64,000 nt of DNA from the NCBI GenBank assembly GCA_902797165.1, contig CADBRU010000018.1:1-64000 (forward strand), in the 5' to 3' direction. Origin of the DNA: an uncultured Elusimicrobium sp. (GTDB lineage Bacteria; Elusimicrobiota; Elusimicrobia; Elusimicrobiales; Elusimicrobiaceae). Below are positions 1-64,000 of this stretch, one piece after another (position 1 is the stretch's first letter; each line of letters begins with the position of its first letter). A model generated the notes under the pieces. That model made no database searches, was not told the DNA's origin, and saw nothing but the letters and a program-made list of their open reading frames with translations. Made by a program: the position numbers and the translations under genes.

Positions 1-369
1 AAAATATTTTTCCCAAGGGTCCTCATTGCAATGTACAGAAACGGAAACTGCTTTGGCATAATCACAACAGGAGCCGCCGCCTACCGCTAAGAGAAAATCC
101 ACGTTATGCTTGCGGGCGATTTCTATACCTTCTTTTAATTTTTCGGTAGTAGGATTGGGCATTACGCCGCCGTCTTCCACAATTTCTTTACCGTTATCTT
201 TTAAGATTTTAACAACCGCGTCATAAATCCCGTTCTTTTTAATGGAACCGCCACCGTAGATGAGTTGTACGGTTTTTCCGTATTTAGGGAGTTCCTTGTT
301 TAGATTTTGCAAGGCATCTTCCCCAAAGTAAAGTTTAGTTGGATTGGCATAGGTAAAGTTTCCTAACAT
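1..369 (-). CDS. Iron-containing alcohol dehydrogenase, N-terminal 123 residues (cut by window edge)
   Basis: Only the first 123 codons are in the window; the rest lies to the left. The ATG at 369 has AAGGAG six bases upstream. The product starts MLGNFTYANPTKLYFG, followed by YGGGSIKKNG (about residues 39-48) and AVGGGSCCDYAKA (about 96-108). The GGGSxxDxAK pattern is the nucleotide-binding signature of iron-dependent (group III) alcohol dehydrogenases, and the YGGGSIK element resembles the butanol dehydrogenase/YqhD branch. Members reduce aldehydes or ketones with NAD(P)H in the cytoplasm, which fits fermentation. The metal-binding histidines lie in the missing C-terminal half and cannot be checked. 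Confidence 0.85.
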   Translation of the reverse strand, partial: MLGNFTYANPTKLYFGEDALQNLNKELPKYGKTVQLIYGGGSIKKNGIYDAVVKILKDNGKEIVEDGGVMPNPTTEKLKEGIEIARKHNVDFLLAVGGGSCCDYAKAVSVSVHCNEDPWEKYF

Positions 370-714
370 AATACGCTCCTTGATTGAGATACTATATTGT
401 AGCAGTTGGAGTTAACTCCAAGTCAAGTAAAATAAAAATACTGTGCAATTTCTTGTTTAACTATCAAATACGCTTATAGATTACCTAATATTTGCCTGTT
501 CTTTCCCTGTTCCTCTGGGTAGGTAATTTGGAGTGTTTTTGGCAGATATTTCTCTGAAGAGGATGAGACGTCCAACAATGCTTTAGAATCCAATGGATAA
601 ACTTTTAAATTCCTGTTTTTTGCCTGTTAATTGCCTGTTAAACAGGGAATTGCGCGTCACACATACGGTGTTCTGAGAACCGGCAAGCCATCAAAAATTA
701 CTGCCCCACCATTT
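370..714. other. Intergenic stretch with short repeats, no convincing gene
   Basis: The 384-bp gap between the alcohol dehydrogenase and the glycosyltransferase (370-753) contains no gene I can support. It has an exact tandem 11-mer (TTGCCTGTTAA twice, 620-641) overlapping the palindrome CCTGTT-A-AACAGG (634-646), further CCTGTT copies at about 493-512 and 612-617, and a terminator at its right end. Read on the minus strand, one frame gives a short peptide containing NSLFNRQLTG with no start codon or ribosome binding site, so it may be the remnant of an old element. Confidence 0.5.
620..646. repeat. Tandem 11-bp repeat with overlapping palindrome
   Basis: TTGCCTGTTAA occurs at 620-630 and again at 631-641 with no mismatch. 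The second copy runs into AACAGG, forming the inverted repeat CCTGTT/AACAGG at 634-646. It lies in a gene-free stretch, and no function can be assigned. Confidence 0.6.
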
Positions 715-741
715 AAAAACCCACCGTAAAGGTGGGTTTTT
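715..741. terminator. Rho-independent terminator of the cinA-glycosyltransferase operon
   Basis: AAAAACCCACC, a 5-nt loop and GGTGGGTTTTT form a clean stem with A/T tracts on both sides. It lies 12 bp beyond the glycosyltransferase stop and should work in both directions. Confidence 0.85.
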
Positions 742-753
742 GATTTGGCAAAT

Positions 754-1830
754 CTATAATTTGGAAAACAGTTGATTAATCTTTTCAATCATAATTTGCG
801 TGGTAAAACGGGTTTTTACTTCTTCATGACCTTCCCGCGCTATTGATTGATAAGCAACCGCATGCTGCAGTAAAAAAGCAATTTGTTCGGCAAGTGCGTA
901 GGTTTGGCTAGGGGCAATTAATATTCCCGATACGCGGTCTTGTATAATTTCCGTTTGTCCGCCGGTATTGGTTGAAATGCTGGGCACCCCGCTATACATG
1001 GCTTCGCAAAGTACCAAACCAAAAGATTCCGGCACCAACGTAGGCAGCACAAACACATCTATATTTTGATAAAAAAGTTTCATATCGGTATAGAATTGCG
1101 GCCCTTTAATAAACTTTTCCATACCGCTTTTTTCAGTACAAGATTGATACGTTTTGGCAAAAGACCCGTCCACTTTTCCTGCCAAAACAAGTTCGCAATC
1201 CAGTTCGTACTTTTCACGCAAAATTTTAAGCGCATAGATAAGGTCTACAATTCCTTTATTTGCCACGATACGCCCGGCATAACCGATTTTAAAAACCGGT
1301 TTAGGTACATAATTTAAGTCTCTGACCGTTAAATTTGAGATATCTATCCCGTTATAAATTAAATGAAATTTGTGTTTACACGATTCACAAGCGGTTTTAA
1401 TTTGCAAATCATACACCATTTTAGAAACGCAAATAAAAGCATCCGCCTGACGCTGCAACCAAACATGATAAGGATCTTTTTTATTAGGGGTTACATTATG
1501 ACGGTATATGACTAATTTTAATTGCGGGCGTAACTTTTTTAACACCGCACAAAACCCGGCCATCGTACCGCTGTGACAAACTAAAATATTTATTTTTTCG
1601 GTGTCAATGAGTTGCAAAAAAGGCTTCCAACTAACCCATTTTTTCATTTTGCGCAACGCAATCGGATTTACTTTGGCTACTTCGGAAAATTTACGGATGA
1701 TATCTGTGGAAAGAGGATCTAGCGCAATAAAGTTTTGATGGCCGCAGCCTTGCCCTGCCTTGCAAAAATTATAAACGCATTGCTCTCCGCCGCCCCATAC
1801 TTTAGCATACACGATATGAAGTATATTCAT
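754..1830 (-). CDS. Glycosyltransferase family 4 (GT-B fold)
   Basis: This 358-residue protein transfers a sugar from a nucleotide-sugar donor, probably in synthesis of lipopolysaccharide or another surface glycan at the inner face of the cytoplasmic membrane. The N-terminal half starts MNILHIVYAKVWGGGEQ, with the GGGEQ loop typical of GT4 acceptor domains. The C-terminal Rossmann half contains KIGYAGRIVANKGI (about 180-195) and the retaining-enzyme E-x7-E element ESFGLVLCE (about 268-276), followed by SGVPSISTNTGG. The length is normal for GT4. The ATG lies 1 bp after the cinA stop, so it is cotranscribed and probably translationally coupled with cinA. No other glycan genes are adjacent, so donor and acceptor cannot be inferred. 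Confidence 0.9.
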   Translation of the reverse strand: MNILHIVYAKVWGGGEQCVYNFCKAGQGCGHQNFIALDPLSTDIIRKFSEVAKVNPIALRKMKKWVSWKPFLQLIDTEKINILVCHSGTMAGFCAVLKKLRPQLKLVIYRHNVTPNKKDPYHVWLQRQADAFICVSKMVYDLQIKTACESCKHKFHLIYNGIDISNLTVRDLNYVPKPVFKIGYAGRIVANKGIVDLIYALKILREKYELDCELVLAGKVDGSFAKTYQSCTEKSGMEKFIKGPQFYTDMKLFYQNIDVFVLPTLVPESFGLVLCEAMYSGVPSISTNTGGQTEIIQDRVSGILIAPSQTYALAEQIAFLLQHAVAYQSIAREGHEEVKTRFTTQIMIEKINQLFSKL

Positions 1831-1831
1831 G

Positions 1832-3073
1832 CTATCTCCGGCTTGCTTTGATTTCTTCCAGCAGCCAATCTAAGGCCTTTACAGATGCCTTGGCAATATT
1901 GCGCTCGCGCGTGGAAGCAAAGTGAAATTCTTGTGCTTTGGCGCCTTTCGGCCCGGCCACGGCAATCCACACCGTGCCGACGGGTTTTTCTTTCGTGCCG
2001 CCGTCCGGCCCGGCAATTCCGGTTGTGGAAACGGCCCAATTGGCACCCGTTACTTTGCGCGCGCCAAGAGCCATTTGCAATGCCACCGGTTCACTGACCG
2101 CACCGTATTTTTGCAAATCTGCCGCAGACACACCCAGCACATTTATTTTTACTTCATTAGCATATGAAACAATGCCGCCCAAAAAATAAGCCGAAGACCC
2201 CGGCACCGCGGTAATCAAGTGTGCCACGTTTCCGCCGGTGCAACTTTCCGCCGTGGCAATGGTTACACCTAATTTACTGATCTGCGCCGCAAAATAATTT
2301 TCCGGTTTATCGGCATTTTCCGCATAACGCAAACCTTCCAAAACAGTTTTTAATTTCCCCCATTGCGCGGCCAATTGTTTTTCCCCTTCTACACCTTTGG
2401 CCGTTAAGCGCAAACGCACAAAACCCGGCGAAGGCAAATAAGCCAATTTTAAGGCCGCGGGCAGTTGTTCTTCGTAAGACTCTAAGCGCACAGCCAGTTC
2501 CGATTCCGGCACCTCAAACACCGTCAGCATTTCATAGCGCACTAAATCTTTATCCAATCGTTTAATAAGGCGGGGCAAAACTTCATCTTGCATTAGTTGT
2601 TCCATTTCAAAAGGCACGCCCGGCAGAGACACCAAAATTTTACCCTCTTTCTCAAACCACATACCGCTTGCCGTTCCTTTTTTATTATGTAAGGCAATGC
2701 AATTATCCGGCAGCAGTGCTTGGTTTTTGTTGTATTCGTTCATAGTAGTACGAGGGTAACATTCCAATACTTCTTGCACCCATGCGTATGCCTGCTCGTT
2801 AAATACTAATTTACTGCCGAAATAATCTGCCAGGGTTTTCTTGGTTAAATCATCTTTGGTAGGGCCTAATCCGCCCGTTACAATGACCACTTGCGCCTGC
2901 TTAAAGGCCGCATCCACCGCTTGCACAATGGCTTGCGGCTCGTCGGCAATACTGCTCATAGCCACTGTATCAATGCCGATACGCGCCAATGCCTTGGCGG
3001 CGTATTGCGAATTAGTATCTAAAATTTGCCCGAGTAAAATTTCATCCCCGATTGTTACAATAAATGCTTTCAT
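1832..3073 (-). CDS. cinA: CinA-family protein: MoaB/MogA-like domain plus nicotinamide-nucleotide amidase
   Basis: This full-length CinA (413 residues) has an N-terminal molybdopterin-binding-like domain (residues 1 to about 165: TIGDEILLGQILDTNS, TGGLGPTKDDLTKKT, SLPGVPFEME). Its C-terminal PncC domain (about 255-410) has the catalytic-serine motif TAESCTGG and STTGIAGPDGG. The family deamidates nicotinamide mononucleotide for NAD salvage, and the N-terminal domain carries ADP-ribose pyrophosphatase activity in some members. It is the first gene of a two-gene operon with the glycosyltransferase. A TACAAT box ends only six bases before the ATG and no Shine-Dalgarno is visible, so the mRNA is probably leaderless. 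Confidence 0.95.
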   Translation of the reverse strand: MKAFIVTIGDEILLGQILDTNSQYAAKALARIGIDTVAMSSIADEPQAIVQAVDAAFKQAQVVIVTGGLGPTKDDLTKKTLADYFGSKLVFNEQAYAWVQEVLECYPRTTMNEYNKNQALLPDNCIALHNKKGTASGMWFEKEGKILVSLPGVPFEMEQLMQDEVLPRLIKRLDKDLVRYEMLTVFEVPESELAVRLESYEEQLPAALKLAYLPSPGFVRLRLTAKGVEGEKQLAAQWGKLKTVLEGLRYAENADKPENYFAAQISKLGVTIATAESCTGGNVAHLITAVPGSSAYFLGGIVSYANEVKINVLGVSAADLQKYGAVSEPVALQMALGARKVTGANWAVSTTGIAGPDGGTKEKPVGTVWIAVAGPKGAKAQEFHFASTRERNIAKASVKALDWLLEEIKASRR

Positions 3074-3091
3074 ACTTTTATTGTAGCATTT
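3074..3091 (-). promoter_or_regulatory. Extended -10 promoter of cinA, predicting a leaderless transcript
   Basis: On the minus strand TGCTACAAT (hexamer at 3080-3085) is followed by six bases and then the cinA ATG (3071-3073). Transcription normally starts about seven bases after the -10 box, which would be at the A of the ATG. Confidence 0.55.
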
Positions 3092-3124
3092 ACGGCGTAG
3101 TTACACCAAAATCACAACCGGATA

Positions 3125-3277
3125 TTATTTTTTACACTTTTTAGATAAAGCACACGGTAAATTCGGAAAAAACGAGATTATTTTCCAATCGTGTTCCAAA
3201 AAATACTGCATTAAACTACTTGCCGCACAGGCACTGTCGGCATTCTCCCCGTCCTTTTTGCTCTTTTTACTCATCAT
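3125..3277 (-). CDS. Small Lys-rich hypothetical protein (50 aa)
   Basis: A 50-codon frame sits in the 360-bp gap between cinA and the nitroreductase. It starts MMSKKSKKDGENADSACAAS and ends in CALSKKCKK. A run of six G lies three bases upstream of the first ATG (or five before a second ATG at 3274) and could act as ribosome binding site. A TATAAT-like box lies further up in the AT-rich stretch at about 3315-3340. The peptide is basic with three Cys and one short hydrophobic stretch. I recognise no family. Size, codon use and position are compatible with a real small gene, but chance cannot be excluded. Confidence 0.4.
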   Translation of the reverse strand: MMSKKSKKDGENADSACAASSLMQYFLEHDWKIISFFPNLPCALSKKCKK

Positions 3278-3379
3278 TTCCCCCCGGAAACATCGTTACA
3301 TTACTCAATAGGACATTAACTATTATATATTATTTTTTAAATACAAAAACATTATATTTCACTTATAATCAGTTTTTCC

Positions 3380-3410
3380 TTGTCAAAGTATCTTTATTTT
3401 TTGCTACCAT
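3380..3410 (+). promoter_or_regulatory. Candidate promoter of the nitroreductase gene
   Basis: TTGTCA (3380-3385) precedes the extended -10 TGCTACCAT (hexamer 3405-3410) with a rather long 19-nt spacer. The ribosome binding site AAGGAG and the ATG at 3434 follow. Confidence 0.4.
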
Positions 3411-3433
3411 ACTTACAATACAAAGGAGATTTT

Positions 3434-3985
3434 ATGGAACTGGAACAAGCCATCAAAACCCGCCAAAGTGTGCGGAAATTTTTAGAAAAACCCGTCGAGC
3501 GTGAAAAAATTAATGCCTGTTTGGAGGCTGCGCGGCTTGCGCCGTCTGCGTGCAATTCCCAACCGTGGCATTATATAGTAATAGACGACCCGAAAGTAAA
3601 AGCCGATTTTTGCGAGCAAGTTTTCGGCGGGCTATATAATATAAGTAAATGGGTGGCCAATGCCCCCGTCATTATAGCGGTAGTGTCGGACCGCGGCAAT
3701 TTTACCAGCCGCATGGGTAATTATTTCCGCCGCACCGAATTTTATTTGGTAGATCAAGGCATTTCCGGCGAGCATTTTGTACTGCGCGCGCATGATTTGG
3801 GCTTAGGTACGTGCTGGATCGGGTGGCTTAATTCGGACAAAGCGGAAAAATTTTTCAAACTTCCTAAAGGGCGCAAAATAGAGCATTTAATTGCGCTGGG
3901 TTACCCCGCGCCGGAGGCCGCGCAAGCAAAACCCCACCCGCGCAAGCCCTTTGAAGAAATTGTCAGTTACAATGAGTTTAAATAA
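3434..3985 (+). CDS. Nitroreductase-family FMN oxidoreductase
   Basis: This 183-residue member of the nitroreductase superfamily is probably a cytoplasmic FMN-dependent NAD(P)H oxidoreductase; the substrate is unknown. Visible family features are the N-terminal RQSVRKF flavin-binding segment (about 11-17), PSACNSQPWHYIVI (about 35-49) and the C-terminal GLGTCWIGW (about 123-131), where the GLGT loop contacts FMN. Paralogues often act on quinones, nitroaromatics or flavins. The start at 3434 was chosen because AAGGAG lies six bases upstream; a longer frame from a TTG at 3380 would overlap the promoter. It is monocistronic, closed by a terminator just after the stop. Confidence 0.88.
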   Translation: MELEQAIKTRQSVRKFLEKPVEREKINACLEAARLAPSACNSQPWHYIVIDDPKVKADFCEQVFGGLYNISKWVANAPVIIAVVSDRGNFTSRMGNYFRRTEFYLVDQGISGEHFVLRAHDLGLGTCWIGWLNSDKAEKFFKLPKGRKIEHLIALGYPAPEAAQAKPHPRKPFEEIVSYNEFK

Positions 3986-4015
3986 AAAAGGGTGATTATA
4001 AAATCACCCTTTTTT
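3984..4015. terminator. Bidirectional terminator between nitroreductase and pilin-like gene
   Basis: GGGTGATT (990-997 of this kilobase) pairs with AATCACCC (4002-4009), flanked by A6 on the left and T6 on the right. It serves the two convergent genes on either side. Confidence 0.9.
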
Positions 4016-4029
4016 AGAAGATAAATAGT

Positions 4030-4470
4030 TTAGCAACATTGGCAATTATCATACCCAACATCTTCAATTTGCAACAATTTAGAATAATCTAAAGATGCTT
4101 CTTGGCCAACACAATCTGCGGCGTCATGATCTTGAGATAAAACAAAACTACCATCGTCCAAATAACACAAGCACACATCTTCTTTTTCGTATAAAACAGC
4201 CGCTAACACATTAGTTGGTGAAGGGCTAGTTTCATAACGAAAATATTCATTATCTTCTATATCTATAGATAAGTCATCCAAACTACAAAGACTATTTGTC
4301 TCTAATCTACATACTTGTTGTGCTTGTCCTATACTTTTTGCATTAGTAAAAGCCTCAGCAAACCGAGATTTTACTACTGCTTTTTTATATTGCGGCAGAG
4401 CAATCGCGGACAAAATACCGATAATTAATACAACTACTAATAGTTCAATTAAGGTAAAACCTTTTTGCAT
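4030..4470 (-). CDS. Type IV pilin-like protein, Cys-rich (146 aa)
   Basis: The product starts [11 protein letters not shown] and continues through a class III/IV prepilin helix ending in SAIALPQY, so it should be cleaved after the Gly at position 4 by a type IV prepilin peptidase and methylated on Phe. The ATG at 4470 has AAAGGAGG seven bases upstream; a longer in-frame start at 4548 is rejected because it buries the prepilin leader. The globular part (about 40-146) has eight Cys, including CLC and a terminal CQCC, suggesting disulfides. The gene stands alone between terminators among unrelated genes, like its relatives at 8293 and 16208. Whether it is a pilus subunit, minor pilin or pseudopilin cannot be told. 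Confidence 0.9.
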
Positions 4471-4573
4471 AATATGCCTCCTTTGTAAAACGGATATTAC
4501 CGTTATTATTATAACAAAAAGAGCGGATATACTGATTCTTTTAGCCATATATTTTCCCTACGCGCATGCACAT

Positions 4574-4603
4574 TTGCGCGCAAGCGCGCGAAAATTATAC
4601 AAT
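4574..4603 (+). promoter_or_regulatory. nifJ promoter overlapped by a GC-rich palindrome (candidate operator)
   Basis: TACAAT at 4598-4603 is a plausible -10 box, 68 bp before the nifJ ATG. The preceding 20 bases contain GCGCGC-AA-GCGCGC (4576-4589), covering the spacer and a weak TTGCGC -35. A perfect inverted repeat at this place is typical of a repressor site, but no regulator is identified. Confidence 0.4.
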
Positions 4604-4671
4604 GTTAATGTAGTTTTGAACTGCCACCTCGGCAGCAAACGTTTTACATTACCAACAAGGAGATTTACAGT

Positions 4672-7600
4672 ATGGCAAAATTAGTCGCTATGGATGGAAA
4701 CGCGGCCGTTTCTCACGTCGCGCACGCCACCAACGAAGTCATCGCCATTTATCCGATTACCCCCTCTTCCACGATGGGTGAAATCTGCGATGCAAAAAGC
4801 GCCAAAGGCGAAACCAACATTTGGGGTAATATCCCCGTTGTAACCGAAATGCAATCCGAAGGCGGTGCCTCCGGTGCAGTACACGGTGCTTTGACCGCCG
4901 GTGCTTTGACCACCACTTTTACGGCTTCTCAAGGTTTACTCTTGATGATTCCGAATATGTACAAAATCGCGGGTGAATTAACGCCGACCGTGTTTCACGT
5001 GTCTGCCCGTGCACTGGCTACCACCGCTTTATCTATTTTCGGTGACCATTCCGACGTAATGTCCGTACGCTCCACCGGTTGGGCGATGCTGTGCTCCGAC
5101 AACCCGCAAGAAGCCATGGATATGGCCTTAATTGCCCAAGCCGCTACGCTAAAAGCACGCGTGCCGTTTGTGCATTTCTTTGACGGATTCCGCACCAGCC
5201 ACGAACTAAACATGGTAGAACCCTTGACCAAAGAACAAATGGCCAGCATGATGGACGAAAAACTCATTGCCGAGCACAAAAATCGCGGCCTCAACCCGGA
5301 ACATCCGACCGTACGCGGTACTGCTGCTAACCCGGATGTATACTTCCAATCCCGCGAAGCAGTCAACAAATTTTACAATGCCGTACCCGAAATCGTGAAA
5401 GAAAAAATGGCCGAATTTGCCAAAATGACCGGCCGCAAATACGATTTATTCCAATATGTCGGTGATGCCGATGCCGAACGCTTGATCGTGGTAATGGGTT
5501 CCGGCGCCGACGTGGCACAAATTGTCGCCGAAGCCATGAAAGGTGAAAAAGTGGGCGTACTCAAAGTTAAATTATTCCGCCCGTTCTCTATTGCCGATTT
5601 CATCCGCGTCATCCCGAACACCATCAAGAAAGTAGCCGTTTTGGACCGCACCAAAGAACCGGGTTCCTTAGGTGAACCTTTGTTCCAAGATGTTTGCGCG
5701 GCTTTCTTAACCAAAGAAGCCAAAGCCAAATTTGCGGCCACTCCGCTCATCGTTGGCGGACGCTATGGTATCGGTTCTAAAGACTTTACCCCCGCCGATG
5801 TCAAAGCCGTATTTGACAACTTGGCTTTGAAAGAGCCGAAAAAGAATTTCACCGTCGGTATTAAAGATGATTTGACCAATTCTTCTCTGCCGGCTGCCAA
5901 ATTTGAAAACAAAGCAGACAAAGATATTTTTGCCGCTATGTTCTACGGGTTGGGTTCTGATGGTACCGTCGGTGCTAACAAAAACACCATGAAAATCATT
6001 AGCGCCAACGGTTTCTTTGCGCAAGGTTATTTCGTGTATGACTCCAAGAAATCCGGCTCTATGACCACCTCTCACATCCGCTTTGGTAAAAATTATATCC
6101 GCGCTCCGTATCTCATCCAAGCCGCTGACTTTATCGGCGTGCACATGTTTGACTTCTTGGATAAATACGACGTACTCGGCAAAGCCAAAGAAGGTGCTAC
6201 CGTTTTAATCAATGCTCCGTATTCTGCCGAAGAATTATGGGGTCATTTGACCGCGGAAGTACAAAAACAAATCATTGATAAAAAACTAAAAGTTTATACC
6301 ATTGATGCTTCCGATATTGCTTTGGCCACCGGTATGGGCAGCCGCACCAACACCATCATGCAAACCGCATTCTTCGGTATTGCCGGCGTAATTCCGACCG
6401 AAAAAGCCATTGCCGATATTAAACACGCCATTGAAAAGACCTATTCTAAGAAAGGTGAAGAAGTCGTACAAAAGAACTACAAGGCAGTAGACGCCGCCTT
6501 GGCGGGACTACACGAAGTAAAATATCCGGCCAAAGTAACCTCTACCAAACACACCAAAGCCCCCGTACCGGCCGATGCCCCGGCGTTTGTAAAAGACGTC
6601 TTGGGCGAAATGATTGCCGGACGCGGTGACGAACTTCCGACCTCTAAGATGCCGGAAGGCGGTGTATTCCCCACGGGTACTACCCAATATGAAAAACGCA
6701 ATATTGCTATTCAAGTACCGGCTTGGGATCCGAATACGTGTATTCAATGCGGTTTCTGCTCTATGGTCTGCCCGCACGCGGCCATTCGCATTAAATCTTA
6801 TGACCCGGCTGCTTTAAAAGACGCTCCGAAAACCTTTAAATCTGCCGACGGTAAAGCCGACCTTGCCGGACAAAAATTCACCGTACAAATTGCGGTAGAA
6901 GATTGTACCGGGTGCGGCGCTTGTATCTTTAACTGCCCGGCTAAGAACAAAGAAAATCCGGAAAAGAAAGCCATCAATATGGTCCATCAACTGGAAGTAC
7001 GTGACAATGAAATTGATAACTTCGCTTTCTTCTTGGGTCTCAAACAAGCCGACGTCAAAACCAAAAAAGAAACCGTCAAAGGTTCTCAACTTAGAAAGCC
7101 CTTGTTTGAATTCTCCGGTGCGTGTGCCGGCTGCGGTGAAACTCCGTATGTAAAACTCTTAACCCAATTATTCGGTGACCGCTTGGCAGTAGCCAACGCA
7201 ACGGGTTGTTCCTCCATTTACGGCGGTAACTTGCCGACCACTCCGTATTGCAAACGCGAAGACGGTAAAGGCCCCGCTTGGTCCAACTCCTTATTTGAAG
7301 ACAACGCCGAATTTGGTTTGGGTATCCGCATAGCATATGACCAATTGTCCAAAGACGCGATTGCCCTACTCAAAGAAACCAAAGAAGGTTGCCTCAAAGA
7401 CCATGCGGCCTTAGTGGACGCCTTGCTAAGCAATGCCCAAAAGACCGATGCCGAAATTGAAGAGCAACGCAAAAACGTGGCGGCATTGAAAGAAATCTTG
7501 GCCAAAACCGATTGCGAAAAAGGAAAACGCCTCCTCAGTTTTGCAGACTATCTCGTACGCAAATCTGTGTGGATCTTGGGTGGTGACGGTTGGGCCTACG

Positions 7601-8232
7601 ATATTGGTTACGGCGGTTTAGACCACGTATTGGCCTCCGGCAAAAACATCAAAATCTTGGTGCTTGATACCGAAGTATACTCCAACACCGGCGGTCAAAT
7701 GTCTAAAGCCACGCCGCTAGGCGCAAAAGCCTTATTTGCCGCGGGCGGTAAGACCATGCCGAAGAAAGACCTCGGTATGATTGCCATGACCTACGGTAAC
7801 ATCTACGTGGCTCAAGTGGCCATGGGTGCCAATATGAATCAAGCCATTCAAGCCTTAGCCGAAGCCGATGCTTACAACGGTCCGGCCTTGGTAATTGCCT
7901 ACTCTCACTGTATCGCACACGGTATTGATATGTCTAAAGGTATGGGTGAAGCCAAACGCGCCGTACAGGCGGGACGCTGGATCTTGTACCGCTTCAATCC
8001 GGAAATGCGCTACGAAGGCAAGAACCCGCTTAAAGTCGATAGTCCGCTGACCGCGCCGACCTTGCCGTTAGCCGATTATATGAGTGGTGAAAACCGCTTC
8101 AAAGGCTTAATGCGCGATAACCCGGCCTTGGCACAAGAACTCATCAAACGTGCCGAGAGTGAATACGCTTGGAGACGCGACTTGTACAAACACTTAGCCG
8201 CTATCCAACCGGAAGAAAAAGTGATTAAATAA
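4672..8232 (+). CDS. nifJ: Pyruvate:ferredoxin (flavodoxin) oxidoreductase
   Basis: This single-chain PFOR of 1186 residues is the usual length for the homodimeric bacterial enzyme. It oxidatively decarboxylates pyruvate to acetyl-CoA and CO2, passing electrons to ferredoxin or flavodoxin in the cytoplasm. Domains in order are the N-terminal pyruvate-binding part with YPITPSSTMGE (about 25-35), the gamma/CoA domain, and two 4Fe-4S sites, CIQCGFCSMVCP (about 690) and CTGCGACIFNCP (about 744). The TPP-binding part follows, with CAGCGE (about 820), GDGWAYDIGYGG (about 971) and VYSNTGGQMSKATP. AAGGAG lies before the ATG. It is monocistronic, with strong codon bias and a strong terminator, as expected for a central, highly expressed enzyme of an anaerobe. 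Confidence 0.97.
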   Translation: MAKLVAMDGNAAVSHVAHATNEVIAIYPITPSSTMGEICDAKSAKGETNIWGNIPVVTEMQSEGGASGAVHGALTAGALTTTFTASQGLLLMIPNMYKIAGELTPTVFHVSARALATTALSIFGDHSDVMSVRSTGWAMLCSDNPQEAMDMALIAQAATLKARVPFVHFFDGFRTSHELNMVEPLTKEQMASMMDEKLIAEHKNRGLNPEHPTVRGTAANPDVYFQSREAVNKFYNAVPEIVKEKMAEFAKMTGRKYDLFQYVGDADAERLIVVMGSGADVAQIVAEAMKGEKVGVLKVKLFRPFSIADFIRVIPNTIKKVAVLDRTKEPGSLGEPLFQDVCAAFLTKEAKAKFAATPLIVGGRYGIGSKDFTPADVKAVFDNLALKEPKKNFTVGIKDDLTNSSLPAAKFENKADKDIFAAMFYGLGSDGTVGANKNTMKIISANGFFAQGYFVYDSKKSGSMTTSHIRFGKNYIRAPYLIQAADFIGVHMFDFLDKYDVLGKAKEGATVLINAPYSAEELWGHLTAEVQKQIIDKKLKVYTIDASDIALATGMGSRTNTIMQTAFFGIAGVIPTEKAIADIKHAIEKTYSKKGEEVVQKNYKAVDAALAGLHEVKYPAKVTSTKHTKAPVPADAPAFVKDVLGEMIAGRGDELPTSKMPEGGVFPTGTTQYEKRNIAIQVPAWDPNTCIQCGFCSMVCPHAAIRIKSYDPAALKDAPKTFKSADGKADLAGQKFTVQIAVEDCTGCGACIFNCPAKNKENPEKKAINMVHQLEVRDNEIDNFAFFLGLKQADVKTKKETVKGSQLRKPLFEFSGACAGCGETPYVKLLTQLFGDRLAVANATGCSSIYGGNLPTTPYCKREDGKGPAWSNSLFEDNAEFGLGIRIAYDQLSKDAIALLKETKEGCLKDHAALVDALLSNAQKTDAEIEEQRKNVAALKEILAKTDCEKGKRLLSFADYLVRKSVWILGGDGWAYDIGYGGLDHVLASGKNIKILVLDTEVYSNTGGQMSKATPLGAKALFAAGGKTMPKKDLGMIAMTYGNIYVAQVAMGANMNQAIQALAEADAYNGPALVIAYSHCIAHGIDMSKGMGEAKRAVQAGRWILYRFNPEMRYEGKNPLKVDSPLTAPTLPLADYMSGENRFKGLMRDNPALAQELIKRAESEYAWRRDLYKHLAAIQPEEKVIK

Positions 8233-8247
8233 GTTTAAGACTTATTG

Positions 8248-8281
8248 AAAAACCCCCGCTGATTATTTCAGCGGGGGTTTT
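8248..8281. terminator. Bidirectional terminator after nifJ
   Basis: AAAAACCCCCGCT pairs with AGCGGGGGTTTT across a short AT-rich loop. It also ends the convergent pilin-like gene on the other strand. Confidence 0.92.
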
Positions 8282-8292
8282 CAAAACTCTGC

Positions 8293-8724
8293 TTATTCTT
8301 GTCTTCCCTTTTTCATCCCTACTTTTTGACACCATTTATTATCATCATCCCAACAAGACCAAACGCCATCCCATTCTATTCCAATATATTTTGTGTCATC
8401 ATTAATAGGCACAGCATACAGCATATCTTCACTCCAATATTTCCAATCCTTTGTATAAAAGCAACTGGGATCACATTCGTCATTATCCCAAGGAGTAGGA
8501 GGTTCGAAACCACTTTTTTCAGCGAAATTATTTCCATACTGACATTGCCCCCCTTCCAACTGACATACTTGAAATGCTTGATACATATCTTTTAACATTA
8601 TTTTTGCTTCTGCTGTTCTAGCGCGTAACACTGCTTTTTCATATTGCGGCAATGCAATGGCAGATAATATACCGATAATTAACACTACTACTAATAGTTC
8701 AATTAAGGTAAAACCTTTTTTCAT
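8293..8724 (-). CDS. Type IV pilin-like protein, Cys-rich (143 aa)
   Basis: It starts [11 protein letters not shown] with the same prepilin leader and helix as the genes at 4030 and 16208, including [12 protein letters not shown], and should be processed by a prepilin peptidase after Gly4. A GGAGA-type ribosome binding site precedes the ATG. The soluble part (about 35-143) is acidic and Trp-rich, with six Cys spaced as CQLEGGQC, CDPSC, and one pair near the end. At nucleotide level the first 90 bases closely match the 4030 gene while the remainder diverges completely, so the gene family keeps the membrane helix and varies the exposed domain. It is monocistronic. Confidence 0.9.
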   Translation of the reverse strand: MKKGFTLIELLVVVLIIGILSAIALPQYEKAVLRARTAEAKIMLKDMYQAFQVCQLEGGQCQYGNNFAEKSGFEPPTPWDNDECDPSCFYTKDWKYWSEDMLYAVPINDDTKYIGIEWDGVWSCWDDDNKWCQKVGMKKGRQE

Positions 8725-8743
8725 ACTTTCTCTCCTTTTTTGT

Positions 8744-8840
8744 CGTCATCCCGCAATGTTTCTGTGCGGGATATAGTGTCGTTTATTTATACCCCGCACT
8801 ACAACCCTGCGGGGTGACGGTAGCGGGGCACAAGACACTA
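8744..8840. repeat. REP-like palindromic element with nested hairpins
   Basis: Two perfect stems lie side by side: ATCCCGCA (8748-8755)/TGCGGGAT (8765-8772) and CCCCGCA (8792-8798)/TGCGGGG (8808-8814). The outer ends CGTCATCCCGCA (8744) and TGCGGGGTGACG (8808-8819) are inverted copies with one mismatch. A further pair, TAGTGTC (8774-8780) and GACACTA (8834-8840), encloses the second stem. A run of 14 A follows at 8858-8871. Such nested palindromes are typical of REP/MITE-like intergenic elements. Confidence 0.6.
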
Positions 8841-8995
8841 ATTTCAACTACTATTCTAAAAAAAAAAAAAACTGCGTTTGTCAAGCCTTTTTTTAATATT
8901 TTACCTATTTTTTCATATCCATCGTCGATAAATAATTTATAAAATTTTTACATTTTTCAGGCTTTCTTGTCTGTTTTTTGCTAAACTTTATATAT

Positions 8996-9442
8996 ATGAA
9001 GAAATACGTATTGTTTTTAGTAGGTATAATCGGTCTGTTTTTTATAGCGGCGTGTGATTCTTACAAGCATACAAATGTTACGTTACCCGACGGTTTTGTG
9101 ATTCATGCGCGCATTGCCGACACGCCGGAAAAAACGGAAAAGGGCCTGATGTTTGTCAAACACTTACCCGCCGATGAAGGCATGCTTTTTGTGTTTGATA
9201 AAACCGATACCCATTATTTTTGGATGAAAAATACGCTCATTGATTTAGATATTATTTATTTATCCTCCGACAGTAAAATTACGCAACTTTACGAACACGT
9301 GCCGCATACGTATACCTACACGCCTACTGCTGAAATACCTGTTGTACCGGGCATGGGACTATATGTGTTGGAAGCGGCCGCCGGCACTATTACGCGCCAC
9401 CAATTAAAAAGCGGAGATAAAATTTCATTTACATTGCCATGA
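8996..9442 (+). CDS. DUF192-family lipoprotein
   Basis: This 148-residue protein has a lipoprotein signal peptide (about residues 1-20, lipobox IAAC with Cys at about 20) and a DUF192 domain. Domain hallmarks are KGLMFVKHLPADEGMLFVF (about 47-65), FWMKNTLIDLDIIYL (about 74-88) and the C-terminal GMGLYVLEAAAG. The function of DUF192 is not settled; it is a small secreted or membrane-attached domain common in bacteria. The ATG at 8996 was chosen because it gives the signal peptide; an extended -10 TGCTAAACT ends eight bases before it and no Shine-Dalgarno is present. It overlaps the next gene by four bases (ATGA), so the two are translationally coupled. Confidence 0.88.
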   Translation: MKKYVLFLVGIIGLFFIAACDSYKHTNVTLPDGFVIHARIADTPEKTEKGLMFVKHLPADEGMLFVFDKTDTHYFWMKNTLIDLDIIYLSSDSKITQLYEHVPHTYTYTPTAEIPVVPGMGLYVLEAAAGTITRHQLKSGDKISFTLP

Positions 9443-10875
9443 AGAAATATATTTCTATTTTGTTTTGTTTATGTTTTGTTTCTATCGGGTTTGCACAAGA
9501 AAACACCGCAGAAGATGCGTTGTATCAAAATGCCAAGCGGCATTTAATTAATTTACTGGATATTGACACTTCGCAGCCGCAACCCAACGAAACCGCCGCC
9601 GCGCGCTATATTTATAAAGAGTTAAACAAGCATAAAATTGACTGGGAATTTTTATCTCCGCGCAAAGGCACCGCCAATGTGCTCGCACGCATTAAAGGCA
9701 GTGACCCAAAAGCAAAACCGCTGCTGCTTATTTCCCATTTAGATACGGCTGCCGCCGGAGAAAATTGGTCCGTCCCTCCTTATAAAGCCACGTTATTAGA
9801 CGGTAAAATTTACGGTTTAGGCGTAACCGATGCCAAAAATTATACCGCCATGCACTTGGCACTTTTCACCGCTATTAAAGATAGCGGCCGCACCCCAAAA
9901 CGCGATATTATTTTGCTGGCTACCTCCGGGGAAGAAACCGGCAGTCATACCGGACTTAAATGGTTGGGTGAAACCCATTGGGATAAAATTGCCCCCGGCT
10001 TTGCGCTTAATGAAGGCGGCGGCATTATCAAAAACACCCCGCAGAATAAACCGCTCGTTTTTGCGGAAGCCGGAACTAAAATGTATATGGATATCAAACT
10101 GACTGCCGCCGGAGAAACTTTGCATGCCTCTTTGCCGGTACAGGAAAATGCGGTATATCGGCTTTCACAGGCACTGGCCAAACTGGAACAATTTTCCCCG
10201 CAAGCCCGCCTGACGGATACCGCCCGCGCCTTTTTCAGCCGCTTGGCACCCTTGCAAGATGAAGATGCGCAAACCACTTTGCGCTTATTACTCTACGGAA
10301 ATGAACAAGAACGCCAAATGGCGGCCGATATTATTTCGCAAGACCCTGTTTTCCGCACGCAACTTAAAGATACCCTTACCCCGGTTAATATTTCTTCGGG
10401 CACCGACACAGGGGCATCTGCGCCCGAAGCCTCCGTAATTGTCAATGTCCGTTTACTGCCCGACACCGATCCGGATCAATTTATAGAAGATATGAAAAAT
10501 TTCTTAGGGGAAGATGAAGGCATAAGCGTAGAAATCTTGGAGCGACCGCAACTGCCGTTTCCGAAACCCATGGACGGAAAAGATGATTTATTTTTGGCCA
10601 TTTCGGACGCCGCCGAACAAATGTGGCCGGGTGCCGTGGCTGTGCCGGGGTTGAGTCCGGCCTCGGGAGACAGTGAATTTTTACGTCGGTTAGGAGTCAT
10701 TACCTACGGCTTAGGTCCTGCCATGAATATGGAAGAAGACGAAGAAGCCCCCTCTGCTCATACCGCTAACGAATATATTTCCGAAACGGATTATCAAGAA
10801 CAAGTGCAATTTTTTGCGCAAGTGGTGCACGATTTTGTGTTTGATGATCCGGCCGAAAATTCCGACGAAGAATAA
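9439..10875 (+). CDS. Secreted M20-family metallopeptidase
   Basis: This 478-residue M20/M28-like zinc peptidase or amidohydrolase has an N-terminal signal peptide (MKKYISILFCLCFVSIGFAQ). The catalytic region carries LLLISHLDT (about 97-105, metal His and Asp), GLGVTDAKNY (about 130-139, bridging Asp) and TSGEETGS (about 161-168, catalytic and metal Glu). A dimerisation lid and the C-terminal metal-ligand region (SGDSEFLRRLG, then APSAHTANEYI with a His) follow, so all ligands appear present. Relatives are carboxypeptidases or aminoacylases. Export suggests peptide trimming in the periplasm, feeding uptake systems such as the Opp and AGCS transporters in this window. Its start overlaps the DUF192 gene by four bases. 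Confidence 0.9.
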   Translation: MKKYISILFCLCFVSIGFAQENTAEDALYQNAKRHLINLLDIDTSQPQPNETAAARYIYKELNKHKIDWEFLSPRKGTANVLARIKGSDPKAKPLLLISHLDTAAAGENWSVPPYKATLLDGKIYGLGVTDAKNYTAMHLALFTAIKDSGRTPKRDIILLATSGEETGSHTGLKWLGETHWDKIAPGFALNEGGGIIKNTPQNKPLVFAEAGTKMYMDIKLTAAGETLHASLPVQENAVYRLSQALAKLEQFSPQARLTDTARAFFSRLAPLQDEDAQTTLRLLLYGNEQERQMAADIISQDPVFRTQLKDTLTPVNISSGTDTGASAPEASVIVNVRLLPDTDPDQFIEDMKNFLGEDEGISVEILERPQLPFPKPMDGKDDLFLAISDAAEQMWPGAVAVPGLSPASGDSEFLRRLGVITYGLGPAMNMEEDEEAPSAHTANEYISETDYQEQVQFFAQVVHDFVFDDPAENSDEE

Positions 10876-10876
10876 C

Positions 10877-11647
10877 TTATAAATCGGCTACCAGTTCAAT
10901 CGGGCAATGGTCCGAGCCCATCACATCGGAAAGCATCCCCGCACTTTTAAGTTTACTTATTGACGGCGTGTCAATAAAGAAATAATCAATGCGCCAGCCT
11001 ACATTTCGTTTGCGCGCACCGGTTTTATAATCCCACCACGTATAATGTCCGCCGTCTTTGACAAAATGACGGAAAGTATCTGTGTAACCCCCTTCAATAA
11101 ATTTATCAAGCCATACACGTTCTTCGGGTAAAAAACCGGTGTGGGTTTCGTTTTCTTTGGGGCGCGCTAAATCAATAGGCTCGTGTGCGGTGTTGACATC
11201 ACCGCATACAATTACCGTTTTGCCCGTCTTAAAAAGGGCTTTACTCTTTTTCAAAAAGCAGTCATAAAAGCGTAGTTTAAAATCAATACGTTCCGGCCCC
11301 TGTCCGCCGTTTGGGTAATAAATATTTAAGAAGAAAAAAGTCGGATATTCCAGTATCAGGGTGCGGCCCTCCCGGTCAAATTCCACATCTCCCAACCCTT
11401 GCCAAACGTTTAACGGTTTTTGCTTGGTATAGACAGCTACACCGCTATATCCCTTGCGCTCGGCAGAGGCAAAATAAGCATGCCATCCTTTAGGCGTACG
11501 CAGTGCTTCGGACAATTGTTCCGGCTCGGCTTTGGTTTCTTGAATTGCCACAATATCAGCACCGCATGTATTTAGAAAATCTAAAAATCCTTTTTTCTCT
11601 ACGGCACGCAGTCCGTTTACATTCCATGAAATCAGTTTGGTCAACAT
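10877..11647 (-). CDS. xthA: Exodeoxyribonuclease III / AP endonuclease
   Basis: This 256-residue EEP-superfamily nuclease has all ExoIII motifs: SWNVNGLRAV (about 8-17), the metal-binding Glu in QETKAE (about 37-42), GDVNTAHEPIDLARP (about 150-164), a YTWWDY segment and the terminal SDHCPIEL with catalytic Asp-His (about 246-253). It cleaves at abasic sites and degrades 3' ends in base-excision repair in the cytoplasm. GAGGGA lies before the ATG. Its stop is 1 bp from the stop of the convergent M20 peptidase, with no terminator between them. The upstream region is shared divergently with metK. Confidence 0.95.
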   Translation of the reverse strand: MLTKLISWNVNGLRAVEKKGFLDFLNTCGADIVAIQETKAEPEQLSEALRTPKGWHAYFASAERKGYSGVAVYTKQKPLNVWQGLGDVEFDREGRTLILEYPTFFFLNIYYPNGGQGPERIDFKLRFYDCFLKKSKALFKTGKTVIVCGDVNTAHEPIDLARPKENETHTGFLPEERVWLDKFIEGGYTDTFRHFVKDGGHYTWWDYKTGARKRNVGWRIDYFFIDTPSISKLKSAGMLSDVMGSDHCPIELVADL

Positions 11648-11659
11648 AGCATTCCCTCT

Positions 11660-11690
11660 TAATTAGTATAATATGTATTATTATATGAAA
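11660..11690. promoter_or_regulatory. Divergent xthA/metK promoter region
   Basis: The 74-bp gap between the two starts contains TATAAT on the plus strand (11667-11672, for metK) and TATAAT on the minus strand (11679-11684, for xthA). No clear -35 boxes are seen. The metK leader is too short and unstructured for a SAM riboswitch. Confidence 0.4.
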
Positions 11691-11721
11691 TGTCCGTCCC
11701 CCTCAGCGGCGAGGAGTTAGT

Positions 11722-12882
11722 ATGATTAAACAAGGTACTTGTTTTTTTACGTCGGAATCGGTAGCCAAAGGGCACCCTGACAAAGTATGTGATCAAATTT
11801 CCGATGCTATCTTAGATGCTATTTTATCCAAAGACAAAGTAGCCCGCGTGGCCTGTGAAACGTATATCACGCGCGGGTTGGTAGTGGTCGGCGGAGAAAT
11901 TACCACTAAAACTTGGGTAGATGTAGAGCAAATTGTCCGCAATTTGTTAAAAGACATCGGTTATACCGATGCCAAATACGGTTTTAATGCCGATACTTGC
12001 GCTGTGATAAACGTAATCGGCAAACAATCGCCGGATATCAGCCAAGGGGTGGATGTCGGCGGCGCCGGAGACCAAGGTTTAATGGTCGGTTATGCCGTAG
12101 ATGAAACGCTTGAATATATGCCCTTGCCGCTAGTTTTGTCCAACGAAATTTTGCGCAATTTGGAAAAGGCCCGCAAAAACGGAACCCTCCCCTATCTGGG
12201 ACCCGATGCCAAAAGCCAAGTAACGGTGGAATATAAAGACGGTGAACCGCTGCGCGTGGATACGGTAGTCGTTTCTACCCAACATACCGAAGATATTTTG
12301 GACCGCACCGGTAAAAAAATTACCGAAAAATCAAAAGAAGAAATCAAAACCATTGCCATTTTTCCCGCGCTTAAAAAATGGATCGATAAGGACACCAAAA
12401 TTTTCATTAATCCGACCGGAAAATTTGTCATTGGCGGACCGCAGAGCGATACCGGTATGACCGGACGCAAAATTATTGTAGATACTTACGGCGGGCGCTG
12501 TCCGCACGGCGGCGGTGCTTTCTCCGGCAAGGACCCCACCAAGGTGGACCGTTCCGCGGCTTATATGGCGCGCTATATTGCCAAAAATATTGTAGCGGCC
12601 AAATTGGCTAAAGAATGTACGGTACAAATTGCGTATGCTATCGGAAAAGATGAACCGGTTGGTTTCTACGTGGATACGGACGGTACGGGCAAGATATCCG
12701 ACCAAGAGTTGGCCCGCATAGCCCGCAAAGTGTTCCCCATGACCCCTAAAGGCATTATTGAACACTTTAATCTGCGTAACCCCATCTATTTGCGCACCGC
12801 GGCCTACGGGCATTTTGGCAGAAAAGCATTTCCGTGGGAAGCCACCGATAAAGTAAAAGAACTGCAAAAATTAGCCAAGTAA
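11722..12882 (+). CDS. metK: S-adenosylmethionine synthetase
   Basis: This 386-residue methionine adenosyltransferase is normal in length. It makes S-adenosylmethionine from methionine and ATP in the cytoplasm. The signatures are all present: [20 protein letters not shown] (about 12-31), [12 protein letters not shown] (about 114-125), the phosphate-binding [19 protein letters not shown] (about 257-275) and the closing [16 protein letters not shown] lies nine bases before the ATG. It is monocistronic with a strong terminator and reads as a conserved housekeeping gene. Confidence 0.97.
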
Positions 12883-12895
12883 TTTAATCAAGCAC

Positions 12896-12926
12896 AAAAA
12901 ACCCCGCTCTCATGAGCGGGGTTTTT
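12896..12926. terminator. Bidirectional terminator between metK and aminotransferase
   Basis: AAAAAACCCCGCTC pairs with GAGCGGGGTTTTT around an AT-rich loop. It lies between two convergent stops. Confidence 0.92.
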
Positions 12927-12939
12927 ATTCCCAAAATTT

Positions 12940-14154
12940 CTATTTCATACAACTTTTAATCGTGGCGGCTAGCCGTTTAACCCCTTCTTCTAATTGTTCA
13001 AAAGAAGAATAAGAGAAGTTTAAACGCAAATCATTATGCTTGGCATAGCGCGGCGGATAAAAATCAAATCCCGCCACATACGCTACTTTATTTTTGACCG
13101 CTTCATGTAGCATCTTTTGCGTATCTATATATTCCGGCACGGTCACCCAAAGGAAAAGTCCCCCTTCCGGGCGGGTCCATTTGACACCCTTGGGCATATA
13201 CTTTTCAAGCATTTGGAGCATAAAATCGCGCTTTTTGCCATACGATTTTACTTCTTCCACAATATGCGGCATCAAGCGTCCGCTTTTAATATATGCCGCG
13301 GTGGCTACTTGTAATACCGGAGAGGTACATAAGTCCATGGCTTGCTTTAAAATGACAAATTTGCGAATCACATGCGCCGGCCCTACAATATATCCCAAGC
13401 GAAAACCCGGCACAAATATTTTGGAAAACGTAAAAAGCGTAATTACATTACCGCGGCCTTGGTCAATTTTATAAAACGTATCGGGCGCTTTACCCTCAAA
13501 ACGTACTTGGCGGTAAGGTGAATCTTCCACAATAAATGTATTGTACTTTTCCGCTAATTTCAAAATGGCCTCGCGACGCTCTTGCGGGATGGTTGTTCCG
13601 GTAGGATTGGCAAATTCCGGCACTAAATAAATAAATTTGCACGATTTTCCGGCGGCTTTTAGTTCTTTCAAACGGTTTTCAATGCCTTCCACCGTTACAC
13701 CAAAATCATCACTTTCCGCGCCGTACACATCTGCACCGGCCGCCTCAAATGCTTGCAGCGCCCCCAAATAAGTAGGAGAAGCGGTAATAATGGCATCCCC
13801 GCGGTTTAAGAAGATACGCGCACACATATCCAGCGCCTGTTGGGAAGCCGACACAATGAGTAGTTGATCCGGCGTAGCGTCAATGTCTTCACTTTCTTTC
13901 ATCCACCCGACCAATGCTTCTTTGAGACATTTTTGGCCTTCGGTTGTACCGTATTGTAAGGTTTCGTTCGGATGTGCAATGACGCAGTCATGTAGCATGT
14001 GTGCTACTTCTTCGGCAGGAAATAAATTCGGATCGGGTAGCCCCCCGGCTAAAGAAATAATATCCGGTTGGGCAATGATTTTTAATAATTCGCGGATGGC
14101 AGAGGCTTTAACGCTGTTAGCGGTCTCGGAATATAATTTTTCATATTTAATCAT
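12940..14154 (-). CDS. PLP-dependent aminotransferase, class I/II (LysN/2-aminoadipate type)
   Basis: This 404-residue fold-type I aminotransferase starts with an ISLAGGLPDPNLFP segment (about 34-47), typical of the 2-aminoadipate/aromatic/branched-chain group related to MocR domains but without a DNA-binding head. Other landmarks are QYGTTEGQ, SASQQALD, FANPTG (about 180), EDSPYRQVRFEG (about 212-223) and the PLP-lysine region TFSKIFVPGFRLGY (about 243-256, Lys at about 246). It probably interconverts amino acids and 2-oxo acids in the cytoplasm; the substrate cannot be fixed from sequence. It is monocistronic, with a TCCTTG-complement ribosome binding site just upstream. Confidence 0.9.
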   Translation of the reverse strand: MIKYEKLYSETANSVKASAIRELLKIIAQPDIISLAGGLPDPNLFPAEEVAHMLHDCVIAHPNETLQYGTTEGQKCLKEALVGWMKESEDIDATPDQLLIVSASQQALDMCARIFLNRGDAIITASPTYLGALQAFEAAGADVYGAESDDFGVTVEGIENRLKELKAAGKSCKFIYLVPEFANPTGTTIPQERREAILKLAEKYNTFIVEDSPYRQVRFEGKAPDTFYKIDQGRGNVITLFTFSKIFVPGFRLGYIVGPAHVIRKFVILKQAMDLCTSPVLQVATAAYIKSGRLMPHIVEEVKSYGKKRDFMLQMLEKYMPKGVKWTRPEGGLFLWVTVPEYIDTQKMLHEAVKNKVAYVAGFDFYPPRYAKHNDLRLNFSYSSFEQLEEGVKRLAATIKSCMK

Positions 14155-14257
14155 ATAAATTCCTTGTGTGTATATCCCATCGCGGTTTTACTATCAGATT
14201 TTTCGATCCAATTTAATAAAGACAAACGCACCGGCAGATTACAAACAACGCTCTGCT

Positions 14258-14617
14258 TTACTCGGCTTCGTCCGTTAATACTTCTTGGTCTGTAATTCCG
14301 TTTTTAGAAGAACCGGACAACACATTCCCTTGAGAATCAACAACCGTTTTCTGCACCGTCATTTCGCGGTTGGGTTTTGTGTTTTTCTTTTGGGACACGG
14401 AACTTTGAATATAAGAAGAACCGTTTAATTGCTCTTCGTAAGAAGGCACGCGGTCATAATGATCGTTGGGAACGGACAAATTATCAAATTCTTGATCTAC
14501 AATTTGATACTTGGAATATTGATCCGTTAAGGCTTCTCCTTTTTGATTCTTAGAAGAAGAGGTGCAAGCCACCATGGCTAAAGCACAGATTGTCATACAC
14601 ACAAAAAGTTTTTTCAC
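14258..14617 (-). CDS. Small hypothetical lipoprotein (119 aa)
   Basis: It starts MKKLFVCMTICALAMVACTS, a lipoprotein signal with lipobox MVAC and Cys at about 18, followed by a polar Ser/Lys/Gln-rich chain with no recognisable domain. Asp after the Cys is absent, so sorting to the outer membrane is likely if Lol rules hold. The start codon is GTG at 14617 with AAAGGAG seven bases upstream. The C-terminus is acidic. No family is recognised; it could be a small cell-envelope protein. It is not obviously cotranscribed with the aminotransferase, which lies about 100 bp downstream on the same strand. Confidence 0.75.
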   Translation of the reverse strand: MKKLFVCMTICALAMVACTSSSKNQKGEALTDQYSKYQIVDQEFDNLSVPNDHYDRVPSYEEQLNGSSYIQSSVSQKKNTKPNREMTVQKTVVDSQGNVLSGSSKNGITDQEVLTDEAE

Positions 14618-14764
14618 GGTTGTTCTCCTTTTGTAATCTCTACCTGGTTATATTGTATAAATTATTTTCCCATATAGCCAGTATTATTTTAGCACTTTTT
14701 CGGCCCGAATATCGAATATAGTATAATATAACTTTGCATTAGGGCAAATTCCCTTGGGGTGAGT

Positions 14765-16168
14765 ATGGAAGCACTGTTAAAAATTTTAAATGCCTCGAAC
14801 AATTTTGTTTGGGGCCCTCCCATGATTATTTTAATCTTCAGTTTCGGCATTTATTTTACCGTTAAATTAGGGTTTATCCAAAAGTATATCTTCAAAGCCA
14901 TTAAATTATCCGTACAGCACGACGAAGGCGCCGGAACGGTCAGCAGTTTTAGTTCACTGGCCATGATGATTGGTGCCACCGTGGGAACCGGCAGCATTTT
15001 AGGCGTCACCACCGCCGTTGCCGAAGGCGGCCCGGGTGCTATTTTTTGGATGTTGGTAGCCGGCATATTTAATTTTGCCATTAAATATTGTGAATGTATG
15101 GCGGCTGTGAAATACCGTGTCCGTCGTCATAACGAATATGTGGGCGGCCCGATGTATGTAATGACCCGCGTTTTGAAAATGAAATGGCTAGCCGTCATTT
15201 TTGCGGTTGGCACGGTAGCCATGGCTTTATCGGCGGGGTCCGCTTTGCAATCTAATTCTATTGCCGACGTTTTGCGAGAAGGCTATCAAATTAACCCTTG
15301 GTTAGTGGGGCTTGTGGTAGCCTTTTTGGCATCCTTCGTAACTATAGGCGGTGTAAAGCGTATTGCGGCTTATTCGCAATGGCTTGTACCCATTATGGGT
15401 GGCATGTATTTACTGATTGCCTGTATTGTGCTTTGCATGCATTTTCACCAAATTCCGCAAGCCGTTTCTATCATTTTCATCAGTGCTTTTACCGGCAAAG
15501 CCCTGTTTGGCGGCGCGGCCGGTGTATGCGTCAGTGCCATTATAAAATCGGCCATGACCGGGGTGGGTATCGGCGTATCGCGCAGTGTAATGAGTACCGA
15601 AGCCGGCATGGGCAGCGCCGGCATTGCCGCTTCCGCCGCGCAAACCCGCAGCGCCACCCGCATGGGTATTGTTTCGGCCACTTCCGTTATTTGGACTATG
15701 TTTATTTGTTTTCTTACCGGAATTGTAATTATACTGGCCGGTAATTGGCAAGACCCCAATGTATTTTCCGCCAATTTGTGCAACAGTGCCTTTCATACCG
15801 TGCCTTATATCGGCACGCCGATTTTGATTTTCTCTTTAATTATCTTCTCGTTTACCACCTTAATTGGTTGGTCCTACTATGGGGAGAAAGCCATTGAATT
15901 TCTGACCGGCAGCCATAAATGGGCTATGCCTTGGCGTGCGCTTTATTTGATTTTGGCGGCTTTGGGCGGAGGACTGGGAACGGCTTTTTCACTGCACATA
16001 ACTATTTCACCGGATGCTTTTGCCGTAGGAATCAGCACCCGTTTTGCGTGGGCAATGGCTGTGCTGATGATGACGCTTATGACAGTGCCTAACCTAATTA
16101 TGCTTTGGTTTTTACGCCACAAACTGGCTCAAACCACCCACCGCAATTTAGCCAAAGAAATGAAATAA
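14765..16168 (+). CDS. Alanine/glycine:Na+ symporter (AGCS family)
   Basis: This integral membrane transporter of 467 residues (469 if the GTG at 14759 is used) imports small amino acids with sodium across the inner membrane. AGCS features are visible: GAGTVSSFSSLAMMIGATVGTG... in the first third (about 56-80), GPGAIFWM, YVGGPMYVM (about 130), and the highly conserved ISRSVMSTEAGMGSAGIA-like segment, here GVSRSVMSTEAGMGSA (about 272-287), then IGWSYYGEKAIEFL (about 360). About 10-11 hydrophobic helices are seen. GGGGTGA overlaps the GTG and lies just before the ATG, so the exact start is uncertain. It is monocistronic with its own terminator. Confidence 0.92.
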   Translation: MEALLKILNASNNFVWGPPMIILIFSFGIYFTVKLGFIQKYIFKAIKLSVQHDEGAGTVSSFSSLAMMIGATVGTGSILGVTTAVAEGGPGAIFWMLVAGIFNFAIKYCECMAAVKYRVRRHNEYVGGPMYVMTRVLKMKWLAVIFAVGTVAMALSAGSALQSNSIADVLREGYQINPWLVGLVVAFLASFVTIGGVKRIAAYSQWLVPIMGGMYLLIACIVLCMHFHQIPQAVSIIFISAFTGKALFGGAAGVCVSAIIKSAMTGVGIGVSRSVMSTEAGMGSAGIAASAAQTRSATRMGIVSATSVIWTMFICFLTGIVIILAGNWQDPNVFSANLCNSAFHTVPYIGTPILIFSLIIFSFTTLIGWSYYGEKAIEFLTGSHKWAMPWRALYLILAALGGGLGTAFSLHITISPDAFAVGISTRFAWAMAVLMMTLMTVPNLIMLWFLRHKLAQTTHRNLAKEMK

Positions 16169-16195
16169 AAAACCCCCGCCTTTGCGGGGGTTTTT
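16167..16195. terminator. Bidirectional terminator between AGCS symporter and pilin-like gene
   Basis: AAAAAACCCCCGC, a TTT loop and GCGGGGGTTTTT give a short strong stem between two convergent stops. Confidence 0.92.
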
Positions 16196-16207
16196 AGGAA
16201 TTTTTAC

Positions 16208-16711
16208 TTAGTTAGCATTAAAAGAAGCACATATAGAGGCCGAATACGGAAAATCATCACTTGGACCACAACTTTTCGTCCACTGTCCGGTACTTTTAGA
16301 TTTTACCCATTCTAGATAGTACTGTTCAGTAGCATTTTCAAAATCTCCATTTTGATATCGTCCAGCACTCACCGTACACCCGGTAGGATAACAATAGGCA
16401 TCAAAACAAAAATACTTACTGCAACATTTGTCATGATCATCTAGGGTGCAGTTTAAGTTACTCTCCACATCGATATCCAATAGACCGCTTTTTCCAGTCG
16501 TGGACATATCACCCACTAATTCTATTCCTTGATAGTCATTTGCTAACACATAGGTATCCACACCCGTACGAATACTGGCCGCAATTTGTAAGGCCTCGGC
16601 CATGCGGCTTTTTTCTACGGCCTTGGTATATTGCGGAAGCGCAATTGCAGACAATATACCGATAATTAATACCACTACCAGCAGTTCAATTAACGTAAAT
16701 GCTTTATTCAT
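16208..16711 (-). CDS. Type IV pilin-like protein, Cys-rich (167 aa)
   Basis: It starts MNKAFTLIELL; the residue before Phe is Ala instead of the usual Gly, tolerated by some prepilin peptidases, while the helix and [20 protein letters not shown] match the genes at 4030 and 8293. The ATG at 16711 has AAAGGAG upstream; a longer frame from 16762 would precede the leader and is rejected. The exposed part has about nine Cys, clustered as CTLDDHDKCC, CFDAYC and TGC, and ends SICASFNAN. Like its relatives it is an isolated single gene between terminators. It could be a minor pilin, pseudopilin or secreted competence-type pilin. Confidence 0.88.
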   Translation of the reverse strand: MNKAFTLIELLVVVLIIGILSAIALPQYTKAVEKSRMAEALQIAASIRTGVDTYVLANDYQGIELVGDMSTTGKSGLLDIDVESNLNCTLDDHDKCCSKYFCFDAYCYPTGCTVSAGRYQNGDFENATEQYYLEWVKSKSTGQWTKSCGPSDDFPYSASICASFNAN

Positions 16712-16759
16712 ATCATTCTCCTTTTTTATAGTGTAAACCACTATACCATATTCTAAGAC

Positions 16760-16787
16760 CAAACCCCCTGTTTATCAAGGGGTTTTG
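16760..16787. terminator. Probable terminator of the MscS-family gene
   Basis: AAACCCCC, a 9-nt loop and GGGGTTTT form a stem just beyond the MscS-type gene stop. The T tract on the minus strand is short, so efficiency is uncertain. Confidence 0.55.
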
Positions 16788-16791
16788 ACTT

Positions 16792-18060
16792 TTATTTTGT
16801 TTGCGGTGTATTTAGTCCGCCAAAAGCCTTAGATACATCCCGCCCGGTGGGCTGTTGAAAAGGATAGAGCCCAAATTCCGGCATGACGGAATACAAATGG
16901 TCAAAGATATCACTTTGTATGCTTTCGTATTTAAGCCATTCGGTGGTAGCCGTGAAACAATAGATCTCAAGCGGCAATCCGGCAGACCCGGCCGCCAATT
17001 GACGCACCATACAGGTTTGGTTTTGATCTATAGTCGGCAAACTGTGTAAATATTCAACGGCATACTGACGGAAGGTGCCAATATTGGTCAAATGACGTCC
17101 GTTAAGCACATTTTCTTTGACATTACGCTCGGCATTAAAAACTTTTATTTCTTCCGATTTGTTTTTTAAATACTCCGAAATCAATTTGATTTTAGATAAA
17201 CGCGCAAACATTTCTTCATCTAAAAAGCGGATGGCTTCTACATCCACATAGATAGCCCGCTGAATACGCCGCGCACCGCTTTGCACCATACCGCTCCAGT
17301 TTTGAAATGGTTTGGAAATTAAATCATAGGCCGGCACGCTGATAATGGTATTATCAAAATTCTGCACCCGTACGGTGGTAAGGGAAATATCCACAACCGT
17401 TCCATCTGCTCCGTGGGAAGGCATAGTAATCCAATCGCCTATTTTAAGCAACTTATTGCTGGCTAGTTGTATCCCCGCGGCAAAACCCAAAATCGGGTCT
17501 TTAAACACCAGCATAAACACCGCGGCCGCCGCCGATAGACCCGTAATTACATACGTGGGCCGTTTGCTGATAATAATACACACAATAATCAAAGCAGCAA
17601 ACAAATAAACCAATATCTTACTGGCTTGAAACACCCCGCGCAGCGGCACTCTGGGGTTTTTGCCGTAGAGATTATCAAGCGTATTAATTACGGCGCACAA
17701 CAAGTGCATAAAACACAATACAAAGAAAATTCCCACCGCACGTCCGATAATTACTTGCAAAAGCGCCCCTTCTATCGGTAAAAAAAACGGATATAAATGG
17801 AACAAAGCCAAGGCACTGATCATAAACCCGACCGCACTGGAAAAGTGTGCTTTACGCATGGCTTCGCGCACTTTGCGAAAACGCTTGGCAAAAAAATCTC
17901 GGTCTAATGTAAAGTATAAAACCGTTTTCACCAATTTTGCCACCACGTACGCGCTCACAATTAACAGTATCAGTGACAAAATTTCCGCGCTGATATTCTC
18001 TATTTTTTCAGGCAAGTATCCGTAAGAGTGAATCCAATCAAACAACCATTTTGTAATCAT
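16792..18060 (-). CDS. MscS-family mechanosensitive ion channel (YbdG-like)
   Basis: This 422-residue inner-membrane channel is similar in size to the YbdG/MscM branch. About five membrane helices are seen (about 25-45, 70-90, 97-120, 150-165, 170-185), then the MscS pore helix and beta domain: FAAGIQLASNKLLKIGDWI (about 190-208), GTVVDISLTTVRVQNFDNT (about 218-236) and VPAYDLISKPFQNW. A long soluble C-terminal domain follows. Such channels open under membrane tension and release solutes on osmotic downshock. It lies divergently from the lipoprotein gene at 18110, with GGGGGAAAT before its ATG. Confidence 0.9.
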   Translation of the reverse strand: MITKWLFDWIHSYGYLPEKIENISAEILSLILLIVSAYVVAKLVKTVLYFTLDRDFFAKRFRKVREAMRKAHFSSAVGFMISALALFHLYPFFLPIEGALLQVIIGRAVGIFFVLCFMHLLCAVINTLDNLYGKNPRVPLRGVFQASKILVYLFAALIIVCIIISKRPTYVITGLSAAAAVFMLVFKDPILGFAAGIQLASNKLLKIGDWITMPSHGADGTVVDISLTTVRVQNFDNTIISVPAYDLISKPFQNWSGMVQSGARRIQRAIYVDVEAIRFLDEEMFARLSKIKLISEYLKNKSEEIKVFNAERNVKENVLNGRHLTNIGTFRQYAVEYLHSLPTIDQNQTCMVRQLAAGSAGLPLEIYCFTATTEWLKYESIQSDIFDHLYSVMPEFGLYPFQQPTGRDVSKAFGGLNTPQTK

Positions 18061-18096
18061 AAATTTCCCCCAAATGTTTTTTTCATAAAAACTTAT

Positions 18097-18109
18097 TATA
18101 ATAAAGTGT
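18097..18109 (+). promoter_or_regulatory. -10 box of the 18110 lipoprotein gene (leaderless)
   Basis: TATAAT at 18097-18102 is followed by seven bases and the ATG at 18110. No Shine-Dalgarno fits between, so the transcript probably starts at or next to the ATG. Confidence 0.55.
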
Positions 18110-18985
18110 ATGAAAAAATGTTTTCTATTGGCAATACTTCTCTATTTAAGCGCCTGTTATGCCCCGCTTAACAACTCCGGCATGGCCACTAATAAATCGT
18201 GGCTTGAGATACCTGCCAAACGCACCGATTTTCAAGGGAAAGCCTATGATTCCTGTTATCAATTCAAACTGCGTTTCATACCGCAAGAAGCCGATGCGGA
18301 ATTAGATTTGCGCGAAACATGTTTAGACAGTTGTTGTTGGATGAGTGAAAAGACCGAAGTGGTACTTGATTTCAATAAGAACTTTGAAAAAAATCTTAAA
18401 TTTTACGGGCGTGCCAACAAATACACACCGGCCAAAATTACCTTAAAAATGACCCATTCTAATTTCTTAAATACAAGTGCGGTGCATATTTCCCCGCGCG
18501 GGGCTATTTCCATGAACGGCACGGTAAAATTAAAACAAGAAACGGTAGAAGACCCCGTGCGGCTGGCGCAAATTGAGGAGCAAGCCCGCCGCCTGCAAGC
18601 GCAACACAATGCACGCTTAGCCGACGAAGAAATAGAACGCAACACCGTACCCGAAGTTTTAGCCCAAGACCCCAAAGGTAAAGAAGACGCGCAAGAACTG
18701 GTACAAAAAACCGTCGGCACGCAAATTGATCAATATTTTTATCGCATCAATAAAGAATATCAACAAAAGGGCTATGTGTTTTTAATCAGCAAACGATTTT
18801 ATACCGCACAACTTACGGTAGACGGCACGTACCGCGTTACTTGTCACGCACAAACCCGCACGGGCACCCAAGCCGACGAATTAAAAGCCCGCACCGTCAG
18901 TTGCGGAGTATGGACGGCAGATTTGCACAAAAATACCGTCAAGCCGCAAGACAGCCTTGCCCGCCAAATCAAAGCCGCTAATTAA
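18110..18985 (+). CDS. Hypothetical lipoprotein (291 aa)
   Basis: It starts MKKCFLLAILLYLSACYAPL, a signal peptide with lipobox LSAC and Cys at about 16. The rest is soluble: a Cys-containing beta-rich part (DSCYQFKLRF, LDSCCWMSEK at about 45-80), a Gln/Glu/Arg-rich probable coiled coil (about 140-190) and a C-terminal part with TVDGTYRVTCHAQTRTG. I recognise no family. It is probably an envelope lipoprotein facing the periplasm. Its stop overlaps the stop of the convergent DUF167 gene by three to four bases. The leaderless start is noted separately. Confidence 0.75.
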   Translation: MKKCFLLAILLYLSACYAPLNNSGMATNKSWLEIPAKRTDFQGKAYDSCYQFKLRFIPQEADAELDLRETCLDSCCWMSEKTEVVLDFNKNFEKNLKFYGRANKYTPAKITLKMTHSNFLNTSAVHISPRGAISMNGTVKLKQETVEDPVRLAQIEEQARRLQAQHNARLADEEIERNTVPEVLAQDPKGKEDAQELVQKTVGTQIDQYFYRINKEYQQKGYVFLISKRFYTAQLTVDGTYRVTCHAQTRTGTQADELKARTVSCGVWTADLHKNTVKPQDSLARQIKAAN

Positions 18986-19212
18986 TGATCACGCAAGAGA
19001 AAAATTTTAGAAGGGCTGGTGGCCCCTTTGATTAGAGAGAGTTTGTTTTCGGGTAGATTTAGATGCGCCGCCAGTAAGGCACGTACGGCGGCATTGGCCT
19101 GACCGCGCTCGGCCGGGGCTTTGACCCAAATTTCAAAAGTATCGGCAGACTTTTGGACTAATTTCTCTTTCTTCTCGTCTGCATGCACTTTTACTTTCAG
19201 ATACTCTTCCAT
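18982..19212 (-). CDS. DUF167 (YggU) family protein
   Basis: This 76-residue cytoplasmic protein has the DUF167 pattern: MEEYLKVKVHADEKKEKL, then IWVKAPAERGQANAAV (about 34-49) and LIKGATSPSKIFLL near the end. The biochemical role of the family is unknown. The ATG at 19212 was chosen; a GTG 15 bases earlier lies inside the stem of the upstream terminator. It sits directly after that terminator on the same strand as the phosphoglycerate mutase ORF, so it depends either on read-through or on a promoter I cannot see. It has no clear ribosome binding site. Confidence 0.85.
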   Translation of the reverse strand: MEEYLKVKVHADEKKEKLVQKSADTFEIWVKAPAERGQANAAVRALLAAHLNLPENKLSLIKGATSPSKIFLLRDH

Positions 19213-19247
19213 AAAAGAACGGGGCACCCAAGTGCCCCGTTTTATTT
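19213..19247 (-). terminator. Terminator after the dnaQ-gpmI ORF
   Basis: On the minus strand ACGGGGCAC, a CTTGG-type loop and GTGCCCCGT are followed by TCTTTT. The T tract runs straight into the ATG of the DUF167 gene, so the hairpin may also limit expression of that gene. Confidence 0.8.
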
Positions 19248-21473
19248 TTATTTCTCAATTAAACTTTTGGCGGTCATATCCACCGGTTTTTCAAGTCCCA
19301 TGACTTGCAAAATCGTAACCGCGATATCACCCAAATTGCCCGTTGCGGCCAGTTGCGCGTGCGGAGCATTGGGATTAATATAGACGAAATCTACCAAATT
19401 GGTAGTGTGCGCCGTTTTGGGCATATTAATTTTACTATCCCACATTTCTTCGGCGTTTCCATGATCGGCAGTAATCATAACCGCATAATTTTTAGACAGT
19501 GCTTCTTCGGTTACTTTGCCTACACACTCATCCACTACTTCAATGGCTTTCACCGCCGCCGGGAAACTGCCCGTATGTCCGACCATGTCTCCGTTTGCAA
19601 AATTGATAATGATTAAATCATATTTTTCACCCTCAATTTGTTTCACGGCTTCGTCAGCCACGCGGTAGGCCTCCATTTCCGGATGTTCGGCAAAAGTGGC
19701 AGGATCAAAACGCCCTTTAATTTCAATACGGTCCTCTCCGGGATACGGTTGAATTTGTTTCCCATTAAAGAAAGAGGTAACGTGTTTGAATTTTTGCGTT
19801 TCCGCTAAACGCAGTTGCTTTAGCCCGGCATCGGAAACCACTTGGCCTAGCAAATGATCCATACCGCCGCCGTCCGTCATAGAAGGAAGCGCATTATACG
19901 GGAAAGAATCATAATACTTGGTCAGACCGCAATACACACACGGCACGCGCGTAATATGTCCCGGATACTGCGGATCAATGAAGGCTTTTGTCAGTTGGAT
20001 AGCGCGGTCTTGGCGGAAGTTAAAGAAAATCACGCTATCCCCTTCTGCCATACCTTTGTAATCACCCAGCACCGTGGGCGGGATGTATTCATCTACCATC
20101 GGGCCGCCGTCCGGTGTTTTCAAAGTTTCATAATCGGTGGTAACCGCTTCCTCTGCCGTGGCGGCATGCGCACCTTGGGCGTGCACAATAAGGTTATAGG
20201 CTTTATCGGTCAGTTCCCAATTTTCACTGCGGTCCATGGCATAATAGCGCCCTTGGATGGTGGCAATTTGCCCCACACCGCATTGTTTAATCACTTCTTC
20301 CGTTTGGCGGATAAAACCCACCGAAGATTTCGGAGGTGTATCGCGCCCGTCGGAAAAGAAATGCACATAAATTTGTTTAATGCCTTTTTGGGCGGCATAT
20401 TTCAAAATAGCAAACAAATGATCTTGGTGGGCGTGCACCCCTTCGTCTTGCACAAGGCCCATCACATGCAATGCTTTTTGATTTTTAACACAATTATCAA
20501 TGGCCGCCGCAAACGGTTTAGAGGTAAATAAAGAACCGTCCTCAATGGTGTCTTTCAAGCGTTTAAGTTCTTGAATAACAATACGTCCGGCTCCCATATT
20601 TAGGTGTCCTACCTCCGAAGATCCCATATATCCCGCCGGCAAACCCACTTGTTCGCCGGAGGCTTCGATTTGGGTATGCGGCCACTTGGCCAAGTAACGA
20701 TCCATATTCGGCGTTTTGGCATTACTTACAGCATTATACGGACCGGGCTGAGCATTGCCCCAACCGTCCCGAATAATCAAAACTACTCTTTTCATAGATT
20801 TCCCCTCCCTGCTTTGCACAGTGTTAAAGTTCTTGTATATATTATAGAAAAGTGGCCCCTTTGTCAGCAGATATTTTGTATTACCTAATTGCACATTGGG
20901 GTGGCGGTGAAATTGAGCATTTTGCACTTCTTCAAGTGTGGTAATGCCGCCTTTTACAAAATCTTGTAAGAAGCAATATAATACTTTTTCCGTCATGCGT
21001 ACATCTGCCAATGCGCGGTGGGCGCCGTCGGTATTAATGCCCAAAGTGGCGGCAATTACGCCCAAATTATTACGCTCAAAACGGCCGTTTTTGCGGGCTA
21101 ATTTCAAAGTATCCAGTATCGGCCAATTTGGTAACCGAAGACCGCTTCTTTCCATTTCGCTACGTACAAAATCTAAATCAAAATCAGCATTATGCGCCAC
21201 CAGCACACAGTCTTCCAATAAATCGATTAATTGCGGGGCAACTTGGGCAAAAGTCGGCGCATTTTTGACCATTTCGTTAGTAATACCGTGAATGGCTATT
21301 ACGTCGGGATGCATGGGCATTTGCGGATTTAACAGGGTAGAAAATTCTCTTATTTTTTGGCCGTTCTTGCTAATAGAAATAGCAATTTCACACACTCTGC
21401 CGCCTCTGGCGGGATCCAAGCCCGTTGTTTCGGTATCCAGTACGGCAAATTTTACTTCCGATAAATGAGTCAT
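19248..21473 (-). CDS. gpmI: DnaQ-type 3'-5' exonuclease fused in frame to cofactor-independent phosphoglycerate mutase
   Basis: One uninterrupted frame of 741 codons encodes two known proteins. Residues 1 to about 210 are a DEDDh exonuclease: FAVLDTETTGL (ExoI), LVAHNADFDLDFV (ExoII) and AHRALADVRMTEKVL (ExoIII). Residues 227-741 are a full-length (515 aa) iPGM, the glycolytic interconversion of 3- and 2-phosphoglycerate, with IIRDGWGNAQ, the catalytic serine in YMGSSEVGHLNMG, and TADHGNAEEMW. The junction (about 205-226) contains a TATAAT box at 20841-20846 and a strong AGGGAGGGGA five bases before the iPGM ATG (20795), so the mutase can also be made alone. The exonuclease ATG at 21473 follows the upstream membrane-protein stop within 3 bp. 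Confidence 0.88.
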   Translation of the reverse strand: MTHLSEVKFAVLDTETTGLDPARGGRVCEIAISISKNGQKIREFSTLLNPQMPMHPDVIAIHGITNEMVKNAPTFAQVAPQLIDLLEDCVLVAHNADFDLDFVRSEMERSGLRLPNWPILDTLKLARKNGRFERNNLGVIAATLGINTDGAHRALADVRMTEKVLYCFLQDFVKGGITTLEEVQNAQFHRHPNVQLGNTKYLLTKGPLFYNIYKNFNTVQSREGKSMKRVVLIIRDGWGNAQPGPYNAVSNAKTPNMDRYLAKWPHTQIEASGEQVGLPAGYMGSSEVGHLNMGAGRIVIQELKRLKDTIEDGSLFTSKPFAAAIDNCVKNQKALHVMGLVQDEGVHAHQDHLFAILKYAAQKGIKQIYVHFFSDGRDTPPKSSVGFIRQTEEVIKQCGVGQIATIQGRYYAMDRSENWELTDKAYNLIVHAQGAHAATAEEAVTTDYETLKTPDGGPMVDEYIPPTVLGDYKGMAEGDSVIFFNFRQDRAIQLTKAFIDPQYPGHITRVPCVYCGLTKYYDSFPYNALPSMTDGGGMDHLLGQVVSDAGLKQLRLAETQKFKHVTSFFNGKQIQPYPGEDRIEIKGRFDPATFAEHPEMEAYRVADEAVKQIEGEKYDLIIINFANGDMVGHTGSFPAAVKAIEVVDECVGKVTEEALSKNYAVMITADHGNAEEMWDSKINMPKTAHTTNLVDFVYINPNAPHAQLAATGNLGDIAVTILQVMGLEKPVDMTAKSLIEK
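20796..20869 (-). promoter_or_regulatory. Internal promoter and ribosome binding site for gpmI inside the fused ORF
   Basis: On the minus strand CTGACA (20862-20867) or TGCTGA (20864-20869) precedes TATAAT (20841-20846) by 15 or 17 nt. About 46 bases later AGGGAGGGGA (20801-20810) lies five bases before the ATG at 20795. All of it is in frame and free of stops. Confidence 0.6.
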
Positions 21474-21475
21474 AA

Positions 21476-22180
21476 TCAACCCCAACTATAACGAACCAAA
21501 AAACCGATTGCGGTGGCACCGAATATACTGAAATAAAACGCAAAGCGCGATAAGTCCATCAAGCGGTTCCGGTCCGCTTCCACGCACGCAAGGAACCACA
21601 CCACAAACCATAACACCCACCGCCATCCCGGCAGTAATACAATTAAGAAAAAAATCAAACGCATCAGCATGGTAACAAAACTTTCATCTAACGTAGGATA
21701 ATCGCGTCCGTATAAATCTTGTTCCACCATGTAAATAAAAATGCTAAACATTCGGGTCACCACAATGACCCCTATCCAAAACAAGGTAACCGGCTCGGAC
21801 ATTAAATCACCGCTGCGATACAATTCATATAACGGAGAACACACCAGCAAAGCCAATATTGCCAAAACATCATGTATCAAAAATGTAAGGGTATAACCTC
21901 TTTTTTGCCCTTTACGATACACAAACAAACGATTGATAATGCTGTATAACACCGACACAATAATAATACCGCCCCAACCCGGCATGGACCATATATCTGC
22001 CACCGGCCAATCGAGGGTGAGATAAGGCAGACACAAAAATGCAGCCAATGCGCCGAATACAACGGTTTGTAGCACACTGGCCCCGTTCGGGTGACGCTCA
22101 CGCCAGGCAAAAAATCGTTGATTGTAAAATAAAATAGCGCAAATATAATAGACCAATACTAAACGCCAAAAAACTATCAT
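21476..22180 (-). CDS. Integral membrane protein of unknown function (234 aa)
   Basis: About six to seven hydrophobic helices are visible (about 4-20, 38-56, 70-85, 100-120, 133-152, 170-198, 210-230), with short charged loops such as NQRFFAWRERHPNG and EADRNRLMDLSRF. I recognise no family or catalytic motif. It starts four bases before the stop of the histidine kinase (ATGA overlap), and its stop lies 3 bp before the exonuclease start, so it sits in the middle of a kinase-membrane protein-exonuclease/mutase operon. It may be a partner of the kinase, but this rests on position only. Confidence 0.75.
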   Translation of the reverse strand: MIVFWRLVLVYYICAILFYNQRFFAWRERHPNGASVLQTVVFGALAAFLCLPYLTLDWPVADIWSMPGWGGIIIVSVLYSIINRLFVYRKGQKRGYTLTFLIHDVLAILALLVCSPLYELYRSGDLMSEPVTLFWIGVIVVTRMFSIFIYMVEQDLYGRDYPTLDESFVTMLMRLIFFLIVLLPGWRWVLWFVVWFLACVEADRNRLMDLSRFAFYFSIFGATAIGFLVRYSWG

Positions 22181-23877
22181 TTTTCCTCCTTGGGCAAATG
22201 CAAAGTAAAAGTGCTTCCTTGCCCGACTTGAGATGTTACGGTTAAATCTCCGCCGTGTGCGCGGGCCAGTTGCCGGCTGATAAATAAGCCCAGCCCATAG
22301 CCTTCGGCCCGGTTATCGGCTTGACGAAATTTTTCAAAAATCTGTTCCATTTCCGCAGCAGTCATCCCCTTGCCGCTGTCTTGCACGCAAAGCCATACTT
22401 CCCGCTCCGTTTCCCCCGCGGAAATTTTCACAAAACCTTTAGCAGTAAATTTTACGGCATTAGAAACTAAATTGCTTACGATACGGCTCAGTAATTTCGG
22501 ATCGGCATATATCATTAAATTTTCATCAATCGCAGCAGACAAATCCAGTTGTTTGGCTTGAGCAATAGGTTGCTGCGTATCTATTACATGCCGCACAATA
22601 GGGGACAAAGCCACTTGCTCACGCTGCGGCAATGCCATCCCCGCTTCTACCCGAGATACGGACAATACATCTTCCAACATGACTGATAAATTCTGCGCCG
22701 CCTCTGCCATGCGGTTCAAATAGTTTTGCCGTTCTTTTTCCGATACTTGTCCGCTCGATAAAATATAAATATAGCCTTGCAAACCCATCAGCGGGGCGCG
22801 CAAATCGTGTGCCACCGCGCGGTAAATTTGCTCTTTCATTTCACTAACTTGGTTTTTAAGTTGTAAGGCTTGATAATCTTGCAAATCGGCGGTCATTTTA
22901 TTAAACGAAGCAATCAGTTGTCTAAATTCCCCCCAACCTACATCTTCCGCCACGCGATAATTTAAATTTCCGTTACTGATTTCTTGCGCGCCTTGTATCA
23001 GTTGAGCAATAGGCGCCCCCAAATTACGTGCAAAGGCATGTGCCCCGAAATACGCTAGCATAGCAATAGCCAGTAAGAATAATAAAAGCACCAAATTAGA
23101 TAAATACACGCTGCGGAAAGCCTCTTCTTTGGGTTGCAACACGACCACATACATCCCTAAACGAGGCTCAGAGGATACGGCCCCCACTAAAGCCCCTTCC
23201 AAACTGGGCAAAGACTTAATGAGCGGTGATTTGCCGGCTAGTTGTTTGGCTAAATCTGCCGTACTAATTCCCGGATTCCATTGATAGGGTCCTATTTGCA
23301 GTTGACCCGAAGGATCCAGCAAATATACTTGACCGGTTTGCCCGATACGCATTTGAGACAAACGATCTGTTAAATCTATCAATTGCTCTCTTCCGTAAAC
23401 GCTATATCCGTCAGTTAACGGATAGACAAATTCCAAAGAAGGCACCACTCCGTCCGCATGGCTCAAACGCGCCCGAAAACGCGGCTCGGATTGATTATTT
23501 GTAATAAGATCTTCCGTTTGTATATTCGGGGAGGTTTCCTGCCCTTGCATGGCACGGGAAACTTCTTCTCCCTTGGCATTTAATACTACCAAAATGGACA
23601 AGTCCGGATAAGTTTGCAGTAAATTTTGCAAAATTTTATCTAAATTCTCTTTTTCTTTGGATTGATTTAATAGAGACGGAACAAAGGACAGGCGCCCTTC
23701 CAATTCTGCGGCATATTGCGGCAACTCCGACGACACGATTTCCGCCAAATTATAATGGTTTTCCAACAAAGTATTTCGTTGTCGGTTTTGATAATACGCC
23801 AGCAGTAATGCCATCGGAATCAATGGCAAAAGTACTACCGTTACGAATAATTTAAAAAGTTTAGAAAATATAGACAT
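22177..23877 (-). CDS. Membrane sensor histidine kinase (Cache-HAMP-HisKA-HATPase)
   Basis: This 566-residue kinase has an N-terminal helix (about 8-27), a periplasmic Cache-like sensor (about 30-250), a second helix (about 258-278) and a HAMP segment (about 280-335). The phosphoacceptor box is VAHDLRAPLMGLQGY (His at about 355), followed by N-box IVSNLVSNAVKFT (about 460), DSGKGM, and GYGLGLFISRQLARAHGG. It should autophosphorylate in response to an extracellular ligand. No response regulator gene is adjacent, so the partner must be encoded elsewhere. TTGCTATAAT precedes the ATG by ten bases, giving a leader of only a few nucleotides. Confidence 0.92.
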   Translation of the reverse strand: MSIFSKLFKLFVTVVLLPLIPMALLLAYYQNRQRNTLLENHYNLAEIVSSELPQYAAELEGRLSFVPSLLNQSKEKENLDKILQNLLQTYPDLSILVVLNAKGEEVSRAMQGQETSPNIQTEDLITNNQSEPRFRARLSHADGVVPSLEFVYPLTDGYSVYGREQLIDLTDRLSQMRIGQTGQVYLLDPSGQLQIGPYQWNPGISTADLAKQLAGKSPLIKSLPSLEGALVGAVSSEPRLGMYVVVLQPKEEAFRSVYLSNLVLLLFLLAIAMLAYFGAHAFARNLGAPIAQLIQGAQEISNGNLNYRVAEDVGWGEFRQLIASFNKMTADLQDYQALQLKNQVSEMKEQIYRAVAHDLRAPLMGLQGYIYILSSGQVSEKERQNYLNRMAEAAQNLSVMLEDVLSVSRVEAGMALPQREQVALSPIVRHVIDTQQPIAQAKQLDLSAAIDENLMIYADPKLLSRIVSNLVSNAVKFTAKGFVKISAGETEREVWLCVQDSGKGMTAAEMEQIFEKFRQADNRAEGYGLGLFISRQLARAHGGDLTVTSQVGQGSTFTLHLPKEEK

Positions 23878-23896
23878 ACCTAATTTTATTATAGCA
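23878..23896 (-). promoter_or_regulatory. Extended -10 promoter of the histidine kinase operon
   Basis: On the minus strand TTTGCTATAAT (hexamer 23888-23893) lies ten bases before the ATG (23877). The predicted leader is about three to four bases. Confidence 0.55.
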
Positions 23897-23929
23897 AAAG
23901 AACGTCTAAACGCGTACGTATGTTAAAAT

Positions 23930-23959
23930 AAAACCCCCGCTGATTAGCAGGGGTTTTTA
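23930..23959. terminator. Terminator between CBM48 protein gene and kinase operon
   Basis: AAAACCCCCGC, the loop TGATTA and GCAGGGGTTTTT form a stem with one mismatch. On the minus strand it lies just after the stop of the CBM48 gene (23974). Confidence 0.8.
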
Positions 23960-23973
23960 AAATCAACCGTTTT

Positions 23974-24678
23974 TTATTCTAATACTAATACCGAACGTCC
24001 GTCTTTTTCTTCGGCATAGGGATCGGTCGTTTTCTTACCGTCCACGATAAACAAATATTTATAATTGCCCGGGGCAATGGCTAATGTAACTTCCCACACA
24101 TTACCTTTCTTGGTCATGGCGCGCGGTTTTGCCATCGTAAAGCCGCTTACCACCGACACCGCTTTTGCATCACCGAAATAGCGGAAAGTAACTTGGCGGT
24201 ATTTGCTCTTCGGGTTTACACTGACCACTACGCTTTGTTTCTTTTCTTGCACCGCCGGAGCCGGTTTTTCGGGTTCTTCTACCGGGGCGGCTACCGCAAC
24301 CACCGGTTCGGGAGCGGGCTCTTTTGCCGCAACCGCCACCGTAGTTTCTTCCACTTCTACCACTTCCGCGACCGGTTTGGCGGCCGGAGTCGGCTCGGGA
24401 ATAATTACCTCATCGGTTACCGTAACGATTTCTTCCACGGCAGACGGCCCTTGCGCCGCAGGATTTAATAATTTGGCAGAAATATTTTGATACAGCAGTA
24501 CCCCGAATATACACAAAAATACCGCATCAATAATAATTAAAAACAACCACAAATCTTTATGTTTGGAAGGATGCGCGCTTTTGCCATCAAACTCCGAAAA
24601 TTCCGGCTCGGAGGACACGGGAGGCACTGCCTCAGTGTTTTCTTGTATTTCGGGTGTTTCTTTCTTTTCGTCTGCCAT
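23974..24678 (-). CDS. Membrane-anchored protein with C-terminal CBM48/AMPK-like domain
   Basis: This 234-residue protein has three parts: an acidic/polar head (1 to about 42), one membrane helix (LWLFLIIIDAVFLCIFGVLL, about 43-62) and a long Pro/Glu/Val/Ala linker (about 75-150). The C-terminal early-set domain (about 155-234) reads RQVTFRYFGDAKAVSVVSGF, VWEVTLAIAPGNYKYLFIVDG and TTDPYAEEKDG, the layout of CBM48/AMPK glycogen-binding modules. Orientation rules predict the head inside and the CBM domain in the periplasm, unusual for a module normally met in cytoplasmic glycogen enzymes. It may bind glycans or act as a scaffold. The tRNA-Gly gene lies just upstream. Confidence 0.75.
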   Translation of the reverse strand: MADEKKETPEIQENTEAVPPVSSEPEFSEFDGKSAHPSKHKDLWLFLIIIDAVFLCIFGVLLYQNISAKLLNPAAQGPSAVEEIVTVTDEVIIPEPTPAAKPVAEVVEVEETTVAVAAKEPAPEPVVAVAAPVEEPEKPAPAVQEKKQSVVVSVNPKSKYRQVTFRYFGDAKAVSVVSGFTMAKPRAMTKKGNVWEVTLAIAPGNYKYLFIVDGKKTTDPYAEEKDGRSVLVLE

Positions 24679-24695
24679 AGGAAATCCTTTTTAAA

Positions 24696-24766
24696 AGCGG
24701 GCGAAGGGAATCGAACCCTCGTCTAGAGCTTGGGAAGCTCCCATTCTACCATTGAACCACGCCCGC
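24696..24766 (-). tRNA. tRNA-Gly, anticodon CCC
   Basis: This 71-nt cloverleaf starts GCGGGCG, pairing with CGCCCGC at the 3' end (discriminator T). The D arm contains TTCAATGGTAGAA, and the anticodon stem GGAGC/GCTCT encloses the loop TTCCCAA with CCC at positions 34-36. The T arm is GAGGGTTCGATTCCCTT. CCA is not encoded. It is close to the bacterial glyU type. Confidence 0.96.
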
Positions 24767-24786
24767 ATAAATTTATATCCGTTACT

Positions 24787-24796
24787 ATTATAGCAA
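24787..24796 (-). promoter_or_regulatory. Extended -10 promoter of tRNA-Gly
   Basis: TTGCTATAAT on the minus strand (hexamer 24787-24792) lies 20 bases before the mature tRNA 5' end. It matches boxes found upstream of several protein genes here. Confidence 0.6.
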
Positions 24797-24816
24797 TTCT
24801 ATTTTTGTTTCGTCAC

Positions 24817-26331
24817 TTACTTTTCAGATGTCATCTGCGCAAAATGTTGCCGAATAAAATCTAAAGCACCGGCTTTGTCTTTTATAACTCCTTCCACTTG
24901 CGCTTCCGCGACCGCTTCCAAAATTTTCCCCACTTGCACCGACGGGCCAATGTGTAAAGTTTCCATCACATCTTTACCGTCTATTAAACGGGTGGGATTA
25001 ATTTTTTTAGGGTTTTCAAAATATTTTTTAAATAATAAATTCACCAGTTGCATATGGCGCAAGGTTTTTCCTACATTGGCCGTTTTTTGAGCACGCTCCA
25101 AACTCATCATAGAAGCCGTACTTTTCGGCAATAATCTGCGCAACTGTGCATCGGAAATATAACTGGTATAATCTGCCCAACATAGTAGCAGCATAGGGAT
25201 AGCGGCATTACCTAAATCGCGGAAAAATTTATAAGCCCCGCGGGGTGTAATAACATCATTACTGGCCAAATTACTGGGGCGCAAATGTTCCCCAATCATG
25301 GCACAAATCAAACGGTTATCTGCTTTGCTGTAATGCAGCCGGTCTAAAATTTGCCGCGCCATGGCCGCACCCTTTTGCTCGTGGTAGAAAAAGCGTAGTC
25401 TCCCCCCCAGCATCTTTGCCGTGGCGGGCTTAGCCACATCATGCAGTAAAACCGCCATTTTAAACACGGCTTTATCGGTTACAAAAGCCGTTAATTTCTT
25501 ATGATATTTCGGAAAAACTTTTTGTATGTTTTCCAGCAGCCACTCTTCCCGCTTAAAACAATCTAAGGTGTGTTTAAGCACCCCGCCTTTGCCATAGTAG
25601 CACTCTGCACAAGTACGTTGCGGAGTTAATTCGGGAAACAGGATGTCCAATAGTCCCGTTTTTTCCATAAGTAGCACATACTCATAAGCACGCGGTGTGC
25701 GAAACAAACGGGTCAATTCTTCCTGCACACGCTCGCCGGCACTCTGCACAATAAGCGGGGCATCTTGCTTAATTTGTTTAATCACAGATGGGGCAAGTGT
25801 AAATTTCAGTTCCGCCGCGTGGCGAAGCGCACGCAACATACGTAGCGGATCATCCTTAAACACCCGCGGACCGGTAAGTTTAATTTGGCGGGCCGACAAA
25901 TCAGTCAAGCCTTGTTTTAAATCAATTAAAAATTGTTTTTGTAAATTTTTCAGCCGAATCTGCGCTTTTTCATTTTTGACTTTCTTAACTTCTATTACCA
26001 CAGGCGCAGTAACCGGATAAGCAAGCGCATTAAAGGTGAAATCACGGCGCAGCAAATCTGCCTTTAAATCCTTCCCCTGAAAAGCAGTTAAGTCAATCTG
26101 CACATTACTTTGGTGAGTCACCAGCCGCCACACACCGAATTGCTCATCCATTTCAAATACAGTTGCTTTTAATTTTTTAGCCAAAGCCAAAGCCGCCGGT
26201 TTGATCCGCTCTTTGGGCAGAGCCAAATCAATATCACCGGAAGATTTTTTGAGCAAACTATCCCGCACCACCCCGCCTACATAATAAGCATCCGGAACGA
26301 CGGTGCGCAATAGTTTTGCTAAATTTTGCAT
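24817..26331 (-). CDS. cca: tRNA nucleotidyltransferase / poly(A) polymerase family with HD domain
   Basis: This 504-residue class II nucleotidyltransferase carries YYVGGVVRDSLLKKSSGDIDLAL (about 16-38, catalytic DxD), then DLLRRDFTFNALAYPV (about 90-105) and the RxxRF-like region DDPLRMLRALRHAAEL (about 160-175). A central HD phosphohydrolase domain has LLHDVAKPATA (about 300). It probably adds or repairs the 3' CCA of tRNAs, which fits the adjacent tRNA-Gly lacking encoded CCA; poly(A) polymerase activity cannot be excluded. It is the second gene after the acyl-CoA ligase, with a 3-bp gap, and is likely cotranscribed with it. Confidence 0.88.
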   Translation of the reverse strand: MQNLAKLLRTVVPDAYYVGGVVRDSLLKKSSGDIDLALPKERIKPAALALAKKLKATVFEMDEQFGVWRLVTHQSNVQIDLTAFQGKDLKADLLRRDFTFNALAYPVTAPVVIEVKKVKNEKAQIRLKNLQKQFLIDLKQGLTDLSARQIKLTGPRVFKDDPLRMLRALRHAAELKFTLAPSVIKQIKQDAPLIVQSAGERVQEELTRLFRTPRAYEYVLLMEKTGLLDILFPELTPQRTCAECYYGKGGVLKHTLDCFKREEWLLENIQKVFPKYHKKLTAFVTDKAVFKMAVLLHDVAKPATAKMLGGRLRFFYHEQKGAAMARQILDRLHYSKADNRLICAMIGEHLRPSNLASNDVITPRGAYKFFRDLGNAAIPMLLLCWADYTSYISDAQLRRLLPKSTASMMSLERAQKTANVGKTLRHMQLVNLLFKKYFENPKKINPTRLIDGKDVMETLHIGPSVQVGKILEAVAEAQVEGVIKDKAGALDFIRQHFAQMTSEK

Positions 26332-26334
26332 GTA

Positions 26335-27969
26335 TTATTCAGCCTCGGGGGTAGCACCCGCGTCGGTACTGGCCGCCAATTGCTCTTTCATTTTGGCCAC
26401 TGCTTCTTCACGCAATTTACGCTTAAGCACCTTATTGAGTGCATTTTTAGGTAGTTTTTCCACAAATTCAAAATCACGTGGACGTTTATAATTATCCAAA
26501 TTAAGTTTTAAGAATTTGCGGAAATCATTATCCGTTAGTGTAGCACCTTCTTCTTTCACAGCATAACATTTGATAAATTCCCCGCCTTTTCCGTCCGGCA
26601 CACCGATAATGGCACTCTCTGCAATGCCCGGGCAAGAATTAATAATGGCCTCCACTTGGGCGGAAAAGACCTTGAGTCCTTTGATAATGATCATATCTTT
26701 TTTGCGGTCTTTAATGAAGATAAAACCGTCGTCATCAATGGCTACAATATCACCGGTTTTAAACCAACCGTCTTTGGTGAAAGCATCTCTGGTGGCTTGA
26801 GGATTGCCGAAATATCCGCGGAACACGTTGGGCCCTTTTACACACAGTTCCCCTTCGCAATTGCGCGGCACTTCTTTGCCTTCCTCGTCAAGTACAATCG
26901 TACTCACCGCCGGGATGGCAGGGCCTACCGATTTAATTTTTTGGAGTTCTTCCGTATTTACACTAACAACCGGACTGGTCTCTGTTAAACCGTATCCTTC
27001 CAAAATTTTCACACCGATTTTCTCTTCGAAACGGTCTTTAATTTCTTGCGTCAGCGGGGCCGCACCGGATACCGCGAAACGCACATGTTTAAACGGCCAG
27101 AAACGTAGATATAATTGTTTAAGGCCTTTGGCTTCCTTGGAGAGCACCGCCAAAATTTGCGGCACTGCCAAAATGAGCGTGACATTTTCACTGCCCATAG
27201 CCGAAAGCCACGTTTTAGCCGGCATTACGTTAGCCACGATAACTACTTTCAAATTCAAATACAATGGGATAACGACACAGGTTGTCCATGCAAATGAGTG
27301 GAACATAGGCAGCAAACACAAAAATACGTCATCATCATTAATCTTAAAAATCTGCGCACAAGAAATGACATTGCTAGCCAAATTACCGTGCGTAACCATG
27401 GCCCCTTTGGGTTGCCCAGTTGTGCCGGAAGTGTATAAGATAAAGGCATCATCTTCTTCACGGGCGCAAGCACCGGCCGTTTCATCATGAAAAGTAGATT
27501 TTTCAATTTGATCCCAAAACAGTTGCACAAAGGGTTTATCTTGAGCCGATTCGGGAATGGAATCTGTCGAAAAGATATATTTCAAATCAGGTAGGGACGG
27601 TTGTGCTTTTAAGTAGTGGCGGATAAATTCCTGTTGGGTTACCAACGCTTTAGCACCGGCATTATTTAAAATAAATTGGATTTCTTCTTGTTTGGTAACC
27701 ATGAAGTTCATCGGGATACAAATTGCACCGATTTTGTATAACCCGTAGTTAGCCACCACCACATCAATGGAGTTGCGGTGCACCACGGCCACGCGGTCAC
27801 CTTTGCGGATTCCGTGTTCCCAAAACATATCGGCCGCTTTGTCTACTTGCATCAGTAGTTCGGTATAAGTAACCTTTTTTCCGGTAGACGCTTCCACCAA
27901 GGCTACTTTTTCCGGATGGCGAAAAGCACTGTCACTAAGTGAGGTATATAAATCTTTTCTTCTGATCAT
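26335..27969 (-). CDS. AMP-forming acyl-CoA ligase (long-chain fatty acid type)
   Basis: This 544-residue ANL-superfamily enzyme activates a carboxylic acid to acyl-AMP and then acyl-CoA. Motifs seen are the P-loop ILYTSGTTGQPKGAMVTHGN (about 172-191), GYGLTETSPVVS (about 323-334), WFKTGDIVAIDDDGFIFI (about 405-422) and the hinge DRKKDMIIIKG (about 424-434), with a PKNALNKVLKRKL catalytic-lysine segment near the C-terminus. Similarity is to medium/long-chain acyl-CoA synthetases. No beta-oxidation genes are nearby, so it may serve phospholipid or lipoprotein acyl supply. AAAGGAG and a TACAAT box precede the ATG. Confidence 0.9.
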   Translation of the reverse strand: MIRRKDLYTSLSDSAFRHPEKVALVEASTGKKVTYTELLMQVDKAADMFWEHGIRKGDRVAVVHRNSIDVVVANYGLYKIGAICIPMNFMVTKQEEIQFILNNAGAKALVTQQEFIRHYLKAQPSLPDLKYIFSTDSIPESAQDKPFVQLFWDQIEKSTFHDETAGACAREEDDAFILYTSGTTGQPKGAMVTHGNLASNVISCAQIFKINDDDVFLCLLPMFHSFAWTTCVVIPLYLNLKVVIVANVMPAKTWLSAMGSENVTLILAVPQILAVLSKEAKGLKQLYLRFWPFKHVRFAVSGAAPLTQEIKDRFEEKIGVKILEGYGLTETSPVVSVNTEELQKIKSVGPAIPAVSTIVLDEEGKEVPRNCEGELCVKGPNVFRGYFGNPQATRDAFTKDGWFKTGDIVAIDDDGFIFIKDRKKDMIIIKGLKVFSAQVEAIINSCPGIAESAIIGVPDGKGGEFIKCYAVKEEGATLTDNDFRKFLKLNLDNYKRPRDFEFVEKLPKNALNKVLKRKLREEAVAKMKEQLAASTDAGATPEAE

Positions 27970-28010
27970 AATTTACTCCTTTCAAAATCCCTTTCTATTA
28001 TTGTATAAAA

Positions 28011-28880
28011 TCAGCCCTGCCGCGGGTCTAAAATATCTCTAAATCCGTCCCCAAGCAAATTCCAGCCTAGTACAAACAAGAAAATTGCTCCCCCCGGTAT
28101 TACGACGGTGTACCAATATGCAAACGTATTGGTTCCGCTCCCCAGCACCCAATTGCGCGCCATGGCAATCAGTTGCCCCCAATCGGCCGTTCCGGGTTGA
28201 GACCCTAAACCCAAAAAGGATAATGAGGCCGCCGTCAGCACAATATAGCCGATATCCAAACTGGCCACCACCACCGACGGATAAATGGAATTAGGCAAAA
28301 TGTGCCGCAGCAGCAAACGCGGTCCGCGCGCACCCAGTGCTTTGGAAGCCGTCACAAAATCACGTTGTTTAACCGATAACACATCCCCGCGTATTAAACG
28401 CGCATACGAAGGCCACGCTACCGCCGTTAAAGCAATCATCATATTATTAATATCCGGCCCCAGCATGGCAGCAATTACCATAGCCAAAACCAGTGACGGT
28501 ACGGCAAACACCACATCCGTAAACCGCATAATAATTTCATCTATTTTGCCGCCGAAATAAGCCGCAGCAGCCCCCAGAAAAAGGCCGATTAAAAAGGCAA
28601 AAAAAGTAACCGTAATTCCAATTTTAAACGCCAAACGCGTCCCCCAAATTACGCCGTAGTACAAATCATATTGCTGTTCGGTTGTACCGAACCAATGTTG
28701 CGCGGAAGGTCCTTGCGGGGTAATATCATAACTGCTTTGCGGTAGTTGATACGGATTGGCGGTTTTAGCGGGAGCCAATACCGGAGCAAATAGGGCAACT
28801 AAAGCAAAAAATACCACAAGGACAAAGCCGCATAAAGAGGCTTTGTTTTTCAAAATACGTTGCCAAATAGAATTATTCAT
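28011..28880 (-). CDS. oppC: Oligopeptide/dipeptide ABC transporter permease, OppC/DppC type
   Basis: This 289-residue inner-membrane permease has the family N-terminus (NKASLCGFVLVVFFALVAL as helix 1, about 12-30) followed by an extracytoplasmic loop with HWFGTTEQQYDLY. The core of five more helices carries the EAA-type loop KALGARGPRLLLRHILPNSI (about 180-199) that docks on the ATPases. It ends GDGFRDILDPRQG as OppC/DppC proteins do. It is the last gene of the oppD-oppF-peptidase-oppB-oppC operon and overlaps oppB by eight bases. Substrate is probably peptides, though nickel or other substrates are known in the family. Confidence 0.92.
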   Translation of the reverse strand: MNNSIWQRILKNKASLCGFVLVVFFALVALFAPVLAPAKTANPYQLPQSSYDITPQGPSAQHWFGTTEQQYDLYYGVIWGTRLAFKIGITVTFFAFLIGLFLGAAAAYFGGKIDEIIMRFTDVVFAVPSLVLAMVIAAMLGPDINNMMIALTAVAWPSYARLIRGDVLSVKQRDFVTASKALGARGPRLLLRHILPNSIYPSVVVASLDIGYIVLTAASLSFLGLGSQPGTADWGQLIAMARNWVLGSGTNTFAYWYTVVIPGGAIFLFVLGWNLLGDGFRDILDPRQG

Positions 28881-29901
28881 TAAGTTTAATCCTCGGGTCT
28901 ATTGCCGTGTATAAAATATCCGACACTAAATTTCCCAATACAAACAATACCGCTACCATCAGTGAAAATCCCATAATACCCGCAATATCCAATTGTTGTG
29001 CCGCCGTTACCCCAAAACGTCCGATACCCGGATAATCAAAAATCGTTTCTACAATCACCGTTCCGCCCAGCAGCCGGATAAACTGTATCCCGGCTAGTGT
29101 AATCACCGGAATAATGGCGTTTTTACCCGCATGACGGTAAATAACGGCCCGTTCGGTCAGCCCTTTGGCACGCGCGGTGCGAACATAATCTTTATTAAGT
29201 TCTTCTAACATAGAGGAGCGCATCACCCGCACCATAAGCGCAAAAGACCCCAAACACAAAGTGAAAGCCGGTAAAAATAAATGCCGCAAAACATCTACAA
29301 AAATTTTTATATTTCCATTGAGCAAAGAATCAATCAATAAAAACCCGGTGTAATGATGGAAACTGGGCAAATGAATAGCCACATCTGTAGAAAGAGAATA
29401 TCCTCCCGGAGGAAACCAACCTAATTTCCCATAAAATAACATCAGCAGCAGTAGCCCCAGCACAAAGATAGGTAAAGAAAATCCCCCCACACTGATCAGA
29501 CGCGCCAAATGATCTTGCCATTTATCTTTTTTAACTGCTGAAATTGCCCCAAACCATACGCCGAAAAATACCACCAGTACAATGGTCACCAAAGCCAGTT
29601 GTACCGTAGCCGGCAAATATTCTTTAATGGCCTTGGCCACCGGCATATTGGCACTTTGGCTGTATCCCAAATCACCGCTCAGCGCACGCCCTAACCACCG
29701 ACCGTATTGCTTAAATAAATTATCCCGCAGTCCGTATTTTGCAATGACTTCTTCCAATGCGCCCATTTGCCGCGGATCTTTGATATACAAAGACGCGCGC
29801 ATTTCCGGGCTTAAACGTTGCGTTAAGAAAAATAACAAAAACGTTACACCCAGCACCACGAGCGGCAAAAGAAGAAGTCTTCGCAAAATATACTTCAGCA
29901 T
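28873..29901 (-). CDS. oppB: Oligopeptide/dipeptide ABC transporter permease, OppB/DppB type
   Basis: This 342-residue permease starts MLKYILRRLLLLPLVVLGVT, the usual OppB head, followed by the conserved DP...YGL RDNLFKQYGRW region and GDLGYSQ (about 90). The C-terminal half contains the EAA loop RTARAKGLTERAVIYRHAGK (about 240-260) and VETIFDYPGIGRFG (about 283-296). About six helices are present. It forms the membrane channel together with OppC and is driven by OppD/OppF. The stop of the upstream peptidase lies 3 bp before its start, consistent with one transcript. Confidence 0.93.
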   Translation of the reverse strand: MLKYILRRLLLLPLVVLGVTFLLFFLTQRLSPEMRASLYIKDPRQMGALEEVIAKYGLRDNLFKQYGRWLGRALSGDLGYSQSANMPVAKAIKEYLPATVQLALVTIVLVVFFGVWFGAISAVKKDKWQDHLARLISVGGFSLPIFVLGLLLLMLFYGKLGWFPPGGYSLSTDVAIHLPSFHHYTGFLLIDSLLNGNIKIFVDVLRHLFLPAFTLCLGSFALMVRVMRSSMLEELNKDYVRTARAKGLTERAVIYRHAGKNAIIPVITLAGIQFIRLLGGTVIVETIFDYPGIGRFGVTAAQQLDIAGIMGFSLMVAVLFVLGNLVSDILYTAIDPRIKLNE

Positions 29902-29904
29902 AAT

Positions 29905-31053
29905 TTATTTATAGTTTAGAAGAATATCCAACACAATTTTAGAAGCCGTGTAATACTCTGCCAAATCCACATATTCCCGCGGAGTATGACAGTTGCGCAC
30001 GCCTAGGCCTAAATTGGGAGCCACCAAACCATGTTGGCAAAGTACATTGGCATCACAGCCGCCGCCTGAAGAAACGGGTTTCATCTTAATACCGTATTTT
30101 TTAGCGGCTGCCAACGCCAGTTTAACCGTCGGGGCGGTAACCGGCACATTCAAAGCCCCGTAGCGAAGCGGCGTTTTGATATCAATCACCGGTCGAATGG
30201 TTTTACCGTCTACTTTTTTAACAAATTGTTTGGCGGCTTTGGCAAAGCAATCTTTCATATGTTTGACTTGCTTTTGTAATTTAACATGGCTTAAACTGCG
30301 CGCTTCACCGAGCAAAGATAATTTCGGCATGACCGCATTGGTTACCTGCCCGCCGGAAACAACTCCGAAATTACAAACGGTTTCTTTATCGATGCGGCCC
30401 AGTTTCATCATGCTCAGTGCCTTAGCGGCTACTTCCAAAGCGGAAATACCTTTTTCCGGAGCAACCCCCGCATGGGCGGTAACTCCCGTAATTTCCACAA
30501 TAAAATCTACCACTTCCGGTCCGCGTACTAACAGATCACTTAATTCTTCGTGGTCCATAATTAAACCGTCTTTGGCTTTGATTTTGGAATAGTCTAAATT
30601 TTTAGACCCGTACATGCCGTGTTCTTCGTTAAGCGTAAAAATAAACTCGATAGTCGGGTGCGCTACTTTTTGTTCTTTTAATACTTGCGCAATTTCCAGC
30701 ATGAGTGCCACTCCGGTTTTATCATCCCCGGCTAAAATGGTCGTTCCGTCCGAAGTTACACGGTCCTTTTTCACAATAGGTTTAATCCCTTTTCCGGGAG
30801 GGACGGTATCCAAATGAGCAGACAAGAAAAAGGGTTTACCCGGGCGCGTTCCTTTCAACGTAGCAATGATATTTCCTTGGGCGGTGGAACCGATTTTTTT
30901 ACCGATTTTATCTACCACCACTTGGCAACCGCGTTTTTTCATTTCCGCGGCCACATAACACTGTATATCTTTTTCGTGCAGCGATTCACTGTCAATACGC
31001 ACCAGCGTTAAAAAGGTATCTAATAGTCTCTTTTCATTGATTTTTATTTCCAT
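29905..31053 (-). CDS. Cytoplasmic M20 peptidase, PepT-like, inside the opp operon
   Basis: This 382-residue zinc peptidase of the M20B/PepT-like group has motifs FLSAHLDTVPPGKG (about 70-83, His and Asp ligands), ILAGDDKTGVALMLE (about 105-119, bridging Asp), FTLNEEHGMYGS (about 138-149, catalytic Glu-Glu) and GVTAHAGVAPEKG (about 186-198). It has SSGGGCDANVLCQHG and a His near the C-terminus (NCHTPREYV). No signal peptide is seen, so it should act in the cytoplasm on imported peptides, consistent with its place between oppF and oppB. The ATG at 31053 has AAGGAG seven bases upstream; a longer frame to 31143 runs into oppF and is rejected. Confidence 0.9.
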   Translation of the reverse strand: MEIKINEKRLLDTFLTLVRIDSESLHEKDIQCYVAAEMKKRGCQVVVDKIGKKIGSTAQGNIIATLKGTRPGKPFFLSAHLDTVPPGKGIKPIVKKDRVTSDGTTILAGDDKTGVALMLEIAQVLKEQKVAHPTIEFIFTLNEEHGMYGSKNLDYSKIKAKDGLIMDHEELSDLLVRGPEVVDFIVEITGVTAHAGVAPEKGISALEVAAKALSMMKLGRIDKETVCNFGVVSGGQVTNAVMPKLSLLGEARSLSHVKLQKQVKHMKDCFAKAAKQFVKKVDGKTIRPVIDIKTPLRYGALNVPVTAPTVKLALAAAKKYGIKMKPVSSGGGCDANVLCQHGLVAPNLGLGVRNCHTPREYVDLAEYYTASKIVLDILLNYK

Positions 31054-31063
31054 TTTATTCTCC

Positions 31064-31861
31064 TTAGTGAATTGTTTTTTGTAAATTCGGTACCGCCGAC
31101 AATAATTTTTTGGTGTAATCATGTTGCGGCTGAAATAAAACATTTTCCGTTTCTGCTTGTTCTACAATTTCTCCCGCATACATAACTGCCAAACGGTCGC
31201 ATAAAAAGCGCGCTACCGCAAAATCATGCGAAATAAACAGCATACTAATACGACGTTTACGACTAATCTCTTTAAGCAAATTTAAAATTTGTGCCTGTAC
31301 CGAAACATCCAACGCAGATACCGGCTCATCTGCTACCAAAATTTCGGGCTCTAAGGCCAAAGCCCGCGCAATAGCCACCCGTTGCCGTTGCCCGCCGGAA
31401 AATTCATGCGGATAGCGGTTTGCCATAGCCGGATCCAAGCCTACCGATTGCAACAGTTCCTTTAATATTTTTTCGCGCGCCGCTCTATTGCGATACAAAT
31501 TATGAATATCCCAAGGCTCACTGATAATTTGCCGTACTGTCATACGCGGGTCTAAACTGGAGTAGGGATCCTGAAAGACCACTTGTAATTTGCGGCGCAA
31601 GTGCTTCATATCGGCTTTACTGAGCGTGTTTAATTCTTTTCCGTCCACTTTCACAGAGCCGCTTTGATAATCTTCCAGTCCTAAAATAATTTTGGCCAGT
31701 GTGGTTTTGCCACAGCCGGACTCTCCCACCAGGCCCAACACTTCCCCCGCTTGTAAAGATAAAGAAACATCTTTCAAAACCGTTTTGGTACTGCCCGCAC
31801 TTAACCACCCCCCGCTGCGGTATGTTTTGCAAACATTTTTTACTTCCACCGGAAATGTCAT
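31064..31861 (-). CDS. oppF: Oligopeptide ABC transporter ATP-binding protein, OppF/DppF type
   Basis: This 265-residue ABC ATPase has Walker A GLVGESGCGKTTLAK (about 45-59), a Q-loop in VFQDPYSSLDPRMTV (about 93-107), signature FSGGQRQRVAIARALAL (about 150-166), Walker B ILVADEPVSALD and switch His in MLFISHDFAV. It provides ATP hydrolysis for the permease pair. The ATG at 31861 overlaps the oppD stop by four bases, so the longer upstream frame is rejected. It is slightly shorter than many OppF proteins because it lacks the C-terminal oligopeptide-binding extension. Confidence 0.93.
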   Translation of the reverse strand: MTFPVEVKNVCKTYRSGGWLSAGSTKTVLKDVSLSLQAGEVLGLVGESGCGKTTLAKIILGLEDYQSGSVKVDGKELNTLSKADMKHLRRKLQVVFQDPYSSLDPRMTVRQIISEPWDIHNLYRNRAAREKILKELLQSVGLDPAMANRYPHEFSGGQRQRVAIARALALEPEILVADEPVSALDVSVQAQILNLLKEISRKRRISMLFISHDFAVARFLCDRLAVMYAGEIVEQAETENVLFQPQHDYTKKLLSAVPNLQKTIH

Positions 31862-32841
31862 TTGCTTTCCTCCCGCAACCAACAACGCACCGCATGCGCG
31901 CCTTCGGTAAAAAGAGGCGGCAGTTGCGCATGACATTTATCGGTGGCCTTTGGGCAACGCGGCGCAAAGGGGCAGCCCTCTTTAGGCATACCCGGAGCCG
32001 GAGGATATCCTTCTATGGCGCAAAGATGCGTCGGCTTGGGACCGCTTAAGTGAACCAAAGACGCCAGTAAACCTTGCGTATAGGGATGTAAAGGATGCTT
32101 AAATAATTCGGCGGCGGCAGCCTGTTCCATACAATAACCGCCGTATAATACAAGCACCTCATCTGCCACTTCTGCCACCAAGGCTAAATTATGCGTAATA
32201 AAAACGGCAGCCATATTGCTTTGGGTTTGCAATTGTTTAATGAGTTTTAAAATTTGGGCTTGGATGGTAACATCTAAAGCGGTAGTAGGCTCATCGGCAA
32301 TTAAAATATCAGGCTTTAAACATAAGGCCATTGCAATCATAATGCGTTGCCGCTGGCCGCCAGAAAACTGAAAGGGATACTCTTTCATACGTCTGCGCGC
32401 ATCGGCAATACCTACTTTTTTAAGTAAGCGGATGGCGGTGGCTTGTGCGCGCAGTTTACTGCATTTTTTGTGTGCCAAAATAGTTTCCGTTAATTGTTTG
32501 CCAATGGTGCGAATCGGGTTTAGGCTAGTCATCGGATCTTGGAAAATCATGGCAATTTTTTGCCCGCGCAATTGACGAAGTTCTTCTGCAGGTAAAGTTA
32601 AAATATCTTTGCCATGGTATAAAATCTGCCCGCCCGTAATATGCGCGCCCGGCGGCAAAATACGCAGAACAGACAAGGCATGTATGGTTTTGCCACACCC
32701 CGATTCTCCCACAACCGCCAATACTTTTCCTTTAGATAATTGGTAGGACAAACCTCTTACCACTGCAGTAGATGCAGCAGCCGAACCGACCGATACTTGC
32801 AAATTTTGAATTTGTAAGACGCATTCTTCGCGCGCGTTCAT
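31858..32841 (-). CDS. oppD: Oligopeptide ABC transporter ATP-binding protein, OppD/DppD type
   Basis: This 327-residue ABC ATPase has Walker A VVGESGCGKTIHAL (about 41-54), MIFQDPMTSLNPIRT (about 97-111), FSGGQRQRIMIAMAL (about 154-168), ILIADEPTTALDVT, and the C-terminal OppD extension with the Cys cluster EGCPFAPRCPKATDKC (about 288-303), which binds an iron-sulfur cluster in some relatives. The ATG at 32841 was chosen because a TTGCTATAAT box ends six bases upstream; the frame is open further but would run through the promoter. It is the first gene of the operon and shows no ribosome binding site, as expected for a leaderless mRNA. Confidence 0.93.
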   Translation of the reverse strand: MNAREECVLQIQNLQVSVGSAAASTAVVRGLSYQLSKGKVLAVVGESGCGKTIHALSVLRILPPGAHITGGQILYHGKDILTLPAEELRQLRGQKIAMIFQDPMTSLNPIRTIGKQLTETILAHKKCSKLRAQATAIRLLKKVGIADARRRMKEYPFQFSGGQRQRIMIAMALCLKPDILIADEPTTALDVTIQAQILKLIKQLQTQSNMAAVFITHNLALVAEVADEVLVLYGGYCMEQAAAAELFKHPLHPYTQGLLASLVHLSGPKPTHLCAIEGYPPAPGMPKEGCPFAPRCPKATDKCHAQLPPLFTEGAHAVRCWLREESK

Positions 32842-32857
32842 ACATACATTATAGCAA
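32842..32857 (-). promoter_or_regulatory. Extended -10 promoter of the opp operon (leaderless oppD)
   Basis: TTGCTATAAT on the minus strand (hexamer 32848-32853) is followed by GTATGT and then the oppD ATG. The six-base gap places the transcription start at the ATG. Confidence 0.6.
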
Positions 32858-32889
32858 TTTGACGGATCAAACGTGATAAATTGCACCAC

Positions 32890-32919
32890 AAAAAACCCCC
32901 GGATTTCTCCGGGGGTTTT
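32890..32919. terminator. Terminator after the 1199-residue protein gene
   Basis: AAAACCCCCGGA, a TTT loop and TCCGGGGGTTTT form a strong symmetrical stem 20 bp beyond the stop at 32940. Confidence 0.92.
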
Positions 32920-32939
32920 ACAAACTTTAATACCACTTA

Positions 32940-35900
32940 TTAGGACGGGTCGACTCCATAGCCATATCTAGACATATTTAATCTACCTGTTCCGTCCTGA
33001 ATGTTATTGTTTTCCGGTTGATAATCAAGACCTAATTCGATTACTTTCTTCATGTAAGCCAATGCATTGGCAACATTCATTTCACCTTGCAAGGTCTCAC
33101 ATTGACCGGTTCCTTCGAATAAGATCTTCCGGTAAGTTTGGCGATAGATCTCTCGATAATTTTCTGCTATCTTACCCGATTCCCACAAAGGAGCGGAAGG
33201 ATCTTGCTCTTGCTTACAGACCGGTATCGGACTGACGCGAGGATCTCCGTCAAACAGAGCGGCTAACGGATAGATATCTCCGTTCGGCGTTTCCACACGG
33301 GCCGCCTCAATCATACCGCGCGCCTTGCTGTCAATACAATGGTATTGATCAAACAGATAACGAGTCCAACGATACGGCGCTTTTCTGAAACGATCATCTT
33401 CGACAACACCGCCATTATCATTGCGTTGGATTTGTCCGCTCGGATAATAGGCAGAATCTACACCGACGTAGATGGCTACCGCACCGAAGTAGTTATGCAT
33501 GTTGGAGTTTGCTTTTTTGGCGCGGCTTACATGGCCGATACCGCGAGCAAACGAACATACAGCGGCTTTGGACACTTTGGCATTTTGATTCATCTGCAAG
33601 GCCAAGTTCAACGCATCCACAAATTGCGCCGCAGGCACCGCTTCCGGTACGTTATCCAGTAAGACCTTATCCGCATTGGTCGGATCTGCATGGAAGGCAT
33701 CAATGACGCTCTTTACATAATCGTAAGCAGCCGTCGTGGTGCTGGTATCCGCTGCAGCAGCATTTAATTTCACCAAGTCATCTTGGGAATTAAATTTCTG
33801 ATAGAGCACATCCGTACCGGACGGTTCCGTCCACGCTCCCATCAAAGATGTCTTAAAGGTCATCTTATCTTTGGTAGCCGCAACGGTGGCCATAGATCTG
33901 GCTAACGTTAAGAACGTTTTGCCGTCTAAACTGCCGTCTCTACAACCTTCGCTTTGCGTCATATCTTCGAACTTGTACTCACCTTCCACACAGGGTACAG
34001 TGATCGTACAATTCGTACCGGCAATCGTCTGTCTCTTATCTGTAGAGCATTGCGGTTGCTTGCCCGGATCATAAGGCTCCACAGGAATCGGTTTCTTGGT
34101 AGAATACGTCGTTTCACTGTGCGATACCTTAGTTGGATCATTCTTATCCGTTGCTACCCATTCCACCCGTTTTGTGATCGGGTTATCTTTGGTTGCACCG
34201 TTAAATAAGGAGGCGAATTCCTCGGCTTGGGCTTGCCCTAACTTATAGTGGCATACTCTGCCGGGGCACGGACCCACCGGGAGCAAGGCAGGATAACTGT
34301 CCACTCCGAACGTAATCTCAGGTGTACCGCCTTCCTCTTTATAGATGTTGACAATAACTTCAATATCATCTGAAGGTTTATATTTACTGTCAAAAGCCAA
34401 GTCTGCCTCAATATCTAACGGGCGTACAATGGAATTTGCAGTAATATTAAACCCGGCCCAAGGACATGCCTTCTTGACGGCTTTACCGTCAGATACAGGT
34501 TCTTCCACGTATAGATTCATGAAGTCTGCAAACTGCATCGGCATGACATCCATGGGAGGCAAACCGTAACGGCCGTTTGCCATTTTGTTTTTCATGATAT
34601 AACCTTCTATCATGATCGGATGCAATTTGGCAAAAATTTCTTTACCTTTTCCGCCCGTTTCACGGTCTAACACGGTAGTGACATCCCGTTCATACAAGGC
34701 ATGATTAAAGGTATCTCCTTTTGCCACATAAATCACACAGCCTCCGTACACACCGGAACCAATCTCTGAGTAAGCATCCCCAAGGTCATTGGGCGATATG
34801 ATGGCTCTACCCGGCTCACCCGGAGTAAGATCTACTTGCGTACCATTCGGTCTATAGGCTCTGGTATAAACTCTCTTAGCGTATGCAGTTTGGACCACAT
34901 CACCTCTGTATTCGCCGTTTTGGTCCAATACCTCACGTTCCAGTTTATACTTATTGCCTTTTCTGCTGCGCATATCAGTATCACCGCCACCGGAAACGGC
35001 ACGGCCTTTGTTTTGATACACATACGGAGAACACAACGGTTTCTTGTTACCCAAACTATCTTCGATTTCCATGTTCTCCACGATCACAGCATGGTAAGCA
35101 TGTTTCCATTTGGCGGCTTTTCCTTCACCTACTACTTTGAAGGTTTTGTTGATGATTAACTTATCACAACCATATGCAGCCACCGCACGGGTAATTCCTT
35201 CGAATTTACCTTGATACCCGTCAATACAATTGCGGCGAACGCCCCAACGGCTTAAGGCACCATGGCCCGGTTCACCATCTACCCATTTATTCTTGTCATT
35301 GCCGTCGAAGCCACCGTTTTTACAGGTATTCTTAAATGCGTCTTCACTCTTACAGGCTAATTCGGTCGCGTGTGTGGAACAATACTCTTCCATAGTAATG
35401 AAGTTAGCATCTTCACCAAACACTTTACAACCGCCCGGGGTTCCGGGAGTAGCCGGTTGAGGACCGCCTTTACCCATAGACCAGTCATCCGTACCGGTAG
35501 CCCAACAACTCAGGTATCCGGATAACCAACCGAACAAATCACCGATAATCTTGGCAATACCATCGGCTAACGGTTTGCGGAACAAGAAATATTTCCATTT
35601 CCATTTTTCCATTTCTTGTTGCTTCATCATGTCAAACCACCACGGTTGCAACGGTTTGGCACTGAAGGTACGGTTCATCGGACCGGAGCCGCCACCTGCG
35701 GCAAAGACGCCATCGCCTAAACCGCCTAATTTGCGGTTTTCGATGGGGCTATACAGAGCGTCTTTAATAGCCAACGTAGCATCGGCTTTGCCCATGGCTT
35801 CACGAGAAGCACGTGCTTGGGCCGCACTACCTTGACCACCGAAATAAGAACGAGACGGATTAGCCGCGCCGCGTAACGGAGTCAAAGAAACCGGTTTCGT

Positions 35901-36539
35901 ACCGCTCTTAGGAGCAGGACCCGAATTTTCTCTGGCCGCCGCTTTCAAGTTCGCACCGCCGAAACGGCTGCCGATACCGCCACCACCGCGGGCATTAAGA
36001 GAAGCACCGCGCAATTCATTGATCTTGGTCGGGTTCGGAGTCCGTTGGAAAGCCGCACGGGTTGCTGCCGGGGCTTCTTTGCGATACGTCGGCGTCACCG
36101 GTTGGCGGGACGGCCGAGAAGGCGGGACATAATCGTCAATATCGTCGTGCATGGCCGCCTGACGAGTAGGTTCTTCTTCCCCTAAGCGTTTAATTAAACT
36201 CATGGGATCCAAACCCGTCACTTGGGCAATTTCACCATCTCCCATACCGGGGTCATACGCGAAACGTTCCGGGGTGAAGTCATCTTGTACTAAACCCGGA
36301 GTAACAGAGGTACCGTCATCTACTGTACCGCTGTATTGATACAAAAACGGCAACATCAGCAAGGCCGCCGCGCCGGCAACCAAGAACGGAGCATCACGGC
36401 GCGTACGCTCAAAGAGCGTCTTTTTCGGTTTGCCATTGGAGCCGATTTTGGACGCACGTTTAGAGAACGGATTAAAAGCAGGCTTGCTGTTTTTAATCTT
36501 ATCGCTGAACGTGAATGAATCTTTTTTGTTCTCAGACAT
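32940..36539 (-). CDS. Large single-pass membrane protein of unknown function, Cys-rich exported part (1199 aa)
   Basis: A basic cytoplasmic head (1-48) is followed by one helix (about 50-69, PFLVAGAAALLMLPFLYQYS) and a Gly/Ser/Arg/Pro-rich stretch (about 80-290). The stretch includes TRAAFQRTP (160-168) and KINELRGASLNARGGGGIG...RFGG (172-195). The large C-terminal part (about 300-1199) has about 25 Cys and many aromatic residues and should fold in the periplasm or outside. No domain is recognised. The TRAAFQRTP motif recurs in the 705-residue neighbour and the GGG/FG motif in three others. The ribosome binding site AAGGAG and its own promoter (36699-36727) lie upstream after a leader of about 150 nt. 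Confidence 0.8.
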   Translation of the reverse strand: MSENKKDSFTFSDKIKNSKPAFNPFSKRASKIGSNGKPKKTLFERTRRDAPFLVAGAAALLMLPFLYQYSGTVDDGTSVTPGLVQDDFTPERFAYDPGMGDGEIAQVTGLDPMSLIKRLGEEEPTRQAAMHDDIDDYVPPSRPSRQPVTPTYRKEAPAATRAAFQRTPNPTKINELRGASLNARGGGGIGSRFGGANLKAAARENSGPAPKSGTKPVSLTPLRGAANPSRSYFGGQGSAAQARASREAMGKADATLAIKDALYSPIENRKLGGLGDGVFAAGGGSGPMNRTFSAKPLQPWWFDMMKQQEMEKWKWKYFLFRKPLADGIAKIIGDLFGWLSGYLSCWATGTDDWSMGKGGPQPATPGTPGGCKVFGEDANFITMEEYCSTHATELACKSEDAFKNTCKNGGFDGNDKNKWVDGEPGHGALSRWGVRRNCIDGYQGKFEGITRAVAAYGCDKLIINKTFKVVGEGKAAKWKHAYHAVIVENMEIEDSLGNKKPLCSPYVYQNKGRAVSGGGDTDMRSRKGNKYKLEREVLDQNGEYRGDVVQTAYAKRVYTRAYRPNGTQVDLTPGEPGRAIISPNDLGDAYSEIGSGVYGGCVIYVAKGDTFNHALYERDVTTVLDRETGGKGKEIFAKLHPIMIEGYIMKNKMANGRYGLPPMDVMPMQFADFMNLYVEEPVSDGKAVKKACPWAGFNITANSIVRPLDIEADLAFDSKYKPSDDIEVIVNIYKEEGGTPEITFGVDSYPALLPVGPCPGRVCHYKLGQAQAEEFASLFNGATKDNPITKRVEWVATDKNDPTKVSHSETTYSTKKPIPVEPYDPGKQPQCSTDKRQTIAGTNCTITVPCVEGEYKFEDMTQSEGCRDGSLDGKTFLTLARSMATVAATKDKMTFKTSLMGAWTEPSGTDVLYQKFNSQDDLVKLNAAAADTSTTTAAYDYVKSVIDAFHADPTNADKVLLDNVPEAVPAAQFVDALNLALQMNQNAKVSKAAVCSFARGIGHVSRAKKANSNMHNYFGAVAIYVGVDSAYYPSGQIQRNDNGGVVEDDRFRKAPYRWTRYLFDQYHCIDSKARGMIEAARVETPNGDIYPLAALFDGDPRVSPIPVCKQEQDPSAPLWESGKIAENYREIYRQTYRKILFEGTGQCETLQGEMNVANALAYMKKVIELGLDYQPENNNIQDGTGRLNMSRYGYGVDPS

Positions 36540-36698
36540 AAGATTTCTCCTTATCGGTTTCCGCCTTATACAACCAGGCGGATTTTACCACTGGGTCTTA
36601 CCGGCCGCTCGGACACGGCAAGGCCGAAACAACTGCTACTACACTTCACGTCTGTTACAACTACAACAAATCTAAGGGCGCAATACCCCCATACTAAT
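36540..36698 (-). other. Structured 5' leader of the 1199-residue protein gene
   Basis: About 150 nt separate the promoter from the ATG. Near the ribosome binding site CCGCCT and AGGCGG (36561-36581) form a 6-bp hairpin directly before AAACCGATAAGGAG. A GC-rich stretch at about 36600-36630 can also fold. It may control translation; no known riboswitch is recognised. Confidence 0.4.
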
Positions 36699-36727
36699 AT
36701 TAAAAGAATATTTCCCCATTCTGTCAA
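36699..36727 (-). promoter_or_regulatory. Near-consensus sigma-70 promoter of the 1199-residue protein gene
   Basis: On the minus strand TTGACA (36722-36727), a 17-nt spacer and TTTAAT (36699-36704). It lies only a few bases beyond the stop of the preceding gene, with no terminator between, so the gene can be expressed both alone and by read-through. Confidence 0.75.
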
Positions 36728-36731
36728 GACC

Positions 36732-38849
36732 CTATTTGTGTTTTTCCACCAATTGGATCAAGACGTCTTTTCCATCCACGTCAGAACTGGAGACTCTCCC
36801 GGACATGGTGGAGAAGAACGGATTCCACTCCGAGAAGTCCTTACCGGCATCTTCCACATCATTTTCGCCAATAACCATATTGAAACTGGTAATGACCCCT
36901 TCTCTTTTCACGGTATCTACTAAACCTACCCCGGCATAATGTTTGGTAGAGGAAACCTCTCCGCACGTACCGAACATACTCTGGTAGGCAGATTTCAGTT
37001 TGTTTCTCCCGTTTGGATCTTCCCCACCTTTGCCGTAAATCTCAAAAAACTTGTCATTGTAATTAAACAACGCTTCACCGAAATCTTTCTTTTTATTCCC
37101 GAACGAATTGTTTGCGGCTGTTTGCTGCGGAATAGCAACCTCCGCCAATTCCTTTTGCTTACCCCCCAGTATCCCTTCTTTTTCGGTTATTTCTGCCTGT
37201 AACTGCGCAATTAATGCCGTATCCGGTTCGGGCGCACTTTGGGCAGCGGCCAAAGCAGGTCTTAAATTATCGTCCAAGTCTCTATTTAAGGCCTCGATTT
37301 CATCCTGCAAACTTGCCACATAATCATCTGCGTCTTTTTTATTCTGTTCGGCCGTTTTTAACAGATCCAGTTGGGTATCATGTTTTGCAAGCAATTCTTC
37401 CAAAGCGCCGCATTTTTCGGTAAGGTCACTAGCATAATTCTGCAACTTATCTGCCGCGCAAAGACCCCGCTGCGGAGATTCGATTTTGCACAATTTGTTC
37501 ATGGTCTTATAAATCTCGTCTATGGTCTTACAATGACCGACCAATGTTTTGGAAACGGCGGTATCGTTTTGGGCGTCTCCCAAATTGGCAATCCACTTTT
37601 GAATATCATTCAAATCTTTGGGACAACTCAAGGGAATATCTTTGCGCATTGCTTTGATTTTCGGAGTGGCCATATTATCCAACACATCGCGAATATCTTC
37701 ACTGGCGATTTTAACTTGTTCGCGGCATTCCTCATCAGAAAGTAACTGTTTATCTTCCATTTCAAAGGCAACAGCAATCTCCTGCGGGCGGAAAATAGAA
37801 CCCGACGTTTTGCCGTCAGCCGTATATATTTTGCCGGGAATGCTCATGGCCATATATCCGCCGGTGGCTAATTGTTTTTTAAGCATTAACGGCTTTACTT
37901 CTTCGCCCAGAGAACTGTACAACCACACATAAGCCAAATCCCGCTCCGATTTATTTCCGGCGCTTAATCCGACGGACATTTTAGTCAGTCCGGTAGATTG
38001 TTCCTTGCCTTTGTCCGGTGATTTTTGCAAAGAAATTTCGCGCATGCCGGCGGCTTTGCCGACCGGGACTGCAAACAAATTCACCGGGGCCGCGCCCACG
38101 ATATCGGACTGTGCCAACATTTTGGCGGTATCTGCGGAATTGCCGACTCCGTTTTCCCGTTCGATTTCCGTGCGGGTTTGTAAGTCAGCGTCCGCACCGA
38201 AAAAGACTTCTTGTAAATTCTTTTGGGCTTGGGCTTCTTGAGCCTCTGCGCTCCAGCCTCTAGGGGTGCGTTGCAAAGCCGCGCGGGTGGCTTCTTCTTC
38301 CTCGTTAGGACGATAGGCCACCGCCCCCACCATAGCATCTGCCGCTTGCCCGTGCGCGCGTTTATAAGCGTTTACCGCACGCAAATTAAACAAATCCGAA
38401 TTGCTGCTTTCCGCACTGCTGCCGGCAGAGGTTGCGCCGGCTTGCGTGGCTACTTGTTGCTTTTCAAGTGAGGATCGGCCGGTTTGAATATCTTCAAAAC
38501 CGCCGTTACCGCCCTTGGCATAGAACAAAGAATTGTCCCTATTCTGCCACCCCATGCGCAGAGCACTGCCTACACTTTGGTTTTGCACGTCTTCGGCAGA
38601 CAAGCCAAACCGCGCCAATAAACCGCTTAACCCGGGAATACGCGCGGCCGGCACAAACAGTACAGTACCAAACAGGAAGACAACAAGCAGCAGTAGCAAC
38701 CATTTCTTTTTACCGCGGTGTTGCTCGGTATTTTTGGAAACTGTTTCCGCCTTGGCCGCCGCAGATTTGGACGCAGACGAAGCCGCAACAGAAACGGAGG
38801 GTTTCTTTTGTTGTGGTGACTTATTGATTTTGTTATCTTCCTGTTTCAT
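36732..38849 (-). CDS. Single-pass membrane protein with long coiled coil, unknown function (705 aa)
   Basis: The layout is a Lys/Ser/Ala-rich cytoplasmic head (1-48), one helix (WLLLLLVVFLFGTVLFVPAA, about 50-69), then a low-complexity zone with ATRAALQRTPRGW (187-199). A predicted beta-rich part follows (about 260-370: KSERDLAYVWLYSSLGEEV), then a long coiled coil (about 480-570: LQDEIEALNRDLDD, IAQLQAEITEKEGIL). The C-terminus ends ISTMSGRVSS-like residues and DVLIQLVEKHK. No family is recognised. The start at 38849 has CAGGGAG upstream; a longer frame from 38876 is rejected. It is the fifth gene of the cluster transcribed from 43.9 kb. Confidence 0.78.
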   Translation of the reverse strand: MKQEDNKINKSPQQKKPSVSVAASSASKSAAAKAETVSKNTEQHRGKKKWLLLLLVVFLFGTVLFVPAARIPGLSGLLARFGLSAEDVQNQSVGSALRMGWQNRDNSLFYAKGGNGGFEDIQTGRSSLEKQQVATQAGATSAGSSAESSNSDLFNLRAVNAYKRAHGQAADAMVGAVAYRPNEEEEATRAALQRTPRGWSAEAQEAQAQKNLQEVFFGADADLQTRTEIERENGVGNSADTAKMLAQSDIVGAAPVNLFAVPVGKAAGMREISLQKSPDKGKEQSTGLTKMSVGLSAGNKSERDLAYVWLYSSLGEEVKPLMLKKQLATGGYMAMSIPGKIYTADGKTSGSIFRPQEIAVAFEMEDKQLLSDEECREQVKIASEDIRDVLDNMATPKIKAMRKDIPLSCPKDLNDIQKWIANLGDAQNDTAVSKTLVGHCKTIDEIYKTMNKLCKIESPQRGLCAADKLQNYASDLTEKCGALEELLAKHDTQLDLLKTAEQNKKDADDYVASLQDEIEALNRDLDDNLRPALAAAQSAPEPDTALIAQLQAEITEKEGILGGKQKELAEVAIPQQTAANNSFGNKKKDFGEALFNYNDKFFEIYGKGGEDPNGRNKLKSAYQSMFGTCGEVSSTKHYAGVGLVDTVKREGVITSFNMVIGENDVEDAGKDFSEWNPFFSTMSGRVSSSDVDGKDVLIQLVEKHK

Positions 38850-38884
38850 AAAAACTCCCTGACAGTTAAATGTCAAACCGTCTC

Positions 38885-39145
38885 TTACTGGTTATAATCT
38901 ACCACTCGGCTTTGCTGGTTGTACTCTTGAGTACGTCGTTGCTGTGCCAAGCGTTTTTTATAATCGTCTAATCGTTGCTTGCGCTCTTGTGTGGCCAGTT
39001 GGCGGGCTTGCAAGTAAATCAGTTCCCGCTCCCCTTGCCGCATTTGGGCATTCGTATGGAAAACGACCACTAACCACACGACTACCAAGCATACAAATAG
39101 GGTAACACCCAATACTTTGCGTAATGTTTTATCAATATTTGCCAT
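38885..39145 (-). CDS. Small single-pass membrane protein with basic coiled coil (86 aa)
   Basis: One helix (VTLFVCLVVVWLVVVFH, about 14-30) is followed by a Gln/Arg/Lys-rich amphipathic tail (about 33-86: QARQLATQERKQRLDDYKKR) that should form a coiled coil. The topology resembles FtsL/FtsB-like linkers, but no specific family match can be claimed. It lies between two larger membrane proteins of the same cluster with gaps of 9 and 35 bp, so it is probably a structural partner of them. Confidence 0.7.
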   Translation of the reverse strand: MANIDKTLRKVLGVTLFVCLVVVWLVVVFHTNAQMRQGERELIYLQARQLATQERKQRLDDYKKRLAQQRRTQEYNQQSRVVDYNQ

Positions 39146-39154
39146 ACCAGTACC

Positions 39155-40669
39155 CTATTCCTCGGACTCCGGTTTTTCAAAACTACCGTCCTTAATAGAG
39201 GTTACTACTTCCTTACCAAAGCCGAATATGCCGCCTAATTGACCGCCCATACCCAAAATGTGCGACATAGATCCGGGCTCAAGACCAAACCAACCGCCGA
39301 TTTTGTCAGCAAGGCCTGTCATAAACGTAGCAACCTTATCCACAAAAGCCAAACCGATAATGCCCGCCATTACTAATGCAAGCGCACCAAAGGTCCATGC
39401 CGGGCTGGCCTCTTGTTGACCGTATGCGACCCCATAAGCAATAGCAAAGCCAAGCAAAGTGGCGCAGAAAGCCCACATGGTCCCTGCCAAAATCCACGCA
39501 CCCGCCATTCCATAGCCAGTGGATACCAATGCGGCAATTGTGAAAAATGCTCCAAGAACCATAGGTAATAATGCAGCAAACATATTTAACAAATGAGTAC
39601 GAGCCACTAAACGTTTGGTTCCTTCATCTTCAATATTTGCAGTGTTTTCTTGTACTGCTTCTTCCACGCTATCAGCCGTATATTCCCCTTCGTCAAAATC
39701 ACCCAAACTGCTTTTGCTTTCAAAAGCACCCGGATCATCGTAGGTAATGGTAGTACCGCGGGCACCCATAAAGGCGGTGGTAACGGCTTCGTTATCTGAT
39801 TTGAAACGTTTTTTGGCCATTGCGGCAGAAGTTTTGGAAATAAATTTCAAATCATCCGCTTCTTTGGACATTTGGACATTTCCGCTACGGTGCGCTTTGA
39901 AATCATCGCGAGAAGGCTTATAGGACGGATCCCGGAAATTGTTGTTTGATTTCACAAAAGCCGCACTGCCGGTAGGCATAGAGCCGCTGAGCGCATTTAC
40001 ATCCGGCATATTGACAGGAGACACCGGGTTCGTTCCCACGGCCCCGTTAGCGACACGGCCCCCCGTAGAAGAAGAAGCGCTGCCACGAGAACCGAAAGAG
40101 GCAGAACTACCGCCGCCGGAGGCACGCGCCATGGTGGCAGAGGTTAACTTATTTACCTTATTACCGCCTTCCTCTTTTTCCCCTTCCGTACCGGCATTTT
40201 GTCCTTGTCCGTTGGCTTTGGTTTTAATAGCACCGCGCACATTGGCAGACGGATCATTTACCTCTCCGCCGCTTACGCCGCCCCCCAAATCAGTGGCTTC
40301 ATTGCCGCCCATGCCCAGGCCTACTTCTCCGCGGCCTAAGGTGCGGCCGCTGAATTTCATGGCTTCCACATTGGCCACTGCGGCATCCCCGCCGTCAAAT
40401 TGGCTGAGGAAGTCTTGTTCATCTTGGGCAGAGGCCAAGGCCAACTTGCCGGAAAAACTTTGTTCAATACCCGCATATTCGGCAGGTAAAGCGCCGTTTT
40501 GGTTAATAATATCGGCTATGCGGCGTACTTCGTGTTGATCCGGCACTTCCGGAGTTTGGAAGTAACTTGAGACAGTCAATGCCAAACTGGTCAACATGAC
40601 GCCCATCACAGCCACACGCATACCTGATACAGCCCCGGTACGGTTTTTCAAGATTTCTAAGATTTTCAT
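39155..40669 (-). CDS. Multi-pass membrane protein with Gly-rich exported region, unknown function (504 aa)
   Basis: An N-terminal helix (about 17-36) is followed by a Gly/Ala/Asn-rich exported stretch with KVNKLTSATMARASGGGSS then SFGSRG (171-196), a motif shared with three neighbours. An acidic middle part follows. Unlike its neighbours it ends with about three more helices (about 360-445, LLPMVLGAFFTIAALVSTGY and WTFGALALVMAGIIGLAFV) and a Gly-rich tail, so it could be the membrane core of the cluster's complex, a role that multi-pass proteins play in other secretion machines. The ATG at 40669 has GGGAGG upstream. No family is recognised. Confidence 0.75.
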   Translation of the reverse strand: MKILEILKNRTGAVSGMRVAVMGVMLTSLALTVSSYFQTPEVPDQHEVRRIADIINQNGALPAEYAGIEQSFSGKLALASAQDEQDFLSQFDGGDAAVANVEAMKFSGRTLGRGEVGLGMGGNEATDLGGGVSGGEVNDPSANVRGAIKTKANGQGQNAGTEGEKEEGGNKVNKLTSATMARASGGGSSASFGSRGSASSSTGGRVANGAVGTNPVSPVNMPDVNALSGSMPTGSAAFVKSNNNFRDPSYKPSRDDFKAHRSGNVQMSKEADDLKFISKTSAAMAKKRFKSDNEAVTTAFMGARGTTITYDDPGAFESKSSLGDFDEGEYTADSVEEAVQENTANIEDEGTKRLVARTHLLNMFAALLPMVLGAFFTIAALVSTGYGMAGAWILAGTMWAFCATLLGFAIAYGVAYGQQEASPAWTFGALALVMAGIIGLAFVDKVATFMTGLADKIGGWFGLEPGSMSHILGMGGQLGGIFGFGKEVVTSIKDGSFEKPESEE

Positions 40670-40693
40670 AATGCCTCCCATATATCCAAAATT

Positions 40694-42115
40694 TTAGTCC
40701 TTCTTTTCCGCACGTTCCGGCCAATAGAAGTTGGCTTTCTTATCAAATGCATTCATCGGCTTTTCTTTACTTTTTCCCCAATATTTGAACAAATCTTTTC
40801 TTTCCATACTGCTGCGGATATCTCCGACAACATCCAAGAACTCATTCATATTATCCTCTAACATCGGATGATCTTTGAACTGTTTCTTGAAACCATTGAC
40901 TTTTTTGTCCATTTCTTCGACTTGTTCTTTTAAGCGTTTCCGCGCTTTTATGACTTTAATAGCATGCACAATCGGAATCCACCCCCAGCCATTATGAAGT
41001 TTTTCATATGACTCTTGCAATTTTTTGGCTTCTTCTTCCAAGGCGTCTCTCAATTTAGATTTTTCTTCCGCAAATTGCGTCAACAGTGCATTTTCACCAA
41101 TTTTCCCCGGAACGGAAGCAACCTGTTCAAAATCAGAAGAACTGGCTCCGCCTGTAGTAACTTGCCCACCGACAATCATGATTCCGTTATTGCCTCTTCC
41201 GGCTAAAGCAAACTGCGTTACCGCGTTGGCAGAGCGGTTACCGTCTTTGGCTAATTCAGCCGAGAATTTGAGGTATTGTTCTACTTCATCCTCTCCTTTT
41301 ACACGATACTCTTTACCCGCTTCAATAACGGCATCGCGGCCGCCGTCATATTGGGCCGTACGCGGGGTGGTACTTTGAATAGAAGGGCTGTCGGCTCCTT
41401 GCGGGGTTTGTACTTCGTTAGAGCGATTGACTCCGGTCGGGCGTAAACCTTCCGCACCGAATGAACCGCCACCGGCACCGGCCATACCGCCATTACGGTC
41501 AAGTTGACCGATTTTGACCGGCTTACCGTCCGGCCCGATTAAACCTTCCGGACTTACCCCTTCGGGCAATTTCCCGGCCGAGGCTGCCGCACCGGCTTCT
41601 TGCTGCTTACTGGCAATCATGGCTTGCATATCGGCCATTTGTTGTTGCAAGGCGCTCAAATCTCCTTTGCCCGGGTTGCCGCTATCTACAAAACCTTTAT
41701 TTCCCATGTTCAAGCCTGTATTTTGCGCACCGTCCATTTTATAGGCTTGCATAATTTCATCTGCATCATCATTGGAAGGGTTAACCGGTTCGGGTTGCTT
41801 CATAGAGTCTTCTTCCATCAGTTGTAAAGAGCGTGATTGTTTGACCCGAATGGCAGAGCGAATTTCACCGCCGTCGGCATCTTGTGCATCAACATAGCCC
41901 ACGCCGTGGTACATACCGCTGGTATTGCCGGTTACATAGACGTAATTGTCATCGTTGGATGAAAATGCCGTGTCCGGATTGACATCCGAAGAGCCGGTCA
42001 TCATCATACCTACTCCGATGACCCCCACGGTGGTGGCGGCTAAAATGCCGGCGGTCTGCGCGGCGGAAAGCCCCCATTTGCCCGTGTTGTTTAAAATCAT
42101 TTTAATTAAGTTCAT
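40694..42115 (-). CDS. Single-pass membrane protein of the Gly-motif cluster, unknown function (473 aa)
   Basis: A helix at about 19-40 (AQTAGILAATTVGVIGVGMM) is followed by an acidic stretch and then KIGQLDRNGGMAGAGGGSFG (201-220), the cluster's shared Gly motif. Further on lie a compact part with VTQFALAGRGNNGIMIVGGQ (about 303-322) and a long charged probable coiled coil (about 345-425: EEEAKKLQESYEKL, KRLKEQVEEMDKKV). No domain is recognised. It begins 25 bp after the stop of the 561-residue gene and is separated by 24 bp from the 504-residue gene, consistent with one transcript. Confidence 0.75.
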   Translation of the reverse strand: MNLIKMILNNTGKWGLSAAQTAGILAATTVGVIGVGMMMTGSSDVNPDTAFSSNDDNYVYVTGNTSGMYHGVGYVDAQDADGGEIRSAIRVKQSRSLQLMEEDSMKQPEPVNPSNDDADEIMQAYKMDGAQNTGLNMGNKGFVDSGNPGKGDLSALQQQMADMQAMIASKQQEAGAAASAGKLPEGVSPEGLIGPDGKPVKIGQLDRNGGMAGAGGGSFGAEGLRPTGVNRSNEVQTPQGADSPSIQSTTPRTAQYDGGRDAVIEAGKEYRVKGEDEVEQYLKFSAELAKDGNRSANAVTQFALAGRGNNGIMIVGGQVTTGGASSSDFEQVASVPGKIGENALLTQFAEEKSKLRDALEEEAKKLQESYEKLHNGWGWIPIVHAIKVIKARKRLKEQVEEMDKKVNGFKKQFKDHPMLEDNMNEFLDVVGDIRSSMERKDLFKYWGKSKEKPMNAFDKKANFYWPERAEKKD

Positions 42116-42140
42116 AATTGCCTCCTAAAATCGAATGATT

Positions 42141-43826
42141 CTACTTCTTACCTACTAATACCCAATTAGGCTCACTGGCCGTACCTGTATTATTGAACGT
42201 TCTTCCATCTTGCGTAGTTAATGTCATACCATTGTTGCTCAAGCGGCCATATACATTTCCGCCACCATACGAAATTTGGTCACCGTGACTACCACTATTA
42301 TACGTGTTCCCGCCATAACCGTAACCGTTACCGCCATAACCACCATAGCCATAACCGCTGTTCATCTTGGCATTTTCTCCGATTATATTAATGGCATTGG
42401 AAACATTAGCATCATTGTGTAATATCCAATCTACTTTCTTACTATCATCCCAACTGCCCCATTTTTTGGCGGCTCTCCCGTCCGTCGGCACAGCACTTAA
42501 ATCAACGTTCACACTTTGACCGCCGATATTGATCGGAACAGTAGAAGAGGGTTTAACCGGTTCGGTCGGTTTTACAGGGGGCAGCAATCCGGACATAGGA
42601 TCATAAGTTTCCATTTTTTGGTTATATTCTGCTAAGTTAGCTTGATATTGCATTTGTTGTTGCTGATAATTTTCCATAGCCTGCCCGTATGCTTTGTATT
42701 GATCCGTCGCTTGAAGACCACCTTCATAATAACCCGCGTTTTGTGCGCGTGCTTCCATTTGCCAAGCATTTACGGAATTGGAAAGCATTTGCTGACCGAC
42801 AGAAGTGGCTAAATTGATCGCCCCTTCCACGATCATGGTTAAAGCCTTTTCCCCTAATTCTTCCAAGAAACTCTTTTCTTCTTCTTGTTTATCCTCTTTT
42901 TCCGCATTTTCTTTGGCATTTTTTAAGGCATCATCCAGTCCGCTCAAACCCGGGGTGGCTATAGGAGCATTGGTATCTAAATTTAAGCCTTTGGCATCCC
43001 CTAAATTTACACCCGTGTCCGTAAAGGCCTTGCTCCCGTCAATAGTACCGCCTATCATGGCTTTTTTGGCGTTGGCCAATTTGTTATCTTTCAGACCCGC
43101 CGCGGCACGGCTTCCTTGTGAGACTTGATACAAAGCCTTCCGCGCATCCCCGCTACCCGGGCCCATAGCCGGGGCTTTATCATATCCTTTATTTTGGCTC
43201 TTAAAATTGGAAAAGTCACCGCGCGGACCGAAAGTACCACTCATGCCGGACCCTCTGCCGCCCCCTTTAAGGCTGGAACTGTTCAGTTTCTCCACTTGGG
43301 TTTTGGTGCCGCTGCCGCGTCCGCCGCGAGCGCCTGCGTAAGCACCGCTACTACCGCCGTAGCGGCCGTCCCGGTAATTATTGGCTCCGCCTTCTTCATT
43401 ATGATCTTCGTCTTCGTCATCGGCTTCTTCTGCGTCTTCCGCTTGGCGGGCTGCCTTTTCTTCTTCGGAATACAAACCGGTTGTCTTGACGTCTTGCATA
43501 TCCGGGTATTTGGAAGCCAGTAAATATTGTTCCGCTTCATCACTGGAAAAAGGCATATTGGCTAAATCGTAACCGCGAGATTCATAATCGGAGAAATTTT
43601 CCGGATCGGAAGAAGATGCCGCCGAACCTAAAAACAACAGGGCCACAAATCCCACTAAAACAATAGCGCCCCAGGTGTACGCTTGTTTACGGTCCATGGA
43701 ATTTAATTTCTTCCAAGAACCTTTTAAGGCTACCAGCGGACTTTCTCGTTTTTCATTGGGTTTATCGGCAGACTGTGTTTGTTTGCCCGCTTTCACCTTT
43801 GTTTTATTCTTAAATAAATTGAACAT
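42141..43826 (-). CDS. Single-pass membrane protein with Gly/Tyr-rich tail, first gene of the cluster (561 aa)
   Basis: A basic head (1-48) and one helix (about 51-70) precede a very acidic stretch (about 118-147: EEADDEDEDHNEE) and a Gly/Arg-rich zone with QVEKLNSSSLKGGGRGSG and TFGPRG (177-203), the cluster motif. A helical middle part follows (about 300-400, rich in Gln/Tyr/Asn: YQQQQMQYQANL). The C-terminal quarter has a Gly/Tyr repeat (about 488-515), of the type seen in sticky or self-associating low-complexity proteins. No family is recognised. It has its own near-consensus promoter and AAGGAGAG before the ATG. Confidence 0.75.
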   Translation of the reverse strand: MFNLFKNKTKVKAGKQTQSADKPNEKRESPLVALKGSWKKLNSMDRKQAYTWGAIVLVGFVALLFLGSAASSSDPENFSDYESRGYDLANMPFSSDEAEQYLLASKYPDMQDVKTTGLYSEEEKAARQAEDAEEADDEDEDHNEEGGANNYRDGRYGGSSGAYAGARGGRGSGTKTQVEKLNSSSLKGGGRGSGMSGTFGPRGDFSNFKSQNKGYDKAPAMGPGSGDARKALYQVSQGSRAAAGLKDNKLANAKKAMIGGTIDGSKAFTDTGVNLGDAKGLNLDTNAPIATPGLSGLDDALKNAKENAEKEDKQEEEKSFLEELGEKALTMIVEGAINLATSVGQQMLSNSVNAWQMEARAQNAGYYEGGLQATDQYKAYGQAMENYQQQQMQYQANLAEYNQKMETYDPMSGLLPPVKPTEPVKPSSTVPINIGGQSVNVDLSAVPTDGRAAKKWGSWDDSKKVDWILHNDANVSNAINIIGENAKMNSGYGYGGYGGNGYGYGGNTYNSGSHGDQISYGGGNVYGRLSNNGMTLTTQDGRTFNNTGTASEPNWVLVGKK

Positions 43827-43867
43827 ATTCTCTCCTTACTCATATATAAAAATCCACTCTTGCTGAC

Positions 43868-43890
43868 CCGTTAGGCATTTGCCTACGCTC
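43868..43890 (-). other. Small hairpin in the leader of the 561-residue protein gene
   Basis: TAGGC, an AAAT loop and GCCTA lie in the roughly 95-nt leader between promoter and ATG. It is too short to name as a known element. Confidence 0.3.
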
Positions 43891-43927
43891 ATACACAGAG
43901 TTTATTTTCGCACCATCTTATATCATT

Positions 43928-43956
43928 AGTATAAACACTTAAAAGCCCTTTGTCAA
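43928..43956 (-). promoter_or_regulatory. Near-consensus sigma-70 promoter of the six-gene cluster
   Basis: On the minus strand TTGACA (43951-43956), a 17-nt spacer and TATACT (43928-43933). It is the best promoter match in the window and lies just after the terminator of the tad locus, so the cluster is a separate and probably well-expressed unit. Confidence 0.85.
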
Positions 43957-43984
43957 GCCCTATTTTAAAAAATATTTTAAGGCT

Positions 43985-44015
43985 CGGTTTCCCGAAGAAA
44001 ACCTTCGAAAAACCG
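43985..44015 (-). terminator. Terminator closing the tad operon
   Basis: CGGTTT and TCGAAG pair with CTTCGG and AAACCG around a short loop. A T-rich stretch follows at a short distance on the minus strand. It lies just beyond the stop of the second tadE. Confidence 0.6.
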
Positions 44016-44021
44016 GATATA

Positions 44022-44555
44022 CTATCTGTTCTCCGGACGACGCCACGGCAATACCCGCTCGTTGGGGCCTACATATTTAATGACCTCAATTTCGCCCCCT
44101 GTTTCACACAGATAGGCAAAACCCGTTAAACAATTTTGGTCATTTTTACATAATTGCAACTTATCGTATTTACACAAAAATTTAATCCGCGGAGGCGCAG
44201 TCCGCACCGTCATTTTAACTTGTGTCCAAGTACCGGACCGGTTGATCTTGAGGGTCAAACTGCGCAAACTGAGCAACCGCTTCATGCCCGGATTATTAAA
44301 ACCTAAATAGTTTTCTACTTTCTTTTTAATATCTTTCTCTAAGTAGCGGCGATCCCAGCGTTGCAGAAAGTCGGTCATATGTGATTGCAATTGAAAACGA
44401 CGCGCAGCATAAAACCCGGCAATTTCCATTTTTTGGGTCAAAACGAGCAGGCCGAAAATCTTGATAATAAAGATGATAAAAATCACCAAGATCGGAAATA
44501 ATAACACAACTTCCGTGGTGGCTTGTCCTCGATTGGAAAAAGATATTTTTCTCAT
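44022..44555 (-). CDS. tadE: TadE-family pseudopilin-like protein (second copy, 177 aa)
   Basis: The N-terminus SNRGQATTEVVLLFPILVIF is the TadE signature: a Gly, then Glu at +6, in front of a hydrophobic helix (about 18-40) that a prepilin peptidase can cleave. The remaining 135 residues form a basic, mostly soluble domain with four Cys in CKYDKLQLCKNDQNC and a later CETGG. TadE pseudopilins are minor components of Tad pilus assembly at the inner membrane. It overlaps the TadG-like gene by four bases and is the last gene before the terminator. A first TadE is encoded at 59889. Confidence 0.85.
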   Translation of the reverse strand: MRKISFSNRGQATTEVVLLFPILVIFIIFIIKIFGLLVLTQKMEIAGFYAARRFQLQSHMTDFLQRWDRRYLEKDIKKKVENYLGFNNPGMKRLLSLRSLTLKINRSGTWTQVKMTVRTAPPRIKFLCKYDKLQLCKNDQNCLTGFAYLCETGGEIEVIKYVGPNERVLPWRRPENR

Positions 44556-45715
44556 ACACCCACCTTTACGCTGTACTTTGAAATGGGATTAGGCCATATA
44601 CAATTATTACTGCGGCGCGGACAACTTAAAATGACCGAGTTACGCACGTACGGATGATACCGTTGCGTCAAATTAATATTAAAACGGTTTTCCGGCAATT
44701 GATATTTTTGCTTAAGCACAACCCCTTTGGCCAGTTGTTTTAATTGTTTGCGGCTCTTGGGTGTTAAGTAAGCAAATTGAAATATATTTGTTTTTAAGTC
44801 TTCCATCGGTTTAATCGGAATGGCATACGAACCGCTGTGATATTTTCCGCTTTTTTCATTGGCGCCGCCATAGTCCGCCGTTACGTAAAAACGCATGGTT
44901 TCGGTAATTTCAAAGGGTTCGGTTTCCAAAATAAAACGGTCCAACGTAGCAGCGGCTTGTTTCCCGCAGTCTTTGCGCGTACAGTCTTTGGTATTTAAGA
45001 AATAACTTTCCCGGAACATGCGGCTTTTATTAACGGTATCTTTATACGAATAAGCCTGTGCCTTATAAACACCGCCCAAACGTATATAAGTGGTTAAATA
45101 AGTGCGGATGTTTTCCAATGCTATACCCGTGGCGCTGAAGAAATAATTATCCGCCACCTTTTTATTGGTCATTACGTAAGTACCTTTATCATCCTCATTG
45201 TCATCCCCGTTATTAAGTGAGGGAGAAGGATCTTCTTTATTCCAATTTTCACGGGTTCCGTTGTAATAAGCAAATCCCCAATCATCATCTTCAGGTGAAG
45301 GAACAAACTGCGTAACGGCTCCGTTCTTTCCCGTTTTGCCTTTGTTGGGACCGGCCGCCGGGAAAGCCCCCGCCATATAAAAAGCATCAAAAATAGTGGG
45401 CGGGTTACTTTTGTCCGGTAAATTTGCTTTCGGCGGCAGTTCGTAACCGAAGTTTCCGCTTTGCATAACGCGGAAAGGCAAAGGACCGTTCACCTGCGCC
45501 ACCGCGTTTAAGAAACCGCTGGTACTCGACATTTGGGAATAGGCTCCGTTATCTAAGGCAAATTGCTGACGCACTTTTGTCATGGATAACTTGGAGGTTT
45601 CAAACAATAAATATACCACCAAAATAAAAATAGGCGCAAGCATTACCGCCGGCAGCAAAATTTGCGCGCGCCGGTTTTGTACGACCTTTTTTATTTGATT
45701 CGGTATATGCATCAT
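44552..45715 (-). CDS. TadG-like pilus assembly protein (387 aa)
   Basis: It begins with a basic segment and one helix (about 18-43: RRAQILLPAVMLAPIFILVV) followed by MTKVRQQFALDNGAYSQ, the layout of TadG/TadE-like N-termini in which the membrane segment precedes a long periplasmic domain. The domain (about 60-387) is polar with a few Cys near CTRKDCGK and SCPRRSNNC. The von Willebrand-type domain of classical TadG is not obvious, so the call rests on the N-terminus and the neighbours. It lies between a Flp pilin and tadE, overlapping both by four bases, which suggests one translational block. Confidence 0.65.
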   Translation of the reverse strand: MMHIPNQIKKVVQNRRAQILLPAVMLAPIFILVVYLLFETSKLSMTKVRQQFALDNGAYSQMSSTSGFLNAVAQVNGPLPFRVMQSGNFGYELPPKANLPDKSNPPTIFDAFYMAGAFPAAGPNKGKTGKNGAVTQFVPSPEDDDWGFAYYNGTRENWNKEDPSPSLNNGDDNEDDKGTYVMTNKKVADNYFFSATGIALENIRTYLTTYIRLGGVYKAQAYSYKDTVNKSRMFRESYFLNTKDCTRKDCGKQAAATLDRFILETEPFEITETMRFYVTADYGGANEKSGKYHSGSYAIPIKPMEDLKTNIFQFAYLTPKSRKQLKQLAKGVVLKQKYQLPENRFNINLTQRYHPYVRNSVILSCPRRSNNCIWPNPISKYSVKVGV

Positions 45716-45894
45716 TTAGATATCATTTGCCCCACAAACATAAAAAACCAACGTACAATATCTGTGTGAAACGCCGTTACAAAAGCAGAAAATATCACCA
45801 AAATACTACCCAGCATAAGGACATATTCGATACTGGCTTGTCCTTTACGCCGGCGTACTTGATGCCAAAGACTTTTGAAACGGCTTAGTTTCAT
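45712..45894 (-). CDS. Flp-type pilin, third copy (60 aa)
   Basis: The basic leader MKLSRFKSLWHQVRRRKG is followed by QASIEYVLMLGSILVIF. Flp prepilins have this G-x5-E-Y pattern and are cleaved after the Gly by TadV-type peptidases; only the helix of about 40 residues remains. At 60 residues the length is normal for the family. Unlike the two Flp genes at 60.4-60.8 kb, it is placed with TadG- and TadE-like genes behind the regulatory genes, so it may be a minor or alternative subunit. It begins 1 bp after the response regulator stop. Confidence 0.85.
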   Translation of the reverse strand: MKLSRFKSLWHQVRRRKGQASIEYVLMLGSILVIFSAFVTAFHTDIVRWFFMFVGQMISK

Positions 45895-46590
45895 TTATTC
45901 TTCGTCCTCGTCCTCTACAAAATGGGTCCCTTCCGAAGAAATTAAGCCTTGTTCAATGGCTTTGACCACTGCTTCGGTGCGGCTGCTGACACCCAATTTG
46001 TGAAACGCACTGTTCAAATGGTTTTTAACTGTTTTAACACTACAGTTTAAGGCTTTGGCCAGTTCCTTATTGCTCAGCCCCTTTCCCAGTAAATCCATCA
46101 CTTTGATTTCCGTTTTGGTCAAAGTAGCCTGTGTGGGCAAATTCGATTGTCCCATACTGCGCAAACCGTGCAGCAGTTTGCCCATCATTTGTTGCGGGAT
46201 CATCAGCCCTTCTGCGGTAAATGTTTTGATGGAATTAACCAGTTCCGCCGCCGGTAACATTTTGGACAAATAACCGTTCGCCCCGGATTGTATAGCGTCT
46301 AACACATGTGCTTCATCTTCAAAAGAAGACAACATCAGCACATTTACCTCCGGTGCGGCCTCATGGATTTTTTTGGTAGCGGATATACCGTCCAGTTTAG
46401 GCAATTTAATATCCATAAGCACCACATCCGGTTTTAATTTTTTGGCCAGAGCGACTGCTTCCAGACCGTCTGCGGCTTCCCCTACTACTTCCAACCATTT
46501 TTCATTGCTCAGCACGTCTCTGATCCCTTCCCGAAACAAAGTTTGATCATCTGCAATTAAAATAGTTATCTTCTTCTTTTTTGCTGGCAT
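45895..46590 (-). CDS. NarL/LuxR-family response regulator
   Basis: This 231-residue two-domain regulator has a receiver (about 8-125) with DDQ near the start, phosphoacceptor in VVLMDIKLPKLDG (Asp at about 53), LMLSSFEDE and LSKM (Lys). A LuxR-type HTH follows (about 155-210: LTKTEIKVMDLLGKGLSNKE, then VKTVKNHLNSAFHKLG). Phosphorylation should drive dimerisation and DNA binding at target promoters, plausibly those of the tad or downstream cluster genes. The start at 46590 was chosen for a GGAGTGG ribosome binding site; an in-frame ATG at 46602 is the alternative. It is the third gene of the regulatory block. Confidence 0.93.
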   Translation of the reverse strand: MPAKKKKITILIADDQTLFREGIRDVLSNEKWLEVVGEAADGLEAVALAKKLKPDVVLMDIKLPKLDGISATKKIHEAAPEVNVLMLSSFEDEAHVLDAIQSGANGYLSKMLPAAELVNSIKTFTAEGLMIPQQMMGKLLHGLRSMGQSNLPTQATLTKTEIKVMDLLGKGLSNKELAKALNCSVKTVKNHLNSAFHKLGVSSRTEAVVKAIEQGLISSEGTHFVEDEDEE

Positions 46591-46605
46591 ATGCCACTCC
46601 ATTTT

Positions 46606-47727
46606 TTAATTTCCGCCGATAGGCAAAGTAAACGCAAAACAAGCCCCCAAACCTAGGCCTTGACTTTGCGCCCAAATCTGCCCGCCGTGATTGGTTACAA
46701 TATCCTTAGCAATCGATAATCCCAACCCCAAACGGCCCACGCGGTTTTTATCACCTACTTGCGTAAAACTTGTAAACAAAGAAGGTGCTTTTTCCGGATC
46801 AATTCCATCCCCGGAGTCCGTTACCGATACTTTAGCATTTTTTTCATCTAATTTGCTAACTACTACTTTGATCTTTCCGCCATCGGGCGTATGACGCACC
46901 GCATTTTCCAACATATTGGAAATAACTTGGCGGATACGCTTTTCGTCAGCAAAAACCGGTATGCTTTCATTACTTTCAAAAGTCACTTCGATATTGCGCT
47001 TACTGGCTTTATCTTTGAAAATTTCGGTGGTCTTTTTCATGCTGGCGGTCAACTCAAAGTTATTTTTCTCAATGCGCAGTTTCCCTTTTTCAATAGCCGC
47101 CCAGTCCACCAGATCCTTAATCAAATGCTCAATTTGCCCGATACTTTCATCCATGTAAGACATTTTTTTGGTTTGTTCTTCATCGGGAGTCATTTTGCGC
47201 TTAAGCATATCAAAACTCATTTTCAAAGTCATCAGTGAATTGGACAAGTCATGCGAGACAATGGAAAAGAATTTTGATTTCATGTTATTCAAACGGTCCA
47301 AATCCGCATTGCGTGCTTGCAACTGCGCCAATAACTGTTTGTTACTTTGTTCCAAAAAGTATTTATCCAAGGCCCGATGAATAGTGCGTTTCAGGTAATC
47401 GAAATCTACCGGTTTAATAAGGAAATCATAAACAGATTCTTTCATGGCTTCCATAATGGAGTTTAAAGAAGCATAGGCCGTAATCATTACGATTTGGCTC
47501 TCTTGGTTAAAACCGCGTATCTTGCGAATTAAATCAAGCCCCGTTTCGTCCGGCAAGTTATAGTCCATTAAAATTACGCTGAAAAACTCCGAGGAAACCA
47601 AATCAATACATTCCTTGCCGTTTCCCGCTTGATATACGCGGTATCCTTCAATTTCCAACAAATCCGCCAATGTTTCACGCAGGTTATTATCATCATCTAC
47701 AACTAAAATCTTAACGTGCTGGTCCAT
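46606..47727 (-). CDS. Receiver-histidine kinase hybrid (373 aa, soluble)
   Basis: An N-terminal receiver (1 to about 122: ILVVDDDNN, Asp in VILMDYNLPDETG, MITAYAS, FLIKPVDF) is joined by a coiled coil (about 125-148) to a HisKA box, SIVSHDLSNSLMTL (His at about 158). The ATPase domain follows with NMLENAVRHTPDGG (about 284), DSGDGI and GRLGLGLSIAKDIV. It has no membrane segment. The receiver-first order fits an internal relay between the upstream sensor kinase and the downstream LuxR regulator. It overlaps the sensor kinase gene by 17 bases, and GGAGATA precedes the ATG. Confidence 0.92.
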   Translation of the reverse strand: MDQHVKILVVDDDNNLRETLADLLEIEGYRVYQAGNGKECIDLVSSEFFSVILMDYNLPDETGLDLIRKIRGFNQESQIVMITAYASLNSIMEAMKESVYDFLIKPVDFDYLKRTIHRALDKYFLEQSNKQLLAQLQARNADLDRLNNMKSKFFSIVSHDLSNSLMTLKMSFDMLKRKMTPDEEQTKKMSYMDESIGQIEHLIKDLVDWAAIEKGKLRIEKNNFELTASMKKTTEIFKDKASKRNIEVTFESNESIPVFADEKRIRQVISNMLENAVRHTPDGGKIKVVVSKLDEKNAKVSVTDSGDGIDPEKAPSLFTSFTQVGDKNRVGRLGLGLSIAKDIVTNHGGQIWAQSQGLGLGACFAFTLPIGGN

Positions 47728-49600
47728 AATGAGTATCTCCTATTTTACGGTAAATCTGTAAATAAATCGCAAAAACCGATCCCTTTTCCGGACGGTTATA
47801 AATAAACAACTTGCCGTGATGACGAGACACGGCCTTGCGCACGACTGCCAAACCTAAACCGGTACCACGTGCTTTGGTAGTATAAAAAGGATTAAAAATC
47901 TTAGCCTTTATTTCTTCCGATACGCCGGGTCCTTCATCCGCCACATAAATACATACCACTTTTTTGCCTACCCGGCTGCCCAATACAATCGTCCCCCCTT
48001 CCGGCATGGCTTCAACCGCATTGGAAAGCAAATTGCGAATAGCCTGTTTTAATTCCTCCACGTCTACTTTCAGTTTGGCATCTGCAGGGTCAATATCCGA
48101 CGTTAATTGAATATTAACAGGCACCGGGAAAGACAATAATAATTCTTGCAAATAATGATTTACATCAATCACACTTAAAATCATATCTCTGCTGCGCGCA
48201 AATCCCAGTACTTCCCCAATGATATGATTGGCTTGTTGTATTTCTTCTTCAATAATAGAAAATTGCTTAATCAACTTCGGTTCCGTGGGCGGATGTACGG
48301 TTTTAATTAAACGGGTTGCATTACTGATTACTGCCAACGGATTGCGGATTTCATGGCTGATAATAGAAGCCATCTGCCCGATTGTAGATAAACGCTCCGC
48401 TTTCACCAAATCTTCCATGGCCTGATTGAGTTCTTGAGTGCGTTCTTGCACACGGTGTTCTAGTTCTGCATTACTTGATTCAAGTCTCTTTTGGGCGGCC
48501 AGAATGGCGGCTTTGCGCTCTCCCAACACGACTGCCATATGCAGAAACACACGGGCCAACTCTCCGATTTCATTATTGGGAATAATTAAATCTTTTTCGG
48601 TAGGCATATAATCATCTTCCCGTTCAAACTTGATGGCTACTTCTTGCAGGCGTTTAAGCGGGCGGACAATCGGATTTAAAACCCAATGTCCTACAGCCAA
48701 AATGAAAACGATCATGACCAGTATAATCAGCAATACACTACCGAAAGAATGGAAGAGAATTTCCTTTAATAAAGCCGAAGTGGTTTCTGCCTGACGTAAG
48801 ACATACACTTCCCAGTTTAATAAAGGCACATGAGCCCCGCTGACCATTACCTCCGTTCCATTGAGCCTGAGCATATGTTTATTGGAAGTAACTTCCATGG
48901 CTTTTAATTGTTTAATAAAAGATTCCGAAATCCCGTTAGCAAGATACCGATTATCCAAAGGAGAAGAAGCCATCAGCGTCCCCTCTTCCGACAGGACGAT
49001 CGTCATCATATTCTCAAACGGTTGATCGGTCAATATTTGCTCCAGAGAATCTAAATTAATCTCCGCAATTAATAAGTGACGTTTTTGCGCGGGGTTCCCC
49101 TTTACTTTGAACGGGAAGACCATAAATTCATATAAATGGGAATTAAAACGCTCTACAGAACCGATATAAACTTTCTCCGATTCGGCACTGGCAGGCACGA
49201 TAGCCACTATATTGGGAATAGCCACGGCCGGATCTGTCATTTTCCCTGCGGAGAGATGTATTTTCCCGTCGACATCCATGATACCCACATAAGAAAGATA
49301 TTCGTTTTTTTGCAGTAAAAAATCTAAATCATGCTGATCCAAACCGGGATGTTCGTCAAAATCGGTATGCAATTCCACAAAAATAGAGAAAAATTGTATT
49401 TGCTTGCTTACTTCTTCCGATACCGCATACGCAATGCGATGAGCGATGGTATGTTGTTTTTCGTAGATTTCTTTTTGTAAAACCTGTCTGTCTATATTCA
49501 GCACGTGCCAACCAATCAGAAAAACCGGCACAATAGAAACAAGCCCCAGTGCCAAAATGGCTTTTCCGAATAAACCGTTAATATGATGTTTCCAAACCAT
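47711..49600 (-). CDS. Membrane sensor histidine kinase of the tad locus (629 aa)
   Basis: Domains in order are a helix (about 10-30), a periplasmic dCache-like sensor (about 35-265: YLSYVGIMDVDGKIHLSAGK, VLSEEGTLMASS), a second helix (about 275-298) and HAMP (about 300-360). A coiled coil (about 365-400), HisKA with MASIISHEIRNPLAVISNA (His about 418) and HATPase with NLLSNAVEAMPEGG and GTGLGLAVVRKAVSRHHG follow. The HEIRNP box places it with NtrB/ZraS-like kinases. The start at 49600 has GAAAGAGG eight bases upstream; a TTG 30 bases earlier is unlikely because it is inside a hairpin. It is probably the input of the three-gene relay. Confidence 0.92.
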   Translation of the reverse strand: MVWKHHINGLFGKAILALGLVSIVPVFLIGWHVLNIDRQVLQKEIYEKQHTIAHRIAYAVSEEVSKQIQFFSIFVELHTDFDEHPGLDQHDLDFLLQKNEYLSYVGIMDVDGKIHLSAGKMTDPAVAIPNIVAIVPASAESEKVYIGSVERFNSHLYEFMVFPFKVKGNPAQKRHLLIAEINLDSLEQILTDQPFENMMTIVLSEEGTLMASSPLDNRYLANGISESFIKQLKAMEVTSNKHMLRLNGTEVMVSGAHVPLLNWEVYVLRQAETTSALLKEILFHSFGSVLLIILVMIVFILAVGHWVLNPIVRPLKRLQEVAIKFEREDDYMPTEKDLIIPNNEIGELARVFLHMAVVLGERKAAILAAQKRLESSNAELEHRVQERTQELNQAMEDLVKAERLSTIGQMASIISHEIRNPLAVISNATRLIKTVHPPTEPKLIKQFSIIEEEIQQANHIIGEVLGFARSRDMILSVIDVNHYLQELLLSFPVPVNIQLTSDIDPADAKLKVDVEELKQAIRNLLSNAVEAMPEGGTIVLGSRVGKKVVCIYVADEGPGVSEEIKAKIFNPFYTTKARGTGLGLAVVRKAVSRHHGKLFIYNRPEKGSVFAIYLQIYRKIGDTHYGPAR

Positions 49601-49620
49601 GCTGAATACCTCTTTCAAAA

Positions 49621-49653
49621 ATGGGGGCAATCAGATTATGCTGATGCCCCCAT
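49621..49653 (-). terminator. Hairpin (terminator or attenuator) before the tad-locus kinase gene
   Basis: On the minus strand ATGGGGGC and TCAG pair with CTGA and GCCCCCAT, followed by T5. It ends 20 bases before the kinase start with no room for a promoter after it, so the regulatory genes seem to depend on read-through. Confidence 0.75.
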
Positions 49654-49672
49654 CGGTTTCCTTTCAAAACAG

Positions 49673-50623
49673 TTAGCAACTACCGGCAGGAGCCGCTGCT
49701 TGATTATTGCCGCGGGCCGGATTTAAAAACTCTAATCCTTGTTTTTGTGCCACACTACCGAAATCCAATACTTCTTTACCTTCCCACAAGAAAGACGGAG
49801 AAGCATTGATTCCGTATTCTGCTCCGTAAGCGGCTTCCGCTTTAAGCAGTTCCAAACCTTCGGTATCAAATTTCTTTAAAATTTTATTTACGTTGATACC
49901 GGCCTGTTCCATGGCTTTATCCCAACGGCTGGAACGATAGTCTTTATTGCGAATTTCCAAATATTTCCAGAATTTTTCCGGATAATATTTTGCAATTAAC
50001 AATTGACGTACGTCTTCTTCCCATTCGGCAGAACCATGTAAACTTTGAAATTCTTTCGTTTCCGGATTGTAGTTCACAATATAACGTAAGCGAACGGTTT
50101 TATCGGCAGGAAATTTACCGTCTTTTTTGGCATTGATAATTAAATTCTCGGCCATAACACCATACGGGCATTGAGACATTACGAAAATATCCAATACATT
50201 GGGTTGGACTTGTTTCTTAGTATAAACACCCGTGCGGGTTAAGTGCGGGAAAACCAAATAGGAATCTGTTTCCAAAATAGCCCCCGCCTTGATGTAAGGT
50301 TCCACTTTGGCGCGGTTTTCTTTCGTTTTCTTTACCAAATACAACGGTAAGAAACTGTAGTCCAAATTGGCCAGTTGCGGATCTTGCAGAGTAGATTCCA
50401 CATCCATTGCCGTTACCTTCGGTTCCCCTTCAAAAGCCGCGGCCAGCCCGGCATTGGTTTGCGGATCTTGTTTGCCGGCGGCATAGTCTTTTGATTCTAC
50501 TACAATCATTTCGATAGGCTTTTTTGCAGCGGTCTTGGTAGTGGTTTTAGCCGTAGTTTTATTGGCGGCAAACACAGTGCCTACCAAAACAAATATGCTT
50601 AGCAAAGCAATCAGTTTTTTCAT
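49673..50623 (-). CDS. Exported thioredoxin-fold (DsbA/GILT-like) protein (316 aa)
   Basis: An N-terminal signal peptide (MKKLIALLSIFVLVGTVFAA) is followed by a polar N-domain (about 25-150) and a thioredoxin-like domain (about 150-300). That domain has DIFVMSQCPYGVMAENL (about 154-170), INASPSFLWEGKEVLDFGS (about 275-293, cis-Pro loop SPS) and a terminal APAGSC. The active site carries a single Cys (CPYG) instead of CxxC, and a second Cys is the very last residue. Relatives handle disulfides in the periplasm. Its place in the tad locus and the Cys-rich proteins nearby suggest a role in their folding, by inference. Confidence 0.75.
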   Translation of the reverse strand: MKKLIALLSIFVLVGTVFAANKTTAKTTTKTAAKKPIEMIVVESKDYAAGKQDPQTNAGLAAAFEGEPKVTAMDVESTLQDPQLANLDYSFLPLYLVKKTKENRAKVEPYIKAGAILETDSYLVFPHLTRTGVYTKKQVQPNVLDIFVMSQCPYGVMAENLIINAKKDGKFPADKTVRLRYIVNYNPETKEFQSLHGSAEWEEDVRQLLIAKYYPEKFWKYLEIRNKDYRSSRWDKAMEQAGINVNKILKKFDTEGLELLKAEAAYGAEYGINASPSFLWEGKEVLDFGSVAQKQGLEFLNPARGNNQAAAPAGSC

Positions 50624-50636
50624 TTTTTCCCCTCTT

Positions 50637-50909
50637 TTATTCTTTATCTTCCAGTTCGACAGTTACTGCACGTACTCCAATGGCACATAACACATTGTAA
50701 ACAAACAAGAAACATACAGTAAATACCAAGAACAACAAAGTGTTTAAAATAGATTGCATAATCATATTCATGAAGAATTGCAAATTAAACACTACATCCG
50801 GGTTAAAAGCACCCATGATGCCACTAATCAGCATGACCGCAAATACTGCCACCGGAAATGCTGAGAAAATGACGTTTAAAACTCCGATCTTTTTAATTGC
50901 TATTTTCAT
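50637..50909 (-). CDS. Small two-helix membrane protein, DUF3566-like (90 aa)
   Basis: Two long hydrophobic stretches (about 9-32 and 52-77) are separated by a short loop with Asn/Asp, and the chain ends VRAVTVELEDKE. The pattern of a KKIGVLNVIFSA-type head and a GV..VTVELE tail recalls DUF3566 membrane proteins, but this is a weak resemblance. It lies 13 bp before the thioredoxin-fold gene and 32 bp after the HAMP sensor, so it is part of the tad transcript. Its function is unknown. Confidence 0.65.
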   Translation of the reverse strand: MKIAIKKIGVLNVIFSAFPVAVFAVMLISGIMGAFNPDVVFNLQFFMNMIMQSILNTLLFLVFTVCFLFVYNVLCAIGVRAVTVELEDKE

Positions 50910-50941
50910 CTTTCTCTCTCCATTGGGATTGACACCCTGTT

Positions 50942-52060
50942 TTATTGTAAAGATTTGTCCGGTTCTAATACAAGCACGATACGATTCTTACCTGCATCAT
51001 CCGGCAATTGCACTGCTTTTACTACAAATTTAATATCATTGCTAGTTACATTTCCGCGTAATACTTTACCGGGATGTTCCATCGCCTCTCCGACTACCTG
51101 AATGATATTTTGCTGTCTTCCGTCAAATATATCCAACAAGTGGATCGGTCCTTCTTTTTTGATATTCATTTCGAAATTTGTGTATAGGATATTATTGTCT
51201 TCGTCAATAACCAGAGCACGAGAACCACGCGGAACCGTAACAGCCAAAATGGTTTTCCACCAACGTTGCTCTTTCTCCAGTGACATAATTTCCACATTTT
51301 CCAAACTTTTGATATCTTCTTTGATTTTGGCAAGCAAAGACGAAATAGAGGTTGCCACATCTCCGATTTCATCACCGCGAGCCGGATACGTTAAACTCAA
51401 GTGATTCAAAGAAATCGCATCTATACTGTCTTTTAAATTTTCCAACGGACGAATGATTTTGAGCAGCAAGAACAAATATAACACGCCGCCGATCAGCAAA
51501 ATCATAATCAGCACGCCAATGCAATAACGCACCATAGACTGGCGAATTAAGGCTTTGGCACTTTCGCGCGATACGGTTAAATTAATGATACCGGCCACCG
51601 TGCTGTTTTTATCTAACAGCGGAATGGCCATATCGTAGTAATTACCTTCATCAAACATAACGGCTTGAGGAGCGCCCGTTCTGCGCACCTGTTCTACTAC
51701 ATTGCTATCCATACCCACTTCATTAAGATAGTCTTCGTAGGACATTTGGAAAAATTGGGTATTCTCATGCCAGCGGACTGACAAATTCGCATTTAAGTAG
51801 ACCAAACTCTTAATACGGTCATCTGTTCTCTTCCACTCTTTCATCAGTTCTGCTTCGCGGAAGGTGGCATCACTGAGCGGGCGGGAAGCCAAAGCAGACA
51901 CCAACAACGGCGCACGGAAACGGACCATTTCTACCATTTCATTTTGTAATTTTCTGTCAAAAACAAACTTGAACATGTTGTAATAAAACAGTCCACCCAC
52001 CGCTGCTGCATACAGCGATACCATGACAAACCAAGCAATCCACTTTGATGTTAATTTCAT
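50942..52060 (-). CDS. Membrane sensor with HAMP domain but no kinase domain (372 aa)
   Basis: A helix (about 8-28), a periplasmic sensor of the sCache type (about 30-180), a second helix (about 183-207) and HAMP with IIRPLENLKDSIDAI and EIGDVATSIS (about 208-258) are seen. The C-terminal part (about 262-372) looks PAS-like (RALVIDEDNNILYTN, KFVVKAVQLPD). No HisKA, HATPase, GGDEF or methyl-accepting segment follows. It may regulate through protein contact, for example with the neighbouring kinases or the Tad motor. It sits between the TPR protein and the small membrane protein in the same transcript. Confidence 0.8.
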   Translation of the reverse strand: MKLTSKWIAWFVMVSLYAAAVGGLFYYNMFKFVFDRKLQNEMVEMVRFRAPLLVSALASRPLSDATFREAELMKEWKRTDDRIKSLVYLNANLSVRWHENTQFFQMSYEDYLNEVGMDSNVVEQVRRTGAPQAVMFDEGNYYDMAIPLLDKNSTVAGIINLTVSRESAKALIRQSMVRYCIGVLIMILLIGGVLYLFLLLKIIRPLENLKDSIDAISLNHLSLTYPARGDEIGDVATSISSLLAKIKEDIKSLENVEIMSLEKEQRWWKTILAVTVPRGSRALVIDEDNNILYTNFEMNIKKEGPIHLLDIFDGRQQNIIQVVGEAMEHPGKVLRGNVTSNDIKFVVKAVQLPDDAGKNRIVLVLEPDKSLQ

Positions 52061-52066
52061 AATCTA

Positions 52067-53482
52067 TTATCGGTTACTTCCAATACCGATTAATCCCTCC
52101 ACCTTACGTAAACCCAAATCTGCGTCCGTATTGCCCGGGTCTAACTGTTTAGCCACAATCCACGCCTGACGGGCACGCTCATAATCATCTTGGTTATAAG
52201 CATCCAACCCTTCTTTATATTTTTGGCGAGAGGCTTCTTGGGCTTCGGCAGATACGCGGCCACCGGCAGAACCGATGCCTTGATACGTATTATTTCCGAC
52301 GTCTTGCAATTGATTTCCGCTGCTTGTACCCGGCAGAGGACTTAAACCGCCATTGCCCATTTCCATAATGGTTTCAATGTTTTCATCTTGCAATTCTTCG
52401 TCTTGTTTTTCTTGCTCTTTAGCCTTGGCTGCCTCTTTCTCTTGTTGCGCCTTTATCATGGCCTGTTTGGCCTGATCTTGTTTGCGGCGCAAAGCATCTT
52501 CTTTGGCGTTGCGGGCCTTTTTAATTAATGAATCCATCTGATTAGCATCCGCGCCCCATTTCTTGGCCTGTGTCCAGTAAGAAATGGCCGGATCGTATTT
52601 GGCCGCATTAAAAGATTTATTGCCCGCATCATAATACCCTTGGGCAATTTCCTCTTTTAATTGGCCCATATATTTTTGTACCCGTTGATCTCCGGGTTGG
52701 ATTTTGGTAATTCGTTCAAAAGTAGCATAAGATTCCAAATATTGGCCATTGTTGTAATAATTCATGGCTTTTTCCATGGCTTCTTTTACTTGTTGTTCCC
52801 GCAATTGGTTTTCCGTTTGGGCAATTTTATTTACCAAAGCCGGATCATCTTTGCGAATTAACAAGGCGTTATACCAGTTATCCAATGCCGTTTGATAATC
52901 TTTTTTGTCATAAGCCACATTACCGCGGCGGGCATATTCCTGCGCGATGTCTTTATCAATATGTTTTTGCCAAGATTGCGCCTTGGAATTATGCGGTTGA
53001 ATGGTTAAAATTTCATCTAATTTTTCGTTGGCTTCCACCAAACGGCCGGAATTGTACAAGCGGGCAGCCTCTTGAAATTTGGCATCAATCACTTCGGCTT
53101 CCGAAGTGGTGCCGTAAGCGCCCATATGACTGGCTTGTTTGGCCAAGGTGGAGGCTTGCGTAAAATTAGGATCAATACTTAAAATCGTTTGCGCCATTTC
53201 CTGGGCACGTTGATAATCTCCGCGTTTATACAAGGTGTATGCATCCTCATACACTTGCCGCAACATATAGTTTTGTATGCGTTGTTTTTCCAATTGCACA
53301 GTAGATAAATATTGTTTCTTTTCTTCTACATCGTTAATAGTGCCCAAAGAAACTTTATTTAAATCGAGCATCATACCCTCTTCTTTTCCGTGTTCGCGAA
53401 TCGGATTTGGTTGGCGCAAAGGAGCCGCCACCAAAGGTAAGGCCAGACTACAAGTCAAAACAAGTAATAAATATTTTCTCAT
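52067..53482 (-). CDS. Exported TPR-repeat protein of the tad locus (TadD-like, 471 aa)
   Basis: A signal peptide (MRKYLLLVLTCSLALPLVAA) precedes several TPR units: AYTLYKRGDYQRAQEMAQTI (about 78-97), RLYNSGRLVEANEKLDEIL, NVAYDKKDYQTALDNWYNAL, MNYYNNGQYLESYATFERI and, after a Lys/Gln/Glu coiled coil (about 325-355) and a Gly/Ser linker, a last unit LDAYNQDDYERARQAWIVAK (about 428-447). TadD proteins are TPR lipoproteins that help secretin assembly; here the lipobox is missing, so it may be soluble in the periplasm. The start at 53482 gives the signal peptide; GAGGAC lies upstream. Confidence 0.8.
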   Translation of the reverse strand: MRKYLLLVLTCSLALPLVAAPLRQPNPIREHGKEEGMMLDLNKVSLGTINDVEEKKQYLSTVQLEKQRIQNYMLRQVYEDAYTLYKRGDYQRAQEMAQTILSIDPNFTQASTLAKQASHMGAYGTTSEAEVIDAKFQEAARLYNSGRLVEANEKLDEILTIQPHNSKAQSWQKHIDKDIAQEYARRGNVAYDKKDYQTALDNWYNALLIRKDDPALVNKIAQTENQLREQQVKEAMEKAMNYYNNGQYLESYATFERITKIQPGDQRVQKYMGQLKEEIAQGYYDAGNKSFNAAKYDPAISYWTQAKKWGADANQMDSLIKKARNAKEDALRRKQDQAKQAMIKAQQEKEAAKAKEQEKQDEELQDENIETIMEMGNGGLSPLPGTSSGNQLQDVGNNTYQGIGSAGGRVSAEAQEASRQKYKEGLDAYNQDDYERARQAWIVAKQLDPGNTDADLGLRKVEGLIGIGSNR

Positions 53483-53495
53483 AAATACAGTCCTC

Positions 53496-54380
53496 TTAAA
53501 AACTGAGTCCCGATGCAAACAATCCTTTGATCATCGGTGACAAAATTAAAATAAAAATCGTCGGGAAAATAAACACAAACAACGGGAACAACATTTTAGT
53601 AGACGCCTGCGCCGCCAACTTTTCGGCCCGGCTCATACGTCTGCTACGCAAATCGGATGAGAAGTTGCGCAACAAATCTACTAAACTGGTACCTAGTTCA
53701 TCAGATTGGATGATTAACCCTACCAAAGAACGTACCTCTTGCACACCGGTACGATTGGCAAAACGCTCCAGCGCTTCGCGGCGGGAATATCCCAATTTGA
53801 TTTCGTTCAAGGTTTTTTCCAATTCTTCTTCCAACACTGTTTTTTGTTTGGCAATACTGATGATTCTTTCAAAAGCGGTTAAATAGTCCAAACCGGATTC
53901 GATAATCAAAGCCGCCAAATCTACCGTAGTAGAGAAGTTTCCTAAAATTTCCGCTTGTCTTTTTTGAATTTTGCTCTTTTCAATATAATCCGGCAAATAA
54001 AATCCTAACGGTACAAATAAAAGTCCCCACGGAGTTTGAAACAAAATACACAACAGGATAGGCAACCCGATTGCACACCATACTTTCCAATACAACAGAT
54101 TTACCGGCTGTGGGTAATCAGGGCTACCCAGTTGCATATGCATCTCTTCCAACGGTTTTTCAAGTGAAAATGTATTTAAACAAAATACCGCAATACGGTC
54201 TATCCATTTATTTTCCGGTTGCAGTCGCGCGAAACTGGAAGAGGATTTGAAACGTTGGGCGGCCACGTCCACAATTTGATCTTTGTCCTCTTTAGGCAAC
54301 ATGATGGCCATCACCGTTAAAAACGTTGCAATAGCACCGATCAGCGCAATAATATTTAAAATAAGGCTTACGTTTCCCAT
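53496..54380 (-). CDS. tadC: TadC, type II/IV secretion platform protein
   Basis: This 294-residue inner-membrane protein of the GspF/TadC type has an N-terminal helix (about 6-27), two central helices (about 95-130), and the T2SSF domain with STTVDLAALIIESGLDYLTAFERI (about 152-175). The domain continues with EEELEKTLNEIKLGYSRREAL and LIIQSDELGTSLVDLLRNFS, and a C-terminal helix follows (about 265-285). With TadB it forms the platform on which the TadA ATPase drives Flp pilin assembly. It begins 2 bp after the tadB stop. Confidence 0.92.
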   Translation of the reverse strand: MGNVSLILNIIALIGAIATFLTVMAIMLPKEDKDQIVDVAAQRFKSSSSFARLQPENKWIDRIAVFCLNTFSLEKPLEEMHMQLGSPDYPQPVNLLYWKVWCAIGLPILLCILFQTPWGLLFVPLGFYLPDYIEKSKIQKRQAEILGNFSTTVDLAALIIESGLDYLTAFERIISIAKQKTVLEEELEKTLNEIKLGYSRREALERFANRTGVQEVRSLVGLIIQSDELGTSLVDLLRNFSSDLRSRRMSRAEKLAAQASTKMLFPLFVFIFPTIFILILSPMIKGLFASGLSF

Positions 54381-54382
54381 AC

Positions 54383-56011
54383 TTATACTTTAACCTCACC
54401 CAATTTCTGAATCAAGGCCATACCGATCATAATCCACACGAAGCAGAACAGTAATACACACAACCCGACAAATGTGGTATAGAAGGCAATCATTTCATCC
54501 GGTCGGAACATAAACATAACCCCTAACATAACAACCGGCATAATACCTACCACCAAGGCCTGTATTTTTTGCTGTGCGGTCATGGCATCTAATTTTTCTT
54601 CCAATTTACTTTCTTCGCGGATATTTTCTACTAGACGCGCGAAAATAACTGTCAAATTACCACCGACTTGCCGTTGAATAATAATAGCCTTAATCGTATA
54701 GGACAACATACGGCTATCCACACGTTCATCCATACCTTCCAAGGCCTTTTCAAACGGAGTACCTAATTGATAATTTTTAATTACTAAACCAAATTCGTCT
54801 GCAATAGGCGGGCGCATATCATGCGATACCAGTTCAAACCCTTGCACAATATCCATACCGGAACGCAAAGAGTTGGATAACAGGATTAACGCGTCCATTA
54901 ATTGAGCATTAATTTTCACACCGCGGCTTTTTTTGAGTTTATCAAGTACAATCTTCGGCATTTTGATACCTACATAAGCACCGATAGCCAAACAAATCAG
55001 GAAGAGAACTACTCCTCCAAAACCACCGGTTGATATAGCCATCATCAAGCCAAACAGCGCAAACACTCCGATCGTACCAAACACAATATATTTAACATCA
55101 ATGGTTAAAAATTGACGGTTAAAATCATCTGCCCAAAGGGTACTTTTCTCACGGTAACGATCCCAAGCGCCCATAATTTCGTCATGCTTAATATCAAAAA
55201 GCAGATACACGGCAAAACCCATTAAAACAGAACCCAAAATGAGTAACAACGTATTGAACAAACGTTCCTGATCGGTAACATTATAAATTTTGGGGTCCGG
55301 CGGGTTCATCGGGAGCGGTTTACCTTTAAATTCACTCCACAATTGGTTGGCTAATGTAACTACTGCCATCACAGATTGACGGTATTTATCTTCTTTTTCA
55401 GAATCGGCACTTGTAAAAGATTCAATGGTACTGTAAAACTCACGGTTCATCAGTTCCAAAGTGGCCAGCATAGCACGCGCACGACCTTGCATGCTATCTT
55501 TCATGTTATAAACGTCTTTACCGCGCACTAACTCTTTATTCAAACGGTCCAAATTGGCTACTAATTGAATACGGTTTTTAACATATCCGCGGGATAATTG
55601 CGCAAATACAACCGGTTGGCGCGGATCCAAGGCATTGTTGGCGCGATCTAAGTATGCATATACGTTAGAAATGGTACGATACCACAAGGTTGCCTCACTC
55701 AAAGTGGCATTTTCCGTAGGAATGTAAACCACTTTCAATTTTTCCATTTCCTTCAATTCTTCAGGGAACCAATCCGGCGGCGTAACCTCTTTACCTTCGT
55801 ATCGTTTACCGCATACTTTTGGGTAAGTGAAACTCTTTTGTCCATCGGGCAATTCTACATTAAAAAAGTTACCCAATACCTGCATACGGAACATGGCGCA
55901 TTCGATTTTTTCCTTGTCTTGCGCAGACAAAGGACGTGCCGAGACCGTTCCTGCGGAAAGGACTCCTAATAGAAATGCACAAAGTAGACCTAGTTGAATC
56001 GTTCTCTTCAT
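54383..56011 (-). CDS. tadB: TadB with N-terminal exported extension (542 aa)
   Basis: The C-terminal half is standard TadB: helices at about 305-350, then the T2SSF segment LMDALILLSNSLRSGMDIVQGFELVSH (about 365-391), NYQLGTPFEKALEGM and RQVGGNLTVIFARL (about 447-460), with final helices at about 485-535. In front lies an unusual 250-residue part with its own signal peptide (MKRTIQLGLLCAFLLGVLSAG) and a helical, Cys-containing domain that should face the periplasm, joined by a helix at about 255-275. Usual TadB is about 300 residues. The extension has no recognised domain. Confidence 0.88.
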   Translation of the reverse strand: MKRTIQLGLLCAFLLGVLSAGTVSARPLSAQDKEKIECAMFRMQVLGNFFNVELPDGQKSFTYPKVCGKRYEGKEVTPPDWFPEELKEMEKLKVVYIPTENATLSEATLWYRTISNVYAYLDRANNALDPRQPVVFAQLSRGYVKNRIQLVANLDRLNKELVRGKDVYNMKDSMQGRARAMLATLELMNREFYSTIESFTSADSEKEDKYRQSVMAVVTLANQLWSEFKGKPLPMNPPDPKIYNVTDQERLFNTLLLILGSVLMGFAVYLLFDIKHDEIMGAWDRYREKSTLWADDFNRQFLTIDVKYIVFGTIGVFALFGLMMAISTGGFGGVVLFLICLAIGAYVGIKMPKIVLDKLKKSRGVKINAQLMDALILLSNSLRSGMDIVQGFELVSHDMRPPIADEFGLVIKNYQLGTPFEKALEGMDERVDSRMLSYTIKAIIIQRQVGGNLTVIFARLVENIREESKLEEKLDAMTAQQKIQALVVGIMPVVMLGVMFMFRPDEMIAFYTTFVGLCVLLFCFVWIMIGMALIQKLGEVKV

Positions 56012-56025
56012 ATTTCTACACTACT

Positions 56026-58311
56026 TTATTTCACTACCGGTGGTGCGGGTGGTGTATTTTGATTGGGCAGGATCGGATTATCCTCTTCATCAAATTTGAT
56101 GGCTCCTTTCAAAAATACATCTTCCGGCACAGGGACACCTTTTGCTTTAAATTCGTTAAAGAAAGTAGGCAAGTTGCCCGTAGGAGCAAACATACCTTGT
56201 ACTTTCCCGTTTTCATCTACTCCGGTTTGCACATAACGGAATAAATCGGTAGATTGAATTTCTCCGTCTTTCTGTCCATGCATTTCCGTGATATAGGTTA
56301 CTTTTCTTGAACCATCGGAGAAACGGGACAATTGTACAATCATATTAACCGCGGAAGAAATCATTTCGCGGATAGCAAAAATGGGCAAATCACCGCTGGC
56401 CTGCATACACATGGCCTCCAAACGAGACAGACCGTCACGCGGAGTGTTGGCGTGAATGGTGGTCAAGGATCCTTCGTGACCGGTGTTCATGGCCTGCAAC
56501 ATGTCCAGCGCTTCCGCGCCGCGACACTCCCCTACCACAATACGGTCCGGACGCATACGCAAGCAGTTCTTTACCAAATCTTGAATGGTAATAGCGCCCT
56601 TTCCTTCCACGTTAGGCGGACGGCTTTCCAAAGATACCCAGTGCGGCTGCTGCAAACGGAGTTCTGCGGTATCTTCCACCGTAATAATACGTTCGTCATT
56701 GGCAATATAGCCGGATAGCGCATTTAAGAAGGTAGTTTTACCGGTACCGGTACCACCGCACACAATAATATTTTTGCGGATTTTGACACATTTTTGTAAA
56801 AATTCCATACATTCCGGACTAATCGTACCGAAACGGAAATAATCTTCCGGACCGAACGGTTTTTGAGAGAAACGGCGGATTGTCAATGTCGGGCCGGATA
56901 CGGCTAACGGTGCAATAATGGCGTTTACACGGGAACCGTCTTTCAAACGAGCATCCACCAAAGGCACGGATTCGTCAATACGGCGGCCTAACGGAGAAAC
57001 GATACGTTTAATAACTTGCACCACTTGGTCATTATTTCTAAATTTGTATTTGGTTAGCGTTAATTTACCTTTTTGCTCGATAAAGATCTTATCAAAAGCA
57101 TTAACCATGATTTCGGTTACGCTGGTATCGCGCATCAAAGTTTCCAAAGGTCCTAACCCTAAAATTTCGTCTAACAATTCCGAAGCAAAACGAGTACGCT
57201 GATCGCGGGAGAATTGTAAATTCGGCTGTTTTTGCAAGATATCATCTACAATAGCCGCCACCCGTTTGCGGGTTTGCGCGCTGGCGGAACTTTCATCACT
57301 GATTACAATACGTTCGATTTCCAACGTACGAACCACTTCTTTGTGAATTTTTTGCTTCAAGTCATCCCAGAAAGACAATTTAGTTTTGGATGCTTCATCT
57401 TCTACGTCCATTGCCAAATGGCTTTCCGGTGCGGCACCGGCCGCGGCACCGCCGGCCACGATAGGGGCCCAAATTTCTTTGGCGGCTTGGGTAAATTCTT
57501 CGTCGGATACGGAAGCGTGCCAATCTTTCGGAGCGGGAGTTAAATCACGTATTTTAGCCAGTACTAAACGCAACCCTTTAATCCATTCGGATTGCGGATT
57601 GGCAATAATTTCTACCTCTTTGCGGTTGGAGGTAGCCATAATGCTCTCATCCCACGGCAAAAATACATCAATATCCCGGCCTAACGAATTGTAAAATTTT
57701 TCTACTTCCTCATAGGCAATAGAACCCGGCATATCATATTGATTACAAATGACACTTACCCGGTCCATAGGATAATGCTGCTCTTTATAATCATTGAACA
57801 ATTGTACCGTAGAATTTAAGTGAGTACGGGTAGCATTGGATACCCAAAAAATCTTATCGGCGATGTCAAAGGCAAATGCCTGCATCGGGAAAGAAGAATC
57901 AATATCTAAAAAGATATCAAAAGTTTGAGACAAACGAGACAAAATAGGAATTAAAATTTTAGGGCTGATAGAGGCTACTTGTGCACGGGTATTTCCGAGC
58001 GGCAACACGCCAACCCCCCACTGCGACATGGCAATTTTACCGCGTAACAATCCGCCCACTACGGCAATATTTGTATTGCCTAAAGTATGCAAAATATCCG
58101 CTACACTGACCGGTTTACGGATATCCAAATAAAAACTATGCTCTTGACGAGCCAACGGATCCAACGGGACAATCAGAACAGGTCGTTTTTGTATACCGGC
58201 CCAACCGAGTGCCAAATTGAGTGTCAAGGTCGTTTTACCGGCGCCTTCTTTCGGAGAGGCCAGCGCGATAATTTTTGCTTCATTTTTTTGTTCTAACTGT
58301 TCGTCAGCCAT
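56026..58311 (-). CDS. tadA: TadZ-TadA fusion: MinD/ParA-like domain plus CpaF-type secretion ATPase (761 aa)
   Basis: Residues about 10-250 are a CpaE/TadZ-like P-loop domain ([20 protein letters not shown], a deviant Walker A, and [10 protein letters not shown]). A linker follows (about 255-325, Ala/Gly-rich), then a full CpaF/TadA ATPase (about 335-710): [26 protein letters not shown], Walker [13 protein letters not shown] (about 515-526), [28 protein letters not shown] and [18 protein letters not shown] 40-residue tail rich in Pro ends the chain. TadZ positions the machine and TadA powers pilin assembly; they are normally separate proteins. Translation is probably coupled to the secretin stop 5 bp upstream. 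Confidence 0.93.
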
Positions 58312-58316
58312 GATAA

Positions 58317-59051
58317 TTATTCCACCACTTCAACTGTAATAAACAGGAAAAGAGAACGTTGTTCTTCCGTTACATCTTTGTATTTAAAGAATAAGCCGAT
58401 CAACGGTATGCGTCCCAAGAAGGGCACCCGGGTTTCACTGACGTTGCGGAAACTGCTTTTGAGTCCGCCGATTACCAACGTTTCACCGCTATTGAGTTCC
58501 ACATGGGTTTCAACATCGCGGTTTGTGAAAGACGGCGCAGTTGCCGTACCGACAGACACCGTGCGGGAATAGTCCACGGAGGACACGGATAATTGCACTT
58601 GCAAATCAATAATGTTACCGCGTTCCGGAATGATAGTAGGTAATACGTTTAGCAAGATACCGTATTCTTCCAACTGGGAACCAACCCCTTGGTTGTTTAC
58701 CACCGGTATAGGCACTTTACCACCTACGGTAATCTTAGCGCTGTTACCGGAACTGGTAACAATTTTAGGATTGGATAAAATTTGCGCGTGACCTTCCGTT
58801 TCCGATAAACGCAAACGGGTAATAACCGCGGTCTTACGGGCAAATTCACCCAAAGATAAAATACCCGGAATATTGGCCTCTTCAAAGTCAAAGATTTGGT
58901 TCCATTCAAAACCTTTTGCAGAGGTCATTGTCCCGCCGATTTCTACCACATCGGCACTAACTGCCACCAAATGGGTTTTCTTGGCCCACGCGGCAGGACT
59001 GGCTAAAGCCAGTAACAAAACAAATAAGAGTGTTTTAGAAGTAAATTTCAT
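58317..59051 (-). CDS. Secretin consisting of the C-terminal secretin domain only (RcpA/CpaC-like, 244 aa)
   Basis: A signal peptide (MKFTSKTLLFVLLLALASPAAWA) leads directly into a secretin domain: ALRLSETEGHAQILSNP-like residues, KITVGGKVPIPVVNNQGVGS (about 104-123), EEYGILLNVLPTI (about 126-138), HVELNSGETLVIGGL (about 186-200) and the hallmark VPFLGRIPLIGLFFKY (about 212-227). The BON/N0/N1 domains that make usual CpaC proteins about 450-500 residues long are missing, and the upstream sequence belongs to cpaB. It probably forms the outer-membrane pore for the Flp pilus with contacts provided by other proteins. Confidence 0.88.
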   Translation of the reverse strand: MKFTSKTLLFVLLLALASPAAWAKKTHLVAVSADVVEIGGTMTSAKGFEWNQIFDFEEANIPGILSLGEFARKTAVITRLRLSETEGHAQILSNPKIVTSSGNSAKITVGGKVPIPVVNNQGVGSQLEEYGILLNVLPTIIPERGNIIDLQVQLSVSSVDYSRTVSVGTATAPSFTNRDVETHVELNSGETLVIGGLKSSFRNVSETRVPFLGRIPLIGLFFKYKDVTEEQRSLFLFITVEVVE

Positions 59052-59069
59052 AAGCGTAATCGTTCCTAT

Positions 59070-59822
59070 TTATTGAAATAATTTTTCAAAGGTTGCAATC
59101 TCCATTAAGTAGTTGGTCACGTCACCATGAGAACGTAAGATGACCGACAAGGTACCTTCCCCTTGTGCCAAAGCCAAGTATTGCGCATCACGCGGAGACA
59201 AAGCCAAACTTAAAGCACTTGTATCCGTATAAGCGGAGGCATCTTCTTCCTGATTCTTTAAGGCGGCGGCCGCTTTAGCATCTAAACCTTGACCTAAGTT
59301 CGAACCGACCCCTAATACCTTTACATTTTGAAGTAAGGTTACCGTTACACGTTGTTGCGCACCGTTTTTCATACGGGCTTCAAATGTCAGCAAAATATCT
59401 ACGTTGTCATCAGGTTTAATCATGCTGGCAACGTTACTGTCTACCACCATTACATAACCTCTCATAGACACCGGAATTTTACTGGACAAACCGGCCTCGG
59501 GAGAAAGCGAGGTAACCGCATACTTGGAAATCTGGTTTCCTTTCGGGATTTGAATACGTGCAATCAGATTATCAATCTTAGCCAAATCTGCATCTGTTGT
59601 ATAGGTAAAAGCATCTTTTTGCACATAGGCAGCCGGTACTTGAATCTGTTTCAAGTACTCACGTTTAATTACTTCGCGCTCTTTAATATCGCGAGTAGGC
59701 ACCAAAACGGTCTTAATCATTTTGGATGCATTTAATTTTTGCTCTGCGTTATGCGCAATCATCCAATACACAAGTCCGGCCAGTACAGCCAGCATTAACG
59801 GCAACATAATCCCTTTTCTCAT
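59070..59822 (-). CDS. cpaB: CpaB/RcpC-family pilus assembly protein (250 aa)
   Basis: An N-terminal helix (about 7-24) is followed by the SAF-like domain (about 38-105: VLVPTRDIKEREVIKREYLK, IQIPKGNQISKYAV) and the RcpC domain (about 115-215: RGYVMVVDSNVASMIKPDDN, VDILLTF, VTVTLLQNVKVLGVG, LALSPRDAQYLALAQGEGTL). The protein is periplasmic and supports the secretin. The length is normal for the family. The start has AAGGAG. It precedes the secretin gene by 18 bp, the usual order cpaB-cpaC-cpaF. Confidence 0.92.
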   Translation of the reverse strand: MRKGIMLPLMLAVLAGLVYWMIAHNAEQKLNASKMIKTVLVPTRDIKEREVIKREYLKQIQVPAAYVQKDAFTYTTDADLAKIDNLIARIQIPKGNQISKYAVTSLSPEAGLSSKIPVSMRGYVMVVDSNVASMIKPDDNVDILLTFEARMKNGAQQRVTVTLLQNVKVLGVGSNLGQGLDAKAAAALKNQEEDASAYTDTSALSLALSPRDAQYLALAQGEGTLSVILRSHGDVTNYLMEIATFEKLFQ

Positions 59823-59888
59823 TTTTTCTCCTTGAACTGCAAATCTTGAATTATAATTAAAACAAATCTTCCTATTTTATTTTTCAGA

Positions 59889-60377
59889 CTATCTCATATC
59901 TGAACTGGCGTACATCTTTTCTACAGGCATACGCGTGGTCACTGATATTTTACGAATCCCGTCTCTTTTAGGCTCACTAGCCAGCAACCAACTAGTCCCC
60001 GGAAATGCCAAACGAATCGGATAAATCACCGTCACTACAACATCTTCGTGCTGGTGCTTTTTATACATCGGATCCGTACCAGTGGTTTGTACTTTCAAAC
60101 GCACTTGAATCCGCTGGGCATCCGCGCCAAATACTTTTTGTTTCGCCGCATTGATTTTGGTGGCCATCGTGCCGGTATTTGCTTTACCGCTCGGCTTATT
60201 GGTACCGACCAAAGCCCCAATGCGGGCAAATTCATAGGAAGCATGGTTGGCAAGAATCGTGTGGTAGGCGATGTTTCCGAATTCCAATATAAAGAATATC
60301 ATCAACATCAGCACCGGCAGAATGAGCATCAATTCTACTGTAATCTGCCCCGCACGCTTCCTATGAAAAATTGTCAT
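59889..60377 (-). CDS. tadE: TadE-family pseudopilin-like protein (first copy, 162 aa)
   Basis: The N-terminus RKRAGQITVELMLILPVLML shows the TadE pattern (Gly, then Glu at about position 15) with a helix at about 14-35 followed by FGNIAYHTILANHASYEFARIGAL, the region conserved among TadE/TadF/TadG proteins. The rest (about 60-162) is a small basic periplasmic domain. It lies between the Flp pilins and cpaB. Compared with the copy at 44022 it has no Cys in the soluble domain. Confidence 0.88.
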   Translation of the reverse strand: MTIFHRKRAGQITVELMLILPVLMLMIFFILEFGNIAYHTILANHASYEFARIGALVGTNKPSGKANTGTMATKINAAKQKVFGADAQRIQVRLKVQTTGTDPMYKKHQHEDVVVTVIYPIRLAFPGTSWLLASEPKRDGIRKISVTTRMPVEKMYASSDMR

Positions 60378-60396
60378 AGAACTGCCTATCCGTTAA

Positions 60397-60621
60397 TTAA
60401 TTATCGGAGTTGATGCCACCCAAGATTTTGTTCTTGATATTTTCAAAAAGTTCCGGCATCATGTTTTTAACCAAAGTACCCACCAACAGGGCAATACCTA
60501 CTACTACACCCAACATGATGATGTATTCAATGGTGTTTTGTCCTTCTTGTTTTTTCAAACTATTGATCACAGCCGTTTTGGCCGCGTTCAATCTGTTTTG
60601 CATTGCAATAATATACTTCAT
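60397..60621 (-). CDS. flp: Flp pilin (74 aa)
   Basis: A leader of about 27 residues ends in KKQEG and is followed by QNTIEYIIMLGVVVGIALLV, the Flp signature with Glu at +5 and Tyr next to it. A short polar tail (about 50-74) follows. TadV-type cleavage after the Gly gives a mature subunit of about 47 residues. GGGAGGA lies before the ATG, giving a strong translation signal as expected for the major subunit. It is one of two adjacent Flp genes at the start of the tad operon. Confidence 0.9.
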   Translation of the reverse strand: MKYIIAMQNRLNAAKTAVINSLKKQEGQNTIEYIIMLGVVVGIALLVGTLVKNMMPELFENIKNKILGGINSDN

Positions 60622-60644
60622 GGATTCCTCCCTAATTTCACAAA

Positions 60645-60839
60645 TTAGTTACTGCTTGTGTCATATACCGACAAAATGATTTTGGCTCCTTGGTCAAACT
60701 GCTGCGGGACCAAGTTGGAATACAAAGCATAAAAGGCTAAAAATGCCCCAAAAAGTGCTGTCGCCGTTAACACATACTCAATAGCGGTTTGTCCTCTGCG
60801 ACTTAAGACTTGGCTTTTCAGCACATGCTTTATATTCAT
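60645..60839 (-). CDS. Flp-type pilin (64 aa)
   Basis: The leader MNIKHVLKSQVLSRRG is followed by QTAIEYVLTATALFGAFLAF, again with Glu at +5 and Tyr beside it. The tail is short and polar (about 40-64). It precedes the other Flp gene by 23 bp. The helix differs clearly from that of its neighbour (aromatic and Leu/Ala-rich), so the two may be major and minor subunits and not simple duplicates. AAAGG precedes the ATG. Confidence 0.88.
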   Translation of the reverse strand: MNIKHVLKSQVLSRRGQTAIEYVLTATALFGAFLAFYALYSNLVPQQFDQGAKIILSVYDTSSN

Positions 60840-60855
60840 ATACCTTTACAGCTTA

Positions 60856-61818
60856 TTAAAATTCCACAGATACGGCAATCTGTTGCGAATTACCCAAAGC
60901 ACCAAACGGGGTTACGGCATAATCTAAACGGGCTCCGTAGCCGAACACTTCACCGCTATAGATACCGAAACCGAAAGATACTTTAGACGTACTGTCTAAA
61001 CCTAAACTTTTCAAATTTTTGCTATCACTGTAACCGGTGCTTTCGCGCGTATAATAACCCACACGCAAATCAAAACGCGCCACTTGAAGCATATCTTCGG
61101 GAATGTGAATTTCCAAACCGACGCCGTAGCGGCCTTTATCATCGCGATATTTCATATATTCACCGGAAACGGTCCAATACTTAGTATTGAAATCTGCACC
61201 CAAGCGCAAACCGCGCGGCATTTCGTCTTTGTCACCCAAGTTGACAATAGCAGCACCTAAACCCAACCAATGCCACGGACGGGCTTTGGCACCTACATCA
61301 AAACCGACGTTTGTATAGCGGTAACTATCCAATTTTTCATTGATATACTTTACCGTACCGCCGATTTGCAAACCTTGGTTAAAAAATCCGCGGGCTAAAG
61401 ATACACTACCCACAAAGTTTTGCACCGGCTTGCCTACAATAGGTTGTTGATCACCCCATTCGTCGCGGTAATCAAAGCCTTTCATGTCCATGTAGTTGGC
61501 AGTTACACCCAAAATTGTTTTGCCTAGCGGCTGCAAATAAGACAATACACGTGATTTATAACCTTGCAAATAATCTTGGTATGCAAAACCGATCTCACGC
61601 GTAGTGGCAGAGGCAGACCCGGCCGGGTTCCAAAATAAGGCTTCCGGGCCGTCCGCAATAGACACATAGGCATTACCTAATGCCTGCGCACGCGGGGAAC
61701 CGGCATCAATTTTCAAGAACGCACTGGCACTGGTACCGGCGTCCGAATATGTATCAGCCCAAGCAGCACAGGCCGCTAAAGCCAAGGTTAAACAAGTCAG
61801 TAAAACTTTATTTTTCAT
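60856..61818 (-). CDS. PorV/PorQ-like outer-membrane beta-barrel protein (320 aa)
   Basis: A signal peptide (MKNKVLLTCLTLALAACAAWA) is followed by the opening motif of the PorV/UPF0164 family: ASAFLKIDAGSPRAQALGNA (about 32-51) and GPEALFWNPAGSA (about 58-70). Alternating strands typical of a FadL-like barrel continue to the end, which closes with a terminal Phe (AVSVEF). PorV proteins shuttle secreted proteins in the type IX system; similar barrels also occur beside pilus loci. Here it stands between a large FlgD-like surface protein and the first Flp gene, suggesting a role in its export or anchoring. Confidence 0.85.
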   Translation of the reverse strand: MKNKVLLTCLTLALAACAAWADTYSDAGTSASAFLKIDAGSPRAQALGNAYVSIADGPEALFWNPAGSASATTREIGFAYQDYLQGYKSRVLSYLQPLGKTILGVTANYMDMKGFDYRDEWGDQQPIVGKPVQNFVGSVSLARGFFNQGLQIGGTVKYINEKLDSYRYTNVGFDVGAKARPWHWLGLGAAIVNLGDKDEMPRGLRLGADFNTKYWTVSGEYMKYRDDKGRYGVGLEIHIPEDMLQVARFDLRVGYYTRESTGYSDSKNLKSLGLDSTSKVSFGFGIYSGEVFGYGARLDYAVTPFGALGNSQQIAVSVEF

Positions 61819-61827
61819 ATTTATCCG

Positions 61828-61855
61828 TATATATCCTTATTAATATATATTTCAA
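61828..61855 (-). promoter_or_regulatory. Candidate promoter before the PorV-like gene / tad operon
   Basis: On the minus strand TTGAAA (61850-61855), a 16-nt spacer and TATATA (61828-61833), nine bases before the ATG. The region is AT-rich, so chance is possible, but it is the only promoter-like site between the FlgD-like gene and the tad genes. Confidence 0.45.
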
Positions 61856-61868
61856 ATCTGTTTAGGTT

Positions 61869-61898
61869 GGAATGCCCGAACAACTTTGCGGGCATTCC
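61869..61898. terminator. Hairpin after the FlgD-like protein gene
   Basis: GGAATGCCCG (61869-61878) pairs perfectly with CGGGCATTCC (61889-61898) over a 10-nt loop. It follows the stop at 61911 on the minus strand. A T tract is missing, so it may be a weak terminator or an mRNA-stabilising hairpin. Confidence 0.5.
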
Positions 61899-61910
61899 AT
61901 CCTTTATTTC

Positions 61911-64000
61911 TTACCGCGGAATTAAAATCCGTACTACTTTCTGACAATGTTGTCTGCCGTTTTGCGCGCGGAAATCTACGAGTCCGAAGTACACGCCGCG
62001 GGCAACGGTTTTACCATGGTCATTTTTCTTATCCCAGAAGCAGCGCAAGGCCGCATTGCGTACAGAGCGGTGCGCGCCCGCGATGGCTGCTTGTGTGTCG
62101 TCAAATACACCCGTGTTCAGCGTTTCATTACCTTTGGTGTTATGCAAGGTATTATCGGGGCTGAAGTTCAAGGATGTACCCATATTGACATACACGTTTT
62201 GGGCATCCACACAGGTATAACCGCCTTCACGTACCAAGTCTCCGGCTAAGTTGAAAATCTTCAGCGTCATGGTGCCCGGTACCGGCATCTTGGTAACTTC
62301 TAAGGTACCGGTAGGTTTATTGAACGGGTTAGGATAGAAGAATACCGTTCTCTCCCAATCTTCGCAGACGAACTCACCGTCACCGATAGCCACTGTGGCG
62401 TGGTGCAAGTTGACATATTGGTTGGTATCGGCTACGTGGTTAATCTTCAGATCCGTAGAACCGGCACTGTCATCTCCACCCAAGATTTCACCGGTGATAG
62501 AATCGACATCGGCGCCGTTCAAGGCCGTTACGAAGCGGAACGGATAGGTACCATCCGCTACATATTGGTTAGCATAATCGGTGCCGTCCCACAATTCTTC
62601 AATTAACGTGGTGGCCGGGCGGATACCCACAATGGCTTTGACTAAAACGTCACGTACATCGGTTACTTCAAGCCCTGTAGCGGGATCGCGCAATGTACCT
62701 TTGGTATAGTCATAAATGGTGGTACCCGGTTTAAAGATTTGCAAGGCCACTTTCATCGGCACGGAGATTTGATACGAAATGTTCATATCCGTACCGCGTT
62801 TATTGATAGCATAGGCCTCCGCATCCGGCAAGTCGAATACCTTTAAGATATCAATATTGCGTGTCAATTGTTTGACAGTCGGTTGATAGAGGTATTCATC
62901 CGGATAGTTCTTAGCGGTCAAGCGGATTTCATAGTTACCGTTCTTGACATAGCGACCGTTATTATCCGTACCGTCCCAATAGATGCGGCGGGTAATGTTC
63001 GGATCAAAGTTGGCCGTATTCGGAATGGTCATGGTGCTTAAGTATTTGCAGACCTCTCCGGCTTTATTATAGGTCCAAGTGGTTGCATCATAAGCAGTAC
63101 CCTGTTGAGCCGGATCTCCGTTCGGTACGGCTCTGTTAGATACGGTGCACATACCGTCTTTCAAACCGATAATGGCTACTTCCACCGTGGCCGCACGGGA
63201 AATTGAGAAGTTGATTTCATACGGCGGTACAAAGACCGGACCGGAAGAAGTATTAAAGAGTTGCGGTGCATTCGGATATACATCTACCGAGCCATCCAAG
63301 AAATACACCGGGCCGCGGCTGACGTTCAAGCGGTACACCCATTTATCCGTAGCAAACAAGCCGGTTTGAGCAATGGTGTCACTGCTATAGCGCAACGGCT
63401 CAGCCGTGGTGGTGCTATAGTAAATGCTCATCGGCTCATTGGTTTGAGCAGCCACATAGAACGGATAGGTGCCGTCCGGTACCATTTCGTACGGACAGGC
63501 TTTCAAATCAGTTTGGTTTTTGCAAGCGGCTACTGCTTCTACCGTATTCTTACCGCCGTCAGCAATAGAGACCGGGGTCGGGTTGTAGAAGTACTGTGCA
63601 TCCCATTCTTCGGTCAAGCGGATACCGTCACCGGCATTGAGGGCGGATCTATTAAAGGTTTTGATCGGTTGTAAACGCACATCCAAGGTTTGGCTGCCGC
63701 CTTCTATATAATTATACTTAGCCACATTGGCATTGGCCGGATAATTGGTAAACAGCGGATCGTTTACATAAATACATTGCGGTTTCGGCGTTACGGACGG
63801 ATCTACGTGACAACCCGTATTGGCGGTACAAGCCGTACCGGCAGCATTTTTCATATAGGCTTTATCGTCCGTATAGTTACAAACACGCGGCGGCCAAGTG
63901 GTCGGCGTATATTCGTATTTCAATACTTCCGTTACGGTGTAGGTTTCCGTATTATTGGTAGTATCTACCGCGGTAACGTTCTTTAACGCACGATAATAGG
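61911..64000 (-). CDS. Large extracellular protein with FlgD-like C-terminal domain (5' part beyond the window)
   Basis: The frame is open to the window edge, so only the last 696 codons are seen. The chain is polar, Thr/Asn/Asp/Tyr-rich, with repeated Ig-like units marked by IYWDGTDNNGRYVKNGNYEI, ELWDGTDYANQYVADGTYPF and a final WDKKNDHGKTVARGVYFGLV. This WDGxDxxGxxVxxGxYxx pattern is the FlgD Ig-like fold, frequent in surface proteins and next to type IX-type sorting tails. The terminal unit starts FFYPNPFNKPTGTLEV. Several Cys are present. It is probably a secreted or surface protein and may be exported through the PorV-like/Tad system encoded downstream. Confidence 0.8.
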   Translation of the reverse strand, partial: YYRALKNVTAVDTTNNTETYTVTEVLKYEYTPTTWPPRVCNYTDDKAYMKNAAGTACTANTGCHVDPSVTPKPQCIYVNDPLFTNYPANANVAKYNYIEGGSQTLDVRLQPIKTFNRSALNAGDGIRLTEEWDAQYFYNPTPVSIADGGKNTVEAVAACKNQTDLKACPYEMVPDGTYPFYVAAQTNEPMSIYYSTTTAEPLRYSSDTIAQTGLFATDKWVYRLNVSRGPVYFLDGSVDVYPNAPQLFNTSSGPVFVPPYEINFSISRAATVEVAIIGLKDGMCTVSNRAVPNGDPAQQGTAYDATTWTYNKAGEVCKYLSTMTIPNTANFDPNITRRIYWDGTDNNGRYVKNGNYEIRLTAKNYPDEYLYQPTVKQLTRNIDILKVFDLPDAEAYAINKRGTDMNISYQISVPMKVALQIFKPGTTIYDYTKGTLRDPATGLEVTDVRDVLVKAIVGIRPATTLIEELWDGTDYANQYVADGTYPFRFVTALNGADVDSITGEILGGDDSAGSTDLKINHVADTNQYVNLHHATVAIGDGEFVCEDWERTVFFYPNPFNKPTGTLEVTKMPVPGTMTLKIFNLAGDLVREGGYTCVDAQNVYVNMGTSLNFSPDNTLHNTKGNETLNTGVFDDTQAAIAGAHRSVRNAALRCFWDKKNDHGKTVARGVYFGLVDFRAQNGRQHCQKVVRILIPR

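What the first reader, a model, noticed from the sequence alone, without database searches (positions are those of the whole stretch)
32940..43826. Six-gene cluster of membrane-anchored low-complexity proteins sharing a K[IV]xxL...GGG...FGxxG motif
Seen in sequence: six consecutive genes encode a short cytoplasmic head, one N-terminal helix and (except the 86-residue one) a long exported part. Four share one motif: QVEKLNSSSLKGGG..TFGPRG (561 aa, 177-203), KIGQLDRNGGMAGAGGGSFG (473 aa, 201-220), KVNKLTSATMARASGGG..SFGSRG (504 aa, 171-196) and KINELRGASLNARGGGG..RFGG (1199 aa, 172-195). The motif sits 100-180 residues after the helix in otherwise unlike proteins, which argues for a common docking or assembly function. 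Inference: the proteins form one envelope-spanning complex beside the Tad pilus locus. I recognise no known family in any of them.
Basis: partly seen in the sequence, partly recalled or inferred. Interest (0 to 1): 0.8.

Follow-up and report, generated by a model that had tools for sequence, protein, structure and literature searches.

The report
RNA-led pilus-neighbour envelope operon
A six-gene set found only in one family of gut bacteria makes related membrane-anchored proteins beside a pilus locus, and a previously undescribed folded RNA sits in front of it and of its broken-off pieces, which suggests dedicated RNA control of one envelope machine.

Summary
The six genes are real and conserved as a unit, in the same order, in nearly all genomes of the genus. 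Recognisable pieces occur in three other genera of the family; nothing was detected outside it. No Pfam, NCBIfam, PHROGs or PDB family matches. The motif is more than chance, but partly misread. The conserved core is about T-P-T-x-[IV]-x-x-L-x-x-A-S-[LM]-x-x-x-S-G-S-G-x(4)-F-G. The proteins are not 'otherwise unlike': P473 and P508 are full-length paralogues, and P561 shares a motif-plus-helix module with P508, P473 and P1199. P508 has three more C-terminal helices. The K[IV]xxL in P473 is peculiar to this genome. Linkage to tad is frequent (47 of 49 genus genomes scorable on one contig) but breakable.

A sigma-70-like promoter and a ~60-nt leader RNA, strongly covarying and absent from Rfam, precede the operon: one copy per genome, every copy (bar one at a contig end) ahead of a member of this gene set. 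Where P1199 has moved away (three genomes), it has its own copy.

Best guess: an inner-membrane/peptidoglycan-anchored accessory complex of the Tad machine under a dedicated leader RNA. Conservation, paralogy and the RNA fold are shown; the complex, the Tad link and the mode of regulation are inferred.

The parts
43928..43956 (-). promoter TTGACA-17-TATACT of the operon
   Evidence: 11/12 match to consensus; the same promoter lies upstream of P561 in all 19 genus loci inspected, with close variants in other genera of the family
43844..43904 (-). structured leader RNA (P1 ACUCU/AGAGU, UG/CA, UGA/UCA, variable hairpin) plus the following U-rich tract
   Evidence: 96.3% of cells paired; 10 of 15 pairs changed on both sides; covariation score 0.626 against 0.24 shuffled and at most 0.18 slid; fold z -3.2; R1 match 64.0 bits, E 5.8e-15, the only copy in this genome; no Rfam match
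42141..43826 (-). P561: cytoplasmic head, TM 53-71, acidic and Gly-rich arm, motif 177-203, conserved module to about residue 290, variable tail
40694..42115 (-). P473: TM 21-39, Ala/Gly-rich, paralogue of P508; degenerate motif
39155..40681 (-). P508: N-terminal TM 17-35, Gly/Ala/Ser-rich exported region with motif, three C-terminal TMs (368-447)
38885..39145 (-). P86: bitopic TM 11-29 plus short charged helix
   Evidence: orthologues in the same position throughout most of the genus
36732..38849 (-). P714 (705 aa from the likely ATG; the open ORF starts at TTG 38876): TM plus exported part with six invariant Cys in orthologues
32940..36539 (-). P1199: near-invariant cytoplasmic head (1-48), TM 49-67, motif 172-195, conserved to about residue 306, then a variable Cys-rich exported domain
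   Evidence: orthologues of other genera carry an OmpA-like domain here
44022..59822 (-). neighbouring Tad locus: RcpC/CpaB, secretin, CpaE-CpaF fusion, TadB, TadC, TPR, HAMP protein, sensor kinase, hybrid, response regulator, Flp pilin, two TadE/F-like genes
   Evidence: Pfam matches

Best explanation
The region 32940-43956 is a transcription unit specific to one family of Elusimicrobiales. Shown by comparison: six genes kept in order; four products (P561, P473, P508, P1199) share a diverged module, namely an N-terminal membrane anchor, a low-complexity arm, a short conserved segment (TPTx[IV]xxLxxAS[LM]...SGSG...FG) and a helical stretch; a conserved sigma-70-like promoter; and a conserved, covarying leader RNA of about 60 nt ending some 30 nt before the start codon. 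Inferred: P1199 is the scaffold. Its near-invariant cytoplasmic head docks to a cytoplasmic partner, one TM crosses the inner membrane, and the exported part ties to peptidoglycan (by an OmpA-like domain in two other genera; the genus of this window has replaced that domain). The paralogues P561, P473 and P508 line up on it through the shared segment, and P714 and P86 complete a periplasmic assembly that braces or feeds the neighbouring Tad pilus machine. The leader RNA senses a signal or binds a protein and sets the translation (or transcript elongation) of the whole operon, so that the parts are made together. When P1199 leaves the operon it is found behind its own copy of the leader.
For: Unit conservation and order. 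P561 in 73 of 130 relatives, all within the family; P1199 in 48 of 199 phylum genomes, all within the family. Paralogy. Motif above shuffled controls. Invariant cysteines in the exported parts of P714 and P1199 fit an oxidising compartment. OmpA-like domain in P1199 orthologues: Pfam OmpA E 0.0038 and 0.0039, PDB OprF C-terminal domain E 0.0011 with the GHTD...LSxxR residues. Tad adjacency in 47 genomes, and TadE-P561 adjacency in parts of genera g13 and g15. Leader RNA covariation, one copy per genus genome, 72 of 78 copies within 117 nt of a P561-family hit. Of the other six, three precede a detached P1199, one precedes a P561-like ORF that the A1 profile missed (L118), one is separated from P561 by an insertion and one lies at a contig end.
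Against: No direct evidence of a complex, of location or of contact with Tad proteins. Nearly every genome of the family has tad, so co-occurrence is uninformative, and the cluster is detached from tad in at least nine genomes. The OmpA-like domain is weakly scoring, degenerate in genus g13, and absent from this window's P1199 and its genus. Tad is present throughout the sister family f2 without these protein families, so the proteins are not needed for Tad as such. RNA function is inferred from conservation only; in E. minutum-like G090 the detached P714 has no detectable leader.
Confidence: 0.5

Rival explanations
1. The cluster is an independent surface or secretion system (adhesive matrix or filament of low-complexity proteins tipped by the variable P1199 domain) that merely sits next to tad.
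For: Variable Cys-rich C-terminal half of P1199 against its invariant N-terminal part looks like a surface-exposed domain under diversification. The cluster stays together when it leaves tad (L105, L108, L128). It has its own promoter.
Against: Strong tad linkage in 47 genomes. No secretion ATPase or outer-membrane channel of its own among the six genes. OmpA-like domain in relatives suggests a periplasmic place.
Confidence: 0.27
2. The shared motif has no docking role; it is a relic of common ancestry in fast-evolving linkers, kept by composition (Gly/Ser/Ala) alone.
For: The proteins carrying it share a larger module, and in P473 and P508 the K[IV]xxL half has decayed.
Against: It is the best-conserved island in otherwise poorly conserved arms and is recognisable in P561 and P1199 orthologues of other genera (sequences). 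Scores exceed column-shuffled controls that keep composition.
Confidence: 0.3
3. The conserved leader is a DNA operator or a simple transcription terminator rather than a regulatory RNA.
For: It lies just behind the promoter and is followed by a U-rich tract; part of it is an inverted repeat.
Against: Pairing is kept through many different base pairs and loops of very different length (10 of 15 pairs with two-sided changes), which a protein-DNA site does not need. The closing stem has only 5 pairs with an A/G spacer before the U tract, and the element precedes, not follows, genes.
Confidence: 0.2

Closest known systems
Tad (tight adherence, Flp) pilus locus
   Same: Immediate neighbour in most genomes, same strand, behind the two TadE/F-like genes. 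Tad systems in Elusimicrobia are already reported (PMC6668835).
   Different: None of the six proteins matches a Tad component; they are not found in the sister family's genomes; own promoter and leader.
OmpA-like peptidoglycan-binding bitopic proteins (architecture of MotB)
   Same: P1199 orthologues in genera g12 and g13 combine a cytoplasmic head, one TM and an OmpA-like segment.
   Different: Very long extra exported region; the domain is missing in the genus of this window; no MotA-like partner recognised.
VirB6/TrbL-type polytopic proteins
   Same: N-terminal TM, long loop, several C-terminal TMs in P508; one relative's Pfam hit to TrbL at E 0.02.
   Different: Far below cut-off; no conjugation ATPases or VirB10 family match in the tested genes; treated as chance.
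Riboswitches and other cis-regulatory leaders in Rfam 15
   Same: Short conserved 5' leader with covarying stems and conserved internal loops upstream of one operon.
   Different: No family reaches significance; found only in one bacterial family and one gene set within the phylum; other phyla not searched.
Sister-family f2 gene (f2a) behind tad
   Same: Membrane-anchored Gly/Ala/Ser-rich protein in the same place with its own promoter and a leader hairpin plus U tract.
   Different: No profile similarity above shuffled controls, apart from the bare TM with P714, and a different leader sequence; an analogue in position only.

Membership tests
Tad pilus components (TadE/F/G, RcpB/C, TadD, TadV) | Match to the family profile | tested here: not met
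   No Pfam or NCBIfam match for any of the six proteins; the same searches do find TadE, RcpC, secretin, T2SSE and T2SSF in the neighbours
Tad pilus components (TadE/F/G, RcpB/C, TadD, TadV) | Presence wherever the Tad locus occurs | tested here: not met
   CpaF in 125 of 130 relatives; P561 and P1199 only in the family f1
OmpA-like C-terminal domain proteins (PF00691) | Profile match and conserved Asp/Arg ligand residues | tested here: inconclusive
   Orthologues in other genera: Pfam E 0.004, OprF domain E 0.0011 with GHTD and LSxxR, below Pfam's cut-off; window P1199 no match
Type IV secretion VirB6/TrbL, VirB10 | Profile match plus T4SS ATPases in the locus | tested here: not met
   TrbL E 0.02 in one relative only, none in the window; no VirB4/VirD4 match among the tad genes tested
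Known Rfam cis-regulatory RNA | Score above the gathering cut-off of a family | tested here: not met
   Best E 2.7 in the leader region; other copies no relevant hit
Structured cis-regulatory leader RNA (as a kind) | Covarying base pairs beyond column shuffles and slid controls | tested here: met
   Covariation score 0.626 against 0.241 (sd 0.017) shuffled and at most 0.179 slid
Structured cis-regulatory leader RNA (as a kind) | Located in the 5' leader, behind a promoter, upstream of a consistent gene set | tested here: met
   (promoter by consensus only)
Structured cis-regulatory leader RNA (as a kind) | Changes expression on a signal | not testable with these tools
   Needs reporter fusions and in-line probing

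The most novel reading that the evidence does not exclude
The leader is a new class of cis-regulatory RNA (riboswitch or protein-responsive) devoted to one envelope machine of a single bacterial family: it marks the operon in nearly every genome and is found in front of operon pieces that have moved elsewhere. The machine itself is a new kind of inner-membrane/peptidoglycan-anchored assembly built from duplicated low-complexity paralogues.
Probability: 0.4. Interest if true: 0.8.

Novelty: new variant of a known kind. Interest (0 to 1): 0.62.

Why it matters
Tad loci have well-known cores, but lineage-specific accessory envelope parts are mostly uncharted. Here one family has added a rapidly evolving, self-duplicating set of membrane-anchored proteins and put it under a dedicated structured RNA that accompanies the genes through rearrangements. 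That ties an uncharacterised protein set to a testable regulatory element. If the RNA binds a second messenger (a diguanylate cyclase gene lies near tad in the family) or one of the operon's products, it would show how an envelope machine is switched in a poorly studied phylum of gut bacteria.

Tried and rejected
Pfam, NCBIfam, PHROGs and PDB sequence searches for the six proteins: nothing significant. P86 hits to GspM/FtsL (E 2e-4 to 6e-3) rejected: far below cut-offs and typical of any bitopic coiled coil. TrbL/VirB6 and SDF hits in relatives rejected as TM-driven. ATRAA[LF]QRTP shared by P714 and P1199 of this genome: not conserved in P714 orthologues, and no profile similarity; rejected. 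Homology of the sister-family f2a protein with P561, P508, P473 or P1199 rejected. Viral-contig matches to a leader pattern rejected: the RNA model does not match them. OmpA-like remnant in the genus's own P1199: no significant match. Literature: no paper found on this cluster or a leader RNA in Elusimicrobiota.
Full report
What is there. The window belongs to a 1.31-Mb draft genome (G000:C18) of the order Elusimicrobiales; its nearest named relative by the CpaF protein is an uncultured Elusimicrobium (87% identity). On the minus strand a Tad pilus locus runs from RcpC/CpaB (59070-59822) through secretin, a CpaE-CpaF fusion, TadB, TadC, TPR, HAMP, kinases, response regulator, Flp pilin and two TadE/F-like genes to 44022. 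After 195 bp the six genes of the finding follow: P561, P473, P508, P86, P714 and P1199. P508 is 508 aa in the ORF list and 504 aa from the later ATG, and P714 starts more plausibly at an ATG (705 aa).

Are the genes a unit? Yes. In 14 regions fetched around homologues of P473 the genes occur in the same order and strand, and six further genus regions agree; P86 is missing or unrecognised in a few. A P561 profile finds one match in nearly every genome of the genus and weaker ones in genera g12, g13 and g15 of the same family, none among the other order genomes searched. A P1199 profile over 199 genomes of the phylum matches only this family. Genus g16 has P714- and P1199-like genes and a row of similar Gly/Ala/Ser-rich genes behind tad. 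Where both CpaF and P561 lie on one contig, P561 is 11-14 kb behind CpaF on the same strand in 47 genus genomes; the exceptions are G030 and G084. G004 is also detached, since its tad locus ends without the cluster. In G090, whose single contig of 1,643,562 bp equals the size I remember for Elusimicrobium minutum Pei191 (memory, not tested), the pieces are scattered: P1199 at 646 kb, P561 with P508-like and P86-like genes at 711 kb, P714 at 773 kb, tad at 1,303 kb. G095, G097 and G099-G101 are likewise separated from tad.

How are the proteins related? Profile-profile alignment makes P473 and P508 full-length paralogues (99.9%, E 5.7e-36); profile HMMs of one hit members of the other. With about 20 orthologues per family, P561 aligns with P508 over 170 columns (E 6.4e-7), with P1199 over 86 columns (E 5.6e-5) and with P473 over 218 columns (E 1.5e-4). 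None of 40 controls with locally shuffled columns reached any of these scores. So four of the six are members of one diverged family; P714 and P86 show no such link. The conserved core reads TPTQVxxLNSASLKxASGSGxxxTFG in P561, TKINELGxASLNxRGGGGxxxRFGG in P1199 and LQRASMARASGSNLG..FG in P508; in P473 only GMARASGxNL remains. The literal pattern K[IV]xxL..GGG..FG is rare in orthologues. Islands of conservation in fast-evolving, Gly/Ser/Ala-rich arms are what a short binding segment looks like, but binding is an inference.

Topology and place. Each protein has an N-terminal hydrophobic helix; P508 has three more at its C-terminus. Orthologues keep six invariant cysteines in P714 and several in P1199, which fits an exported part. 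The first 70 residues of P1199 (cytoplasmic head and TM) are almost invariant, while its C-terminal half varies strongly; the head is recognisable in genera g12 and g13 too. P1199 orthologues of those genera carry an OmpA-like segment, for example IEGHTDWAGTYKYNIGKLSENRVQAVKDLM in G090: Pfam OmpA E 0.0038 and 0.0039, PDB OprF domain E 0.0011. The genus of this window lacks it. The simplest reading is an inner-membrane protein that once tied, and in some genera still ties, to peptidoglycan.

The leader RNA. Upstream of P561 all 19 genus loci inspected have TTGACA-17-TATACT, followed by AACTCTGTGTTTGAGCG-[hairpin]-CGGGTCAGCAAGAGT and a U-rich tract, with close variants in g12, g13 and g15. On 36 copies (A8) the two-stem structure keeps 96.3% of pairs. 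Ten of 15 pairs change on both sides, and the covariation score is 0.626 against 0.241 (sd 0.017) in shuffles and at most 0.179 when slid; an unguided consensus fold gives the same stems. P1 switches from ACUCU/AGAGU to GCUCC/GGAGC or GGGGC between genera, and the first pair of the outer hairpin flips between C-G and G-C. Single copies fold better than shuffles (z -2.8 to -4.9). Rfam has no match. A covariance model finds 78 copies in 72 of 130 relatives: one in each genus genome with a match, two in g12 and in several g13 genomes, none in the sister family, and none outside the family among 295 genomes of the phylum. Of the 78 copies, 72 lie within 117 nt of a P561-family hit. Of the other six, three precede a detached P1199 (G090 and G095; G097), one precedes a P561-like ORF missed by the profile (G100), one is separated from P561 by a ~0.7-kb insertion (G095) and one lies at a contig end (G066). 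The RNA therefore accompanies this gene set, not tad. In the window it spans 43904-43844, its closing stem ends about 30 nt before the P561 start, and a Shine-Dalgarno-like AAGGAGAG lies between. Whether it acts on translation, elongation or stability is open. Two facts bear on a second-messenger idea without proving it: diguanylate cyclase (GGDEF) genes exist in all seven genomes checked, and one lies about 8-10 kb beyond CpaF on the other side of the tad locus in G000, G071, G016 and G090.

Sister family. Family f2 has the same tad locus, but behind TadE it carries a different membrane-anchored Gly/Ala/Ser-rich protein (f2a, 41 of 91 order genomes), with its own promoter and another leader hairpin followed by a U tract. 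Profile comparison shows no homology to P561, P508, P473 or P1199. A position behind tad for such proteins, each with an RNA leader, thus seems common to the order while the actors differ.

Verdict. New: a family-specific leader RNA that tracks the gene set. I call the whole a new variant of a known kind (Tad-neighbouring accessory envelope operon under a cis-acting leader RNA).

Noticed in passing
window 43844-43956 and 78 copies in relatives: Conserved promoter and covarying leader RNA upstream of the operon and of its detached pieces; absent from Rfam.
   Followed up: yes
L131, L145, L147-L150 and L151-L162 (sister family f2): Behind TadE in f2: FtsH-like AAA+ protease in some genomes, a ~440-aa membrane-anchored Gly/Ala/Ser-rich protein with a Cys-rich tail, then in several a 2200-4000-aa giant protein; promoter TTGAAA-17-TATAAC and a different conserved leader hairpin with U tract.
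   Followed up: partly
L143 (G094, genus g16) 2346-18057: Row of about six Gly/Ala/Ser-rich genes, most with N- and C-terminal TMs, between TadE and P714/P1199-like genes: apparent expansion of the P508 type.
   Followed up: partly
L133 (G092, genus g14) 76-160: A different strong hairpin with U7 tract and promoter-like TTGACA-TAGACT downstream of TadE; R1 matches only at 16.6 bits, E 0.3.
   Followed up: partly
L101 6028-9324: Tandem duplication of the P508-P86 gene pair in genome G023.
   Followed up: no
G000:C18:67300-67773 (just outside the window): GGDEF protein gene near tad; the same linkage in G071, G016 and G090.
   Followed up: partly
window 61911-63923 and 60856-61818: Protein with FlgD-Ig and weak CHU_C (type IX sorting-like) match, followed by a UPF0164-like protein, upstream of the tad locus.
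   Followed up: no
L126 17394-19909, L113 16188-18856, L196: In several relatives a TPR gene and ksgA follow the cluster; in G090 a TPR-like and a KsgA-like ORF follow the detached P714.
   Followed up: no
L117 1400-2150: ~0.7-kb insertion with a small ORF separates the leader RNA from P561 in G095.
   Followed up: no
window 44022-44555 (TadE-like, 177 aa): Unusually well conserved for a minor pilin (58-79% in the genus), with four invariant cysteines in its C-terminal half.
   Followed up: no
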